From Naematelia aurantialba (taxonomy: Eukaryota > Basidiomycota > Tremellomycetes > Tremellales > Naemateliaceae), in assembly GCA_021527695.1 (NCBI GenBank), contig JAKFAO010000002.1:806501-870500 (forward strand): 64,000 bases of DNA, given 5' to 3'. Below the pieces are notes generated by a model. It made no database searches and had not been told where the DNA came from. It saw nothing but the letters and a program-made list of their open reading frames with translations. Shown piece after piece: positions 1 through 64,000 of this stretch (position 1 is its first letter; every line of letters begins with the position of its first letter). A program made the translations under genes and the position numbers.

Positions 1-401
1 CGTGGACGTGGACGAGGACGAGGACGAGGACGCGGACGCGGGCGTATAGTACGCGGGATACACGGAGCGGACGTGGCACGCGCTCTGACAGGTAGGATGG
101 CAGAAAGGTGAAGGGGGTGCCGTGCCGGTGGTCATGGTGACTCGACATGGAGGTCTAGGAAGAGCAGTTGTCGACGGATAAAACAGTAGACATCTCGTCA
201 TACACAGTATACTTGTGCGTGTGCATCAGCGCTACCCTCTGTCACCATCGTTATTCGCCGACCTGCGTCTGTCGCCCTCTGGTTTGAGACATCGGCCAGT
301 CTGAGCATTCTGAAATTGTAATGACAAGGGCTACGACAATACATCCTTGGTCAGTAGATATGGGGTATCCAAAACCCCAAGCTCCATTTCGGCCATGCCT
401 G
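1..401. other. window edge, no gene seen
   Basis: The first 40 bases are a purine-rich run of GGACGN hexamer-like units. The rest, up to the stop codon of the convergent-side Mad3/Bub1 gene, holds no ORF with recognisable content and is read as 3' flanking sequence of that gene. Confidence 0.4.
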
Positions 402-3400
402 CTACGCCTTGCGGCTCATGACTGCGCCGAGCTCGATCTTCTTGAGCATGGACTTCAAGCTCTTGCCGCCCTTTTGGCAATTCTCACACAGCCACGCCTC
501 CATGTCCCGCCGGATCGCGTCCAGCTCATCGCTGATGGGCAGATGGCCCATTCGGACCGTCTCCGGATTGAGCAGAGCATCAAAGAGCCGGTTCCACAGA
601 TTCTGCTGCCAATACTGAATCAAAGAGCGGCTATCAGCATGCGTCTCGTTTCATCTCGTCTCGTCTCGTCTCGTCTCGTCTCGTCTCGCCCGTGGGGCTA
701 CGAGAACCGTGCAGCACAGAAAGCAAGAGGACGTACTCGTTTGAGCGGCGTGGCAACTCGCCACTTGGCGCTGGCGTCGTCTCGCTCCGTTGCGAGGTAC
801 TTGCCGAACAAGAGACAGTATGCCACGCCCGCGAGGCCCCAGTAGTCGACGTCCCATGACCAGGCGGCGTTCGCGCGCATGGCGGGGCAGTCGCGCTCGT
901 CCGTCTTCCAGTCGGCCACGAACCGCTGGGCGTGTCCGGCCGGCCACAGACTCAGGTCGACGCTCCGGCCAAAATCGATCAAGGTGACGCCCTTGCCTGC
1001 CCAGCCATGCGCGCCTGTGGGGTCGTACGTCGTTGCCCAGTCGCCCGACACGCCTTGGAGCCGCACGAGGCAGTTGTCGATCTTGAGGTCGCCGTGGAGG
1101 ATGCCCGCCCCGTGCAGCGCCGTCACGAGCCGAAGCAGCTCGACCGTAAAGAACATCGCGACAAGTTCGTCCACCGACGACGCTGCGCCAGCTGTGGCCG
1201 GGGCGATTCCAAGCTGCGTCGCCTTGTTGACAATGTTCAGCAGGGTGCCCTGAGACGAGTAATCGAGGAGCAGGAACGACTCGTCGCTGTATGCGTACAG
1301 GTCCCGCTGGCGGACGATGGACGCCCTGCTCCGTGTATCCAGCTTCCGGTGAATGCGATCTAACACGACGGCCTCCCATAGAGTCGTCGGTCGCTCGACC
1401 TTGATGGCGACGAGGCTCGCATCATGCTCGTCGTCTTCGCCCTCATCGTCACTATCGGCGTCGTCTTGCGCCTGCCGCACCTCCACGTCCACGCCGAGGA
1501 AGACTGAACCATATCCTCCTTCTCCGATCTTGTCCTGAACCTCAAACTGTCGTCCAGAAAGATCGAGAATCATCGCCTCGTCGGGTGCCAAGGAAGTTCG
1601 AGCGTTCGAACTCGACGAGCGGCGGAGCTTGGACTTTGCGTGCTTGTTGAGGCTCTCGAGACGATGAGAGGATGAAGACCGGTGATCGTGGAAGCCCGGC
1701 AGCTCCGAAAGTGGCGGCGAGATGCTGTTGAGAAGTACCGCGAGCACGTCGTCGTCGATGGGGTTACATGGATTCGGGAGACTAGACTCTACACCGGCCA
1801 GCGACGGCGACGGCTCGCCCTTGATCGAGACGGCAGTAGTCGCCTCATCCACGACGACCATGGTATGCGCCAAACCCCTCTCTGTCTGTCCGTGTATTGT
1901 GAACCCTTCTGGCAACTTGAAGCTCGAATCACAAGATCCTGACCGATCGTATGCAATACTTGGCTCTCCAATACCAGGGAACTGAGCCGTCCGGGGACTC
2001 ATACTCGACTTCGCCGCGCGAGGCTCCCGTTCGTCCTCCTCGACCACAGCGCTGAGTGCATTCGTCATTTCGACCGGTTGGGATAGTATTAAAGCCTCAT
2101 CCGCATCCACACTCATATGTCGCACAGAGGATCGCGTAGTGAACTCGCATGTACGCTCAGTAATGGGTGTCATGGTGTTGACCTCGAAGTGGCGCATGCG
2201 ATATGCTCGTCCGCCGTCGGCACACTCATCGGGATCGTCATTGATGTTGACGTGGATGTCTTCATCCGCGTTGACGCCCTGAACGATATCAGTTCTCCGC
2301 TGGTCCTCGTCCTCATCCTCGTCCTCGTCCTCTTCAGGGATTGCTGCCGCCAAAGGTTGCCTCCTTGACGCGTTCTCGAAGAGTGCAGGAGTAGCAAACA
2401 CATTGTCGGCCAAGGGTCGTCGCGGCGTCTGCTCCACAAGCGCGGGACTCTCAGTCTGGACAGGCCCCACTGCACGTGATGCGCTCGAGCTGCTTGGTGC
2501 AAAGGGTGTTTTGGCGGGCGTGTCATTGAAGATGTTGAACTTGGATTTACTTGCAGACGGCGGGACGACATTCTCATCGGCGAAAACATTCAATGGTCCA
2601 GCGGGGCGGTGTACGGCGTTGTGACCTTGTGCAGGGGTAGGGGTGGGTGGGACCATGGCTCCGCCCGGGGTCATCATGGATATTGAGCCTCCTCGCGGTG
2701 CTGGCAAGGGCGTTGGTGCAACTTCGGCCAAATCTTCTTCCTCATCACTGCCAGAGCCATCTTCGGACTCGCTCTCCGAGTCTGGAACCTTACTCCCATG
2801 TATGGTTTGATCAAACATCATCGCGACCTCCGCTGCTGCTAGTTTCGTATTGACTGTCGGAGACGGCATCGACCGTTTCGCCTCCTTTGTCGGTGTCGAT
2901 GCTACCTCGTCAGCACAATTGTCCCTGTCATGGGCTTACCTCCGGGCAGATGCCATTCAGCCTCCCAGGTGGTGACATCCCCGCGCCACTCTTTACCGAG
3001 TAGCCCTCGCTGCCTGGCGCGAACCTCTTCGAAACTCCACTCTTCCCCACTCTTGTACACACTTGCCCAGTCAAACATCCGCCTCTCCGTCTTGCCTTTG
3101 CTGTCTTTGACCTCTGGCCCATCGGTAGGACATTCCCAAGGCATCCCCAAGGGCCGATCTTGCTTGACCGGACGAGGCGGCTTACGAGCAGATGGCGGTG
3201 CTGGCAAGGCTGGAATGGCAGGTGCGGAAGTGCGCATCACTGTGGTGTCGTAATGCCTCAGTGGATCGAGCTTGAGCATTTCTGCTTCTGTGGGTGGTTG
3301 AGCCAAGCGGGTGAACACCTCCTCCGCAGACCGTACCGCGTCGTTGTTGTTACCCTCATACGTCAGCCGATGCTCCTGTCACTGTCTCTGACTTACAGAG

Positions 3401-4511
3401 TCCTTGAACACCTCTACCTTGGGTGTTCTTGGAGCCACGCGTAATCTTGCGGCGCTCTGGGGCATTGTCTCGCCTTTCCAAGGTCCGGCATCAACGGTGT
3501 TCTCCTTCCGTCTACCATCGCGCGTTCCAAACTCGGCCCATTCTGCACCATCGCCCTCCTCAGGCGCTCCGTTTTGGTCCGCGAACACCTGGAGCTTCGC
3601 CCCATTCGGTGCCTGGGACAGGCGTTGAGACAACGCGAGTTGACTTGTACCGGCGACCAATCCGGCAGCAACTGTGCCCAATACTGAACGGCCTGGTGTG
3701 CGTGCCGCAGTCGCCGAAGAGATAATGGGGTCATCTTCCGGCACGACACCACCAGGAGGAAGCATGATCCGTGCGAGAAAAGCTTGATGCCGAGATTTGA
3801 GCCGTTCCAAGGGGGTTGCTTTGCGCGCAATCCCGAGTCTGTATATCTCGTCCGCCTTCTTCTTCCTGCACTAAGATGAGCTCCGTACACCATGAGGTGG
3901 AGGTACTGACCGTCCGAGGGTCTCACAAGAACTAGCCCACTCCTCGTAGAAGACGGCATGGCGAGTACCTATGTCTCTTGACTCGAGAAACGCCCAGACG
4001 TCTTCTCGTCGGTCGACAATGTGGCGTGTGTACATGACCCATAACTTCAGGTATCGGACATCTTGAGCGTAACGTGCATCGCCCACAAAGCGCCGCGTAG
4101 TTGACTCCAGAAGGGGTACGAGGTGTGTATCAGAGGACGGGTGATGCTGAACTGTAAACAGCACGTATCTGCAATCGTCAGGTTGTTGTCAACCGCGACG
4201 GTGTGGACTTGCACATACTGATTGTACATATCCAGTACGTCTTGCACTCCATCCACCATGTCCTCTCCTTCGCGATCTCGTGTCTCCGCATCTTCGATAT
4301 CTCGCCGGAAGCGCTCGTGACCAGCCTGGATAGCGGCATCTGCGGCGGCGTCCTTGTCAAACACTGTGGACAGGGTTGCAGCGGATCGGCCGGACGCGAG
4401 TGGTCTTATATTCTCCTTTTGGCTCTCTATCAGAACAAAGTCGGTGGTCGGTGTAGCTAGAGGCGGCGAGGTGGATCGTTGTGGTGGCCGTGGTGTCAGT
4501 ACGGCGTCCAT
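402..4511 (-). CDS. BUB1: Mad3/Bub1 (MadBub) spindle checkpoint kinase
   Basis: Spindle assembly checkpoint protein acting at kinetochores. Six exons (4511-4219, 4168-3911, 3865-3397, 3354-2940, 2901-737, 614-402) sum to 3813 nt, giving 1270 aa. Visible in order: a KEN box at residues 32-34; the Mad3/Bub1 N-terminal TPR region ending in ADEIYRLGIARKATPLERLK; a GLEBS-like Bub3-binding segment (EEWSFEEVRAR); a Bub1/Mad3-type NTKLAAAEVAMMF motif; an acidic stretch; a TPITERT motif resembling the conserved central Bub1 motif; and a C-terminal kinase domain with GEGGYGSV, VAIKVE, HGDLKIDN and DFGRS. HGD in place of HRD is usual in Bub1. KEN, GLEBS and kinase in one polypeptide suggest one protein does both the Mad3/BubR1 and Bub1 jobs, as in Cryptococcus. 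The last intron carries a CGTCT pentamer repeat. The start is the first Met before the KEN box. Confidence 0.93.
652..689. repeat. (CGTCT)n microsatellite in the last BUB1 intron
   Basis: About seven tandem copies of a CGTCT pentamer lie inside the 122-nt final intron of the Mad3/Bub1 gene (736-615). This intron is much longer than the gene's other introns (38-50 nt), so the repeat accounts for part of the extra length. Confidence 0.8.
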
Positions 4512-5591
4512 GCTTGGACAGACGACTTTGGTGGTTGTTGAACCGCAAAAGAAAGTCAGTCGGGTTGTTTATGCCGGCTTATCAAACCTTGGCAGGAATG
4601 ATGACGTGGGATTGTCTCTACACGGAGAATTTCACAGTGCTACGGTTTGTCTTGCTTCCTCCCACTGTCGAGCTCGTTCCGCCCAGATCTCTCCTCTTCC
4701 TCTAAAGGCTCTTGCCCTCTCGTCGTGTGTAATGGTGCGCAAGGACACTGGTGCGGGCTCCTGTCGACCTGCAGTCAAAACAGGATGGCCTCGGAAGCGA
4801 GCAACACTTTGCAGCAAGGTCAAGTCCATTGTTCATGGTCAGTCTTCCTGAAGACGGGTTGTGCTCGGCCTCATCCGACACACCGTTGCGCTAGGAGGGG
4901 AGCGCAGATGCAGGACTTAGATCTGGTGCCCTTCGGAGATCCAAAGAGCCACTCCGGAGGGGACTCGTTTGCTGCAGCTCCTCGTTCCTCTTCCTCCCCC
5001 GCCCCTCCCCGGCGGCCTCCTCTTCTCTCCTGTTCGCTCCTCTTCTTCCCCTTCCGTCCCCGCTTCCTCTTTGTATTCTACTCCCTCCAGCCAAGACGTC
5101 TTTGTTCTGTAGTGGCCCGCTGTAACGATTTGTCGGAATGATCTTTCGGAGAAATCACAGACGAGATGCCGCAATTTCAGGGTATCCGGTGGCGGCATCT
5201 GACGCCGTTGCCGCAGCGGTTTTTGTGCGATTTGCCATTCCAAGCTTTGGTTTTTGGCGAAGGCCCGGTTGGGAAAATTTGCGCCTCTTTCATCATGCAC
5301 AGAGAGATGGAGGCACTACTGACTGTCTCTCTCTCTCTCGCACACCCCGGTCACAGTCTCTTGTGACTACAAGTCAGGGTCAGAGTGTCCTGTGGCTACA
5401 AGTCAAGAGGGGGGGAGCAGACCTCAGGAAAAATCTTGTGCCAAGGCTCTGTCTCCCAAGCCAAATGTCCAGCCAAACAACCTCGCCTGTTCGCATTGAG
5501 GATACATACGGCTCTGCACTTTTCCTCATCTTCTGAGTAATAACCTTCACGTTTGTAAAATCAATAGAAGGCCGATCGAGTACAGTGGAAG
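4512..5591. promoter_or_regulatory. divergent promoter region between BUB1 and sugar transporter
   Basis: About 1.08 kb separates the divergent start codons of the checkpoint kinase (-) and the MFS transporter (+). It contains pyrimidine-rich runs on the + strand (around 4980-5080 and a TC run near 5320-5340), typical of fungal promoters and leaders. Several open frames here have no recognisable content. One short minus-strand frame (4829-4632) is listed separately as a weak gene candidate. Confidence 0.4.
4632..4829 (-). CDS. possible small gene, unrecognised
   Basis: A minus-strand frame starts at an ATG at 4829 and encodes 65 aa rich in Arg, Glu and Gln, with a charged helical stretch (GEIWAERARQWEEARQ) near the end. 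The frame closes at TGA 4632; a splice to a few further codons is possible, but no convincing branch point and acceptor were found. It lies about 120 bp upstream of the Mad3/Bub1 ATG on the same strand, so it could also be an upstream frame in that leader. No family is recognised and it may not be a gene. Confidence 0.2.
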   Translation of the reverse strand: MDLTLLQSVARFRGHPVLTAGRQEPAPVSLRTITHDERARAFRGRGEIWAERARQWEEARQTVAL

Positions 5592-8222
5592 ATGGTCGCA
5601 GCAGTCGCAGACTCCGGGTCAGGTCTCAGCAGTTATCTAGACGTATTCGCCAAGGAATACCGCCGTCCTATCCTATTCTGCGCACTCGTTACCATTGCCC
5701 CCATCGCCTACGGATACGATGGGACGTATTTCACTGCACTGCTTGAGACGCCGGTATTTGGTCAGTCGTCCAACATGCCGCCCCTCGTGACAGTTACTGG
5801 ATGTGTAGAGGTGACTAACCGGTGCAGTGAGACAATTCGGAGACCGTCAAGCAGATGGAGACTATGCTATTGCCAGCAACGACCAGTCGCTCTGGGTTTC
5901 GATTATCCAGGTTGGAGAAGTTGTTGGATCCCTTGCGGCCGGGCCTATCGGGTACGTTGTCTGCCCGTCCTTCCGTATCCCGTGGTGGGCAGGCAGCCTG
6001 ATTCAGATGCAGAGATTATTCAGGACGCAAAGGTGGCTTGGCCAGTGCGATAGCGCTGCTCGCTATTGGTGTTGTCCTACAAATGATTCTCGTTGGATCA
6101 TCTGTGTGAGCCCCCTACTAGCGTCAGCCATAGGTCAGACTAACTCGACCAGACTCCTGACGGTCGGCCGTCTCATCGCTGGCGCCGGTATCGGCATCAT
6201 CTCCAATGCGTATATCCGTCCATCGCCATGTACCGCAGAACTTGGCTGACCAAGTGCAGTGCCCCACTGTACTTGTCTGAGATCCCGCCGATGGAGATCC
6301 GAGGCGCGTGTGTGTCGAGGTACGTTGCGGTAGTGTAGTGTTTGTGGTCGGGCTGATCCAGGTAGCTGGCAACTCATGCTCGCTATCGGTCAAGTACTCG
6401 GCGCCTGTGTTGGGCTCTCGTCTCATACCCGCGAAGACACTGGGTGGGTCTTTTGCAGGTACTGCAAGGGATGCAAAATTAATCAACAGGTCATGGCGGA
6501 TTCCGATTGCGATCAACCTGCTCTGGGTTGTCCTTCTAGCCGGAGCTCTGTTCATCGTTCCCGAATCTCGTGAGTCACTGCTGATGCTGTGAGACTTTGT
6601 TTTCCCTTCTGTTCGCCACTCTCCCCAGTCTCTGTACTATTTTCAGTGCCAACCTGAGCAGCACGATGGCTTCTGTACCGCGGCAAGGCAGAGAAAGCCG
6701 AACGAGCGCTATTCAAGATTCACGGCGGCTCAGACGACTCTGAGACACTCGTCCAAGAACAGCTGGCGATCCTCAACAAGTCGCGCGAAGAGGAGGCCGA
6801 AAGTTCCAGTTCCCAGTCGAACTGGAGCGACTTGTGGCGTAAGTCTTGTCGTTGGGCTGCACAGCGGGATATGGAATAGGTGACTGATCCTGCGTTAGGC
6901 AATCCCGTCGAGAGGAGAAAGCTGTTTGCGACGGTTGGGATCTTGGTGTCTCAGCAGATCTCGGGCGTGCAGTTCATTTTCAGCTACACCACGACGTTCT
7001 TCACTCTTGTCGGACTCGACGATACGTTTGTGATCACTGTACGTCTCGTTCTCTACTGAGTCTCCGTGCGTTCGGCTGAGGCCGTCTGATCAGATCATCG
7101 TGGACATCATCGAGGTGCTCGGTGTGCTGGCGAGCTTCTTCGTGGTCAACCGCTTTGGCCGCCGTGACCTGCTCATTTCCACGTGAGTCGCTGCGTTGTC
7201 GCGAGGCTGTTTAAAGACTTGGTGAGATGCCAGTACTAATGTTTCCGCAGCGGAATCTTCATGCTCATCACTCTGCTGGTTGTGGGGTGCCTCGGTGCTG
7301 TCGCCGGACAGGGCGACTTTGAGAGCTATCTCGCTGCTCATCCATCCTTTGGCAAAGCGGTGGCGGCCATGATCTGCCTCTACGGTGAGCTTCTTCTTCT
7401 CACCTGGCCCAACCATCACTGTCCAACCATCACTGTCCAACCACCACAGCCCAACCATCACCGCCCAACCATCACCGCTCGCCCGTACCTCGCTCATCGC
7501 CCGCAGTGTTCGCGTTCAATGTCGCCTGGGGTCCCCTTGCATGGGTAGTGTGAGTTCCTTTCTGATCCACCTTCCGTCATCCATGAAACTGAGCATACCG
7601 TAGAGCGGCTGAGATGTCGACTGGTCGAAACAGGCAGAAGCATCTGTCAATCGGCACGACCCTGTTCTGGGTCTCTGCATGGGCAGTGACGTTTACGCTT
7701 CCGTACCTCTTCCAGCCGTCTGAGGCGGGTCTGGGGCCTATGATTGGTTTCGTGCGTCTGCGTCGCCGTTTTCCCTCCATTCCACGAGAGATCTGTACGA
7801 GCAAGAGTCTTGGCTGATCGATGCAGATCTATGCTGTTGGCGGCTTTGCATCAGTTGCATTTGTCTACTTTGTCGTCCCTGAGACTCGAGGAAGGACGCT
7901 CGAGGAGATCAAGTGAGCGTCTCTCGTCCTCCCTGTCTTCCTTCCAGCAGGAGAGGGTATGGCTGTGGTTGACACTTACATCTGCAGCTTCATGATGGAA
8001 GCCGGTATCCCCACGCGTCAGTGGAAGAAATACGATCTCGCCACCGTCGTAGCCAGAGACGAAAAGAAGGGCGCGCGGGGCACGATCGAGCATATCGAGA
8101 GGGACGGCGACGGCCCTGGTGCAGCCGGAGCTGTCGGGGCTGGAGCTCGCAAAGGGCGGTTCAACTTCTCCAGAGGAGAGAGCAGGATGTCGACCTCGGA
8201 GCGGGCGAGTGTGGATGTGTGA
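5592..8222 (+). CDS. MFS sugar porter (hexose transporter-like)
   Basis: Plasma-membrane sugar permease of the major facilitator superfamily, sugar porter family. The coding sequence is split by many short introns. The reconstructed protein of roughly 540 aa shows the family signatures in order: the N-terminal YGYDGTYF segment of TM1, VGRLIAGAGIGI with PLYLSEIPPMEIRG after TM4-5, IPESPRW-like text at the start of the central loop, QQISGVQFI in TM7, NRFGRRDLL between TM8 and TM9, and VPETRGRTLEEI after TM12. A cytosolic tail rich in Gly, Arg and Ser ends in SERASVDV. The first exon ends after ETPVF and is spliced at GTCAGT. One intron (about 7384-7506) holds imperfect copies of a CCAACCATCAC unit. 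The substrate cannot be read from sequence; hexose is the default for this subgroup. Confidence 0.88.
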
Positions 8223-8334
8223 GCCGGGGTCTGTCGCGAGACGACCCAGCAAGTTGCCGCAGCAGTTTAGTCTGGTGCCGCGAGCGAACATACTGTAAAC
8301 CGAGTGAAAGTGAATGTAGCAGAAAATGCATGCA

Positions 8335-10109
8335 CTACCCCTCTGCCCTTGGACCCTCAACCTCCGGCGGCAGCTTGACCAGCCCCATATCCATCACTCT
8401 CCGCACAGCGTCTACTTCTGGCCCGGTATTGGTGCGCACAAGCTCATCAAGGTAGGCGCGCAGCACGGGCCCCGCCTCGCGATCCATCTTCTCCAGGCCA
8501 CTGAGCGGGTCGGCGCGCGACGGCCCCGTCGAGATCATGAGGATGGGTTTCTGTTGTTCCGAGGCAAGCTTGAGCAGCCGGAACGCCGAGTAGGTCGCCA
8601 AGGAGGTGCCGAGAACGAGCAGCCGAGACGCCGACTGCACCAACTCCAGACTGACCGATCAGCGCTCGCTCCCCCCCCCCCCCCCCCCGGCCACCGGCGC
8701 CTCCCGGGGACAGATCCGCAGACTCACGATTCGTCGCGGACCTGAGGCCGCAGGGTCTCGCCGAAGAAGACCACATTGGGCTTGACGAACGCTGTCTGGT
8801 CGGTGCCTCCGGGATCGCATATCCGACAAGGCGGCACCACAAAAGACGTAAAGTCGACTCCGCGGAGATCCACCTATTCCCGCACGACATCAGCTGTGCC
8901 CCTCCGACAGACAGCCTGCGACCTCAATAACGGGGCCCAGTGAGGTATCGCGATCTAGCTACGAACTCACATCACCGTCCGGATTCGTGCGCGGTCTCTG
9001 TCCTGTCCGCTCCGACTCCTTGGCGGCCGCGTCCCACGCCGGATTGAGGTCCGCCAACTGCGCCTGGAAGTCGTCTCGTAGTTGCTCGTGGTGATGCCTC
9101 AGACAGTGTACTTTGGCCAGTGTGCCATGCAGCTCTAAGATGCGGGAACGATATGAAGGGGGTGTGGACGACGCGGCTGGAGATGGGGAGGAGGGGGTCC
9201 GTAGTGACGATGCAAGCAGGTTGCGCGCTTTGGGGTGGAGGTTGTCTACCTGGCCAGCATCAGCACGCGTCACCTTTGTTCTAGCTGTTGGGCATGGTGC
9301 ATGAGACACGAGACGGGGCGGTCGCTCACGTTCTGGGTGATGAGATTCGGGGCCAGGCCAAGAGCTTGTAATGCTGCAATGTAGATATGCGTGGGATTTG
9401 GCAATGCATCCCTAACAGGCGGATACTGCGACCATCAGCATTCCCGGCGCTCTTCCTCGATCGCTCGACCTACACCTAGGAAAGACCGCGCCCAGTCTTG
9501 CGAGGGGAGTCTGATCAGCTCGGACCGTCAAGCGAGTTTGAGTAGAGGGGGAGCATACATCGCTTTCTAGAGTATCACGATCAGCTTTACCAAACGTCGG
9601 AGCGACGAGGCATACCGGAACAGTCGGCCGCGAGGGCTGTCGTCGACGAGCTCGTGATACAGGATCGGTCTGGAGAACATTCAGCGTCAGCCAACCCGCC
9701 AGCCTTGCTTCGACACGGCATCTTTCCACCCATACCCAGGTCTCAACCAGCTTGTAGCAACCAGCTTGTAGCCCGGTAGAGCATATACACTCGCCTCAGG
9801 CGCCTCACCCACGATCGCGATTCGGATCGATCGGTGATCGGTGAACAGTGCAAGCAACGCTCAGCCTCACTTGTAATTCGGATTCGAATACGTCCCCTCC
9901 TTGCCTCGGTACGCCCGTATTCCACTGTCCACACTGACTCCAGCCCCAGTGATCACCAGCGTCTCGCCCTTGCCCTCGTCGAGGAATCGCGCCAGGTAAG
10001 CGGCAGCTTGGTTGAGTGGGAGCAGAGTGAGTGCGCTGGGGGGCACGAGCGGGGCCGGCGGGAGGGTCGGGATCGAGATGCGGACCATTGCTGCGTGGCT
10101 CCTATCCAC
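8335..10109 (-). CDS. Sir2-family NAD-dependent deacylase, SIRT4-like
   Basis: NAD-dependent protein deacylase/ADP-ribosyltransferase of the class II (SIRT4-type) sirtuins, probably mitochondrial by family. Eight exons (10109-9871, 9669-9616, 9566-9559, 9496-9474, 9425-9330, 9249-8971, 8873-8728, 8650-8335) sum to 1161 nt, 386 aa. Motifs: ITGAGVSVDSGIRAYRG with YSNPNYK (NAD binding), RYWARSFLGYPPVRDALPNP, ITQNVDNLHP, ELHGTLAKVHC (catalytic His), PPCRICDPGG, PNVVFFGETLRP and VLGTSLATYSAFRLL. The third exon is only 8 nt and the fourth 23 nt; both are required to restore RKRYWARSFLG. The first zinc knuckle reads C-L-R-H instead of C-x2-C. An in-frame Met at 10091 is an alternative start. An 18-base C run (plus strand) lies in the last intron. 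Confidence 0.9.
8671..8688. repeat. 18-nt poly-C tract in sirtuin intron
   Basis: Eighteen consecutive C bases on the + strand (G run on the coding strand) lie within the last intron of the sirtuin gene (8727-8651), upstream of a CTGAT branch-like site and the CAG acceptor. It is a homopolymer prone to length errors. Confidence 0.95.
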
Positions 10110-10337
10110 CCTCCCACATGAATGTCCATCGAGTGTCTAGCAGAGGAGAGAGTAAGTTGAGATCATCCTTCACGAGCCCATTGAAAAACACCAGCGACGA
10201 TCGACATCGCCGTGCCTGTTGTCCAGCAGTTGCCGCAGGAAAATAATCGCCCAGCCAGTTGAGTGCGCAACTTGAACTGCATGGAAGAACGGCGGATACA
10301 TAACAACTTAATGTACAAAAGACACAACGTCACACCT

Positions 10338-11332
10338 CTAGAGTTCCATGCCCACCAATACCCATCGTCTGGAATCCCATTCCCAGCCGCCATCAAGCAT
10401 TCCGGGCTTGACCACCTGACCACCAACATACATCAACGAATGGAGCAGATCCCCCAGCCCCTCCTGCCCTCGATCGTCTCGATCAAGCACCAAGATTAGG
10501 GACGTCGCCTGGAACGAGTCTGACGCGAGGTCGAGCAGCGCCGTCAGAGACTCTCGTATATCCAGCGCATGGAGCGAGGGGGACTTCTGAGGTGACGTCG
10601 AAAGCTTTGGGTCATGGGGTCGAAGCACGGCGGAGAAATGCGGGGCAAGGTGCTCGGGCCGGTCGCTGGCTGACACATGTGGTGGTGGAAGGTGGATGTA
10701 CACTGCCCGGCCGCACTCGGGGTGATCGAGAATGAAACCCTGCAAGACGTGATCTGGCGGGGTGACAATCTCAATCCTGTGGGACATGGACGCCGCCGTC
10801 GTTGCTTGGTATGGGAATAAAACGGAGACGAGAGGGATCGGCGTGTCCTGGGGCTCGATCACCGGCATGGATGCCGAGCGATGTACCGGGCTCGACGATG
10901 AGTCCGGTGTCAAAGGCAGGGACATGGGGACCCTAGGCATGGCCAGGGGGAGGGTCATATTCGGGGAAAGGGACGAAGGAGGTGTGAATGGATTAAGACG
11001 TGGACCGTTGACCGAGATGGGTTGGGAACCGGAAATGGAACGTTGAGAGAATGGAAACAGGTAGGACGTCAGGGAGTCTCTCACTTCCCCTGGCGACCCG
11101 CCGACAATGTCCTATCGGTCCAGTCAGTTTCATAGCCTACAGAAAGCGTGAAAAAAATAAAGGATGACATACGACGGGCGTCCTCCTCCTGCCTTCCTCA
11201 AAACCACTGCCTGCCCCCGCCAGCGAACGAAGTGCAGCCTCCCTGCGTGGAGCTCGTCAAGGGCTCTTCAGAGTAGACGAACACGGGGCCGCCTTCTCCC
11301 CCTACTCGCGCGAGCGCTAGCGGGGGGCACAT
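10338..11332 (-). CDS. OAZ1: ornithine decarboxylase antizyme (+1 frameshift)
   Basis: Polyamine-induced inhibitor that binds ornithine decarboxylase and targets it to the proteasome. ORF1 starts at ATG 11332 (MCPPLALARVGG) and ends at UGA 11200-11198 after codons UGG UUU. ORF2, in the +1 frame, starts at the following GAG, crosses a GTATGT...TAG intron (11172-11112) and ends at 10338. The two exons total 934 nt, i.e. 311 codons plus the one skipped base, giving 310 aa. The C-terminal half matches the antizyme core: ALLDLASDSFQATSLILVLD followed by DLLHSLMYVGGQVVKPG and a terminal WVLVGMEL. The N-terminal half of ORF2 is Pro/Ser rich. Expression is expected to be controlled by polyamine-stimulated frameshifting. 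A standard ORF caller would miss ORF1 and start in ORF2. Confidence 0.85.
11198..11206 (-). promoter_or_regulatory. programmed +1 ribosomal frameshift site
   Basis: On the coding strand the site reads UGG UUU UGA followed by G. Frame 0 stops at UGA; skipping one base after UUU lets GAG be read and opens the long antizyme frame. A shifty codon directly before an in-frame UGA is the standard antizyme recoding arrangement. Confidence 0.8.
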
Positions 11333-11803
11333 CGGGTTATCGGTATCGTGGTGCTGGTACTGAGAGAATAGCAGAGGGAGGGATGGAGGAGCCCCTTCGC
11401 CAGCGCTTCCCGAGGCGCCGCTGGTTTTGTCAGTGGGAGCGTCTTATGCCAAGCCCTGCGAGACTTACGCGGGGCAAAGATTCCGGTCAAAGATGCTTTT
11501 CTGGCTTGATTTGGCGTACATTCCGCTGGGACCTCGTGGGTAGTGGTTAGGTGTGGGTGTGTGGTGAATGTTGTAGCGTTATAGTCGTTGGATGTGATGA
11601 GTAGTGTGTGAGGGAAAGAAGGAGAGAGCAAGGAGAGAGAGAAAGGAAAGATCAGGCAGAACCCAGTCCACGTAATGCCACGTACGAGAAGTTTCCATAA
11701 CGCCGGCGATGACGGATTCGCCACCCGGCTATCTTTTCAAAGCAACGTTTGAACGCTTTGTTCCGATGTCTCGACTGCTCTCTTCCACCTTGTCACTTGT
11801 ATA
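11333..11803. promoter_or_regulatory. divergent promoter, antizyme and TMBIM gene
   Basis: The 471-bp interval separates the divergent antizyme (-) and Bax-inhibitor-like (+) start codons. A minus-strand frame of 135 codons runs through it (11724-11317), but it overlaps ORF1 of the antizyme in another frame, shows no protein-like pattern, and is taken as leader sequence. Confidence 0.45.
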
Positions 11804-12831
11804 ATGTCTTCACCACCCAAATACACCGACTCGCCTACCAAGGGATATGGCGCCGCCTCGACAGACGCGCCAGCCACTGAGCCGCTTCTTGCGGCGCAGG
11901 CTGGATCCAGCCGAAACGCATGGATGGACCAACCGGCCGAGGATGACCTCCCGGACGACTTCAAGATCGGTGTAACCGTCATCGACTGCGACGCTGCAAT
12001 CCGCCTCGCGTTCATCCGCAAGGTGTACGCGATACTCTTTGTCCAGCTCCTCGCAACGTCGCTCGTCGCGTTGGGACTTTCCACGCCGTCGGCCGTCGAG
12101 TTCACCAGTCAGCACGCGTGGATCATGTGGATCCCGATCCTCGGCAGCTTTGCGAGTCTGCTGGGCGTGTACTGGAAGAGGCACCAGCACCCGGCGAACC
12201 TGATCCTCCTGGGTCTGTTTACCATGTTCGAGGCGATGATGGTGGGAATCGTGACTAGCTACTACGAGAGTCGAATTGTGAGTCCAGTCCCCGTCTGCGG
12301 ATCACCCGCAGCCATCGAAACCTTGCTACAACCATCGAAGGCTTTGCTGCAGCCATCGAAACCTTACTGACGATTGCAGGTCCTACAAGCTCTCTTTATC
12401 ACACTTGGAGTCTTTACTGGTCTGACTCTTTTCACTTTCCAGACCAAGGTTCGTCAGATTACTCTTCATTAGACGGCTGCTGATCATCGTAGATTGACTT
12501 CTCCTCGTTCGGTCCCTTCCTCTTTGCAGGAATCATGGGCCTGCTCACCGCCTCGCTTGTCCAAATATTCCTTCCCTTCAACCAGAACCTCGATCTCGGC
12601 ATTGCCGCGTTTTCGGTGCTGCTGTTCTCCGGCTTTGTGCTGTACGACACCCAGCAGATCATGAAGCGCTTGTCAGTGGATGAGCACATCCTAGGGGCGA
12701 TCTGCTTGTATTTGGACGCACTCAATCTCTTCCTCAGCATTCTTAGAGTTGTGAGTGTCTGGCGACATGTCCGGATTGACAAGACGGCGAGCTGACTTGT
12801 CGTTCAGCTCAACAACTCGAACGAGCGCTAG
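11804..12831 (+). CDS. BXI1: Bax inhibitor-1 / TMBIM (lifeguard-type) membrane protein
   Basis: Multi-pass endomembrane protein of the Bax inhibitor-1/TMBIM family, linked to calcium leak and stress or cell-death control. Four exons (11804-12277, 12380-12448, 12493-12750, 12808-12831) sum to 825 nt, 274 aa. A hydrophilic N-terminus of about 65 residues (SSPPKYTDSPTKGYGAAS) is followed by FIRKVYAILFVQLLATSLVA, the family entry motif, and seven hydrophobic segments. The late GFVLYDTQQIMKR and DALNLFLSILRVLNN motifs carry the Asp residues conserved in the family near the C-terminus. The last exon encodes only LNNSNER. The first intron contains three imperfect copies of an 18-20 nt unit (CCATCGAAACCTTG-like). 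Confidence 0.92.
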
Positions 12832-13475
12832 TCTCGCTTTTCGTTACTTTTACGACCTCATAATTTTGTTTTCCTTTTGCTCTTGCGAAGAACGTTACGT
12901 ATGCATGCTTGTACCGTGTCTCTCTGCCGCCATGCCATCGCAGATGCTTGCTGTCCAGACGCTGTAAACCGGATGCAGGTGCGAAATCCAGAACGATTTT
13001 GATCCCGACCGGCTCTGAGACATCTTTCTGTCGCGTTTTCCGTTTATCGGTCCATGGATCCGCAACGGTAACGTAACGCTTGGCCGCTAACCTGCATGCG
13101 GTAGCGAGCATGACACTCGTGCTCGACCTGGTGAATGGCCATGTAGTTGAAGTGGGACGACGGCGCCGCTTGTGGCGGAAGATCGCAAACTGGTTGTTTT
13201 CTTGCGGATTTCGAACCGCAAGGGGGTCGTCCACGACTCGGTGCCGGATGGGGACTGACAGATCCTCCAGACTTTGCACTGAGGAGAGAGGATATATACT
13301 CACCTCTGCGGCTGACGAAAGCCCATCACTCACTCGTTCCTCTTCTCATTGTCTTCTACCTGAGCTACATCCAACAACGCATACACCTCCCGCTTCAGCC
13401 GCTTCAACTTCCTTGCTTAGCCACATCTCCATCTTACTTGCTTCTCAAGTACTCTAATCAGTGCCCACTTGCAAG
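12832..13475. promoter_or_regulatory. 3' flank of TMBIM gene and protease promoter
   Basis: Intergenic, 644 bp. A TATATA box at 13293-13298 is the best core promoter for the aspartic protease, whose ATG is about 180 bp downstream after a pyrimidine-rich leader. No gene is seen. Confidence 0.5.
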
Positions 13476-15529
13476 ATGCTCAGCTCACAGCTTATCGTCC
13501 TCTTCTCCCTGCTCCACCCGGCGCTTTCCAAGCCCGTGCCACTTCCCGACACACCCTCCCCCTCATCCGCACCAACCGTGATCCCCCACGTACCACGCTC
13601 GCCTCTCCGGCTCGCGTTACGACAATCCGACGAAACGGTCTTTGATGCTATCACTGCATCATTGGTGCAGCATGAGCTCCAGAGCGTCAGGAACAAGTAC
13701 GCCAAGGCCATGGAGTTTATTGGTGGTGTCCAACTGGCCGAAGTCGATGCCAGTCTCGATCCCGGCATGCTCGTCGCACCTCTCGGTGCGGCCCAAGGTT
13801 CTTCCACCTTGAGGGGCAGCTCCGATATCTCCACAGGGGCGACTTTGGCTGTCCCGACTTCCATGTCAACTGCCGGTTTCGCCACTACCACTCCAAGATC
13901 CACGTCAGCCTCCACGGATGCAGCGTTACCATTGTCAAGTGCCGCCAGTGGTGAGCCATCGTCGCCTACTCTGGGGGTACCCATGTCTGCCCCGGCTCCG
14001 GATGAGAGTGCGCCAACGCTCTCTCTCCCGGAATTGCTGAACGCCACCGCCGACTTGGTCGAGCGCGGCTCGTCCCCGCAAGTCGCCCTGACCGACTACA
14101 TGTCTGGCTCTATGGATGTGCTGTACTACGGCAGCTTGTCAATTGGGACTCCGGCGCAGTCGCTCACTGTCGACTTTGATACTGGCAGTGCGGATCTTTG
14201 GGTACGTCTCATTCCATCTACCCCAGGAGAGAATTGTACTGACGCCGGCAGCTCCCGGTCAATTGCGGCAATTGCAACAGCCAGCAATTCGACGCCACCA
14301 AGTCGACCTCGTACCGCACCAATGGCGACTCGTTCTCAGTAGAATACGTATGTGGAACCTCTCTCCACTGCATTTGGGGTGCATGTAACTGACAACCCCA
14401 GGGCTCTGGTTCCGTTTCTGGGATTCTCGCGCAAGAGTCCGTGTCCTTGGCCAACACAGCCGTCGCGGGCCAGTACTTTGGTGCAGTCAACTCTGAATCC
14501 GACGATTTCGCATCCAACCCCAACTCTGGTGTCATGGGTACGTTGGTCACTTGAATATCTTCGCCAGTGCTGATTGAGTCAGGCATGGCGTTTTCGAGTA
14601 TCTCGAGCTCCGGCAAGCCAACGTACTTTGAGAACCTCATGGCGAATAAAGCTGTCTCCAACCCGTACTTTGGCTTCCACCTGACCCGCCGTCAGGCCCA
14701 AGGTTCAGCCGTGAGTGTTCTGCCAGCCTCCTCTTCATTCTCCTTCCTACCACCATGACGCCGCAGTGGCCGTCGGCGCCTTCTTCCACCATAAGAAATT
14801 GTTGGGAGTATTTCTGACGACGAACAGGTCTGCATTGGATGCTACGACTCGTCCAAGTTCACCTCGAGCATCTCGTGGCTCCCCGTCGTCTCACAGAGCT
14901 ACTGGTGCGTCAGCATGACTGGTTTCTCGGCAAACGGCAACCAGAAGAATGCGCTCAACTCGTCTCTCATCGGCGTGAGTCCCCCATCCACTGGACTCAC
15001 CGTTTGACGTTCTCAATCTACTCGAAGCGTTCGGGTGCTGACGTCCATTTCTTATCTTAGGCGATCGACACTGGAACCACTTTGATCTACGTGCCCACTG
15101 CCGTCGCCGACTCGTTCTACGCCCAAATCCCAGGAGCCGGACGCGCCGACTCGATTGGAGCAGGGTTCTACCAGTTCCCTTGTCGGGCTTCCTATTCGGC
15201 TTCCCTCAGCTTTGCCGGCAAGGCGTTCTCGCTTGCTCCGGTCGACTTTAACCTGGGCAAAACCAGCTCCCAGAGCAGGTGAGTGCCCAATCCCACTCAC
15301 ACTCTGTCCACCATCCCCAAGACCACCTCGATCCGCCCTTGGCGTGAAATTGTGGCAGCGCTGACTCGGCCGCAGCATGTGCGTCGGCGGCGTCTTGGCC
15401 ATGGGAGACGGCTTCCCCGATAACCTCGCTATCGTCGGCGACGAGTTCTTGAAGAGCTGGTACTCTGTCTACGACTACTCGGGCAACTCGCGCGTCGGGC
15501 TCGCCAGCAGCATCAACAACAGCAAATGA
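13476..15529 (+). CDS. secreted pepsin-like aspartic protease (A1 family)
   Basis: Extracellular or vacuolar aspartic endopeptidase. Seven exons (13476-14201, 14252-14347, 14402-14537, 14583-14710, 14828-14974, 15061-15278, 15376-15529) sum to 1605 nt, 534 aa. The start at 13476 gives a clear signal peptide (MLSSQLIVLFSLLHPALS); an in-frame Met five codons earlier would only add PTCK. A Ser/Thr/Ala-rich propeptide of about 190 residues precedes the mature domain. Mature motifs: YYGSLSIGTPAQSLTVDFDT with GSADLW (first catalytic Asp), NCGNC, YGSGSVSGILAQ (flap), AIDTGTTLIYVP (second catalytic Asp) and FLKSWYSVYDYS near the end. The propeptide is long compared with pepsin. Its neighbours suggest no operon-like link. 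Confidence 0.93.
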
Positions 15530-15891
15530 GTTGAGGTCGAGATCTGCCATTGGGTACTCGTATGTCGCCACTTCTGGATCAGGCATAGAAGGGGATTGGA
15601 GAAAACAGCATTTCAGTAACATATAGACTTCTTAGATCTCATACATCATGCACATGATCTCACGCCGCTGCTTTGATCCAATTGTCTATTCTTGAGAGTA
15701 CTTCGTTGGCATCGTTTGTACATACTGCGCCTCACGTCTATCGTCAAGTGAGAGCGCTCACCGGCCGACTTGACGCACGGGCCATTCCCACGTGGCGTCG
15801 GCACACTGACCTCCACCTTGTCCTCGGCCACATACTGCCCTTTCCTCACATCGTAATCTCCTGGAGACCGTATCACCACCGACTCTCAGCC

Positions 15892-18800
15892 ATGACAGCG
15901 CTGGCTCCCCTACCCGTACACAGCGATGCGTTCTCCGAGTACCGCCCTAGTGCAGCTGCCCATACCGATTTCGTCGTGGGCGATCGTAGTACCGCGGCCG
16001 GGTCGTCGGGTCCCCGGGTGATCAAGCTCTCTCTCAAGGGTGAGCCTTGCGTCCACATCTGCCCATCGCTCCCATTTATCCCCACATCTCCCCCTTTTCA
16101 CTGCTGTCACTATCTGCCTACCCCGCTGGTATGGCGATGGCTCATACCGTTCGTTAGCACGAGCATCCAAACCGTCCTCGTCGAACGATCTGTCCGTCGT
16201 GGTCGATTCCATCGCCCCCATCCTAGCGGGTTCGACTCCCGCCCAATCGTTCCACCACATCTCGGCCGCGTTGCATAGAATTGTCGTTCCTCCTCAAAAT
16301 GAGGGGGAGACGATCTATGCACGGCTCCGGACCGAGCTGGTGCGCAGCGTGGCTGGGCTGACTCGAGAGTGGAGGGGAGCGATTCTGGCTCGAGAGACGG
16401 GGTGGCTGGAGAGGCTCGTCCAAGATTGGAAGGGGTGGGAGGCTCGTGTGGTAAGTTGCATCTCACAGGCCAAGGAGCGGTGGGAGGGACGCCGTTTGGA
16501 GTCCGGCCACAGGCGTCGTTTCGAACCTGACGACAAAGATGTCTCAGCGTCAAGAGACAGCGACGTCGCCGCGGCGTGGATGGCAGGGCCGTCATTCTGA
16601 ATCCCTGTGTACGGTTGGACAACGCTGACCCCCTCAGAATCTCCTAGCATCTGTGTATGTGTATCTGGACAGAGTTTACTGCCTCGAGAGCAATGGAATT
16701 CAGTCGATCCGGTGAGAACGACAACGGCGCCACCAACGGGCATGGCTGACCTAGCACTTTTAGCGACCTGGCCATCGAGACCTTTCGCAAAGGCGTCTGG
16801 GAGAACGAGCTGCTATTTGGCAAGACTAGAGATGACGTGCTCGCGTGGGTCACGACAGAACGGGAAACGTCCAGGTAGGCCCTGCTTCACCAGGGACATG
16901 GCTGTAGCTGATTAGCCTAGCCTAGACGAATCTTTACGGGCCATCATTGCCCAAGTAACATCTATAAGTCGCTTACTGGGTACATACGACTCGCTCTCGG
17001 CGCCATACCTCGATTTGGCAGTGTCTTATTACGATGACGCCTCGGCTGCGCATCTCGCCAACGTCGCAAATGGCACCATGTCAGCCACGCGATACGTCGA
17101 GTGGGTGCTCGAGAAGGCCGAGGAGGAGGGCGAGCGGGCACGCAAGTGTCTAGACCCAGACGGGCACGATGCGGAGCGGGTGGTTGCTATCGTGCGGATG
17201 GAAGCGGGTGAGAAGCGGAGTGCGGAGGTCGTTAGACGGTGTAAGTGCTTGCCACCGAGGTACGACTGCCACTGATGCACACAGCGACGGACGAGGCGAT
17301 GGATATCTCCGATGCAAAGGCGCTGGCATCGTTGTACCGATTTACAGTGGACGTTAGTGTCTTCGGCATGTTGGTGAAGGCCTTGCAGGGTCATATCGAA
17401 GTGGGTATCTGTGCCACATGCGTTTCCATCACTGACTCTCTGTAGGATCGCCTACGAAAGCTCATCTCAGATCCCGCCAATGACCCGCAGATGATCGAGC
17501 GGACTTTGACCATGAAGCGGTTTGCAGACCAGGCCGTTGCCGGCTTGTTCACCATCGAGGCAGCAGTAAAATCGACAGAGGAAGTCAAGGAGACTGTCGG
17601 CCCAGCTTATCCTGGGGTAGCTGCATCCAGATTGACCAGCGACGAGGAAGAGCGGAAGATGGAGCTGGAAGATGCGATCCGGCAGGGCTTCAAGGCGGGT
17701 ATGGGCAGTCGTCAGAATGCTCCAGCAGAGTGGATTGGTGAGCATATGTTCCACATCCTAATGTTGAAACGCTAATGGTTGCAGCCAAGCACCTAGATGT
17801 CGTAATGCGCCGAGGTCAGGGGGCCGGCACAGAAGCTGGCTTCAATGCACTGCTTGATGAGATCGTCGCGCTCATCGGCTTTACGAAAGACAAAGACGTT
17901 TTCAAGGCGTTTTACTCGACTCAGCTGGCGAAGCGCTTGCTGCTCAACAAGAGTGCGAGCGATGATATGGAGCGAAACATGATTCTCAAGCTGCAGCGAG
18001 AGATGGGCGAGGAGTTTACGAGTGGAGATATCATGATGAAGGATCTTCAACTATCGGAGACGTGAGCATCTAGTCCGCGTTCATAGCTGACAGTCAGGCT
18101 CGTGAAAGCCTATCAATCGGCGCAGGCGAAAAATCCCGACCAGTTTGTCGACGCTGGCAACTTTGCCGCCAACGTGCTTACCGAGTCGGCGTGGCCGGCA
18201 TACCCCCTACTGAAAGATGGATGGAATTTCAAACTCACCCCGGACCTTCAAGCATCGATTGATGCATTCACAAGCTGGTATGCTACGCAACACAAGAATC
18301 GACAGCTGTCGTGGCGCTGGCAGCTGGCGACAGTGACGCTTTCTGGACGCTTTGCGAGTGGGAAATACGAAATTGGCGTGTCGCTCTTCCAAGCCGTTGT
18401 CATGATGCAGTTCAACGAAGAGGATGCTTTGACGTTCAAGGAAATCAAGGAGCGCACAGGCATTGGTGCGTTGAACGTCGACAGCACAGGGCTTTCTCGC
18501 TGATGGGATCAGAATCATCCGAGCTGGTACGGACCTTGCAATCGCTCGCTTTGGGGCGCAAAGGCACCCGAGTGCTGCTCAAGAAACCGCCCGGAAAGGA
18601 GGTCAACCCTACCGACGTCTTTGCGTACAACAAGGGTTTCACGTCGGACCGAATCAAGTTCCGCATCAACCAGATCCAACAAGACCTGTCTGCCGAGGAG
18701 TCACGCGCCACCAACGAGCAAGTTGCGATTGACCGGGTATCTGTACTCGAGGCGACGATTGTGCGGATCATGAAAGCGCGCAAGAAGATGACGCTGCAGC

Positions 18801-18946
18801 TGTTGATCGATCAGGTGGTGACGGATGTCAGTAAGCGGTTCCCGCCGGACGTCAAGGAGATCAAGAAGCGGATGGAGAGTTTGATCGAGAGGGAGTTTTT
18901 GATGCGTGATGAGGAGGATAGGAATCTGCTGCATTATCTGGCGTAG
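15892..18946 (+). CDS. CUL4: cullin, CUL4-like scaffold of a RING ubiquitin ligase
   Basis: Elongated scaffold that joins a substrate adaptor to a RING protein and E2 enzyme. The gene has about ten short introns. The N-terminus shows cullin-repeat text (SVYVYLDRVYCLESNGIQSI, then TFRKGVWENELLFG). The cullin homology domain is clear: DVFKAFYSTQLAKRLLLNKS, NMILKLQREMGEEFTSGDIM, YEIGVSLFQAVVMMQFNEED, ELVRTLQSLALGRKGTRVL. The C-terminus has RIKFRINQIQ, the neddylation site context ATIVRIMKARKK and a winged-helix end FLMRDEEDRNLLHYLA. RIKxNQIQ and the TLQSLA region favour CUL4 over CUL3, but the family assignment is by eye. A GTGCGT intron near 18470 is needed to join KERTGI to ESSELV. ATG 15892 is the first in-frame Met of exon 1. 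Confidence 0.88.
16226..16242 (+). other. tRNA T-arm look-alike inside the cullin gene
   Basis: A perfect 5-bp stem with a TTCGACT loop occurs in coding sequence for ILAGSTPAQ. No matching acceptor or anticodon arm exists around it, so it is not a tRNA gene; it is recorded so that it is not mistaken for one. Confidence 0.6.
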
Positions 18947-19278
18947 GGTGCGTTGGGCGAATGCGTCGAGTAAGGTGCTCTCAGCATCGAGCCTAGATGC
19001 CACTATGGTGTATCGTGTTGTGGTGAATCGAAAGAGTATCAACATGTATCATTCCTGTGCGGGTGACATCAGTCGGCTCAGGAACAGCTGCTGGTGCGTC
19101 ACCACTCACTCGTCTTTCCAGCCTCGGCCTCATCTTGGAACACGTTTGACAAGCCTTGTGTTGTCTGCATTGTTATATACTGTCACTCTGCTGTGGATAC
19201 ATAGACACGGTAGACGCTTGCTCTCGTTCATATTCCCATTCCTCTCCTGCATACTCACACGCACACGCACTGTGGATA
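18947..19278. other. intergenic, cullin 3' end to amylase start
   Basis: The 332-bp spacer holds the cullin 3' flank and the amylase promoter and leader; a TATATA-like string occurs at about 19175. No gene is seen. Confidence 0.4.
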
Positions 19279-22276
<2,998 letters not shown>

Positions 22277-22410
22277 AGTGTAGAGTGATAGACGCTCGCC
22301 GCCCTTGCGGGAGTGTGAGATGTGGGCTGATTGTGGTGTTGGTACCATGCTCGGTTTCAGATGCATTGCTTGCCCGTGGATGTACGTAGGCAATGTTGTG
22401 GAGTGACTCG

Positions 22411-22443
22411 GCTGTTGCTGTTGCGGTCGCTGTTGCTGTTGCG

Positions 22444-22525
<82 letters not shown>

Positions 22526-22531
22526 TTGTTG
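22411..22531. repeat. (GTTGCT)n hexamer array
   Basis: About twenty copies of a GTTGCT unit, with a few GTTGCG and GTCGCT variants near the left edge. It lies past the amylase stop codon. Confidence 0.95.
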
Positions 22532-22738
22532 TTTCTACGGTTGACTGTGCGCTTAAGTGGCCTGAGATCTCGAATGAGCGGCTCGTGGTGGCCCCGTGTC
22601 AAGCGGAATGGACAACACGTCTCATGCGCATACATGGACGTAAACGCAAAAAGTCATACCCGCGTACAACAGACCCCAAAACCGAGGGTAAAGAAACAAC
22701 CGTGACTCGCGTTACCATATGTTCCAGCGCCTCCAACT

Positions 22739-22836
22739 CTCTCCCTCCTCCCTCCTCCCTCCTCCCTCCTCCCTCCTCCCTCCTCCCTCCTCCCTCCTCC
22801 CTCCTCTCCTCCCTCCTCTCCTCCCTCTCCCCTCTC
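22739..22836. repeat. (CTCCCTC)n heptamer array
   Basis: About ten copies of CTCCCTC followed by interrupted copies, all pyrimidine on the + strand. It ends some 60 bp short of the stop codon of the minus-strand gene. Confidence 0.95.
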
Positions 22837-22895
22837 TCATCCCTCGGCCGTGCTCCGTCGGAGCCGCGCTGACCTCGTTACCACCCTGCCTCTCG

Positions 22896-24904
22896 CTATT
22901 CCTTGACGACGACGTCCCACGTGCGCCCGCTGGACTCTGCAAACTCCTTGACGAGGCCCCTGCCGAACACGGCGACGTGCGCGACGGGACAGCACATGCC
23001 GAGCTCGATAGGCCACGCGAAGCGCTCGACGACGTCGACGTCGAGCTTCTTCGCTGCGCCGAGATGGTCCTCTGGCGCCGGCAGGGCCTGGTCCGACAGC
23101 TCGCCCGTGATCGCCGCGTCAAAGGTGGCGGGATACCAGCGGCGCAAGAGCCGGATCGACAGGTGGTGCCGTGCCGTCTGCAGGGTCTGCGCCGCCTTGA
23201 GCGACTGCGCGGTCGCATGCGCGATGAGCGCCAGCAGGTCGGGCGGCACGGCCGACGCCGAGCTCGTCGATGTAGGCGAGTGCTGGTGGGTCGGCGGGGA
23301 CGGGTCCTGGTTCTGGTTTTGGTGTTGGTGTTGGTTTTGGTTTTGGTGTCGGTTTTGGTGTTGGTGTTGTGTGTGGCCCGACGTCGTCGGCGGAGAGTTG
23401 GAGGTGGTGCTGTCGGGCGGTGAAGGGCCGTGTGAGGGGTTCGCAGCGAGCTGTGCCCCGCGCCGCGACAGCTGGGCAAGCTCCTCGGCCGACACGTGAT
23501 ACAGCACGACCGCCTCGATCAGGTGCCTGCAGCGTCAGCACGGTCGAGGTGGTGGATCTCCCAATATGCGAGGTCGCAGCACTCACATCAGCCCGACCAT
23601 ACCCCGCGCCTTGCCCCGATCGTCGTCCGACTCGTCTATCCTCCGAGCAAACTTCTCCCAACTGCCTCGGACGAAATCGCGCAATCCCCGACTCTCATCG
23701 TACCGCGACCCCCTCGCGTGGCCACTCCCGCTCTGCTCTTCGCAGTGATATGCGTACAGCCACAGCAGCGCTGCGTCGGTGAGGCACAACAGGCCTTTGA
23801 GCCCGTCGGCGGGCAGCCGCGCTCGGTATTGCGGTCGCGCGGACTCCGAGCGCTGGTACGCGTCTCCGTGCCGTTTTAGAATCAACGCGCGAGCGCGGTA
23901 GCTGCTTGCGTCAGTAGAGGTTTGTAGAGCGGAACGCGCAGCGGAAAGCAGATGTTGGAAGAATGAGGGAACGGTTGTTGCGAGGATTTGAGACAAAATG
24001 AACAGCAGGAAGAGCTCTCCAGCCGTCCTGGTGGCCAGGAAGGAAGACTTTCGCAATGTGATAGGAAGACACTCACTCCACCGCTGCATCCCTCCATTGA
24101 TCCCTGGACCACCCCGCCTTGCCCTTCTTTGCTCGCGCTTCGTTCCCCTCTCCCTCTCGGCTATCATCTCGATCCCGTTCGACCTCATTCCTCAACCCGG
24201 ACTTCTTCATCCCTGCCCCCGGACTACTCTTCCGTTTCTTGCCGGACGTGCCCTCCAGACCTAGTCCTAGTCCGATCGGCGCTGGGTTGGCATTGTCTTC
24301 TGTGTCGTCGCTTGATGAATATGATGCCGAATCGCGAGAGCTCCGCCGGCGTTTCTCTCGCCTCGCGTAGTCTGAAAACGTTGATAACGTTTTGATGGCG
24401 TGAGGCGGGCTTGGTGATGGGGTCGGCAGGAAGTTTGGAGGGAGGGCGGCGGGCAGCGGCGCGGGAAGGTTGCTGAGGATCTACGGCTCGTCAGCAGTGA
24501 TCAGTACACCGGGGAGACTCGTAGAGTTGCGCTAGGTCAGAGCGGTGCATGCCGGGTGAGGACATGAAGAGTTGTGCATGGGAAAAGGACGACCGACGTA
24601 CCTTGAGGATCGCCTGGGCGTCCTTGGAAGCAGTCTCCCTCACTTCGTTCCGGAGCTGACTGCCTCTACGCTCCATAGCGCTCACTCTTGGCGTGAGAGG
24701 AGATGCCGGTCTGCTCGAGGAAGTCGAGTGAGATCGCTGGTGGGACGAGCTGCCGGGGAGGGCTGGAGAGCCAGGCCGTGGGCTGTTGCGGGGAACGAAG
24801 GACGGGGATGCCGCGTGCAGCGGGGGTTTGCCGACGGACATTGCACGTTGACTTGACCGAGTGTCGAGAGATCTAACGGAGACCAATTTCCAAGGAGAGT
24901 CCAA
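22896..24904 (-). CDS. unrecognised fungal protein with Q/N/H-rich tract
   Basis: I do not recognise this protein. Four exons (24904-24602, 24480-24077, 23901-23587, 23526-22896) sum to 1653 nt, 550 aa; a Met at 24841 would give 529 aa. The first 200 residues are low complexity: Ser/Pro-rich, then a basic stretch (YARREKRRRSS) and GKKRKSSPG, which could be nuclear localisation signals. The middle is predicted helical (WSRDQWRDAAVDYRARALIL and GLKGLLCLTDAALLWLYAYH). A tract of His, Gln and Asn (about 23290-23375) interrupts the C-terminal half, after which an ordered region ends with AHVAVFGRGLVKEFAESSG. The two-helix arrangement followed by a linker and a further helical part hints at a nuclear regulatory protein, but that is speculation. 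Confidence 0.7.
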
Positions 24905-25203
24905 GACCTAGAGCAGAGAAAAGGAGGCGAGAGAAAGAGTGATCAGGAGGAAACCGAGCAGTAAGGGGGATGTCAGTGATGAGGGGGGGGGTTCCAGCCA
25001 GGAAAGTTGGTTGTGAAGGCGGGCTTGGCGGAGGATTGTGGATGGCACAAAGGGAGCGCCTGATCGTCAAGGGGTCCGAGGGGTCGAGGGGTCGGCGGGA
25101 TCAGACGTGAGACGTGAGATGTGAGGCGTGAGACAGTGGGCGCCGTTGCTGCGTCGCTCGCACGGGTATGAATGGAGGTCCGATGAGCGCGCGGAGAATG
25201 GCC

Positions 25204-25246
25204 GGTGACGGGTGACGGGTGACGGGTGACGGGTGACGGGTGACGA
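25204..25246. repeat. (GGTGACG)n heptamer array
   Basis: Six near-perfect tandem copies of a 7-nt unit, in the putative leader or promoter of the minus-strand gene that starts at 24904. Confidence 0.9.
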
Positions 25247-25802
25247 GTTGTGTTGGTGTCGTGCGTTTTGCGTCGCGGAATGAATGAGTAGGTCGTTGTG
25301 GTTGATGATGCCAAAGAGTAAATGAGCAAGGTGCTGTGGCTGGCCGCGGGCTCTTCCGGACGGTTCGGCAATCCGCAATGCGATGACCAAGGAGGGTGAT
25401 GGGAGGAGGGGTGATTTGAGGAGGCCTGCAACGCTCCCACGCTGTGAGACACTTGCTCTCCTCTCCCTCTGTGGCTCTCTTTGCGTGTGGTGAGATGAAT
25501 GCGATGCGCAGAGAGACGATGAAGAAATCCCAAAAGGTATGAGAAGAATGCGCAGAGGATATTTTCCAACTCCGTTGAGGATTGCATGCCAACTCGGTCA
25601 ACGACCGGGAACTCTGGCGTCGCACGTCGGGGCTGCACTCTTTAAAATTCCAGCCTCTCGGGTTTCCGCCCGCGTCGGCCCCCCTGGGTGCACGGTGAGA
25701 GACTCCCGAGGTGCGGGGCTTCCGACATTTCGGCAGATCATACATGGGTAAGCTTCCTGTCTATCTCTACATAGACACCAGTCACTCTCTACCACCAGTC
25801 AC

Positions 25803-25936
25803 ACCCGGGAGGAAGATAGGAGGAAGGCAGTAAGGAAGGAAGAAGGAAGCAAGGAAGGAAAGAAGGAAGCAAGGAAGGAAGCAAGGAAGCAAGGAAGGAA
25901 GGAAGCGGGAGACGAGGCAGGAACGGAGGAAGCAAG
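25803..25936. repeat. (GGAAG)n / GCAAGGAAG purine-rich repeat
   Basis: An almost pure purine strand of GGAAG and GCAAGGAAG units, interrupted by occasional C. Such polypurine/polypyrimidine runs can adopt triplex structure; no function is evident. Confidence 0.8.
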
Positions 25937-26455
25937 GCTATTATTCGGATTCACTTCTATTCTCCTGTTCCTCTCCTGTTTCCCCCCGTTGCCCCGAACA
26001 TCCGCGCCCCTCATCGCGTGGGAGCCGCGTGGTGACCGAGGACTCCCCCAGTTTGTACCCTGACAGGGCAGGTGAACCCTGAGGTGCCACTTTCCTGGGT
26101 TGTGCCTGAAGATTGTCTCACCCGTCGGCCGGGCCGGCCATGACGAAGCAATTCAAACCGGGGCGATATCAATCCAGGCGATATCAATGATATCAAACTG
26201 TATACAGTAATGCAGCATCAGCAATGTATCGGCAGTACAAGATCGAGCAGCTCGCAAGGGTGTAAGCGGTGTGCATATCACTAAAGCTACAGCGTCTACT
26301 GGAGATCTATGACCTCTGCGACCTTTTCAAGTCTTCTTGCCGATCTTCCATGCCATTCGAGGCGTATGTGGTCTTTCCCGCCGTGTCTCTCTTCAGTCTT
26401 GTGAGAGCCAGTATGGAACGAAATTAGACAACAGCGTCCGTCACCCCGCGCCAGG

Positions 26456-27958
26456 TCACTGGTATACCCGGTCCTTCTGCAGCCGGCGTCGCAGCGAGAG
26501 GAAGAACTCGCGGCCGTACTGATAGTATAGGACGCCAAAGAACGCACCGCCGAGATGTGCGACGTGATCAAAGACCCTGCAGCGAATATCAGCCCATGTC
26601 CTGTCCTTGGATTACAAAGGCAGCACTCACCGCCATCCGCGGACGAGCGCGACAATGTCGAACAGGACCAGTCCACCGACGCCGAGAGAGATGGGAATGG
26701 GGAAGAATGGGAGGAAGATGAGGGACACGCTGGTGTTGGGATACGCCAGAGCGGTGAGCGTGAGAGTGGCGTAGACGGCGCCGCTCGCGCCGAGACTCGG
26801 TGCAATGGCGTAGTGCGCCGCGAGGGCCTGGGCGGACGAGAGTCGGGCAGGGGACGCTAGCGTGCGGAGAAGAAGAGGCAGGCGGAAGATGTTTGTGTAG
26901 AGCGAGGAAGCGAGGGATGCAAAGATGCCAGCAGTGACGAAGAATGCGAGAAAGTGCGGGGTATACGTCGACGAGGGCAGCACGAGGTCGTGCGGTGTTG
27001 GTGGAGGAGTGGCGATGAAGGTGTATGCAGCGGCGCCAAACGAGTAGAGCGCGATCGAGTTGAAGAGGAGATGCGAGCCGGACTGGTGGGAGAAGACACT
27101 GGTGGCCATGCCGACACAGTTTGCCCAAGCCCGCGAGGGCCGGGACGAGTACACCACCGGGTGGGACAGGAACCATCGCCGCATGAAACCCTGGTACCGC
27201 GGGATTTTCCAGACGACCCACACGCCAGCCATGCCCGCAATCAACTGCAGAGGGACAAGCTGTGCCGGGGACCGGTTGATCACATATTCTGCACCGGCGA
27301 CGTAGATCCGCATGATGGGCTGCAACACGGCGGGAGGGAGGAAGGATAGTGTCTTGGGCAACGCGTTGACTCTGGCCTGCGCCTCTTTGGCAGCTTGCAG
27401 AGTCTTGGCTCGCGCCAGTTCACGATCAGAGAATCGCCCACCGCCGGGCCCAGCGCTGGAACCGATACTTGTACTTCGCCGCCGCCATGTGCCCGAACCC
27501 AGTTGAGCCGTCCAGTGCGCCGTGTCGCGGTTGGTGTATTCCGCCGCGGCGATGTATGTCACTGCGCTCACGCCGACAAAGAACTGCGAGCGTCAGCATT
27601 TGCATCTACGCGCATATCGTCGCACAGGTACTGGAGCAGCTTGACATTACAAAACGTGGACGAAGAGGGGGAGCAACGTGAAATGCACGAGACATACAGT
27701 GATTGGCCGCCATATTTGGGGCTTGGGCAGACCTGCTGCCGATCCAGAACCAGGGGGAATGGGTATCCCGATTTGCCTCGGCGTGATGCGTCCAAGGATC
27801 TGCCTAGCATGCGTGGAAGCGGCCGTGCTAAACTGTCGAGGTCGGTGTGGACATGAGGCGTCGGTGAATGTGGCCGTTGCGCGCTTTGGCAACGCTGACA
27901 GTTTTGGGAGGCCCCTGGCCTGATGCAGGAGTGAGGACGGGCCCGAGGGAGAGAACAT
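26456..27958 (-). CDS. PCP1: mitochondrial rhomboid protease, Pcp1/PARL type
   Basis: Intramembrane serine protease of the inner mitochondrial membrane; the family processes dynamin-like Mgm1 and cytochrome c peroxidase. Three exons (27958-27698, 27583-26631, 26576-26456) sum to 1335 nt, 444 aa. The N-terminus is a basic, hydroxylated presequence with RPRQFSTAASTHARQ around a probable processing site. A first TM segment (FFVGVSAVTYIAAAEY) sits apart from the six-TM core, as in PARL-type rhomboids. The core shows HPVVYSSRPSRAWANCVGMA, LLFNSIALYSFG, the nucleophile motif SLGASGAVYA (Ser in GxSG) and, in the last exon, the partner His in FDHVAHLGGAFFG. Both catalytic residues are present. Confidence 0.93.
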
Positions 27959-28253
27959 CCTATCCTCTTGTCCTAATACGGAGAAGACACGCTTGCCTGT
28001 GTCGTCTGCTATGTGTGTGATCTGTTTGAACAACGCGAATAATAGATCGTCATGGAAAAACCGGCGGCAAAGCGTCACCGGCCCGCTAGACCCAGGCTCA
28101 CGCCTTGGAGCCTGACACTTCCAGGCTCACTCCTCGGGCAGTGAATAACCGGTCACAGCGTTACACTTTCTATTCATCTCTGCGTCTCTCTCACCTCTAC
28201 CAGGCAAAGCGTACAAGGCAAGGGCGATACCTAGACAGCGTGGAGTGACAGCC
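27959..28253. promoter_or_regulatory. divergent promoter, PCP1 and PEX5
   Basis: About 295 bp separate the divergent starts of the rhomboid (-) and the peroxisomal receptor (+). Weak symmetry occurs around 28080-28135 (TCCAGGCTCAC-like repeats). No gene is seen. Confidence 0.45.
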
Positions 28254-31200
28254 ATGTCCTTGCTCTCTGGAATCGCAGGAGGGGTAGACTGCACGCCCCA
28301 GAATGCGCTCAAAACCGTTTCGGGGCGGTTCGAGCTTGATTCTTCGTTGTACCAGGACAGACTGGTGTCGACGCCGAACATCGCAGGGCCGTCTTCACGG
28401 GTGAGCACTAATTCTTCGAAGACCGTCCTCCTCTATCGCCTTTTCTCACCTCCCTCTTGATGAGCTGGCTGACTTGCCGATCGCCTAGCCATTTACCGCA
28501 CATGGCTTTCAGCAACGAGCGGCGACGACAGAGACCGCAGGGTCCAGTTCCAGCCAGACACCAACGCCCTTTGATTTGTCTTCGCTCCGGAAGCACCTCT
28601 CTCCTCCGCCAGGGGCTCAGCAGCATCTTTCCCCTCTTGCTCAACAGCATCGCACCCCTGCTCAGCTTTCTGCAACTTCCCCCACTCCTGGTCGGACCAG
28701 CAGTCCATGGCAAGCCGACTTTGAGCGTTCCCGGAACTCACCGCAATCTCTCCCTGATCACAGTACCAGCCGTACTGCTTCTCCATGGCACGCCGAGTTT
28801 CAGCAATATTCGCCAGCACAAGGACCCCCGGCAGCTGCTTCGTCGCGGCCTTATCCGGCTTTATCACCACAGCCTTCTCTAGCCCCATGGCAGCGACCGT
28901 ATCGGCCCATGTACCATCCCGCTCCGTACCCTCCCCAGCCATTCGACACCAACTATCTCCCACCACAGCCTTTCGTGTCTTCAGTGAACCCTGCTACACC
29001 ACAACACCAGCTCCGTCCATCGACCGCACCGCCGGATCATTCAGCCGCGACACCTGCTCAAGATCAAGCTCTTGCACCACTCGACGAGTCGCAGCAATTA
29101 CTAGCTCGCACCGCCCGATCATTCCTCTCAGACCTCGCTGGCTCTGGACAGGGTGCCGTCGGCATCTTGGACGAAAACCCAAAACTTGCCGAAAGCAAGT
29201 TTATGGCGCTGCTCAAAGGGCTCGGGTCGGAGCAAGTGGTGGTGCAAGAAGGAGACCAGAGTGGGAGTGAGGAGGTCGGCAGAGGGGCCGAGTTGGTCTC
29301 TAGAGCTGGAACTCAATCTGATTGGGCAAGTGAATGGGCGAGTGATTTCTTAGGGCGGAGTGACAGTGGACCGTCTACCACCTTGCAAACACCCATGGCT
29401 TCTATCATCGGGCACGCCCCGATCGGTATGCCAGAGCAGATGAGAGGACCGCAGCCTATCGGGGAGCCAGTACAACCACAGGTCGAAATCGCAGACTGGG
29501 GTCAACAATTCCAGGACCAAGAAGCACTGTTGATGTCGGACCAGCCTCGTCACAGCGTCGATGCATTCACGACACAACGCCGCAAGTCCGTGCATTTCTC
29601 CGACGCCTCCGTATCTGTGGACGTCGGCCGCGAGGATGGCGTTCCTGCGACAGATCACCATATTGTGCAAGCGTCTGTACCCACTTCTATTCCTGGCGCG
29701 CAAGCGTCTTGGGAAGAAGATGGCCTGCACGACTTGAACGACCTACATGATCTGGCTGACTTGGTCGACCTGGGCGATGTGGACGCCATCGACGATGAGG
29801 AGCAAGAAGCATTCCTCAACTTCAACGGGCGACTGCGGCAAGCACACAGCCATCGTTTAGGCGTAGGCGCGCTGGAAGGTTGGGGTTCCCTACAGGACGA
29901 CTGGGAGGCGTTTCAGCGGCAATCCGGCGTGGCAGGGGGAACGGCGCGGGGACTAGATAGTTTAATGGGGATGGGACGAGGAGATAGGCAGGAGAGGTAC
30001 CTTTTTCAAGCACGGAATCCCTACGTTGCGGCTGCTACGGCTGCCGCGGATGGGCAGGAGCAGGCAGGGTCAGAATCGCCCACACTCAAGGTGAGTCGAG
30101 ACCGAATGATGAACACTCTACACTATCTCGACAATGTCCCTACTTGGGCTCCTCTGGCCTGATTACCACGCTCGTTCTTGGCTGCCATTGAGTATGTCCA
30201 CTCACGCCTCACTTTATAGGGCGTTCTCGAACTCGAGGCGTCGGTACAGGAGGATCCGACCGACCACGTAGCATGGTACAACCTGGGCCTCAAGCAACAA
30301 GAAAACGAGCGCGAAGACCAGGCGATCCTTGCACTGTCCAAGGTCGTCCAGCTCAGTCCAGATTATCGACCGGCCTACCTCGCCCTTGCTGTGAGCTATA
30401 CCAATGAGGGCGAGTACGAGGCTGCCAATACGATGTTGGCGCGGTGGATTGATCTGCCGAGTGAGATAGGAAAGGGGGGCAATGTCGACACTCAAGGCTG
30501 GGTTGGTGGAGCCGACGTCGCACAAGTCGCCAATATTGCAAACTCGGTAGAAGGAGAGGTCGAGGCAGGCTTGGGAGGACTAGAAAGTGGAGGCTGGGCC
30601 GGCGGGCAAAAGATGCTGGTTCAGCGGTTGGTTGATCTGGCAAGGATGAGTCCGGACGAGGTGGACGCGGATATCCAGGTGGCACTGGGGGTGTTGTTCA
30701 ACTCTAGCGAGGTGAGTGGCGTCCATCCCAGGTGGTAGGCGTCGGCGGCGGTCGTTAACGATGACGATAATAGGACTACTCGAAAGCGGAAGACTGCTTC
30801 CTAGCGGCACTGTCTGCTCGTCCAGATGTGAGTTGTGAATGTCGCACATGCTTGGCGGTCCCAGAGCACCCGTAGCTGTGGGATGGACGGCTCACCCATG
30901 GAGCCTACCAGAGCAGCCGTCGCTGCTGGGGGGGACGCAGTGTCTTGGCAGTCGCTACAGGGTGGACATTGTTCCCCTCGGCCACCGCATGTGCTTGGAT
31001 GTCACTGACACTTCAGGATTGGTTGTTGTGGAACCGCCTCGGAGCGACTCTAGCCAACAGCGGCCGCTCGAACGAGGCTATCAGGTATTACCACAAGGCG
31101 CTGTCGCTGCACCCCAACTTTGTCCGAGCGCTGTACGTGTCTGATGGTTTCTACTTTGGGCTCCTACTGTTCCCCACCTGTGTTCCCTGCCTGCGTTCCC

Positions 31201-31688
31201 TGCCTGCGTTTCTGCCTTTGCTCATACATCACATTCGTATTTCCCAGTTCACTATACAGCGGGTCTCTGATGTTGCCAGGTTCAATCTCGGCATATCGTA
31301 TATCAACCTCGCCCAGTACCCCCTGGCAGCACAGAGCGTCCTCGATGCTCTGCGCCTCCAGCACGCCGATGCCAGTGAGGGATACTCGGCCTTCGGTACC
31401 CCGGCTAGGGCTCCTGGCAACGCTGTTCGAGGGGTAGGGAGTGATACGCTGTGGAATACCCTGCGGAGCGCTTGTCTTCAGTGAGTCTCTTTGGTCCAGG
31501 CCGTTTGGATGGTGTGTATGGCATGTACGGCGTGCTGATGCGGTCAGTATGGGCATGCACGATCTGGTAGAGTTGGCAGGGAAGAGGGATCTGAGCGGTG
31601 AGTAGTGGCGAGAGAACGGTGTTGTGGCTGATGGGCGGTAGGATTCCCAGCAAACTTTGCATCGGGAGAAGCGACACGAGCGGTATGA
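28254..31688 (+). CDS. PEX5: peroxisomal PTS1 import receptor Pex5
   Basis: Cycling receptor that binds SKL-type signals in the cytosol and delivers cargo to the peroxisomal docking complex. The first exon (28254-28400) encodes a short N-terminus with the single Cys used for monoubiquitination (GGVDCTPQNALKT, then ELDSSLYQDRL), joined by a 88-nt intron to exon 28489-30090. The N-terminal half has WxxxF/Y motifs for Pex14/Pex13 binding: WQADF, WHAEF, WASDF and WGQQF. The C-terminal half has TPR repeats (DHVAWYNLGLKQQENERE, PAYLALAVSYTNEGEYEAA, DWLLWNRLGATLANSGRSNE, NLGISYINLAQYPLAAQSV). The end is uncertain: splicing at GTGAGT 31598 to 31642 gives a consensus 44-nt intron and a stop at 31688 (902 aa); reading on stops at 31603, and another acceptor would extend to 31879. 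Confidence 0.92.
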
Positions 31689-32521
31689 GAGACGACGGGA
31701 GTGGCGGTATGATGCAGATGCGGAGTGGCTGGCGAGCAGAGCTTGGCCGATGTGGTATGCATGTTGCCTCTACTAGTTACAACTACCTTGCAGATGTCGA
31801 CTTCCGCCGGAAGTCGGACGCCGGCAATGAGTCTGTCAGTCTGGACATTCCTGGACTCTTTTGTTTCTTGGCTTTATAGAGATTTACAGAGACTGGCCTG
31901 ACGTATAGCTTGACGTATAATATATAATATCGTACCGGAGTATGTCGGGCGGGGCTCTGGCAAGATGGTGAATAGCGAGGACGTATAGCGGTACAGGCGG
32001 GACGAGTTTTCTGAACGCAGTGGGGAGAGGGTAGGTTGTAGCACGAGGGAAGGAAATCGGTCACGTCGACGGTAGCAGCAGCAGCAGCAGCAGTCACTAT
32101 TGGGTGCAGCCGCCACTGGAAGGAGCCACACTGGGAGCACTGGGAGCACCGGGAGCACCGGGAGCAGCCACACCGGGAGCACTGGGAGCAGCCACACCGG
32201 GAGCACTGGGAGCAGTCACACCGGTGCAGCCCTGGAGCAGCATGTACCCCCTTACTTCTGGTGAGTGTGTGTGTCACTCCTAGTCGTCCGCACAAGCACG
32301 TACGTGTCTCCACTACGACCCAAGCTCCCCGTGTGCCTTCAAATAGCACAGAATCCTGTGGACTGTAGACTCGAGATCGACGAGTGGGCACTCAAATGAC
32401 GGTGACGGCTGGAGATTGATGAGTGGCACTCCAACATGACGACTGGAGACGGGGGACGGACGTCTGCAGACGGAGATCTGGGGACAGACGACAGAATCCT
32501 GAGGACAGAAGCTGACAGCAG
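31689..32521. other. intergenic region and unresolved 5' part of kinase gene
   Basis: This 833-bp stretch must contain the promoter and first exon or exons of the downstream kinase, which cannot be fixed. It holds a GGGAGCACC/GGGAGCAGCCACACC repeat (32111-32222). A short frame ending in MYPLTSG before a GTGAGT at 32261 is one possible first exon, without further support. Confidence 0.4.
32111..32222. repeat. GGGAGCACY 9-mer repeats with CCACACC spacers
   Basis: Roughly ten copies of a 9-nt GGGAGCACY/GGGAGCAGC unit, some separated by CCACACC. It lies upstream of the kinase gene. Translated on the minus strand it gives a repetitive Leu-Pro-Val-Trp peptide that is not considered a protein. Confidence 0.8.
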
Positions 32522-34571
32522 CCAGGGGCTTATGGAACCATCTTTGTTCAGCCACGACCGCAGTCCCAACTTCGCATCGATACAGAACCCGACAGCGACC
32601 AAGAGGCGCTCTTTCCACTCCCCCAGGGGCTGCATGCCCAGGGCTACGAACTGCCTGATACAAATTCCCAGACAAACACCCACACCCACACCCACTTCAA
32701 CTCCTACACCGACTCCAGCTCCGACTCCAATTCTAACATCCGCACCGACTCCAGCTCCACCTCCAATCCTAACACCAATATCAACACCAACACCAACACC
32801 CACCCCTACACCAACACCCACACCCACCATGAAGACGTCAGAACGTGGACGGCAGTCAAGGTCGTCGTTGCTGGACCAAGTGGCCGCGCACGGCCGCCGC
32901 ACAATATCAAGAGCGAGGTCGACGTGCTCCTCCGCGCTCGGCATGAGAATGTGAGTCTATCTATCTGTCCGACTCCACTGTACTCTTCCAGCATGCGAGA
33001 CTGCCTGCCTGACCTCTTCTGCGAGACTGAGCAGGCCGACCGTTCTCGCCTCCTGTCCCACCTGTGCACCGTCTTACTACACTGTTCAGCAGCTTTCCAT
33101 CCTGCTCGTGACTCGGGACCGAACCGAAAGACGCTAAACTAACTATGCCTACAGATCGTCCAGCTCCTCTCATACCAATACCGCCCCTCCAGAGAATGGC
33201 ATCTCATCCTTCCCCTCCTGGCATTTCCACTAACTTCTCTCCTCGCCCGGCCCCACCGCGCCTTCACCCGAAACCCCTACGAGAACCTCCCCCTCGATCC
33301 CCACCTCATCCGCTCCATGATGTACCAGCTCCTTCAGGCCGTGTCGTACCTCCACGACAAGCTGCGCGTGGCGCACCGCGACTTGAAACCGGAGAACGTC
33401 ATGGTCGACTGGGATGGGAAGGTCAAGATCGTTGATTTCGGGCTCGCATGCGGCCGTATTCCTGTGGGTGAGGAATGGACCATGTCGATCGGAACTGGGT
33501 AGGTCGTTTCTCCATTGGCGTTTTGCGCTTGTCGCTGTGAAACATGATCGATGTGACGGGAGTACGGCGTGCAGGACCGATGGGTACGACAGGATACAAT
33601 GTAGATGGGGAACCAAGGATAGCACAGGAGCATACGTGATTTGCGGAGAAGGGTCAGAGAGTTGGGGAAGGCGGAAGGTCAGAAGGAGGGCTAACGTACC
33701 AGCTCGTATAAAGCCCCCGAGCTCCTGTTCGGGCCACACGCGTACGACCCCGCCGCCGTGGATCTTTGGGCACTGGGCGTAATCTTCTGCGATTTGCTCC
33801 GGCCTGTCAGTCGCGTTTCAGGCAAGGCAAAAGACGTGGAAGCAGATGATCCGTGTGACTCGGACGATTCAACGGCGGCTACGGCAGGGAACTCGGACGC
33901 AGGAAAAGACTCGCTCCGGCGCACACTGTTCAATGCCAGTTACGGTGACATTGGACTGGCCGGGAGCATCTTTCAGCTCAGAGGGTCGCCGAGTGATGAA
34001 ACCTGGCCGGTGAGCGCTCGTCTTTGGGGCCAGTCTGTCCACCCTATCTACTTCTATTCAGAATGCTCTCAATGACCTCTGTCAACTCGTCGGTCTATCT
34101 CCCTCCGCAACGGTCTTTTCTACGCGACGACCTCCGCCTGCAAGTCTGACAAACGCATTGGCTTTCCACTCTCACGGTAGATGAGCTGACTTGTTGTAGT
34201 CGTTCACAAGTCTTCCCGACGCAGGCAAGATCCTCTTTGACGACTCCCCCGGCGAATCCCTACGCGATCGCCTGCGGGACCTGCCTCGACTGCTGGATGA
34301 CGCAGTGCACATGGAGGAGATGTTAAACGGCCTCCTGCAGCTGAATCCAGCATGGCGCCTGTCTGCGAGCAATGCTCTCGGTAGCGTCTTTTGGCGTGTG
34401 CCCGTGCTCGTCCCCACAGGCTACGACCAGTCGCTACAAGGGCAAGTTCGAGAGGGGACTGTGTTGGTGACGCGAGTGGACGGACAGGGCTTGATGGATC
34501 TGTTAGCCCCATGGATGACCATCGCCCAGAGCCGGTATGAGAGCTTAGTTAAACGGGCAGGCTGGGGGTAA
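32522..34571 (+). CDS. CDK-like protein kinase with insertion in the N-lobe (5' end unresolved)
   Basis: Serine/threonine kinase of the CMGC/CDK group. Supported exons: 32522-32950, 33155-33498, 33703-34009, 34200-34571 (at least 483 aa). The first exon follows a CTGAC...CAG acceptor and opens with the glycine loop PGAYGTIF. About 100 residues of low-complexity Asn/Thr/His/Ser come before the beta-3 lysine (TWTAVKVV). Then follow [15 protein letters not shown], the catalytic loop [19 protein letters not shown], a [13 protein letters not shown] activation segment, [13 protein letters not shown] and [20 protein letters not shown]. The APE-flanking text and the absence of PSTAIRE suggest a CAK1/Csk1-like or divergent CDK; the subfamily is unclear. 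A 190-nt intron (34010-34199) is longer than usual and could hide another exon. No start codon is assigned. Confidence 0.75.
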
Positions 34572-35341
34572 CGAGCTGCACCTGCCGAGAGAGCGAAAGG
34601 ACGACCTGCATACGCTATGACTGCATGTATGACCCAGTGTAACTTGTACAAGGGCGTGTGGGTGGTGGGTGGCAACGAATGCCACATTCATTTCGGCAGC
34701 TCCAAAGAGTAAACAAAGGAGAAAAAGCGCCCCAGCGTGACGCGTCTGACTTTTCTTTCTTTCCCCGCCACTCGCCTTTCTTTTTTCTCCACACCCACAA
34801 AGCAACTGCATCTCCACCAGCAATTGTGCTCTTTGAGCTGGTTGAGCTGCCTGGTCGACGTCGACTGTCGGCGACGACGACAAGTAGAACGGGGGAAGAG
34901 CAGGTGATACACACGGTGTGTCAGGTGTAAAACAGGGAGACCGAGTAGACGGTCGACCAACGCCCCGATCCACCCGCTTGTTATCACTCGACGACACACG
35001 TCGCGTCCATCTCTCCTCCCTTTCGACATCTTTCGTCTTTCCATCTGCTTGCCAGTTTGGTATCGGGTCTCGGTCCATGTCGTCCTCATCGTACATGTCA
35101 TCATACAGCATATAATACACTCGCTCGGTCGCTCACTCAAACGCACGCCCACGGCAACGACGTCCCACGACTCGACTGGCTTGTCTCATATTCCGAAACG
35201 CATCGATACGACCAGCCTCGCCCAGCCACTATTCGAATCAACCTCCCCTCCATCACCCCCGTCCCGTCGACACGTTCTTCTCCCTCCCTACAACGCTGAC
35301 TACGTTACTGCCTGCATTACGTCTGCCCCATCGCACTCATC
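34572..35341. promoter_or_regulatory. intergenic, promoter and leader of WEE1
   Basis: About 770 bp. The right part (34980-35330) is pyrimidine- and CA-rich, as expected of a long fungal leader. No gene is seen; minus-strand frames here lack protein-like pattern. Confidence 0.4.
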
Positions 35342-38300
35342 ATGCAACGAGCCGAGATCAACCCCGTGCCGACGTTTCGCGTACCTCGCACCAAGGGCCT
35401 GAACCGCCCCAGTACCTGGTTCACCAAGGGGTCCACATCATCGTCCTCCTCGTCCTCGTCCTCGTCGTCATCCACTCCCACACCGCCCATGGCACCGACG
35501 GCCATGGGCTCGGCGGCGACGTCGACAGCATTCGCGTCCACCTCGGCTGCGGCCAGTCCATCGCACAACCCCTTTGCCAATCCCAACGCGTTTTCCACCA
35601 CAGGAAAGCACCGTCTGTCGCCGTCGCCGTCTCCCCATGCCTTGCGCCAGGACGAGGACTTTGTCATGATTTCCCCTGTCCGTCCTGGGCAGAACATGTC
35701 GGGCGTAGGAATAGGGAGGGACGGGTCGAGCAGCGGGTCTGGCTCGAGCCCTATAGAGGACAGCCCGACTCCCGCGTGCGGCATGGCGAGCGCAACAGCG
35801 CGGTTGAGGCTGGCCGATGATGATTCGCCGATACGCCGTGTGCCAGGCCAGAGTCGGAGTCTACGAGCGGGCCCGGGCCTCTTCGTGCAGACTGCCAAGG
35901 CGGCGCCAGCGAGCCCCTTGAAGTATTCGACCAACGCGCTGCCCCTCTCGGACGGCGAGATGTCACCACAACTGCCGGAAACGCCGTCAGGCGCCTGTCT
36001 CCCGCCGCAGCCACTGTTTCCTCTTCGTGCGAGCCAATCGCAGGAATGCGCCTCGTCCAAAGCCGTCTTCACCACGTCCAACGGCTCCAAGTCGATCCGG
36101 ATCGACGATCGACCTCGTATTAGCGCGCCTCACCCCACACGCGCAAGATCATCAACCGACGCCGAGCAGCGGATTCCTATGCTTGGCCAAAAAAAGGCCA
36201 TCTCGCTCGACGCGATTCCCCTGTCGGTCGACAAGGACGAGACGTTTGGATCGTCCTTGGCTCTGAATACGGGTAAGAAGACACGACCAAGCTCCAACGC
36301 AGCCGGCCCGCGAGATGGCAGAGCACATAAGAGGATCAACTCGGGTGAATACCGAAATCCAGCGTCCATATCCAGGTCATTTGGATTGAAATCGGGTCTC
36401 GCTCTGTCGCTGTCTCCCGGCCTGCCCGACTTTTCCAGCTCAAACTCGTCCCTCTCTAGCTTGTCTACCAATAACATGACACCACCGGCCTCGGCATTCT
36501 TGCCCGCCGAACCACCCATATTCGAGGATGTTAAGCCACTTCAGGAAGCATTCGAGCAGTCGACGGGCACTGTCTCTCGCAAATTCAAGCCCCGCGATTC
36601 TGGCGTTTCCATGGGTGGCAACGAAGACAAGATGCCTCCTCCGAGCATGCTTCACGTCAATACGAACGTACGGCCACGTCGACCAGCCATGCTCAAGAGG
36701 ACGTCATCCATGGGAGATGAGAGGCAGGACTGTGAAACGCCCGGTATTGGACCGGTCATGGGTGCTGCCTGGCCGGTGCAAAGCGCGTTTGATTTCCTCG
36801 GAGATGGCGCGCTCGCAATGGGCATGGGTGGCAGTGATGGCAAAGTCAGCATGCCTGGAACGCCAGTCAAGAAACATGCTTTCACGACCCATCGCGGCAT
36901 TGGACATTCACATTCGCAGCCTACACTTGCCTCGGACGCTTTTGACGCCGAGGACAAAGTATCCGAGAGCACCAAGAAGCCGCCTCCTTCGATCCGAAGA
37001 GCCACGGCGATTCCTCAACTGACTCTCACTACGACGTCCAGTCCCGACTCGCCAAACGGCATGGACACGGACCAGTCAAGCCCGACTGTCCGGCTTGCGA
37101 ATGCCGTGGTTGGGGCCGAGGAGAACAAGCCGACGAGGGTCGGGATGCTGAGGCGGCCCAGCAACGGTGCGAGTGAGACCAGTGAGGACGAGGGCACTCC
37201 GACCAAAGGCGGTGGTGAGAGGTTGTCACTTTGTAAGTCTACTGGTGCACCCGGCCACGCGTCTAGCAGTCCAGCTGATATGGCAGTGGGATCACAAGCG
37301 ACGCCTTCGCCGAGCCCCCGATCGGCTCTCAAGTCAAAACCAAACTTTTCCAACTTGCCCATTTCTACTCCTCATCATGGCGGGCCCATCATGCCGCGTC
37401 TTTCCCTTCCAGCATTTGCGGCCCCAAAACTCCACCGCACACTGCATCACCGCCAATCGCACCCCGCGCCGGCGACGCTGGCAGCCGAGGAAGACGTGTT
37501 TGAGAAGCGCTTCATTACGCTCGAGACGCTCGGCAAGGGCGCCTTCTCGACTGTCGTCAAGGTCCAGGAACGATTTGGCGAGGGTCTGTGGGCGGTGAAG
37601 AAGGCTCGCGGGGTGTTTGATGGCGTTCGGGATCGCCTGCGACACCTCGAAGAAGTCGATATCCTGCGGCACCTTTCCAAGACACCGTGCGACCATGTGG
37701 TCCAATTCGAGGATGCGTGGGAGCAGAATCGCCAACTTTTCATCCAGACTGAGCTGTGTCTCGGTAGCTTGGCGTTCTTCTTGGAGGAATATGGTCGAGT
37801 GGTGGAGCGCCTTGACGAAGGGCGGGTATGGAAGATTGTTCGCGAGCTCAGCGATGTGAGTCGACGATCCCACAGGCTTGACGATTCGTCGACGACCCCG
37901 CAGGCTTAACGCCTCCAGGGTCTCACGATCGCCGGACACTGCTGATCTATTTGCAGGGGATCAACCATATCCATTCGAACGGGGTGATCCACTTTGACAT
38001 CAAGCCTGCCAACATTCTCATTTCGTCGACCGGATCGCTCAAGATCGGCGACTTTGGTCTGGCCTCTCGCTGGCCGCGCATCGACCCGATTGAGATCCTC
38101 AAGGGCTCGGGTCTGGGCGGCTCAGCCATCCACGTGTCGCAGTCGACCTTGGGCACCCCGGCTGGGCGCCTGGAACGCGAGGGTGATCGCGACTACATGC
38201 CGCCCGAGATGCTACGGGGTGTGTTTATCATGGCGGCAGATATATTCAGGTGAGGCATTCCGCACCTCGGCGAACGGCGGGTTGGTCACGACTTGCTAAC

Positions 38301-38662
38301 TGGGTGTGAATAGCTTTGGCCTGGTGATACTGGAAGTATCTACGAACATTTGTGTGCCGGACGGTGGCGCCGCGTGGCACGCCCTGCGCAGCGACGATTT
38401 CTCCGTGGTCGACCTGTCGCCACTCTCGCCGGCCCTAGTCGACCTAATCACCAGCTGCATGCGCGCCGCGCCAGACCAGCGGCCAAGGATAGGGCACGTG
38501 GTGAATCATCCGGTTGTGCAGCGTGCACGGAGGAGGGGCAAGGACGCACTGGCCCCGGAAGATCCGAGGTGGTTGATCGATATCCTTGCTGGAGGGCCGG
38601 GGGTGGGGGACGGTTTCAAGCCGGTCACCGGGGATGGGGATGTAGAGATGCTGGATTCGTGA
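35342..38662 (+). CDS. WEE1: Wee1 mitotic inhibitor kinase
   Basis: Phosphorylates the inhibitory tyrosine of Cdk1 to hold cells in G2. Three exons (35342-37855, 37957-38249, 38314-38662) sum to 3156 nt, 1051 aa. The N-terminal 715 residues are disordered, with a poly-Ser run near residue 40 and many Ser/Thr-Pro sites likely to be regulatory. The kinase domain begins [20 protein letters not shown]; further motifs are [45 protein letters not shown] and DFGLASRWP. The activation segment reads [12 protein letters not shown], the Wee1-type EGD text in place of a plain APE context. The protein ends shortly after the C-lobe with an acidic tail. The next gene, mL38, is on the same strand. Confidence 0.93.
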
Positions 38663-39165
38663 GAGGGGGTTGACTGGGCAACGAAGGGAGGCAGTACGGG
38701 AGGCAGTAGACGAGGCAGGGGAGGCAGTACAGGAGTCAGCACGGCACAGGCAATAGAGGCTGGGCGGCAGAGGATGATCTTCCCCATCGTCCTTTGCGAA
38801 AGAAGTGAAGGGTATTTCTACCCTGGATTTGTACGACGTTGGTCGTTGGCTCGATGCCGGCGTTACGAATCATGACATTTGTAGACAGGCGTGCGCTTGA
38901 CGCGTGGCGTGGACGACCTGATGACTTGTATGTATGATCTACGCAGCTGTGGAGTTTGCGTCTTCCGTTACGCGACGAGTATGGAGTATGGCTACGGCTC
39001 TTGAGGAAGGGGGTGAATTCGCCACACCAGGATGTAAGGGCGGAAAATGCCACGTCATGATGTAGGGCTAAGAAAAAGTCGGGGTTTACAGTCCGACTTC
39101 TCTGTCGAGATTTACAGCCACAGCATCGCCGTCGTCGCTTGTCTGCAGGTTGGACAGCAGCAGCG
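38663..39165. other. intergenic, WEE1 to mL38
   Basis: The 503-bp spacer starts with repeats of a GGAGGCAGTA-like unit (about 38687-38740) and otherwise shows nothing gene-like. The mL38 ATG is at 39166; an earlier TTG-opened extension is not used. Confidence 0.45.
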
Positions 39166-40935
39166 ATGCAGGCAGGATCGTCAAGCCGCCGCGTCTCGGC
39201 CGTGCTCGTTCCGCTATCTCAACGTACTGCTGTCCGGGCGGGCGGGAGTATCGTCTCTCGAGGAGCGAGGTCGACTGCTTCGGTGACGTCTTTGGATCTG
39301 TCCAAGACTTTCTCTACGTCCTCGAGTTTATCTGCCTCTTCGACCTCTCCTACTTCCGCTTCTACCTCTTCGACCTCTCCTACTTCCGCTTCTGCCTCTG
39401 CTTCCTTTTCGTCCTCGTCAACCTCATCTGCCTCTTCTGCCTCTGCCTCTTCTGCTTCTGCCTCTTTTGCCTCTCTAGCCTCTGCCTCTTTTGCCTCTGC
39501 CTCGCCAGCCTCTTCGTCTGGCGGCGCTTCCGACGCATCGTCCCCTGCCAGCGGGTCGTGGAAACGACCGCTCAAGCAAGGCGTCAATCCAGCATACGAT
39601 GCTGCCCTAGCCTACCTCTCCGCACATCAAAACAAGGCGCTCGCCCGTCTCGCCGAGCTCAAAGCCCAGCTCGCAAATGGCGACACGGCCACCGCCAACA
39701 CTCACGCCAATGCCAGTGCCGACGCCAATGCCGACGTCGACACCACCGCCAACGCCAAGACGGCGGCGCTGCAGGCACAGATTGACAACCTCGAGGTCAC
39801 GGCGTACGTGAATGACCCAGCTGTGCGGGCGAATTTCCGCGCCACAGGCGGCGCAGGCTCGATGCAGTTTCCCGTCATGCGCGCGTTGGCCGAGTCGGAC
39901 TGGGTGCGCAAGGGAGGGCGGGACGTGGTCATGGGGAGGATGTACGAGAACCGCGTGGTTCCTGATTTACTCGAGGACTTGCCTCCGTCCCTTCCGCTCA
40001 CGCTTACGCTGTCGACCGATGCCCCAGCTCCTAAACCGACTGGTACGGCTCCTTCGCCGGCATCACCAGACGCACAAGAGTCCGAGCCGGCGTTGATTCC
40101 AGCGTCGCCTGAACCAGAATCACACGCAGCGCACGCAGGACCGATCGAGCCGGGCCTAGTCATCCCTTCGTCGCGCTTCGCCACGCCCCCGACCCTCACG
40201 TTCCAGCCGTTCGAGCACCCCTCGCGGCGGTCCGCGTCCGACCCCAACCCGACTGCCAAGTACACCTTCCTCGTCGTGTCGCCCGACGAGCCGAGTCCCG
40301 ACACTGGATCCTACGTCGACCGCCTACATTACCTGAAGACCGACATCCCGCTGTCCGTCACGACCGGCGGCGTCGACCTCTTTTCTGCTCCAGGCAACGA
40401 GGTGTTCAGCTGGGAGCCTCCGGCGCCGGCCAAAGGCGCAGGTCGGCACCGATACGTGTACATGCTCCTCCGGCAGCCGCCGGGCAGTCCCGACGCCGCA
40501 CAGTGGAAGCTGCCCGACACGCGGGACGGCTCCACAACGACTGTCCGGCAATTCATGCGCACCAACGCCCTGTCCCCGCGCACCATCGCAGCGGTACACT
40601 TGGTGCGAAGCGAGTGGACGGCAGAGGACAACGCGTACATCAACTCGGTGTGGAAGACGTACCGCGGCGCACCGGGCGCCCCAGTGTACGCTCTGATGCC
40701 GCTGAAACTCAGAATGGTCCGGCCCAAAAAGTTGAATGAGCGCTTGGCGGATGAGGCGAGACAGGCCGCGTGGGACGCGGCCATCGAGCGCGCGGGAGGC
40801 GTCGCCGCTGCCGCTGGTGGTGGACTGCCCGAGCTGGAGAGGGCCCTGGTCGATGAGACTGAGAGTGTTGTGGACTGGCGAACGGAGGATGGCGAGCCGG
40901 AGCAAGAAGAAGATGACGAGGTCAAGGTGCTGTAG
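39166..40935 (+). CDS. MRPL35: mitochondrial large ribosomal subunit protein mL38 (MRPL35)
   Basis: PEBP-fold protein of the mitochondrial large ribosomal subunit, central protuberance. Single exon, 589 aa. The N-terminus (MQAGSSSRRVSAVLVPLSQR) is a mitochondrial presequence. Residues of about 40-130 are an almost pure Ser/Thr/Ala run, and an Ala-Asn-Asp repeat lies near 39690-39760; both are far longer than in usual mL38. The PEBP-like core shows ATPPTLTFQPFEHPSRRS, AKYTFLVVSPDEPSPDTGSY, RLHYLKTDIPLSV, HRYVYMLLRQPPG and a C-terminal NAYINSVWKTYRG. The phosphatidylethanolamine-binding site residues need not be conserved in this ribosomal branch. It is one of the few intronless conserved genes in the window. 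Confidence 0.9.
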   Translation: MQAGSSSRRVSAVLVPLSQRTAVRAGGSIVSRGARSTASVTSLDLSKTFSTSSSLSASSTSPTSASTSSTSPTSASASASFSSSSTSSASSASASSASASFASLASASFASASPASSSGGASDASSPASGSWKRPLKQGVNPAYDAALAYLSAHQNKALARLAELKAQLANGDTATANTHANASADANADVDTTANAKTAALQAQIDNLEVTAYVNDPAVRANFRATGGAGSMQFPVMRALAESDWVRKGGRDVVMGRMYENRVVPDLLEDLPPSLPLTLTLSTDAPAPKPTGTAPSPASPDAQESEPALIPASPEPESHAAHAGPIEPGLVIPSSRFATPPTLTFQPFEHPSRRSASDPNPTAKYTFLVVSPDEPSPDTGSYVDRLHYLKTDIPLSVTTGGVDLFSAPGNEVFSWEPPAPAKGAGRHRYVYMLLRQPPGSPDAAQWKLPDTRDGSTTTVRQFMRTNALSPRTIAAVHLVRSEWTAEDNAYINSVWKTYRGAPGAPVYALMPLKLRMVRPKKLNERLADEARQAAWDAAIERAGGVAAAAGGGLPELERALVDETESVVDWRTEDGEPEQEEDDEVKVL

Positions 40936-41595
40936 AAGGGGCAATGAGAGGAGATGGCGTGTGGGCTAGTGCGGATGTCGCGGGTCGCGGGCGTTCATAT
41001 GCATGGCATACTTCTCTGTGATTGGCATTCAACGTCGTGCTCGCAATGTGGACTGCACTCGCATCCGCACTGGACTGTCATTGCATGGTGCTTTCGCATT
41101 GTTCACTCTCGCGTCCTTGGCCAGCCTGCATTTACACGCCAAGAGCCTCTCGCGTTGGCTCCACACAGAAGTGGCGAAAACAGCTCGCCTCAGTGCGTCG
41201 AGAGCTTCGGTGGGTGTCCGCACCTTTGTGCGCATAATACTCCAGCTCGCTTGGCTCCACGTCGCAGCCGTGTGAGTGCGTCTTGTGCGCCCGCCGATCG
41301 CAATTTGCAGCACACTGATAGAGGCGCCTGGTGGGGCGAGATAGAGGAATTTCGGGGCCAACATCTCAGTCTCCTGCCTCCTTTGCTCGGCTGCCAAAAG
41401 GAGGTAATACGTAGTCCAAGGCTTTCTCGTGCATGGCACACTTGATCTCCATGCCCCCCTTGGGTTATCCCCCCCTTGCGTTGATTTCTGCACCGTGAGA
41501 GGGCAGGTCGCTCTGCTTCGCTCTGCTTCGCTCTGCTTCGCTCCACGTACAAAATCTGCTTACGGCCCAGCGGATGGACATTTGACTTCGCGGAC
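40936..41595. other. intergenic, mL38 to gene A
   Basis: The 660-bp spacer has nothing gene-like. Three exact copies of a CTCTGCTTCG decamer occur at 41511-41540, in the probable leader of gene A. It marks the border between conserved genes and the accessory island. Confidence 0.5.
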
Positions 41596-43359
41596 ATGTC
41601 GTCAGGTCATCCATTCCCTGCGCTGCCTTCAAGCGACGCGTCTCCCAACATGCCTTCCAACGACCAGCGCGATGATCAGCTCGTCGACACGGCTTCCAAT
41701 GCACAAGAAGAGCTTCCGCTGCTTGGCGCCGCTCGTCAGAGATACGCCACGACGGTGCCGTTGAGCCGAGCACCGCTGCGCCGAGCAGCGTCCTTGCAGC
41801 CGTCGTTGGCGTCGCTAGACCAGCGGACATGGACAGGCAGTGGAGACGAACCTAACGAGCCGCCAGGACACGCCGACGCCCCAGCCCCGCTGACCAGGGC
41901 TCACAGGTCGACACAAGGCCTAAACTCGTTCGCCACTGGCTCCGCGTCACCTACTGGTATACCCCCAGAAAGTGGCGACTGGCAGCGACAGTCGTACCCC
42001 GCAGAACGAGGCGCCTCGTCCTCTGCCTCTGCGTCATCTTCTCTGTTCCCGGGAGCACCCGCCACCCCCGACACGCTTTACGGCTCGATGGAATCTTGGA
42101 AGGCAGGGGCATCGCCCATCGAGGCCGCGCCGGAGTCTGCGAACTCGTCGTGGCAGAACCAAGTGGCGCCAATGAGCGCGTCGCAGCTCGACGGTATCAG
42201 GCGGGTATTCGGTGGTCCCATCACAACAGAACCGGAGAACTTGGACGCAGCGCCTGTAGATGCGACAGCACAGCCTGCACACTCTTATTCCTGGCCGGCC
42301 TACATGCCAAATATGACCGCACAACGTGCAAACCCCGTGGCCCAGCCTGAACACCCCGTCTCACAGCCGGCAAACCCCTTCTCACTGCCTGTTAGCCCCC
42401 TTGCACAGTCGGATAATCGCTTTGGGAGCATAGCGGACGACTTCACACAGTTCATGGACTTCATGCAGCCGTCCCCGTCGGACACACTATGGTCAGATAT
42501 CGTGACCGACAACCCCTACAGCACGGTCGACCCGCTCCTCACGTCCACTGACACTTCTACGAACCAACAGGGACCCGCATCGCCGTCTTCTGCGTCCTTC
42601 GGGGGCGGGAATACACCGCTGCAGTCCGTGGAAAGCGCACCGTCCGTCACCGCCCAGTCGCCCACTTCAGTCGTGGGACCACAGGTGCTCGGCCCAGATT
42701 GGCAGCTACCCCGCAACCTCATTAGCTACTCTCAGACTCACGGGCCGATGGTAGTACCAGGGACCTTTTCGCCACTGACATTACCCAGGCAAAGGCAGTA
42801 CTCCCAATGGGGAAACACGTTACCGCCCGCCGCCTCCCTCCAAAGCATTTCGCAGTTCAACCGCTTCCACGGCACGGTCCCGCAAACGTTTGGAGCGGAA
42901 CTCGGCCTTCGGGAATTTACGGCGACGCACCAGACCTTGCAGGAGAACAACGAGGTCCGCTCGTTCCACGGGAGCTGCACCTGGTCTCGGACGTGGGCGC
43001 TGTCTAACTCTCGATCACGCGGTTGGGTGCGCTGGAGACTGCTCGTCGGAGCCAATCTCGATGGCATCATTCCCCCGACGGCGACTGTGACGCTCAAGAT
43101 TCCTCCGACCGAGCGGACCCTGCTGGAGGAGTTCCAGCTGCTCAGCAACGTGGAATTCACGCGTGGTTACCTAACTGGAGAACACCCGCAACGGAGTTAC
43201 GGGGACAAGGATCCGTGGAGGATCCGAAAGTTGATGATGATGACGGTCAACGGCGCCTCCGGCCCAGAACGGGTGGTAGAGACCTGGGCTGAGCTCGGCC
43301 TACGACTAGTGCAGCCCATAGCAACGCACGATCTTCGGTCCATCGGGGTGGGTTCGTGA
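41596..43359 (+). CDS. gene A: island family protein, long disordered N-terminus
   Basis: I do not recognise a known family. Single exon, 587 aa. Residues 1 to about 420 are disordered (Ser, Pro, Ala, Gln) with a short degenerate repeat of QPxNP/QPEHP type around residues 240-275. The ordered C-terminal part of about 165 residues carries the island motifs: ATHQTLQENNEVRSFHGSC, then RGWVRWRLLVGANLDG, then TVTLKIPPTERTLLEEF, and finally VVETWAELGLRLVQ. These line up in order with segments of genes B, C and D. There is no signal peptide or TM segment, and no catalytic motif is evident. It is on the same strand as genes B to F and, like them, lacks introns, in contrast to the intron-rich neighbours. 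Confidence 0.75.
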   Translation: MSSGHPFPALPSSDASPNMPSNDQRDDQLVDTASNAQEELPLLGAARQRYATTVPLSRAPLRRAASLQPSLASLDQRTWTGSGDEPNEPPGHADAPAPLTRAHRSTQGLNSFATGSASPTGIPPESGDWQRQSYPAERGASSSASASSSLFPGAPATPDTLYGSMESWKAGASPIEAAPESANSSWQNQVAPMSASQLDGIRRVFGGPITTEPENLDAAPVDATAQPAHSYSWPAYMPNMTAQRANPVAQPEHPVSQPANPFSLPVSPLAQSDNRFGSIADDFTQFMDFMQPSPSDTLWSDIVTDNPYSTVDPLLTSTDTSTNQQGPASPSSASFGGGNTPLQSVESAPSVTAQSPTSVVGPQVLGPDWQLPRNLISYSQTHGPMVVPGTFSPLTLPRQRQYSQWGNTLPPAASLQSISQFNRFHGTVPQTFGAELGLREFTATHQTLQENNEVRSFHGSCTWSRTWALSNSRSRGWVRWRLLVGANLDGIIPPTATVTLKIPPTERTLLEEFQLLSNVEFTRGYLTGEHPQRSYGDKDPWRIRKLMMMTVNGASGPERVVETWAELGLRLVQPIATHDLRSIGVGS

Positions 43360-43956
43360 ACGAGACCTTCCGGGTGTAAACTCTTACGTAGGAGGATTGT
43401 CCTTCTGTCGCTCAATTCCCCTCTTTAATCTCTTTAATGGAACATGTAATGCCATACATACTTCTGAAACCTGCTTCAGCTCGCTACTCACCCGAACATT
43501 ACCTACATACAATATCTACAATTGTGCACTTACAGAAGCTACGTTCATTCGGTTTTCAGCACTTGGAGAAGTCAAGCTCTTCTCGGTATACAAACCGAGC
43601 CCGGCCGAGTCAATGCATAAAGTGCATATACTCGCACATACGGTACCGCGGCGAATGACAAGCGTCCTTCTAGCCCTAGTGGACGAGTTTTATTGACGCC
43701 TTATTGCGTTGTAGCTCAAAAGAGCGTCGCCGGGAGAGGGAACAGCGCAGACTCTGTCAGGAAGCGAGGCGGTGCAAATTGCTTGTCCAAGGTGAATGAG
43801 CCCACAGATCCATTGAGCCGTAATAATGTGGAAGGGCAGCGTGTTGCCCTATAGGCAGTTCCCTCGCTATGTTGTAGTTTCCTCACCTTTCAAGCAAATC
43901 TGCATAAAAGCCGTGCTAACTGACGTTTGCTTTCAAAAGCTCACCGACTGACTGTT
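43360..43956. promoter_or_regulatory. ancestral promoter region of gene B
   Basis: AT-richer 597-bp spacer between gene A and the transposon. A TATA-like element (CATAAAAG, 43903-43910) lies about 50 bp before the insertion point. Before the insertion this would have been the gene B core promoter, about 85 bp from its ATG. A 99-codon frame at 43397 has no protein-like features. Confidence 0.5.
43952..43956. repeat. target-site duplication, left copy (CTGTT)
   Basis: Five bases directly before the 5' LTR, matched by the same five bases directly after the 3' LTR at 50750-50754. Confidence 0.95.
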
Positions 43957-44220
43957 TGTCATGGAATCCATCGCACTTCCCCTTTTAGGATATATCGTCT
44001 AAGGGAACCCGTATCGCCCCGAACGTGCCCCGTCCCTTAGTAATCCATTCGATGAGTCCCTGTAGGGTGACGTAGTCCCTCGTATATAGCAGATCAACTC
44101 TGTCTCGATATCCTCATCGAATGTATCGCATCTCATCTCAAGTATACATCCGTTCTATATAGAAACCGTTCGTCCACGCCAGGTATACCACCGCCGTAAC
44201 CCGCACCACAGCCCGTGACA
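43957..44220 (+). repeat. 5' LTR, 264 bp
   Basis: Starts TGTCATGG, ends CCGTGACA, so the outer five bases TGTCA/TGACA are inverted. It contains a TATATA at 44083-44088 and a predicted transcription start near 44116. Confidence 0.97.
44083..44088 (+). promoter_or_regulatory. TATA box of the retrotransposon promoter
   Basis: TATATA within the 5' LTR. Transcription about 33 bases downstream would begin at 44116, which is exactly the start of the 13-base string that is complementary to the primer-binding site. Confidence 0.65.
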
Positions 44221-44222
44221 GT

Positions 44223-44235
44223 CGATACATTCGAT
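44223..44235 (+). other. self-priming primer-binding site
   Basis: CGATACATTCGAT, two bases past the 5' LTR, is the perfect reverse complement of ATCGAATGTATCG at 44116-44128 in the LTR. In Tf1 and the sushi group the mRNA 5' end folds onto the primer-binding site and primes reverse transcription instead of a tRNA; this arrangement is the same. Confidence 0.75.
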
Positions 44236-44256
44236 TTGTACTTGCCGTGGACCGTA

Positions 44257-47200
44257 ATGTCTACCTCTCCCACCGATAACACCGATACCCTAGCCGTAGC
44301 CACCAATACGGCTCCTCCGAACCCGTCTGGTACGGGGACGAGGAGATCCGCTAGGCAGGCAGGCATTCCCCCTCCCGTCCCCGATGATCTGGCGACGGAA
44401 GGCACCGAACCTTCCCAACCGCACGTCGAGCAGCTGCAGACGCCCGCCGTGTTGGTCTCTACGGGTGAAGTAGACACTCCCGTATTTTCCTCCAGTATAT
44501 TGGAGTCCGTACTTGCTGAATTGGCAGCAATGAGAAGGAACAACGAACTGTTCCAACAAGAGATATCTGCCCGGCAGGCAGAGAACGAAAGGTTGTTAAG
44601 GCAGCTTCAAGGTCGACCCATTGAGAACACAAACGAACCCGAACTGGACGCAGTTCACGAAGAAAGGGACCCCGTCAATACGGGCACGGAATCCCGACAA
44701 GCATCATACGAAGAAGCGCAACGATACCGTTCTGTCCCATACTCAGAGGAAACTTCCTTAGTACGGGGACCGCTTAACAAAGGCATTAAGCTCAACGCCC
44801 CAGACCCGTTCAAGGGGGATGCCAAATCGATACCAACATTCCTCGCTCAAGTAATCATGTACACGACTATGCAACCTGCAGTGTTTCGAGATGACAACTC
44901 TAAAATCATCTACGCGGGTTCATACTTCAAGGATACGGCTCAAACCTGGTTTGTAGCCATGCTCAACTCAAACCCGAAACCATCCTGGTTTAACTCTTGG
45001 CTTGAGTTCACCGATGAGATCCATAGAGTCTTTGGCCATATCGACCGTAAGGCAGAGGCAGGACGACGACTCAAGGCACTCAGGCAAATCACCACGGTAT
45101 CAGACTACTACGCTCGATTCCTACAACTCAAAGTAGAAGCCGAGTGGGGAGAGACGGCCGAACGTTTTGCCTTCCACGAGGGCCTCAAATCCGACATCAA
45201 GAACGCGCTTGCCTTACAGGTAGACGCCCCCAAGACTCTAAGTGAACTGGTAGACCGTGCCATTCGCCTCGACATGCGTGCACAAGAAAGACGAGACGAA
45301 GCACGACGGGAAGAAGCGGCGAAACCAAACCCGGAAGTGAAGACTAATCGCTTCGGAACTCGTCGATACGGGAATGACAGAACGAGGAGTTCGGTCACGC
45401 CTAATAACGAACCCCGTGGGGGGCAATACGGGAATCGTGCACCGGAGTCACCCATCGCTCCGAAAGATACTGGTCGAAGTCGCCCCCCCTACCATACCAA
45501 CTTACCTCCCGAAGAACAGAGACGACGAGAACAGTTACACCTCTGTTTTCGATGTGGGAAACCGGGCCACGTTACCAAGGATTGTAAGGAAAGAAGATAT
45601 ACCCCTAAACCGAATAACCAAGCAAACATGGCCCAAACGATACCCGTAACGCAAGGTACGGATGGTCGTACTCCGGGAGCGGTTACTCTGAACGCCACCC
45701 TCTCGGAATCTACAGCACCATTCACCATACCGGTACGAATCAACTTGCATCCTCATCGGGCAGTACGAGCCATGCTCGATACGGGTGCAACTCGCGATTT
45801 CGTCGACGAAGAACTACTCAAGTCTCTAAACATTGTACCAACTATGGCCGCCCAACCCGAAAGTATCAAGTTGGCAGATGGATCGATAGCCAATAAGACC
45901 ATCACGCATGAGGTGATACTCACCATCGTGGTAGGTCAAGGTTTCCCTGCGTATACCTCGACATTCATGGTCACGAAGGTCGGAGCCGCGAACATGATTC
46001 TCGGTATTCCGTTCTTCAAGAGTCATGATCCCGTACTGGACTGGATGGGACGCCATATATGTCCCCGTAACACCGACGTTGTCATTGCCACAATGGAACT
46101 CGAACCTGTAGAAGCGGAGGAACTGAAGAAAGCAATCCCTCCCGAGTTCCATAATTTCCTCGATGTCTTTAGTAGGACAGAAGCAAACATCTTACCGGAA
46201 CATCGCCCTTACGATCACGAAATCAAGTTGATGGAAGGCACAACGCCGGGATTTGGACCCATTTATGCCTTATCCCGTACCGAACAAGACGAACTCCGTG
46301 GTTACCTTGACGAAAACCTTGCTAAAGGGTTCGTGGTACCGTCAACCTCTCCAGCGGCGTCGCCCATACTGTTTGTGAAAAAGAAGGACGGATCTCTCCG
46401 CCTATGTGTCGATTATCGACGGCTGAATGCCATTACCATCAAGAACCGTTATCCCTTACCGTTGATCCGAGATCTAGTTGACAAGCTCAAACATGCGAAA
46501 GTCTACAGTAAGATAGACTTACGGGGGGCGTACAACCTACTATGGATCAAAGAAGGCGACGAATGGAAGACGGCGTTCCGAACCCGTTACGGCCTATACG
46601 AATACCGTGTTATGCCGTTCGGGCTCACGAACGCACCAGCATCTTTCCAGTACCTCATGAACAACATCTTTCGAGACTTACTCGACTCGTGTGTCATTGT
46701 TTACCTGGACGACATCTTAGTATTCTCCAATACAAGGGACGAACACATCGCCCAAGTAAGAGAAGTACTCAGACGACTACGACAGAACCGCCTATATGCC
46801 AAACATGACAAGTGCGAGTTCTTTACCACTCGAGTCTCATTCTTGGGATATGTAATCACCCCAGAGGGAGTGAACATGGATCCTGAAAAAGTGGCTACCA
46901 TCAAAGAATGGCCAGAACCAAGGAATCTAAGACAAGTACAGTCTTTCCTTGGTTTCGCCAACTTTTATCGGACACTCATTCCCGACTTTGCGAAGATCAC
47001 GAAGCCATTACATAGACTCGCGAAGAAAGACACGCCTTTCGTATTTGGCGACACGGAACGCGTGTCATGGAATACGGTCAAAGACGCCATTAGCACGGCA
47101 CCCATTGTCCGTCACTACGATCCAGATCTTCCATGTACTGTGGAAACCGATGCGTCGGACTATGCGATCGGAGCCGTACTCTCCCAAACGGATCACGAAG

Positions 47201-49188
47201 GGGTGACACGGCCCGTCGCATTCACCTCTCGAGGCCTCACTCCTCCGGAGTTGAACTACGAGGTACATGACAAGGAGTTCCTTGCCATCGTATATGCTTT
47301 CCAAGAGTGGAGGCATTATCTAGAGGGGAGTAAGGTAATGGTGGAAGTCCAAAGTGACCACAGGTCACTAGAAACCTGGATGACAACCAAAAGTCTAAAC
47401 CGACGACATGCCAGATGGTACTTATATATGTCAGGCTTCGACTTTAAGGTACGATACCGCCCGGGAAAGCTCTCAACGAAACCCGACGCGCTTTCACGGC
47501 GTGCAGATTACCAGCCTACGGACACGGAACAGACCACGCTATCCAAGGAGCTAAACCCGCATAACGTACGAGCATTACTACGCCGGGATCAGGTGGAATC
47601 GGAACCCGTACAAGCCAATACGATCTCAGTACAGACGACCACGGCCTCGACGTCAACTTTCAAGGAAGACTTAAAGTTAGCACTACTCACCGAGGGGCCG
47701 TCAGCCGAGGAAAAGAACCAATTGGTACTCCAAGACAGCCTCTGGCATCGTAAAGACGAACCAGAGATATACTGGATCCCGCCGAGCATGCGTAAAACAG
47801 TCTTTACGGGCTCACACGACGGCCGTACAAGGGGACATCCAGGCCGTACCAAAACCTACGGGAACATCCGTTCCAAATTTTGGTGGTCGTCGATACGAGA
47901 TGATATCCACAACTACGTAGCTACGTGCGAAATATGTCAGAAGACGAAGACTTCCCGACAGAAACCATTAGGCCTACTCAGGCCCCTACCTATCGCGGAA
48001 AAGCCCTGGCAGCACGTATCGGCAGACTTCATAGGGGAATTACCCCCATCGGGTGAATACAACGCCATCCTTGTCTTAGTAGACAGGTTTACCAAGATGG
48101 CGATATTCGTACCAACTACTACGGCCCTCAATGCAGAAGGGTTCGCGAAATCGTTCCTTACAAACGTATATTACAAGCACGGATTGCCCGAAACGCTTGT
48201 AACGGACAGAGGGTCGGTATTCACCTCCCAAGTATGGAAAACCATCACAAACCTATTGGGACTCAAGCATCGCCTTTCTACGGCATACCATCCTCAAACT
48301 GATGGCCAAACGGAAATCGTTAACCAATGGCTTGAGCAATACTTGCGGGTCTACGCGAACTTCGAACAAACAAATTGGGCTGAGCTACTACCGTATGCCG
48401 AACTTTGCTATAACAATACCGTACACAGTACCACGGGTATTGCGCCGTATACGGCCTTCACGGGATACGAAGCGCGAATTACGGATCTCGAAATACCGCC
48501 AACGGGGTCAATTGGCGCACCGAAAGCAGTGTCAATCGTCTCTAACCTGGCCAACGTACACCTCCGACTGAAAGACAACATAGCCAAAGCGAATGAACGC
48601 TACAGGGCTGCCTACAACCGACACCGTCGCGACGCTGTCTTGAGAGAGGGGGAGAAGGTCCTGCTACGCACGACCAACTTGACTACCCTGCGACCGACAA
48701 AGAAGTTCGACGACAAGTACGCGGGCCCGTATAGAGTCATACGAGTCGTAAACCCTGTCGCTTATGAACTGGATATACCGAAAACCGCGAGGATTCACCC
48801 GGTGTTCCATATATCCTTACTGAAACAATACAGGGAACGGGGAGACGAAGAAGAAAAACGGGAAACCGTACCAGACGAGACGCATTTCGAAGACAACGTC
48901 ACTGTACCGAACCGGATCCTACGACATCGTACGGTCCGTGACCAGCAGCAATGGCTAGTGGGAAGAGAAGGAACGGACGACAACGAAGCAGCATGGGAGA
49001 CAGACGAAACCATGAAAGACTATGAGCACTGGGAGACCCTCAAAGCAACCTATACTCCACCGAAGAGAGCGAAGAGAGCACATACGGCTCGCCGAGGTTG
49101 GAAAGGATGGGTCACCATGGAAGATCACACGGTCACAGGAGTGGAAGACACGGAAAACCGTACCCAGAGCTACGGATCGCAGGATTGA
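44257..49188 (+). CDS. Gag-Pol polyprotein of the Ty3/gypsy element
   Basis: Single ORF of 1643 aa with no frameshift or stop between gag and pol. Order from the Met at 44257: capsid-like gag (QVIMYTTMQPAVF...YARFLQLKVEAEWG), CCHC zinc knuckle CFRCGKPGHVTKDC near residue 430, aspartic protease LDTGATRDF near 505, reverse transcriptase LCVDYRRLN near 713 with the YLDDILVFS active site near 815, RNase H TDASDYAIGAVLS near 964, and integrase with an HHCC-like zinc region ending CEICQKTK. The integrase core has ADFIG, VTDRGSVF and HPQTDGQTEIVNQW (D, D, E). The C-terminus has a GPYRVIRVVNPVAYELDIP barrel, then a weak chromodomain (ILRHRTVRDQQQWLVG...AAWETDE...EHWE). All catalytic residues appear intact. 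An upstream in-frame GTG at 44215 is not used as the start. Confidence 0.96.
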   Translation: MSTSPTDNTDTLAVATNTAPPNPSGTGTRRSARQAGIPPPVPDDLATEGTEPSQPHVEQLQTPAVLVSTGEVDTPVFSSSILESVLAELAAMRRNNELFQQEISARQAENERLLRQLQGRPIENTNEPELDAVHEERDPVNTGTESRQASYEEAQRYRSVPYSEETSLVRGPLNKGIKLNAPDPFKGDAKSIPTFLAQVIMYTTMQPAVFRDDNSKIIYAGSYFKDTAQTWFVAMLNSNPKPSWFNSWLEFTDEIHRVFGHIDRKAEAGRRLKALRQITTVSDYYARFLQLKVEAEWGETAERFAFHEGLKSDIKNALALQVDAPKTLSELVDRAIRLDMRAQERRDEARREEAAKPNPEVKTNRFGTRRYGNDRTRSSVTPNNEPRGGQYGNRAPESPIAPKDTGRSRPPYHTNLPPEEQRRREQLHLCFRCGKPGHVTKDCKERRYTPKPNNQANMAQTIPVTQGTDGRTPGAVTLNATLSESTAPFTIPVRINLHPHRAVRAMLDTGATRDFVDEELLKSLNIVPTMAAQPESIKLADGSIANKTITHEVILTIVVGQGFPAYTSTFMVTKVGAANMILGIPFFKSHDPVLDWMGRHICPRNTDVVIATMELEPVEAEELKKAIPPEFHNFLDVFSRTEANILPEHRPYDHEIKLMEGTTPGFGPIYALSRTEQDELRGYLDENLAKGFVVPSTSPAASPILFVKKKDGSLRLCVDYRRLNAITIKNRYPLPLIRDLVDKLKHAKVYSKIDLRGAYNLLWIKEGDEWKTAFRTRYGLYEYRVMPFGLTNAPASFQYLMNNIFRDLLDSCVIVYLDDILVFSNTRDEHIAQVREVLRRLRQNRLYAKHDKCEFFTTRVSFLGYVITPEGVNMDPEKVATIKEWPEPRNLRQVQSFLGFANFYRTLIPDFAKITKPLHRLAKKDTPFVFGDTERVSWNTVKDAISTAPIVRHYDPDLPCTVETDASDYAIGAVLSQTDHEGVTRPVAFTSRGLTPPELNYEVHDKEFLAIVYAFQEWRHYLEGSKVMVEVQSDHRSLETWMTTKSLNRRHARWYLYMSGFDFKVRYRPGKLSTKPDALSRRADYQPTDTEQTTLSKELNPHNVRALLRRDQVESEPVQANTISVQTTTASTSTFKEDLKLALLTEGPSAEEKNQLVLQDSLWHRKDEPEIYWIPPSMRKTVFTGSHDGRTRGHPGRTKTYGNIRSKFWWSSIRDDIHNYVATCEICQKTKTSRQKPLGLLRPLPIAEKPWQHVSADFIGELPPSGEYNAILVLVDRFTKMAIFVPTTTALNAEGFAKSFLTNVYYKHGLPETLVTDRGSVFTSQVWKTITNLLGLKHRLSTAYHPQTDGQTEIVNQWLEQYLRVYANFEQTNWAELLPYAELCYNNTVHSTTGIAPYTAFTGYEARITDLEIPPTGSIGAPKAVSIVSNLANVHLRLKDNIAKANERYRAAYNRHRRDAVLREGEKVLLRTTNLTTLRPTKKFDDKYAGPYRVIRVVNPVAYELDIPKTARIHPVFHISLLKQYRERGDEEEKRETVPDETHFEDNVTVPNRILRHRTVRDQQQWLVGREGTDDNEAAWETDETMKDYEHWETLKATYTPPKRAKRAHTARRGWKGWVTMEDHTVTGVEDTENRTQSYGSQD

Positions 49189-49302
49189 CTGCGACGACGG
49201 CGCCGTACACGACAAGATGCACGATACCTTGTACGGACGCCCGACAAGAAGGGATATGCTCCCAGACCAATGGTATTACATGCACAGAACCACCACCCAC
49301 TA

Positions 49303-50326
49303 CTACTGAGCCTCACCCTCCACATCGTCCCTCTCCTCACTCTCCCTACTCATCTCCTCGTCCTCATCCTCCACGTCCACCACCCTCGCCCGCTTGGCCG
49401 CTCGAACGGCCTCGGGAGCCGGAGACAACGAAGACGCCTGACTCGCGACCTGGCGAGCAACCACAGTACCGCTCCGAAGATGGAGCCCGGAAGACGAGCC
49501 GGCCGTACCCCCCGAAACGAACCCCGTGGTCACGTTGACCTCACCAGTCGTACCGGAGCCACCGACAACCGTAGATGCCACTACGGGACCCGTAACAGGC
49601 GACGACGGCCCAACCACAGACGGAGCAGGAACGGACGATTGAGGAGCCTCCGCCACGGCCAACAGGTCACGCCAAAGCACCGACATCTGCTCGCGAACCG
49701 TACCGACGGGCTCGGGATTCGCCCGGGGTCGACGAGATTTCGCCTCTCGAATACGGGAGACGACGAAGTTGACATCTCGCAGGCGAGACAAGAGAACCTC
49801 GTCCTCAGGACGGTACTGCGAGTACAGCATGTCGTTGGCCAGCTTGATGAACCGACCCAGAGACGCCAGAGACTGATCGATTTCGGGCTCCGGCAGAACC
49901 CATCGACCCCGACGACCCGTCCGCGTACCGATCCGCAACGAGCAAGGCACCTTCAGCACTCCACACCGTAGACACCTACACGGTTACCGTACTCCAGAAT
50001 ACGTGATATCGTACCACAACTTACCCATGAACTGGCGCCTTGTCCCGAACCACGTCTCCAATCCCCCAATTCTCGTTCGGTATGGGCACGATGCACTCAC
50101 CCGAGGCATCCACGCACTTCACACACTTTCGAGGAGGGAGAACGGTCACGATCGCATGAGTTTCCTCATAAAAGGCCGCCTGTACCGTCATGTACTGTTG
50201 GGGATGGGCAACAGACTCAACCTTGTCCTCCAACTTCGCCATCAAGTCGTTATATTGATCGTTCTTGACGGGCGCGAGAACGACCCCACCAACCAGCTGG
50301 AATTCATAAGTACGAACGGGAGCCAT
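49303..50326 (-). CDS. antisense spliced accessory gene of the retrotransposon, Cys-rich
   Basis: Encoded on the strand opposite gag-pol, between its stop and the 3' LTR. Two exons (50326-50025 and 49975-49303) joined by a 49-nt GTAAGT...TAG intron total 975 nt, 324 aa. The splice brings together two equally spaced cysteine sets: CVKCVDASGEC in exon 1 and CLRCGVLKVPC across the junction, each C-x2-C-x6-C, reminiscent of the paired motifs in many basidiomycete zinc-cluster-like proteins. Exon 1 also has YNDLMAKLEDKVESVAHP; exon 2 has a helical stretch and a Ser/Thr/Gly/Val-rich part, then a basic AAKRARVVDVEDEDEE patch with an acidic tail. DNA or RNA binding is a plausible role but unproven. 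It is tail-to-tail with gag-pol, 114 bp apart. Confidence 0.72.
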
Positions 50327-50472
50327 GGTGAGAACGATTCAAATTTGAGAGACGACGGGGGGGCGTACCAAGAGTACGAGCATATATCGTCCCACTCAAG
50401 CATCGACTCGACGTTTTAGCAGGCAATCTCATCGGTAATCCGGTCTCGTTCTTCGCGCTATAGACGTCCTTT

Positions 50473-50485
50473 AAAGGGGGGAGAG
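50473..50485 (+). other. polypurine tract of the retrotransposon
   Basis: AAAGGGGGGAGAG immediately before the 3' LTR, the usual priming site for plus-strand DNA synthesis. Confidence 0.9.
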
Positions 50486-50749
50486 TGTCATGGAATCCAT
50501 CGCACTTCCCCTTTTAGGATATATCGTCTAAGGGAACCCGTATCGCCCCGAACGTGCCCCGTCCCTTAGTAATCCATTCGATGAGTCCCTGTAGGGTGAC
50601 GTAGTCCCTCGTATATAGCAGATCAACTCTGTCTCGATATCCTCATCGAATGTATCGCATCTCATCTCAAGTATACATCCGTTCTATATAGAAACCGTTC
50701 GTCCACGCCAGGTATACCACCGCCGTAACCCGCACCACAGCCCGTGACA
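50486..50749 (+). repeat. 3' LTR, 264 bp
   Basis: Identical to the 5' LTR by base-by-base reading. Its TATATA points towards gene B, whose ATG lies 39 bp beyond the LTR end, so the LTR could supply gene B with a promoter. Confidence 0.97.
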
Positions 50750-50754
50750 CTGTT
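50750..50754. repeat. target-site duplication, right copy (CTGTT)
   Basis: Matches 43952-43956. With flanking sequence the original target reads CTGTTGGTCACCAACAG, a perfect 8-bp-arm palindrome with a one-base centre. Confidence 0.95.
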
Positions 50755-50788
50755 GGTCACCAACAGACTCCTCTGTCACCGACTAGGT

Positions 50789-52189
50789 ATGATCCAAGGC
50801 TACATTGAGGGCTTGGGGCTGAACACGAATTATACTGGTCAGGCCATTGCAGACACGAGCAGTTTCCCGTTCTTTCCGGACCCAGCCACATCGATTCGCA
50901 ATGAGTTGTTGGCACAAAATGGCCACGAGGACAAGCTCAACGGCGACATCGCCATTGCGATGAGCAACCTGCCTTTGATGGTGAACCACTCGCAATTCAC
51001 CCTTGCCTTGTCCTCTGATTGGAGTCGACAACCTCGTGCAGGACCCTTGAAGTACTCTTGCTCTGCACAGTCCGTGTTCCGCCTCGCTGATGCTCTGGGA
51101 GAAAATCGTCTTTTTAGATGGACATTCGAGGTTTCGACCCACCTGGACATGCAGAATGCAATGGATTTTGGAAAACAACTGACAGCTTCCGTGCCCCCCT
51201 ACGACACGAGTTTCTACCAAGACCTGTCAGGCAGCGCCATGTCTGAGCTCCGACAGCATTTGACAGACTTGAACCGCGTCGATTGGAACGCGCCAATCAC
51301 GATATGGACGACTTGGGGCAAGTACCTGCAGACTCGGAATGCAGACTCCCGGTCGGCTCCCGTCGTACCATCCAGAGACCTCTTGCTCGTCTGGGGCGAA
51401 CTCACGTTAAGCCTCGTAAGCCCAGGGCTGGAGATCCAGCAAGCGGGACCAAGCGACTGGGACGGTAGACGCACGCAGCATTCGTTGATGCGAAGCGCAG
51501 CCAAACGTGGGCACCAAGCGGGTCCATTTGGCTCCCTCAACACTCAGGAAGTGGGACTGGGTGCATGGAATTCGAATCACCAGCAATGCTCATCCCTGAT
51601 TGAATGCTCCTACAGCCAAGATGCAGAATCCAGCAGCTCGGTCAGCAACCAAGAAGCGTCGCCAAGTGCATGGAACTCGGCTCACCTGCAACGCTCGGTC
51701 CTCTATAGATCGGGCTCATACAGCCAGGAAGCGGAGTCCAGTACCTCGGGCAACAATCAAAAAGTGTCGCCGAGAGCATGGAATGCCGCTGATCAGCAAT
51801 GCTCCTCCCTGATTGGATGTGACCATTACAGTCAAGAAGCTGAATCCAGCAGCTCGGTCCACAATGAGGAAGCGGCGCCAAGAGCATGGAATTCCACTCA
51901 CCTGCAATGCTCATCCCTGAATGGATGGAACCATCACAGCCAAGAAGCTGAATTCAGCAGCTTGGTCAACAATCCGTACCCTGGACCAAGCGGATGGGTG
52001 GCGAGCCACACGCCGAGCTCGTTCCCTCGCGAGACATCGTGGAGCAGTCAGGAGGCGGAATCAACAGGATGGGCAGGAAGTCAGCTAGCAGCACCCAGCG
52101 GGTGGCTGATTAGTGAGGAGGGCGGATCTAGTGGATGGGGTGAGGTTCAAACGCAACGCTCCTTCCTGCATGGTCTCCCTGGCGGGTAG
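50789..52189 (+). CDS. gene B: island family protein with 36-residue C-terminal repeats
   Basis: Unknown family; single exon, 466 aa from the Met at 50789. The first 230 residues contain the island domain: LPLMVNHSQFTLALSSDWS, FRLADALGENRLFRWTFEVS, APITIWTTWGKYL and VWGELTLSL. The first two match gene D closely (LPKQINHTQLSLRYDHS, FGDIYGEERRFMWTLRIS). The C-terminal half has four 35-36 aa tandem repeats (51548-51976) built on AWNS...QCSSL...SQEAESSS, then further degenerate SGW-containing units. No signal peptide or TM segment is seen. The transposon lies in its leader, so its native promoter is now 6.8 kb away; the coding region itself is undamaged. An upstream in-frame extension into the LTR is not considered native. 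Confidence 0.72.
   Translation: MIQGYIEGLGLNTNYTGQAIADTSSFPFFPDPATSIRNELLAQNGHEDKLNGDIAIAMSNLPLMVNHSQFTLALSSDWSRQPRAGPLKYSCSAQSVFRLADALGENRLFRWTFEVSTHLDMQNAMDFGKQLTASVPPYDTSFYQDLSGSAMSELRQHLTDLNRVDWNAPITIWTTWGKYLQTRNADSRSAPVVPSRDLLLVWGELTLSLVSPGLEIQQAGPSDWDGRRTQHSLMRSAAKRGHQAGPFGSLNTQEVGLGAWNSNHQQCSSLIECSYSQDAESSSSVSNQEASPSAWNSAHLQRSVLYRSGSYSQEAESSTSGNNQKVSPRAWNAADQQCSSLIGCDHYSQEAESSSSVHNEEAAPRAWNSTHLQCSSLNGWNHHSQEAEFSSLVNNPYPGPSGWVASHTPSSFPRETSWSSQEAESTGWAGSQLAAPSGWLISEEGGSSGWGEVQTQRSFLHGLPGG
51548..51976 (+). repeat. four 35-36 codon coding repeats in gene B
   Basis: Units at 51548-51652 (35 codons), 51653-51760, 51761-51868 and 51869-51976 (36 codons each). Shared residues are AWN near the start, QCSSL or a variant in the middle, and SQEAESSS before the next unit. 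In-phase 108-nt periodicity suggests copy number can change by recombination. Confidence 0.85.
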
Positions 52190-52261
52190 ATGCCTCTGAT
52201 AGAGGAGGAAAAGCGCCTTGAGCAAACAGTATTGTACTATGGCCAGTTTCGGCCGCGTTGT

Positions 52262-52271
52262 GTTTTATATA
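52262..52271 (+). promoter_or_regulatory. TATA-like element before gene C
   Basis: TTTATATACC-type string, about 240 bp before the gene C start codon and 75 bp after the gene B stop. Confidence 0.4.
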
Positions 52272-52505
52272 CCATGATAGACTGTACCTACGTAATGCGG
52301 AAGCTAGGGGTGTACGAGACTTGGCTGAGTGTAAGGGTTGGGAACCTATCAGTACTGTATCTCGAGACTGGCTCCTTTATCTCCTGCACTTCTTTCAGTG
52401 GAAGTCCGGTCTTCCGCCCCTACGTCGAGCAGACGGGTTTCGTCCTGTTCCCTTCCCGATTGGAAATTATCACGACCTTACTTGGCCGCCCTCGAAATAC
52501 TCCTC

Positions 52506-53192
52506 ATGCCGCCTGGAACCAGTGACGCATCCGACTCGTGTGTCCCAACACATGAGCCAGAGCGGGCAACGGCGCCTGACAAGCCGGACAGAGAATTCGC
52601 CACCCAGTTTTCTTCAGGAGCTATCGGTTGGAAGATATTTCCTGCACTTTGGAACACCTCGTTCAAGGACCAGATTCCCAGCCGAACGCTCACGAAGGCG
52701 CTCGAGAGCATACCTGAAGCCATGGAGTATAGAGAGTACCAGCTTACCCTCCACTATTCAGATCTGAAGGAGGTGGTGTATACAAGTGCGATCGAGACTT
52801 GCTTCTCGTTCGAAGACGAGTTTGGCTCGCTGGAATTACGAACATGGGCATTCCGCGTGAGCGCGGCGTTCCGTGCGTCGACCTGGCACAACCCGTCTCC
52901 GGATACCATCACGCTCAAGCGCTGTCCAGAGCACGGGACCTTGCTCTCCGAGTTCCTCGAGAGTGTGGCAGGCAACCTGGAACAGCACTTGAGTGGCTGT
53001 CAGTCCGCTGCGCACTTCGCCCAGTGGCGTGCACGGGCAATGCCGGTGGAACTGTTGGAAGAACAACAGGAATCTCAGGAGCATGGTATTCGCATCCGAG
53101 TAGACGCGAGCTTGACGTTGAGCGCGTTTACGCCTCGGCAGTCTTCAAGCTGCCCACTCGCAGAGTCCGTAGGCCGCGTTTACAACCTTTGA
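52506..53192 (+). CDS. gene C: island family protein
   Basis: Unknown family; single exon, 228 aa from the first ATG of the frame. It is close to the bare island domain, without long disordered additions. Motifs in order: IGWKIFPALWN (compare IRWKMLDVYPY in gene F), YQLTLHYSD, FSFEDEFGSLELRTWAFRVS with following AAFRA, ITLKRCPEHGTLLSEFLES (compare gene A VTLKIPPTERTLLEEF) and RVDASLTLSAF at the C-terminal strand. The frame is open 168 bp upstream but has no ATG there. It lacks a signal peptide, TM segment or known catalytic pattern. It lies between genes B and D on the same strand, with no introns. Confidence 0.7.
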   Translation: MPPGTSDASDSCVPTHEPERATAPDKPDREFATQFSSGAIGWKIFPALWNTSFKDQIPSRTLTKALESIPEAMEYREYQLTLHYSDLKEVVYTSAIETCFSFEDEFGSLELRTWAFRVSAAFRASTWHNPSPDTITLKRCPEHGTLLSEFLESVAGNLEQHLSGCQSAAHFAQWRARAMPVELLEEQQESQEHGIRIRVDASLTLSAFTPRQSSSCPLAESVGRVYNL

Positions 53193-53534
53193 TTCTCGCC
53201 CCCGTCGTCCTTGGCTGGAGCACTCGGTGAAGGCGACGAGTGGCATAGAAGGAGTGGAGATGCAATGTACATCGTGTTCCATCCCTTCTTTGCATGCAAC
53301 ACGGAAGCCCACTGCTTCACTAGAGCACCGTAGCGAGACTTCGTGGTCTGACCTCTGGTGGAGCGCCAATAGCGTCTTGAAAGGAAAGCACAAACGCCTA
53401 GGCGTGCGTTTCAAGCCTAGAAGGCTACATGATTCGTGTCCCCCCCGCCGCCGTCTCTCTTCTTCTCCTGCTCTCTCGCAAGTGCCCCGTCCTCTACTCT
53501 GTTTCGTTCTCCACTGGACAGACTCTCGTATACC

Positions 53535-54533
53535 ATGACCTACGAAGGTCCATACGAACGTACATATGATCGCCTGGACAGAGCTCCGCCACACACGCGG
53601 TATGATCCGTCTACGAGAACAAGCCGACCAAGCCGCACATGGGTGGACGATTCGTCATGCCCCCCCACACGCTTCGACGACAGCGGAGAGAAGCTGTACT
53701 CCGAGGCAGATTTCAAGCGATTCTACGATTACATGATGTCGAAACTCAAGAGGACGGCAAGGACGACTGGGGAGACGGATGAGAACGACCCATGCGACGA
53801 GCCGTGGCGTCGGTCGAGCATATTCGCCGACGATGACACTGATGCCGAGGATTTCGAATTCGACAGAGTCATGAGAGACTTTTGCCAGCGCCGGAAGGTG
53901 GCAGTACGGGCACCGGTAGCATCCAGCGTGTACGTCGACCATCCCTCTCCCGCCAATCAGCGGCTGTCCATCTTGGAGTCGTGGGAACAAGCGGACATCA
54001 AAGTGTTCAACGCGCACGCCCGTGCCGGGCTGCCGAAGCAGATAAATCACACGCAGTTGTCGCTCAGATACGACCACTCGTGCCAGGTGAACGGCATCGC
54101 CGCCGAGGTGTTCATCGGGAGCTACCAGAAGCGGTTCGACTTTGGAGACATCTACGGCGAAGAGCGAAGGTTCATGTGGACGCTCCGGATATCCGCGACG
54201 GTTCGGGCGGACAACGACGTCTTCAGCAGCATGGGCACGCTGGACGGCACGCTAATCCGCACCCTATGGCTGGACGGCGGCTCGTACAGACACGACCTGC
54301 CGAATGTGTCCACGTCGACCCGCGTGGGCACGCTAGACGACGTCGACGGCGGCGAGATGGCCGTCATGTGGAGCTTGAAGCCCAAGCTGGCCCAACAGGT
54401 CTTCTTCGGGGATTCCCAAGAGTACGACGGCAGATGGCTCTCGAACTTGGGCGAGGTATCAGGCCAGCTGTACTTGAGCTGCGAACCCATCCGCCCACAA
54501 TACCTCCAGCCAGTGAGACACCCGCCTCTGTGA
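53535..54533 (+). CDS. gene D: island family protein
   Basis: Unknown family; single exon, 332 aa from ATG 53535, preceded by a pyrimidine-rich leader. The N-terminal 150 residues are charged and probably disordered (Tyr, Arg, Asp, Ser; a run DDDTDAEDFEFD). The island domain follows: LPKQINHTQLSLRYDHS, FDFGDIYGEERRFMWTLRIS, LIRTLWLDGGSYRHDL, EMAVMWSLKPKLA and LGEVSGQLYLS. Of the six genes it is the best match to gene B, with conserved NHxQ, GExRxFxWT and W(S/T) positions. No signal peptide, TM segment or enzyme motif is recognised. Confidence 0.72.
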   Translation: MTYEGPYERTYDRLDRAPPHTRYDPSTRTSRPSRTWVDDSSCPPTRFDDSGEKLYSEADFKRFYDYMMSKLKRTARTTGETDENDPCDEPWRRSSIFADDDTDAEDFEFDRVMRDFCQRRKVAVRAPVASSVYVDHPSPANQRLSILESWEQADIKVFNAHARAGLPKQINHTQLSLRYDHSCQVNGIAAEVFIGSYQKRFDFGDIYGEERRFMWTLRISATVRADNDVFSSMGTLDGTLIRTLWLDGGSYRHDLPNVSTSTRVGTLDDVDGGEMAVMWSLKPKLAQQVFFGDSQEYDGRWLSNLGEVSGQLYLSCEPIRPQYLQPVRHPPL

Positions 54534-55417
54534 GCGGCGCTGCCTGTTGCAAGGTGTACGTCGCGAAAGGTTTCAGAGTTTCAGAGTACTGCTTGATTTG
54601 TCTTCCGAAAGTCGTTTGCCTCCGAGAATGGGTCCAGAAGTCATGTATATAGCAGCATGAATCGGATGTTGGATGGGTTGTAAAGTCCTCTCGGCAATCC
54701 AGAACAGGAACTCGATGGCAGGCTCGGTGTCGCCACTCGTCCTTCTTCTGGGCAAGCACGGCTCGCGGCAAGGGGGAAATGGGGACCTCTAGGGATACTG
54801 AAGAGAATAACTCAGGCCGCCAAGTCCCATACTATGCGCTGAAGGGCAAATTCACGGCCCGATCCAGTGATAAATGCACTCTACAGATACCCACTGCTTT
54901 CAAACGACTGTGGTCCCCCAGCGTCGTCGTGGAGTCGAGCAAGCCAGCCTCAACGGGACGACGCTGTGAAGTATTTCGTTTCACCTCGTTTGGCTAAAGG
55001 GTCAGTTTTCAGTAACTGGAACTGTCATCGTACCCGAACACGAAGGCCAACGACCAGATCGGCCACCATCCTGTCCCCAGCTTGCATTTCCATCAGCGTC
55101 GCGATTTCTCGGCCACAGTGAGAGAATGGACTTCTTTGAGCCCATCGCCAGCGAATACGTCACTTCGGGGAGTTCGTGCGTCCCTTTATAGAAACTCCTT
55201 GGATCAAGTGAGATAATACCGGGGGAAACCAAGGGAGGTATGCTGCTCGGCGTAGAGGAAGACTATGTCTCTTGCAAGTGCAGAGTGGCCAGCTCAAATC
55301 CGCCTCCCAACTGCATTCTCTTCAAGCTAGATACCAGTCTGGACACCAGGAGAGGCTTGTCTCCTCGTCGACTTGCACTGAGGCGTGGAGCTCGGCTTTC
55401 CAGAGCTTTGTGCTGTT
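54534..55417. other. intergenic, gene D to gene E
   Basis: An 884-bp spacer. A TTTATA at 55185-55190 may be the gene E TATA box, about 230 bp before its ATG. A frame opening at ATG 55240 (MLLGVEEDYVSCKC) overlaps the gene E start in another frame and could be an upstream ORF. A degenerate family copy was looked for here and not seen. Confidence 0.4.
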
Positions 55418-56233
55418 ATGCTTCATCTGTCCACAGACACAGCAGCACTTTCAACGATTTTTCACTGGCCGGTTCCCACGCGCCATCCACCGATATGGGC
55501 CCTGCTCGAGCCGTACGTGCCCCCAGGATCCATGGACGACTTTTGGCTGGCAGTCGAGACTCTCTGGCATGCGATGAGGGCGGACACCTGGGACTTTGTC
55601 GACGGGAAGAGTGTTCGGCCGGGGGGCAGCCTGCGCACGGACTCCCTTCCAAGCCCCCCGTGCTTCCAGTTACAGATGGACGACGAGCACCTTGTCAATT
55701 CCAGCTTTGATTTCCAGGTCCGCCTGTTGTCCAAAGTGGTACCGTCTGATACCAGCACGGTCGGCGCGACCGCTATCGGGGAGCTTCTCAAGAAACAAGG
55801 GCTCGCCAGCGAAGCGCAAGACCCCGCCTACCAGCACCTTGTCAACATGCCCGACATGTCGACCCAAGGTAGGGGGAAACAGTGGGATACCACGTCGTTG
55901 CCACTTTACATCTGCAAGGAAGATAGTTCATTCATGCGTGATTACTGCTCCGGTGAGGACGGGCATCACCTTCCCGATCTCATCGCCGAAATCAAGTCTT
56001 GTCCACATCCCAGGGCTCGCTTGACCTGCTGGTCCCATGTAAAATTTCTCTCTACTGAGCTTGATTGGCCGTCGGATGAGATTCCCCAATACTGTGCCGT
56101 CGGTGAAGTGATGCTCACGTTTCCTGCTCACTCGGAGGTGCAGGTCGATGTCGAAGAGCCGTTCCACACCCTCTGCATATCAACGCCCTACTCAACAAGT
56201 TATGAGAGACTGCATCTGCCGGAAATGCCATAG
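55418..56233 (+). CDS. gene E: island family protein, most diverged
   Basis: Unknown family; single exon, 271 aa from ATG 55418. Similarity to the other island genes is weaker: NSSFDFQVRLLSKVV occupies the place of the FxWTxxxS strand, ARLTCWSHVKFLS the place of APITIWTTWGKYL in gene B, and YCAVGEVMLTFPA the place of VWGELTLSL. The N-terminal part (TIFHWPVPTRHPPIWALLEP, DDFWLAVETLWHAMRADTWD) is rich in aromatic residues and predicted ordered. There is no signal peptide or TM segment. Membership rests on the C-terminal motifs, strand, intronless structure and position; the start is uncertain because the frame is open upstream. Confidence 0.6.
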   Translation: MLHLSTDTAALSTIFHWPVPTRHPPIWALLEPYVPPGSMDDFWLAVETLWHAMRADTWDFVDGKSVRPGGSLRTDSLPSPPCFQLQMDDEHLVNSSFDFQVRLLSKVVPSDTSTVGATAIGELLKKQGLASEAQDPAYQHLVNMPDMSTQGRGKQWDTTSLPLYICKEDSSFMRDYCSGEDGHHLPDLIAEIKSCPHPRARLTCWSHVKFLSTELDWPSDEIPQYCAVGEVMLTFPAHSEVQVDVEEPFHTLCISTPYSTSYERLHLPEMP

Positions 56234-56308
56234 GACTGGTTGGTCAGATCCCGGGAGCTGACACAGAGGGGAACTACTACCGGTATGGTAGATGAGGCAT
56301 GCATGCGA

Positions 56309-56316
56309 TATAAATA
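56309..56316 (+). promoter_or_regulatory. TATA box of gene F
   Basis: TATAAATA, the clearest TATA box in the island, 244 bp before the gene F ATG and 76 bp after the gene E stop. Confidence 0.6.
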
Positions 56317-56559
56317 GCCCTGCTGCTAGGCCTGTCTTGCTTGGTCGTCTTGTCCGCGCATCAACAGTGTGGGCCGGTCGCCACCCAGGCAGTTGCAGCT
56401 TCTCTCCCCAGAAGGACAAGAGATGGCTAACGGCTGCTGCTTTGCACACCGCGCCTGCATCCTCCCATTGTCGTGCTGAGTTTGAACCAGAACGACGACT
56501 CCAGTCCAACGCACATAATTCAGTACACTTGTTTTCCGTACCGATCACACCACAGTGGT

Positions 56560-57435
56560 ATGAGCGACCAGAATCTATCAAACTACGGCGACGCCGACAT
56601 CTACGTCTCGTTTGGCGATTCAAATGCCGAGTCGACGGCCTTGGAGCACGTCAGGAAGCACCTTTATGTTCCCATCCGGTGGAAAATGCTCGACGTTTAC
56701 CCTTACACGGACGACCCGGGAGAGGCTCTACCCCGCCGTCTGCCGACCCATTCGACTGTCATCGAGTCGGACAGGTTCGAGCTAGCCTGCGAGAGGGTTG
56801 GCGATGAACGCCGTGCGCTTGTGGAGGCTCAATGGTGTCTCACTATTGTTGCCTGCACGATGGATCCTGCCGTCATCCCGCCAACAGAGAGTACCATCCT
56901 GATCTTATCCGCGTCCACGTCCCCCGACGGCACGCGAATGGTCATCCATACCATTCTGCGCGAACTGGAGAAGTACGCCAGCCTCGCCCCCGACGGTCGG
57001 GGCTGCACCGAGCTGAACCACACTTACGTCGTCACGCGGCCATCGACCCGTTACGCCTTCTTAGCGGCGGCGATGCCCAATTGCCGCCTGAGCTTCGGGC
57101 AGGAGAACCAAGAGGAGGAGCCGTTGGAGGTAGCTGCATACGCAGCGTTCAGACTAGATTTGCGGTGCCATGAGGTGAGGTCAATCGAGGAGGACATAAT
57201 GGCCAGTACAATCGAGGAGACCATAACCGCCAGTACTGGGAACCCTAGCCAGGCGCCTTCGATACCTGAAGAGAATCCGCCTTCAATGCCTGAAGAGAAT
57301 CCGCCTTCGATGCCTGAAGAGAATCCGCCTTCGATGCCTGGAGAGAATCCGCCTTCGATGCCTGAAGAGAAGCCGATGTCAGATGGCGACCAGCAGCCAG
57401 ACGGGACAAACGGCACCAGCAGCGGGGAAGAGTGA
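56560..57435 (+). CDS. gene F: island family protein with PEENPPSM repeats
   Basis: Unknown family; single exon, 291 aa from ATG 56560. Motifs: DIYVSFGDSNAES, IRWKMLDVYPYTDDPGEALP (compare gene C IGWKIFPALWN), RFELACERVGDERRALVEAQ leading into WCLTIVACTMD (the FxWTxxxS position), STILILSASTSPDG, LNHTYVVTRPSTRYAFLAA and AYAAFRLDLRC at the C-terminal strand. The tail is acidic and contains four to five copies of an 8-residue unit PEENPPSM (57264-57372). No signal peptide or TM segment. It is the last recognisable member of the array; the next gene downstream is a conserved ankyrin-DIL protein. Confidence 0.68.
   Translation: MSDQNLSNYGDADIYVSFGDSNAESTALEHVRKHLYVPIRWKMLDVYPYTDDPGEALPRRLPTHSTVIESDRFELACERVGDERRALVEAQWCLTIVACTMDPAVIPPTESTILILSASTSPDGTRMVIHTILRELEKYASLAPDGRGCTELNHTYVVTRPSTRYAFLAAAMPNCRLSFGQENQEEEPLEVAAYAAFRLDLRCHEVRSIEEDIMASTIEETITASTGNPSQAPSIPEENPPSMPEENPPSMPEENPPSMPGENPPSMPEEKPMSDGDQQPDGTNGTSSGEE
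57264..57372 (+). repeat. 24-nt coding repeats (PEENPPSM) in gene F
   Basis: Four to five near-identical in-frame copies of a 24-base unit encode an acidic, proline-rich octapeptide. One copy has Gly for Glu and the last has Lys-Pro for Asn-Pro. Confidence 0.9.
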
Positions 57436-58268
57436 TCCTCGTGTTGATATGAGCATGCAGTCTTGCCGAGTCTTGTAGTTTGAGCGCGTCGTGATGCATA
57501 CAAGACGATCCCACTGCTCCCCCGGGAAGCCACCACCATTACTCGCTCCGTGCGAGGTCAGGAGAAGTATATGGGCGACGTCGACTCGGCCAACAAGCAA
57601 CAAGCGCTTTAACATCCAAAGAAGCCGACAGGCCAGGTGAGCTGTGCGTTCACTGGGGCGTCACGTACTCATCCTCCATCCCATCCTCATCAGTCACGTC
57701 GATGCTTGATGTACCCCTCATGGCTCAATCTTGGACAGCAGGTACAGAAACCGCCACATTGCAGCTGGCCGATGGCGCGCATACGAGAACGCGTTTGGCA
57801 GGTCAGACGTCGGTTGCACTGGTAGAACAGCACTTGGACATGGACACCAAGTAAGGTGACCCCCTAGTAGCAGAGCTTCCAAGGCCGAGACGATGCGGAC
57901 AGTGCGGTCTATACTCGTGCTGTATCCATGTCGACAACACTCGAAATACATCGGGATCCAGACTTGAAACAGCCCCGTCCGGCGGGCCAAGTCGTTGATC
58001 TGCACACAACACCGACCATCCCACTTGTTCATTCTTTCTAGAGCCAGCCTCCACGGCCATGGTCATGATGGTCCCAGAGTCGCCCGTGGTGACTTGTGGG
58101 ATACCCAGTCCGCATCTCCGCCAATTTGAAGCGACGTCAAAGGTGCACCGGTGAGGTTGACGGAAATCTTTGACAGGCGATCAGCGCTGATCGAGACAAC
58201 GTAGCTCGCGGTCGTACTCGCCGCATCGCAGATCACCACGCTTCCTCTCCGATCCTTCTCCCGCAACG
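57436..58268. other. unresolved region, gene F to ankyrin-DIL gene
   Basis: The 833-bp stretch should contain the promoter and first exons of the ankyrin-DIL gene. A 44-codon + frame starts at ATG 57719 (MAQSWTAGTETATLQLADGA). Two minus-strand frames (58266-58063 and 58032-57718) read somewhat protein-like (ASYVVSISADRLSKISVNL) but have no start-to-stop structure or family match. A decayed seventh island copy is possible but not demonstrated. Confidence 0.3.
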
Positions 58269-61200
58269 CTGAGACCGCTACTCGAGCAAGCAGAGGCGGG
58301 GAAAAGGGATGGCGGGGATGGGAACGAGCTGCGACTCGCCCTCATCATCCGTTGGGCGGTGCGCTGGGCAGTCGAGCATGGGGACGTGGAGCTTATCTCT
58401 TGGCTCGTCGGATTGGAGGGGACATGGGTGAGTGCAGGAGGTCCACGGTCGTGCTGATTGCTGGCCGAGGTACTGTCTCAGGAAGTCGCGATGATGGAGG
58501 ACGAGGAGGGTTGGGGTCTCGTAGGGATGGCGGTGCAGAGCAGCTGTGGACGCCAGGAGATGGAAGAGGCTGTCCGGGCTATTGTCGGACGATGGGGGCT
58601 CTCTGTTGGACCCAGAGGAGGAAGAAGTCACAGTGAGTGAGGGGCTGAGAATGTATCTGACAGCGTTTTATAGGCGGATGGACCGCTCTACACCTCGCGT
58701 CGCTCATCTCGACACCTCCGCTGATTTCCTTCCTTCTCACTCGAGGCGCGTCCCCTCAAGCGCTCACGAACCGCGGCCTCACACCCCTCGATCTCGTCGC
58801 TGGTATGGACGACCGCGAAGATGTGTGTATCCTCCTTGAACACGCCACGACCAACGGCGAGTCGTCGGTCCCTGCCCAGCTGGATCACCCAAGCCTAAGC
58901 GAGGCGCGACAGGCCATGCTGCTTCGTCGACGACAGCACGCGACCAAGCGCATAGAACGCATGGAGCGGAGAGAAAAGGCGAGAAGGCTGGCAGAGGACC
59001 GCGAGCGGTGGTTGCGGGAACGAGCAAAGGTGGTGGATGTCAACCCCGATTTGCTGTTACCGCCACGGAGCTGGAAGCGGCACCGTGACTCTACCGATTC
59101 GGGCTTGGGCTGGTCAAGTGATGCGGATGACGACAGTGATGCTGAGGACGAGGATGATGATGCGGTCGAAGACGAGGGCATTGGAGACCTCGACGTGAGT
59201 GCAATGTGTACCGTCCTTGTTCGAGATGACTGACAGGATCAGTCCTCCATGTTGGTCTTCGCCCCTTCTCATCTCCCTAGCATCTTTGATATCCTCATCA
59301 CCACCTACGTCCCACGGTGCCAGCCTCTAGCAAGCCGTACATTGCCAGCCAATGCTCTCTTTCTCTACGCAAAATTCGCCCACTATCGATGCGACCAGTC
59401 ATGGTTGGAAGAAATATTGGAGGGAGCGGTCGAGCGGATCGAACAGGGTGTTTACGTGAGTCTCCTCTCTATATGCGAAGCTCACCACGCAGGGCCATAC
59501 CGACGACCTGGCATATCTTGCTTTCTGGGCCTACAACACCACCGTCCTCCTGTATCTCCTTCGGTCAGACAGAGAAATCAACGCAGTTTGCGAGGAGCTC
59601 GAGTTACTCGGCATGATCGAGGAGCTGGTCAATGCTATCCATGGTATGTTCACTCCAAGTTGTAGAGCTGATGTCAGTCTTCATGATTCGGATGGCAGAA
59701 CAGCGCATCGATGTCATACTCGACTCGGCGTTGCTCGACCACGAGCCCCTCCAAGACTTTGACGACGTCCGCTTCGAGGGGGAATGGTCGTTGTTCCGGT
59801 CGTTCGGCACCGGCCGGCGGAAGCGAGAGGTGCTGCCCAAGGCTTCGACGATCTTCTCGCATGGTGGCAGTCCAGGCGGCGCCGGAGATTCTCCATTCAA
59901 AGCGCCGCTGCGGTCGCAGTCCATTCAGGATCTGCGTGCCAATACTTTCCCCCGGTCAACCTCTATAGACTCGATTGCCAGTTCGACTGTCCACGGCCAG
60001 TCATTAGCAGGAGACGAGGCGAATCCGACTTCCGTCACCGATATCCTGTCGGGGATCCTCACCGTCCTCCAGCTTTACGAAGTGAATCCTGCGATCACAG
60101 TCCAGGCGTTCTCTCAGATCTTCTTCTGGATAGCATGCGAGCTCTTCAATCGAATCCTCACGCGCAAAAAGTATCTGTGCCGCAGCAAGGCCGTGCAGAT
60201 CCGCATGAATATCACTGCCCTGGACGACTGGGTCCGGTCGAACGGAATGCCTGCCAAAACAGCCACCAAGCACCTCGAGCCCGTCTTGCAGCTGCTACAA
60301 TGGCTGCAATGCTCGTCGCAGATCAGGGAGTTTGACACTCTGATCGGCACTATACAGAATATGAAGGCGATCAATCCAGTGCAAATGCGGCGGGCTATTC
60401 GAGACTACCGGTACGAAGTCAACGAAGGCAAGATGGCGGACCAGTGCTTGCAGTATCTAGCCCAAGTCCAAAAAGATTGGGAACGGCGTAGAGTCCAGAT
60501 GAGCATGTCCGAAGCGAGGCGGCAGTCCAGCCTTTCTGACAATGCCAACGAAGCATCTAGCATCGATGCTTTGTTTGATGGTACCACCGCATTGGCGGAT
60601 TTCGAACCATCTTCCGCTCCAGAGTGTCTAGGCGAACTGCTGGACAGTCGAGTCATGCTTCCCTTTCTCCTTCCTGCGGACAACGCATACCTCGTGGCCA
60701 CGCCGCCTACGGATGCAGCCTACCAGAACGTCGAGCCGCAATCTCCTTTCATATCGGACGGACTGAAGGGTTCTCGACCGCCGTCAAGGTCGAGCTTTTC
60801 GTTGTCTCGCCCCATGGGATGGACGTTACCTCCTGCACGTAAACTGCGGAAACTCCCGCCCGACTTCTTCGTCTGGCTGCGAGATCGCGAGACGGAGCGC
60901 AGGCGGACGCGCGAGGTGCGGCCAAGTCAGGAGGTTGTCGCCCTGCCTCCCCTGGCGCCTCTCCGAAGAGCCAATCTCAATCTGCTGTCACAACCCTCCA
61001 TAGACACGCACGACATGTCTCTGACATCTGTTAGCGAGGATGATCACACTCCCCTGGCGACATCCCAGTCGTATCCGGCCCAATCTGTTGGGTTTCCCAG
61101 TCCCGGTCTAGCGACGTCCCCTTCACTCGAGCAGCTTCGCCAGCAAGCCAAGATACCATTCGAGCCCGTCCGCGAGCCGTCGCACAAGCGGTCAGAGAGC

Positions 61201-61533
61201 TACGAGCTGAGACTACGGTCACCTGTTTCGTCGTCGTCTTTGCATAATGGCGATGGCGATGGCGATGGCGTTGGCGACGTCGACTCCGATGGGTCTCCCT
61301 CGGAGCGACCTCGATCGAGGTCGTCCTTTCCCAGTGCCACGGGAAGTGGGAGGAATTGGTGGCCTCGAAGTCGGTTGAGAAGCTCTGAGAAGGATGAGAC
61401 GAGCAGGCAAGCAAGGGAGGGCAGCGAGGACACCGTACATGGGATTGCTCTTGAAGATCTGCGGACTCCTGTAGTGACCGACTCGTCAGACGCCGGCGGC
61501 ACAGGTGAAGACGCCCACTTTTGGGGCCGTTGA
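58269..61533 (+). CDS. ankyrin-repeat and DIL (dilute) domain protein (5' end unresolved)
   Basis: Fungal cytosolic protein combining ankyrin repeats with the DIL domain known from class V myosin tails; the DIL domain suggests a role in membrane or cytoskeletal trafficking. The first certain exon is already in frame at 58269 (LRPLLEQAEAGK); no in-frame Met precedes LALIIRWAVRWAVEHGDVEL, so the start lies in an upstream exon. Ankyrin text: ELISWLVGLEG, GWTALHLASLISTPPLISFL, then TNRGLTPLDLVAGMDDRED. A coiled-coil (RRRQHATKRIERMERREKAR) and an acidic patch follow. The DIL region includes LPSIFDILITTYVPRCQPLA, DLAYLAFWAYNTTVLLYLLR, ITVQAFSQIFFWIACELFNR and LDDWVRSNGMP. The long tail is Ser/Pro-rich with a GDGDGDG repeat and ends DAHFWGR. 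Introns are short. Confidence 0.82.
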
Positions 61534-61923
61534 CGCTGCTGTATTTCCTTCCCGCACCCTGATGTGTTGTAGTCTTTCCTGCATCTTTGTCGTCCTGGCT
61601 GCCTGCGACGCTACCATGTATGCATGCGTCGATGCTGCCCGTACAGGGCTCATGTTTGGCATTATGGGTGGTTGTCACATTTATTTTGGTTTGGGTCATG
61701 CAGCGCGTTTTTGGCAAACCCGTGTTTTTCCATTTTCCCCCTTTGTCCCTCCATCGTCCAAGTTGTTCGACTGCAAATCACAACGACGCTCGACAGCCGT
61801 AACAAGACGGTACTCTGAGAGGCTTGGCAGAGGCGTGAGCTCGTACTGTGCACCTTTGAAGCATGAGCTAACGCTTTTCTTAGCCCATGAGCGTGCCATA
61901 GCACCGATCGCGAGTTGGACAGG
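61534..61923. promoter_or_regulatory. intergenic, promoter of SET2
   Basis: The 390-bp spacer has no gene. The ATG at 61924 is the first in the SET2 frame. Confidence 0.45.
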
Positions 61924-64000
61924 ATGCCCAAGTCTCTGGCTGGCGAGTCGCGCCGTGTCAAACTCGATCCCGACTCGGCCGCCCTCGATAATTACGTCGA
62001 CGTCGACGTCGACGCCAAGCCCGCTCCGCTCGACGCACCCCTGTCCGCTCAGCTGTTCTCTCCCGACAGCCCCAGGCGCTCGCCCGCCGACGACAAGGAC
62101 GACAAGGACGACAAGGATGACAAGGAAGTGGACGTGGATGTCGATGTCACGCACGCCAAGGCGGTCGAGTCGAAACCCCCGCCTCCACCGTTGTCCCGCG
62201 CCTCGTCGTCGCGGCCCGTCGGGCCCCGTCGCGGGCCGACACTGATCGATGACCTCCCGACGGCATGGGACGAGGCGCACGAGACGTTTGAGAGCCTCGA
62301 GAAATGCGTGTACGAGTTCAAGGGCCTCGGCCTCAGCAGGGAGCAGGACGAGATGATGGTCTGTGACTGTGTGTATAACCGGCGTAAGTCTAGTCGTCCT
62401 TCGCCTTTACAGTCGTCGGCCTTGGGGGGGAGGGGGGGACCACGATGCATGTGGCTGTATAGCGGGGGCAGGGTTGATGTTGATGGGCACAGATGATCCC
62501 GAGGCGAGGCCTTGCGGACCAGATTCAGACTGTATCAACAGAGCAATCTTCATCGAGTGTCTCGCGCACGAGTGTAGAGCAAAGTCGCAATGCAGAAACC
62601 AACGGTTAGTCCCGCTCGTCACACGTCGTGCTCCTCCCCGTCAGCGAGCAACGTGCGGGCGCGCTGATGCTCGAAACAGGTTCTCAAAACGGCAGTATGC
62701 CCCGGTCGAGATTGTCCTGACACAGATGAAGGGGTACGGCCTTAGGGCAGCCGCGGATATACCTGCGTGAGCCTTTGACCTGAAAGCGGCGTGACGGTAC
62801 ACAATCCATTCGGACGGCACAATCCATTCGGTGCGCTGACTGCATGCAGAGGCAGCCTGATCTATGAATATATAGGCGAGGTGGTGGCCGAGAAGACGTT
62901 CCGGAAGCGGATGCAGCAGTACGCCGATGAGGGCATCAAGCACTTTTATTTCATGATGCTGCAAAAGGAGGAGGTGTGTCCCGCCCTCTGACCGTCTAGC
63001 TCTGCAGCACTGACATAGCACAGTATATCGATGCGACGAAGAAAGGCGGCATTGGGCGCTTCGCAAATCACTCGTGTAACCCCAATTCAGAGGTGCAGAA
63101 ATGGGTTGTGGGGCGCAGGTTGCGCATGGGGATATTCACAAAACGAGATGTAGTCAAAGGCGAGGAGGTCACTTTTAATTACAATGTCGACCGCTATGGG
63201 TCAGTACAGCATCGTCCTCTCGAGGGCAAGGGTTGCGCTGACCCCTGCAGTCACGATGCGCAGATATGTTACTGTGGGGAGCCGAATTGTGTCGGTACCA
63301 TCGGCGGCAAGACACAGACAGATATCGGCGGAATGAACGACCTTATCCTTGAAGGCAAGTCGCGTTACTCGTCTTCACTCGCCCTGCTGATGTGGACAGC
63401 GTTGGGCATTGCCGACGAGGTCGAGGCTCAGGAGATGAAAGGCAGCAAGAAGAAGAAGTCTCGGCAGCTCGGTGACGACTTTGTGGTAAGCTGTCTTTGA
63501 AACTGACGTCGGGAGCTCACGAGCCCGATCACAGCCGAATCTTCAACCTATTCTTGAGCACGAGGCGCAGAAAGTGGCTGCCGCTCTTCGCCAGACGATG
63601 GAGAATCCGCGAATCATGTCGTTCCTGCTTCAGCGTATCAAGGTCAGTCTAGTGGCTTTGACGTCGTCCTGCCCGCTCACAGATCCTAGATGACAGACGA
63701 ACCAGCCGTCCATCGTCAACTGATGCGAATGCACGGCTTCAGCATAATGTTCTCTGTCCTGACGCAGATGACGGAAGCGAGTCACATCGTTCTTCTTGTG
63801 GGTCCTTTCGGCAAACTGGAATGAAGGGGTGGCTGAGATGTCGCAGGCTTTGCAATGCTTGGACAAGTGGGACCTTTCGGCACGGAATAAGATCGATGAC
63901 TCGAACATCGAAGATCCGGTCAAGCAGATGGTGTCCAGAGCCGACGGGCAGATCAGCAGTCTCGCAAAGCAGGTGCGTCTATCCATGCGTTGGCGGTGGC
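61924..64000 (+). CDS. SET2: Set2 histone H3 lysine-36 methyltransferase (3' end outside window)
   Basis: Methylates H3K36 during RNA polymerase II elongation. The first exon has acidic repeats (VDVDVDAKP, then [20 protein letters not shown]). The AWS domain follows with its zinc cysteines (MVCDCVYNR, then [31 protein letters not shown]). The SET domain shows [61 protein letters not shown] and [14 protein letters not shown]; the post-SET domain is [10 protein letters not shown]. An intron at 63200-63250 is 51 nt and has no stop, so it is easily missed; removing it joins DRYG to HDAQICYCG. Later exons ([50 protein letters not shown]) lead into the region before the WW and SRI domains, which lie beyond the window. 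The gene is cut at 64000 by the window end, not by mutation. Confidence 0.94.
62800..62831. repeat. tandem duplication in SET2 intron
   Basis: ACAATCCATTCGG occurs twice within a SET2 intron, separated by ACGGC. It does not affect the splice sites. Confidence 0.85.

What the first reader, a model, noticed from the sequence alone, without database searches (positions are those of the whole stretch)
41596..57435. Tandem array of six intronless orphan paralogs forming an undescribed protein family
Genes A-F lie head-to-tail on one strand, lack introns in an intron-rich genome, have no signal peptide, TM or enzyme motif, and share ordered motifs. First strand: B LPLMVNHSQFTLALSSDWS versus D LPKQINHTQLSLRYDHS. 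Central strand: B LFRWTFEVSTHLD, D RFMWTLRISATVRA, C LRTWAFRVSAAFRA, A WVRWRLLVGANLDG. C-terminal strand: A TWAELGLRL, B VWGELTLSL, D LGEVSGQLYL, E AVGEVMLTF. C and F share a W-K-(I/M)-(F/L) entry motif. Domain size is about 150-200 residues, with variable disordered or repetitive additions at either end. Strong divergence between neighbours suggests fast evolution, as seen for effector, allorecognition or immunity-like families; the function is unknown.
Basis: partly seen in the sequence, partly recalled or inferred. Interest (0 to 1): 0.88.

Follow-up and report, generated by a model that had tools for sequence, protein, structure and literature searches.

The report
Orphan gene cluster in golden-ear mushroom
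In a jelly-fungus genome, six neighbouring genes that appear to lack introns encode proteins for which no relatives were found; three are clearly distant copies of one another, one probably is, and two remain unproven, so this looks like a real but modest find whose function is untested.

Summary
The window fits the jelly fungus Naematelia aurantialba NX-20 (contig C11 equals the published N50). The six same-strand ORFs A-F lie at the stated coordinates with every quoted motif. B-F are the five longest stop-free stretches of 50750-57500, far above simulation; intron-like sites are rare in A-F (1 in 6.5 kb).

"Six paralogs" holds only in part. B, C and D are homologous (leave-one-out profile E 5e-6 to 3e-4; each rank 1 of 72). 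A is probable (p 0.03, rank 1 of 72). E and F are not shown to belong (ABCD profile p 0.58 and 0.35). No credible match came from four family libraries, nor, for the queries tried, from PDB or a 5.8-billion-protein collection; that last search needs shared 5-residue words, so "orphan" is weaker than it sounds. AlphaFold models of D and C are poor (pLDDT 50, 53) and match nothing; they suggest a beta-rich domain.

The finding omits a young LTR retroelement (43957-50749) separating A from B. Best reading: an old, possibly lineage-restricted tandem cluster of intracellular, non-enzymatic binding domains with low-complexity tails. Fast evolution and effector, allorecognition or immunity roles are untested; the homeodomain and STE3 matches found lie on other contigs.

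The parts
41596..43359 (+). Gene A, 587 aa; long low-complexity N-terminal part and a putative C-terminal domain (42868-43356)
   Evidence: ORF; profile of B, C, D finds it at p 0.03, rank 1 of 72 but HMMER does not (E 15)
43957..50749 (+). LTR retroelement (Ty3/gypsy type) inserted between A and B; 264-bp LTRs 43957-44220 and 50486-50749 identical; gag-pol ORF 44257-49188. Not part of the family
   Evidence: LTRs; RVT_1, RNase H, integrase, gag, protease domains
43952..43956 (.). 5-bp target-site duplication CTGTT, left copy (right copy 50750-50754)
50789..52189 (+). Gene B, 466 aa; domain 50921-51493, then in-frame C-terminal repeats of about 108 bp (36 aa), 51531-51974
   Evidence: B-D BLASTP 2.7e-5 in a six-sequence set; ACD profile finds B at 2.9e-4
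52506..53192 (+). Gene C, 228 aa; domain 52617-53189
   Evidence: ABD profile finds C at 4.9e-6
53535..54533 (+). Gene D, 332 aa; charged N-terminal part, domain 53952-54530
   Evidence: ABC profile finds D at 2.2e-5
55418..56233 (+). Gene E, 271 aa; membership not shown
   Evidence: ABCD profile p 0.58, rank 28 of 72; BD profile p 0.03, rank 1 of 72, one of 13 profile tests
56560..57435 (+). Gene F, 291 aa; membership not shown; 24-bp (8-aa) repeats 57254-57399
   Evidence: ABCD profile p 0.35, rank 19 of 72
39166..40935 (+). Left flank: PEBP-domain gene (one hit is named large subunit ribosomal protein L35; mL38 is a recalled name), also a single ORF
   Evidence: 49% identity to a Naematelia encephala protein; PF01161
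58205..61533 (+). Right flank: gene with ankyrin repeats and a DIL domain in separate frames, read as intron-containing (start approximate)
   Evidence: Ank in 58661-59230, DIL in 59617-61530; joining them as one gene is inference

Best explanation
The locus is an old tandem cluster of intronless genes, possibly restricted to this lineage. At least B, C and D, and probably A, carry one shared domain of about 150-190 residues, beta-rich, built round a tryptophan strand (W-x-[FL]-x-[VI]-[SG]) and a C-terminal strand ([GA]-[EQS]-L-x-L). The columns invariant in B, C and D are mostly hydrophobic or turn residues, so the domain most likely works as a protein- or ligand-binding scaffold inside the cell; the unrelated low-complexity tails (N-terminal in A and D, repeats at the C-terminus of B and F) would set what each copy is coupled to. 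Shown: ORFs, coding signal, B-C-D homology, no known domain. Inferred: the binding role, the intracellular site, the inclusion of A. E and F may be further diverged copies or unrelated orphans that share the site.
For: Leave-one-out HMMER: D by ABC 2.2e-5, C by ABD 4.9e-6, B by ACD 2.9e-4, C by BD 2.2e-3, in a set of 208 ORF decoys, their 208 reversals and the six proteins (one 'decoy' was in fact a piece of B). Own profile aligner: B, C, D each rank 1 of 72 with z 7.2-11.4 against shuffles; A rank 1 of 72 with p 0.03. No credible family match for six proteins, none in PDB by sequence for D or the ABCD profile. Own-genome searches with A-domain, B, B-domain, C, D, E and F found no credible paralogue outside the locus: B and D find each other (E 0.015-0.018), A-domain, C and E only themselves, F five weak hits (E 0.066 or worse) mostly in its low-complexity tail. 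Both AF2 models give the same order of seven strands. No DNA-level similarity between the genes at E 0.01, so the duplications are old or fast-diverged. B repeat units 1-3 have dN/dS 0.27, 0.40 and 0.77, from few substitutions.
Against: Both structure models are poor (mean pLDDT 50.1 and 53.2; pTM 0.47 and 0.53), share alignment rows, so their agreement is not independent, and differ in helices. A is found by no HMMER leave-out profile (BCD: E 15) and shows no pairwise similarity to D (SW z -0.9). E and F fail the ABCD profile tests. The invariant columns include one Asp and three Ser, and three sequences cannot exclude an active site. No expression, localisation or binding data exist here.
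Confidence: 0.5

Rival explanations
1. All six genes are one family; E and F have simply diverged beyond sequence detection.
For: Same strand and similar spacing (gaps 316-884 bp); F has the W-K-M entry and a W strand, E the GEVMLTF end; A and F share one 5-mer, IPPTE; BD profile ranks E 1 of 72 at p 0.03; SW B-E p 0.027; semi-global D-F p 0.007, A-F and C-F p 0.02.
Against: ABCD profile: E p 0.58, F p 0.35; ABCDF to E p 0.22; ABCDE to F p 0.23; AC to F p 0.22; HMMER E 22 and 16. A few such p-values are expected among the 30 pairwise tests and 13 profile tests.
Confidence: 0.35
2. B, C, D (and A) are a very divergent branch of a known intracellular beta-sandwich adaptor family such as MATH/TRAF, unrecognised by sequence.
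For: Beta-rich domain with a conserved W and no enzyme motif, in tandem copies; the resemblance to MATH is recalled, not computed.
Against: No MATH hit in any of six proteins at E up to 5, though HMMER's filters drop most matches above 0.1. No credible fold match, but the models are poor. PF00917 found nothing in the genome, but its control rang nowhere either, so that search is uninformative.
Confidence: 0.2
3. The proteins are cytoplasmic effectors of this mycoparasite that reach the Stereum host through haustorial micropores, which would explain the missing signal peptides.
For: Haustorium-like structures are reported in N. aurantialba, and micropores at the host interface in related parasitic species (PMC11355420, passages). 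Lack of relatives and divergence are effector-like.
Against: The same paper did not observe infection of the host cell by these structures; no expression or localisation data; the array is inside contig C8, not at its end.
Confidence: 0.08
4. The ORFs are remnants of a mobile or viral insertion rather than host genes.
For: Intronless, one strand, no relatives, next to an LTR element.
Against: The element has its own boundaries and a CTGTT duplication and lies between A and B; no relative of D or of the six-domain alignment in proteins predicted from public genomes and metagenomes; no viral fold match at E 0.001 for the C model; codon scores are positive on a table from window neighbours.
Confidence: 0.05
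5. Some ORFs, E most of all, are chance or wrongly modelled.
For: E has the weakest codon score (0.008) and no relatives.
Against: Lengths exceed simulation; its frame is still the best of six.
Confidence: 0.1

Closest known systems
Lineage-specific, tandemly duplicated orphan gene clusters of fungi (general kind, recalled)
   Same: Adjacent same-strand paralogues, no relatives found, divergent copies, repeat-bearing tails
   Different: Only three copies are shown to be paralogues; intronless in an intron-rich genome; internal on the contig
MATH/TRAF-type intracellular adaptor domains (recalled comparison)
   Same: Beta-rich (poor models), conserved tryptophan, no enzyme motif, no obvious signal peptide
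   Different: No Pfam MATH match and no Pfam partner domain; fold not established
Secreted fungal effector families
   Same: No relatives found, divergent, clustered
   Different: No obvious signal peptide by hydropathy; 228-587 aa
Basidiomycete mating-type loci
   Same: Divergent genes in one place
   Different: Homeobox_KN matches are on C11 and C14 and STE3 matches on C3 and C1, not on C8

Membership tests
Tandem paralogue family (A-F) | Adjacent, same strand | tested here: met
   interrupted by one retroelement between A and B
Tandem paralogue family (A-F) | B, C, D share ancestry | tested here: met
Tandem paralogue family (A-F) | A shares ancestry with B-D | tested here: inconclusive
   p 0.03, rank 1 of 72; A-C SW z 3.9, A-D -0.9; HMMER E 15
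Tandem paralogue family (A-F) | E and F share ancestry with B-D | tested here: inconclusive
   ABCD profile p 0.58 and 0.35; HMMER E 22 and 16; a few pairwise p-values of 0.007-0.03
MATH/TRAF domain | Recognised by the Pfam profile | tested here: not met
   no match at E up to 5 in six proteins; filters drop most weak matches
MATH/TRAF domain | MATH beta-sandwich fold | tested here: inconclusive
   models too poor; searches uninformative
Secreted effector | N-terminal signal peptide | tested here: inconclusive
   none obvious in the hydropathy of the N-termini of six proteins, but no dedicated predictor was available
Allorecognition or immunity genes | Known recognition or defence domain | tested here: not met
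   Pfam; PADLOC (models of anti-phage systems)
Allorecognition or immunity genes | Polymorphism between strains or balancing selection | not testable with these tools
   other strains' genomes are not held
Mating-type locus | Linkage to homeodomain or STE3 genes | tested here: not met
   Homeobox_KN matches on C11, C14; STE3 matches on C3, C1; no other homeobox model was searched

The most novel reading that the evidence does not exclude
A-F are one hypervariable family of leaderless binding proteins that a jelly-fungus mycoparasite uses to act inside the host fungus through haustorial micropores, or to tell partners from strangers: a signal-peptide-free effector or recognition family with a fold of its own.
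Probability: 0.06. Interest if true: 0.75.

Novelty: new member of a known kind. Interest (0 to 1): 0.38.

Why it matters
If the family is real and specific to this lineage, it gives a concrete set of genes to test in a fungus whose close kin N. sinensis is reported to need Stereum hirsutum to form its fruiting body (PMC13085929, abstract start in listing), and a small, tractable case of neighbouring paralogues diverged almost beyond detection. The fold is open: a confident structure would show whether it is new or a hidden branch of a known adaptor. If ordinary, it still corrects the record: three shown copies, not six.

Tried and rejected
Known families: Pfam (E up to 5), NCBIfam, PHROGs and PADLOC gave nothing credible for six proteins. 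Weak rows discarded: AfsA E 0.14 on D; phrog_12578 E 0.037 on 13 residues of C; NCBIfam E 0.14 on B and 0.28 on E. PDB by sequence: nothing for D; for the ABCD profile only two IcaR entries at E 0.21-0.23. A, B, C, E and F were not run singly against PDB or the protein collection.

Relatives: D against 5.8 billion proteins, 1168 candidates, none at E up to 10; the six domains as an alignment, 2247 candidates, none. Positive control, the flanking PEBP gene: 4 hits at E up to 1e-5 among the 7998 candidates scored (a capped number), best 49% identity to a Naematelia encephala protein. Fungal cover therefore looks thin, though the cap may hide some. A profile scan of 2659 ORFs (60 aa or more; 48 sequences, 331,157 bases, overlaps and the window included) plus their reversals found nothing new: the best row outside the array had E 0.51 (a reversed decoy), the best real one 0.67; the 12 rows printed for the ABCDEF profile all trace to array genes.

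Mating-type linkage: no Homeobox_KN or STE3 match on C8. MATH in the genome: nothing, with a control that rang nowhere. B repeat unit 0 was out of register and was dropped from the dN/dS statement; by codon position, with that unit still in, substitutions were 82, 84 and 103, only weakly coding-like. Literature: seven searches showed no title describing this cluster; their lists were capped at 10-15 rows. I read passages of PMC8777972, PMC13085929 (plus its section 20) and PMC11355420, no paper in full.
Full report
WHERE THIS IS. The window is 806501-870500 of contig C8 in a 20,997,016-base, 15-contig genome. Contig C11 is 1,814,705 bases long, exactly the N50 published for Naematelia aurantialba NX-20, which has 15 contigs and 20,998,359 bases (PMC8777972, passages); the held total is 1,343 bases shorter. 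The flanking PEBP-domain protein has its best hit in N. encephala at 49% identity. I take the genome to be NX-20 (inference). Four N. sinensis genomes average 6.6-6.8 exons per gene (PMC13085929, passages).

THE OBSERVATION. Six ORFs lie on the + strand where the finding says and each quoted motif is there. For 50750-57500 the five longest stop-free stretches are exactly B, D, F, C and E (479 to 283 residues); 200 Markov resamplings gave a mean longest stretch of 195 and a maximum of 309 (A was not included). Codon scores are best in the annotated frame in 6 of 6, with E marginal (0.008) and one antisense frame close behind in D and F; the training set was five ORFs of the same window. ATG ORFs of 220 aa or more number 6 in 9.7 kb of array, 10 in 45.5 kb elsewhere in the window and 24 in 160 kb taken within the first 30 kb of contigs C10-C15. 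A crude intron pattern occurs once in 6.5 kb of array genes (0.15 per kb) against 1.2 per kb on the + strand and 0.49 on the - strand of 1-39000; over the DIL gene it scored 4 sense and 3 antisense, so it is only indicative. The left neighbour is also a single ORF, so intronless genes are not unique to the array.

WHAT THE FINDING LEFT OUT. Between A and B sits a 6793-bp LTR retroelement with two identical 264-bp LTRs, a CTGTT target duplication and reverse transcriptase, RNase H, integrase, protease and gag domains. Its LTR has 37 matches in the genome, these two included. Identical LTRs suggest a recent insertion; the element ends 39 bp before the start codon of B and may alter B expression (inference). 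Without it the A-B gap would be 631 bp, like the other gaps within the array (316-884 bp).

HOMOLOGY. Pairwise BLASTP in a six-sequence set gave B-D 2.7e-5, C-D 0.001 and B-C 0.02, the next best A-C at 0.23; phmmer put A-C at 0.03-0.04 and A-F at 0.06 one way. Shuffle tests on the domains gave Smith-Waterman z 9.9 for B-D, 6.0 for C-D, 4.2 for B-C, 3.9 for A-C and 2.8 for A-B and B-E; A-D was -0.9. Semi-global tests gave p 0.007 for D-F and about 0.02 for A-F and C-F (15 pairs under two schemes, 30 tests). Leave-one-out HMMER profiles recovered B (2.9e-4), C (4.9e-6) and D (2.2e-5) but not A by BCD (15), nor E (22) or F (16) by ABCD; the set was 208 ORF decoys, 208 reversals and the six proteins, and one decoy was itself a piece of B. 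A separate profile aligner (13 tests, 71 decoys) ranked B, C and D first of 72 with z 7.2 to 11.4, A first of 72 with p 0.03, and E 28th and F 19th of 72 with the ABCD profile; E came first of 72 (p 0.03) with the BD profile alone, and the other E and F tests gave p 0.22-0.23. So three members are shown, one is probable and two are open. There is no DNA-level similarity among the genes at E 0.01.

RELATIVES. No credible Pfam, NCBIfam, PHROGs or PADLOC family matches any of the six. PDB was searched by sequence with D and with the ABCD profile, and the large protein collection with D and with the six-domain alignment: nothing. The method needs shared 5-residue words, and of the 15 pairs among A-F only A-F shares one: it would not have found relatives as remote as these paralogues. 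In the own genome, B and D find each other at E 0.015-0.018 and nothing else; A-domain, C and E find only themselves; F finds five weak matches, E 0.066 or worse, mostly in its low-complexity tail.

STRUCTURE. AF2 on the D domain with A, B, C gave pLDDT 50.1 and pTM 0.47; on the C domain with D, B, A, F 53.2 and 0.53. Both show an N-terminal helix and the same order of seven strands, two long ones at and before the tryptophan strand and a long C-terminal one; the other helices differ. The alignments overlap, so this is weak support. No library match is credible.

HOW IT MAY WORK. The columns invariant in the B-C-D alignment are A, P (three), L (four), F, D, G, W, S (three) and V: mostly core or turn residues, with no shared His, Cys, Glu or Lys, although one Asp and three Ser are shared and three sequences cannot rule out an active site. 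With no obvious signal peptide or membrane segment on a simple scan, the best-supported role is an intracellular binding scaffold. The tails differ: A has a long N-terminal low-complexity region, D a charged N-terminus, B 36-aa repeats and F 8-aa repeats. Repeat units 1-3 of B have dN/dS 0.27-0.77 from few substitutions, consistent with translation under mild constraint. Effector or recognition use is a guess; haustorium-like structures are reported in this species but infection of the host cell was not seen, while micropores are reported in relatives (PMC11355420, passages). The Homeobox_KN and STE3 matches found lie on other contigs, which argues against a mating-type locus.

VERDICT. A real gene cluster of the ordinary orphan-family kind, with lineage restriction likely but not proven.

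Noticed in passing
43957-50749: Young Ty3/gypsy-type LTR retroelement with identical LTRs and a CTGTT target duplication, ending 39 bp upstream of gene B; 37 LTR matches genome-wide, its own two included.
   Followed up: partly
49303-49830: Antisense ORF of 175 aa inside the 3' part of the retroelement, with no Pfam hit: possibly an extra element gene.
   Followed up: partly
57254-57399 and 51531-51974: In-frame minisatellites in F (24 bp) and B (about 108 bp, one spacing 105) that lengthen the protein tails without breaking the frame.
   Followed up: partly
G000 C3:579987-580935 and C1:363126-363964: Two separate STE3-type receptor matches on different contigs.
   Followed up: no
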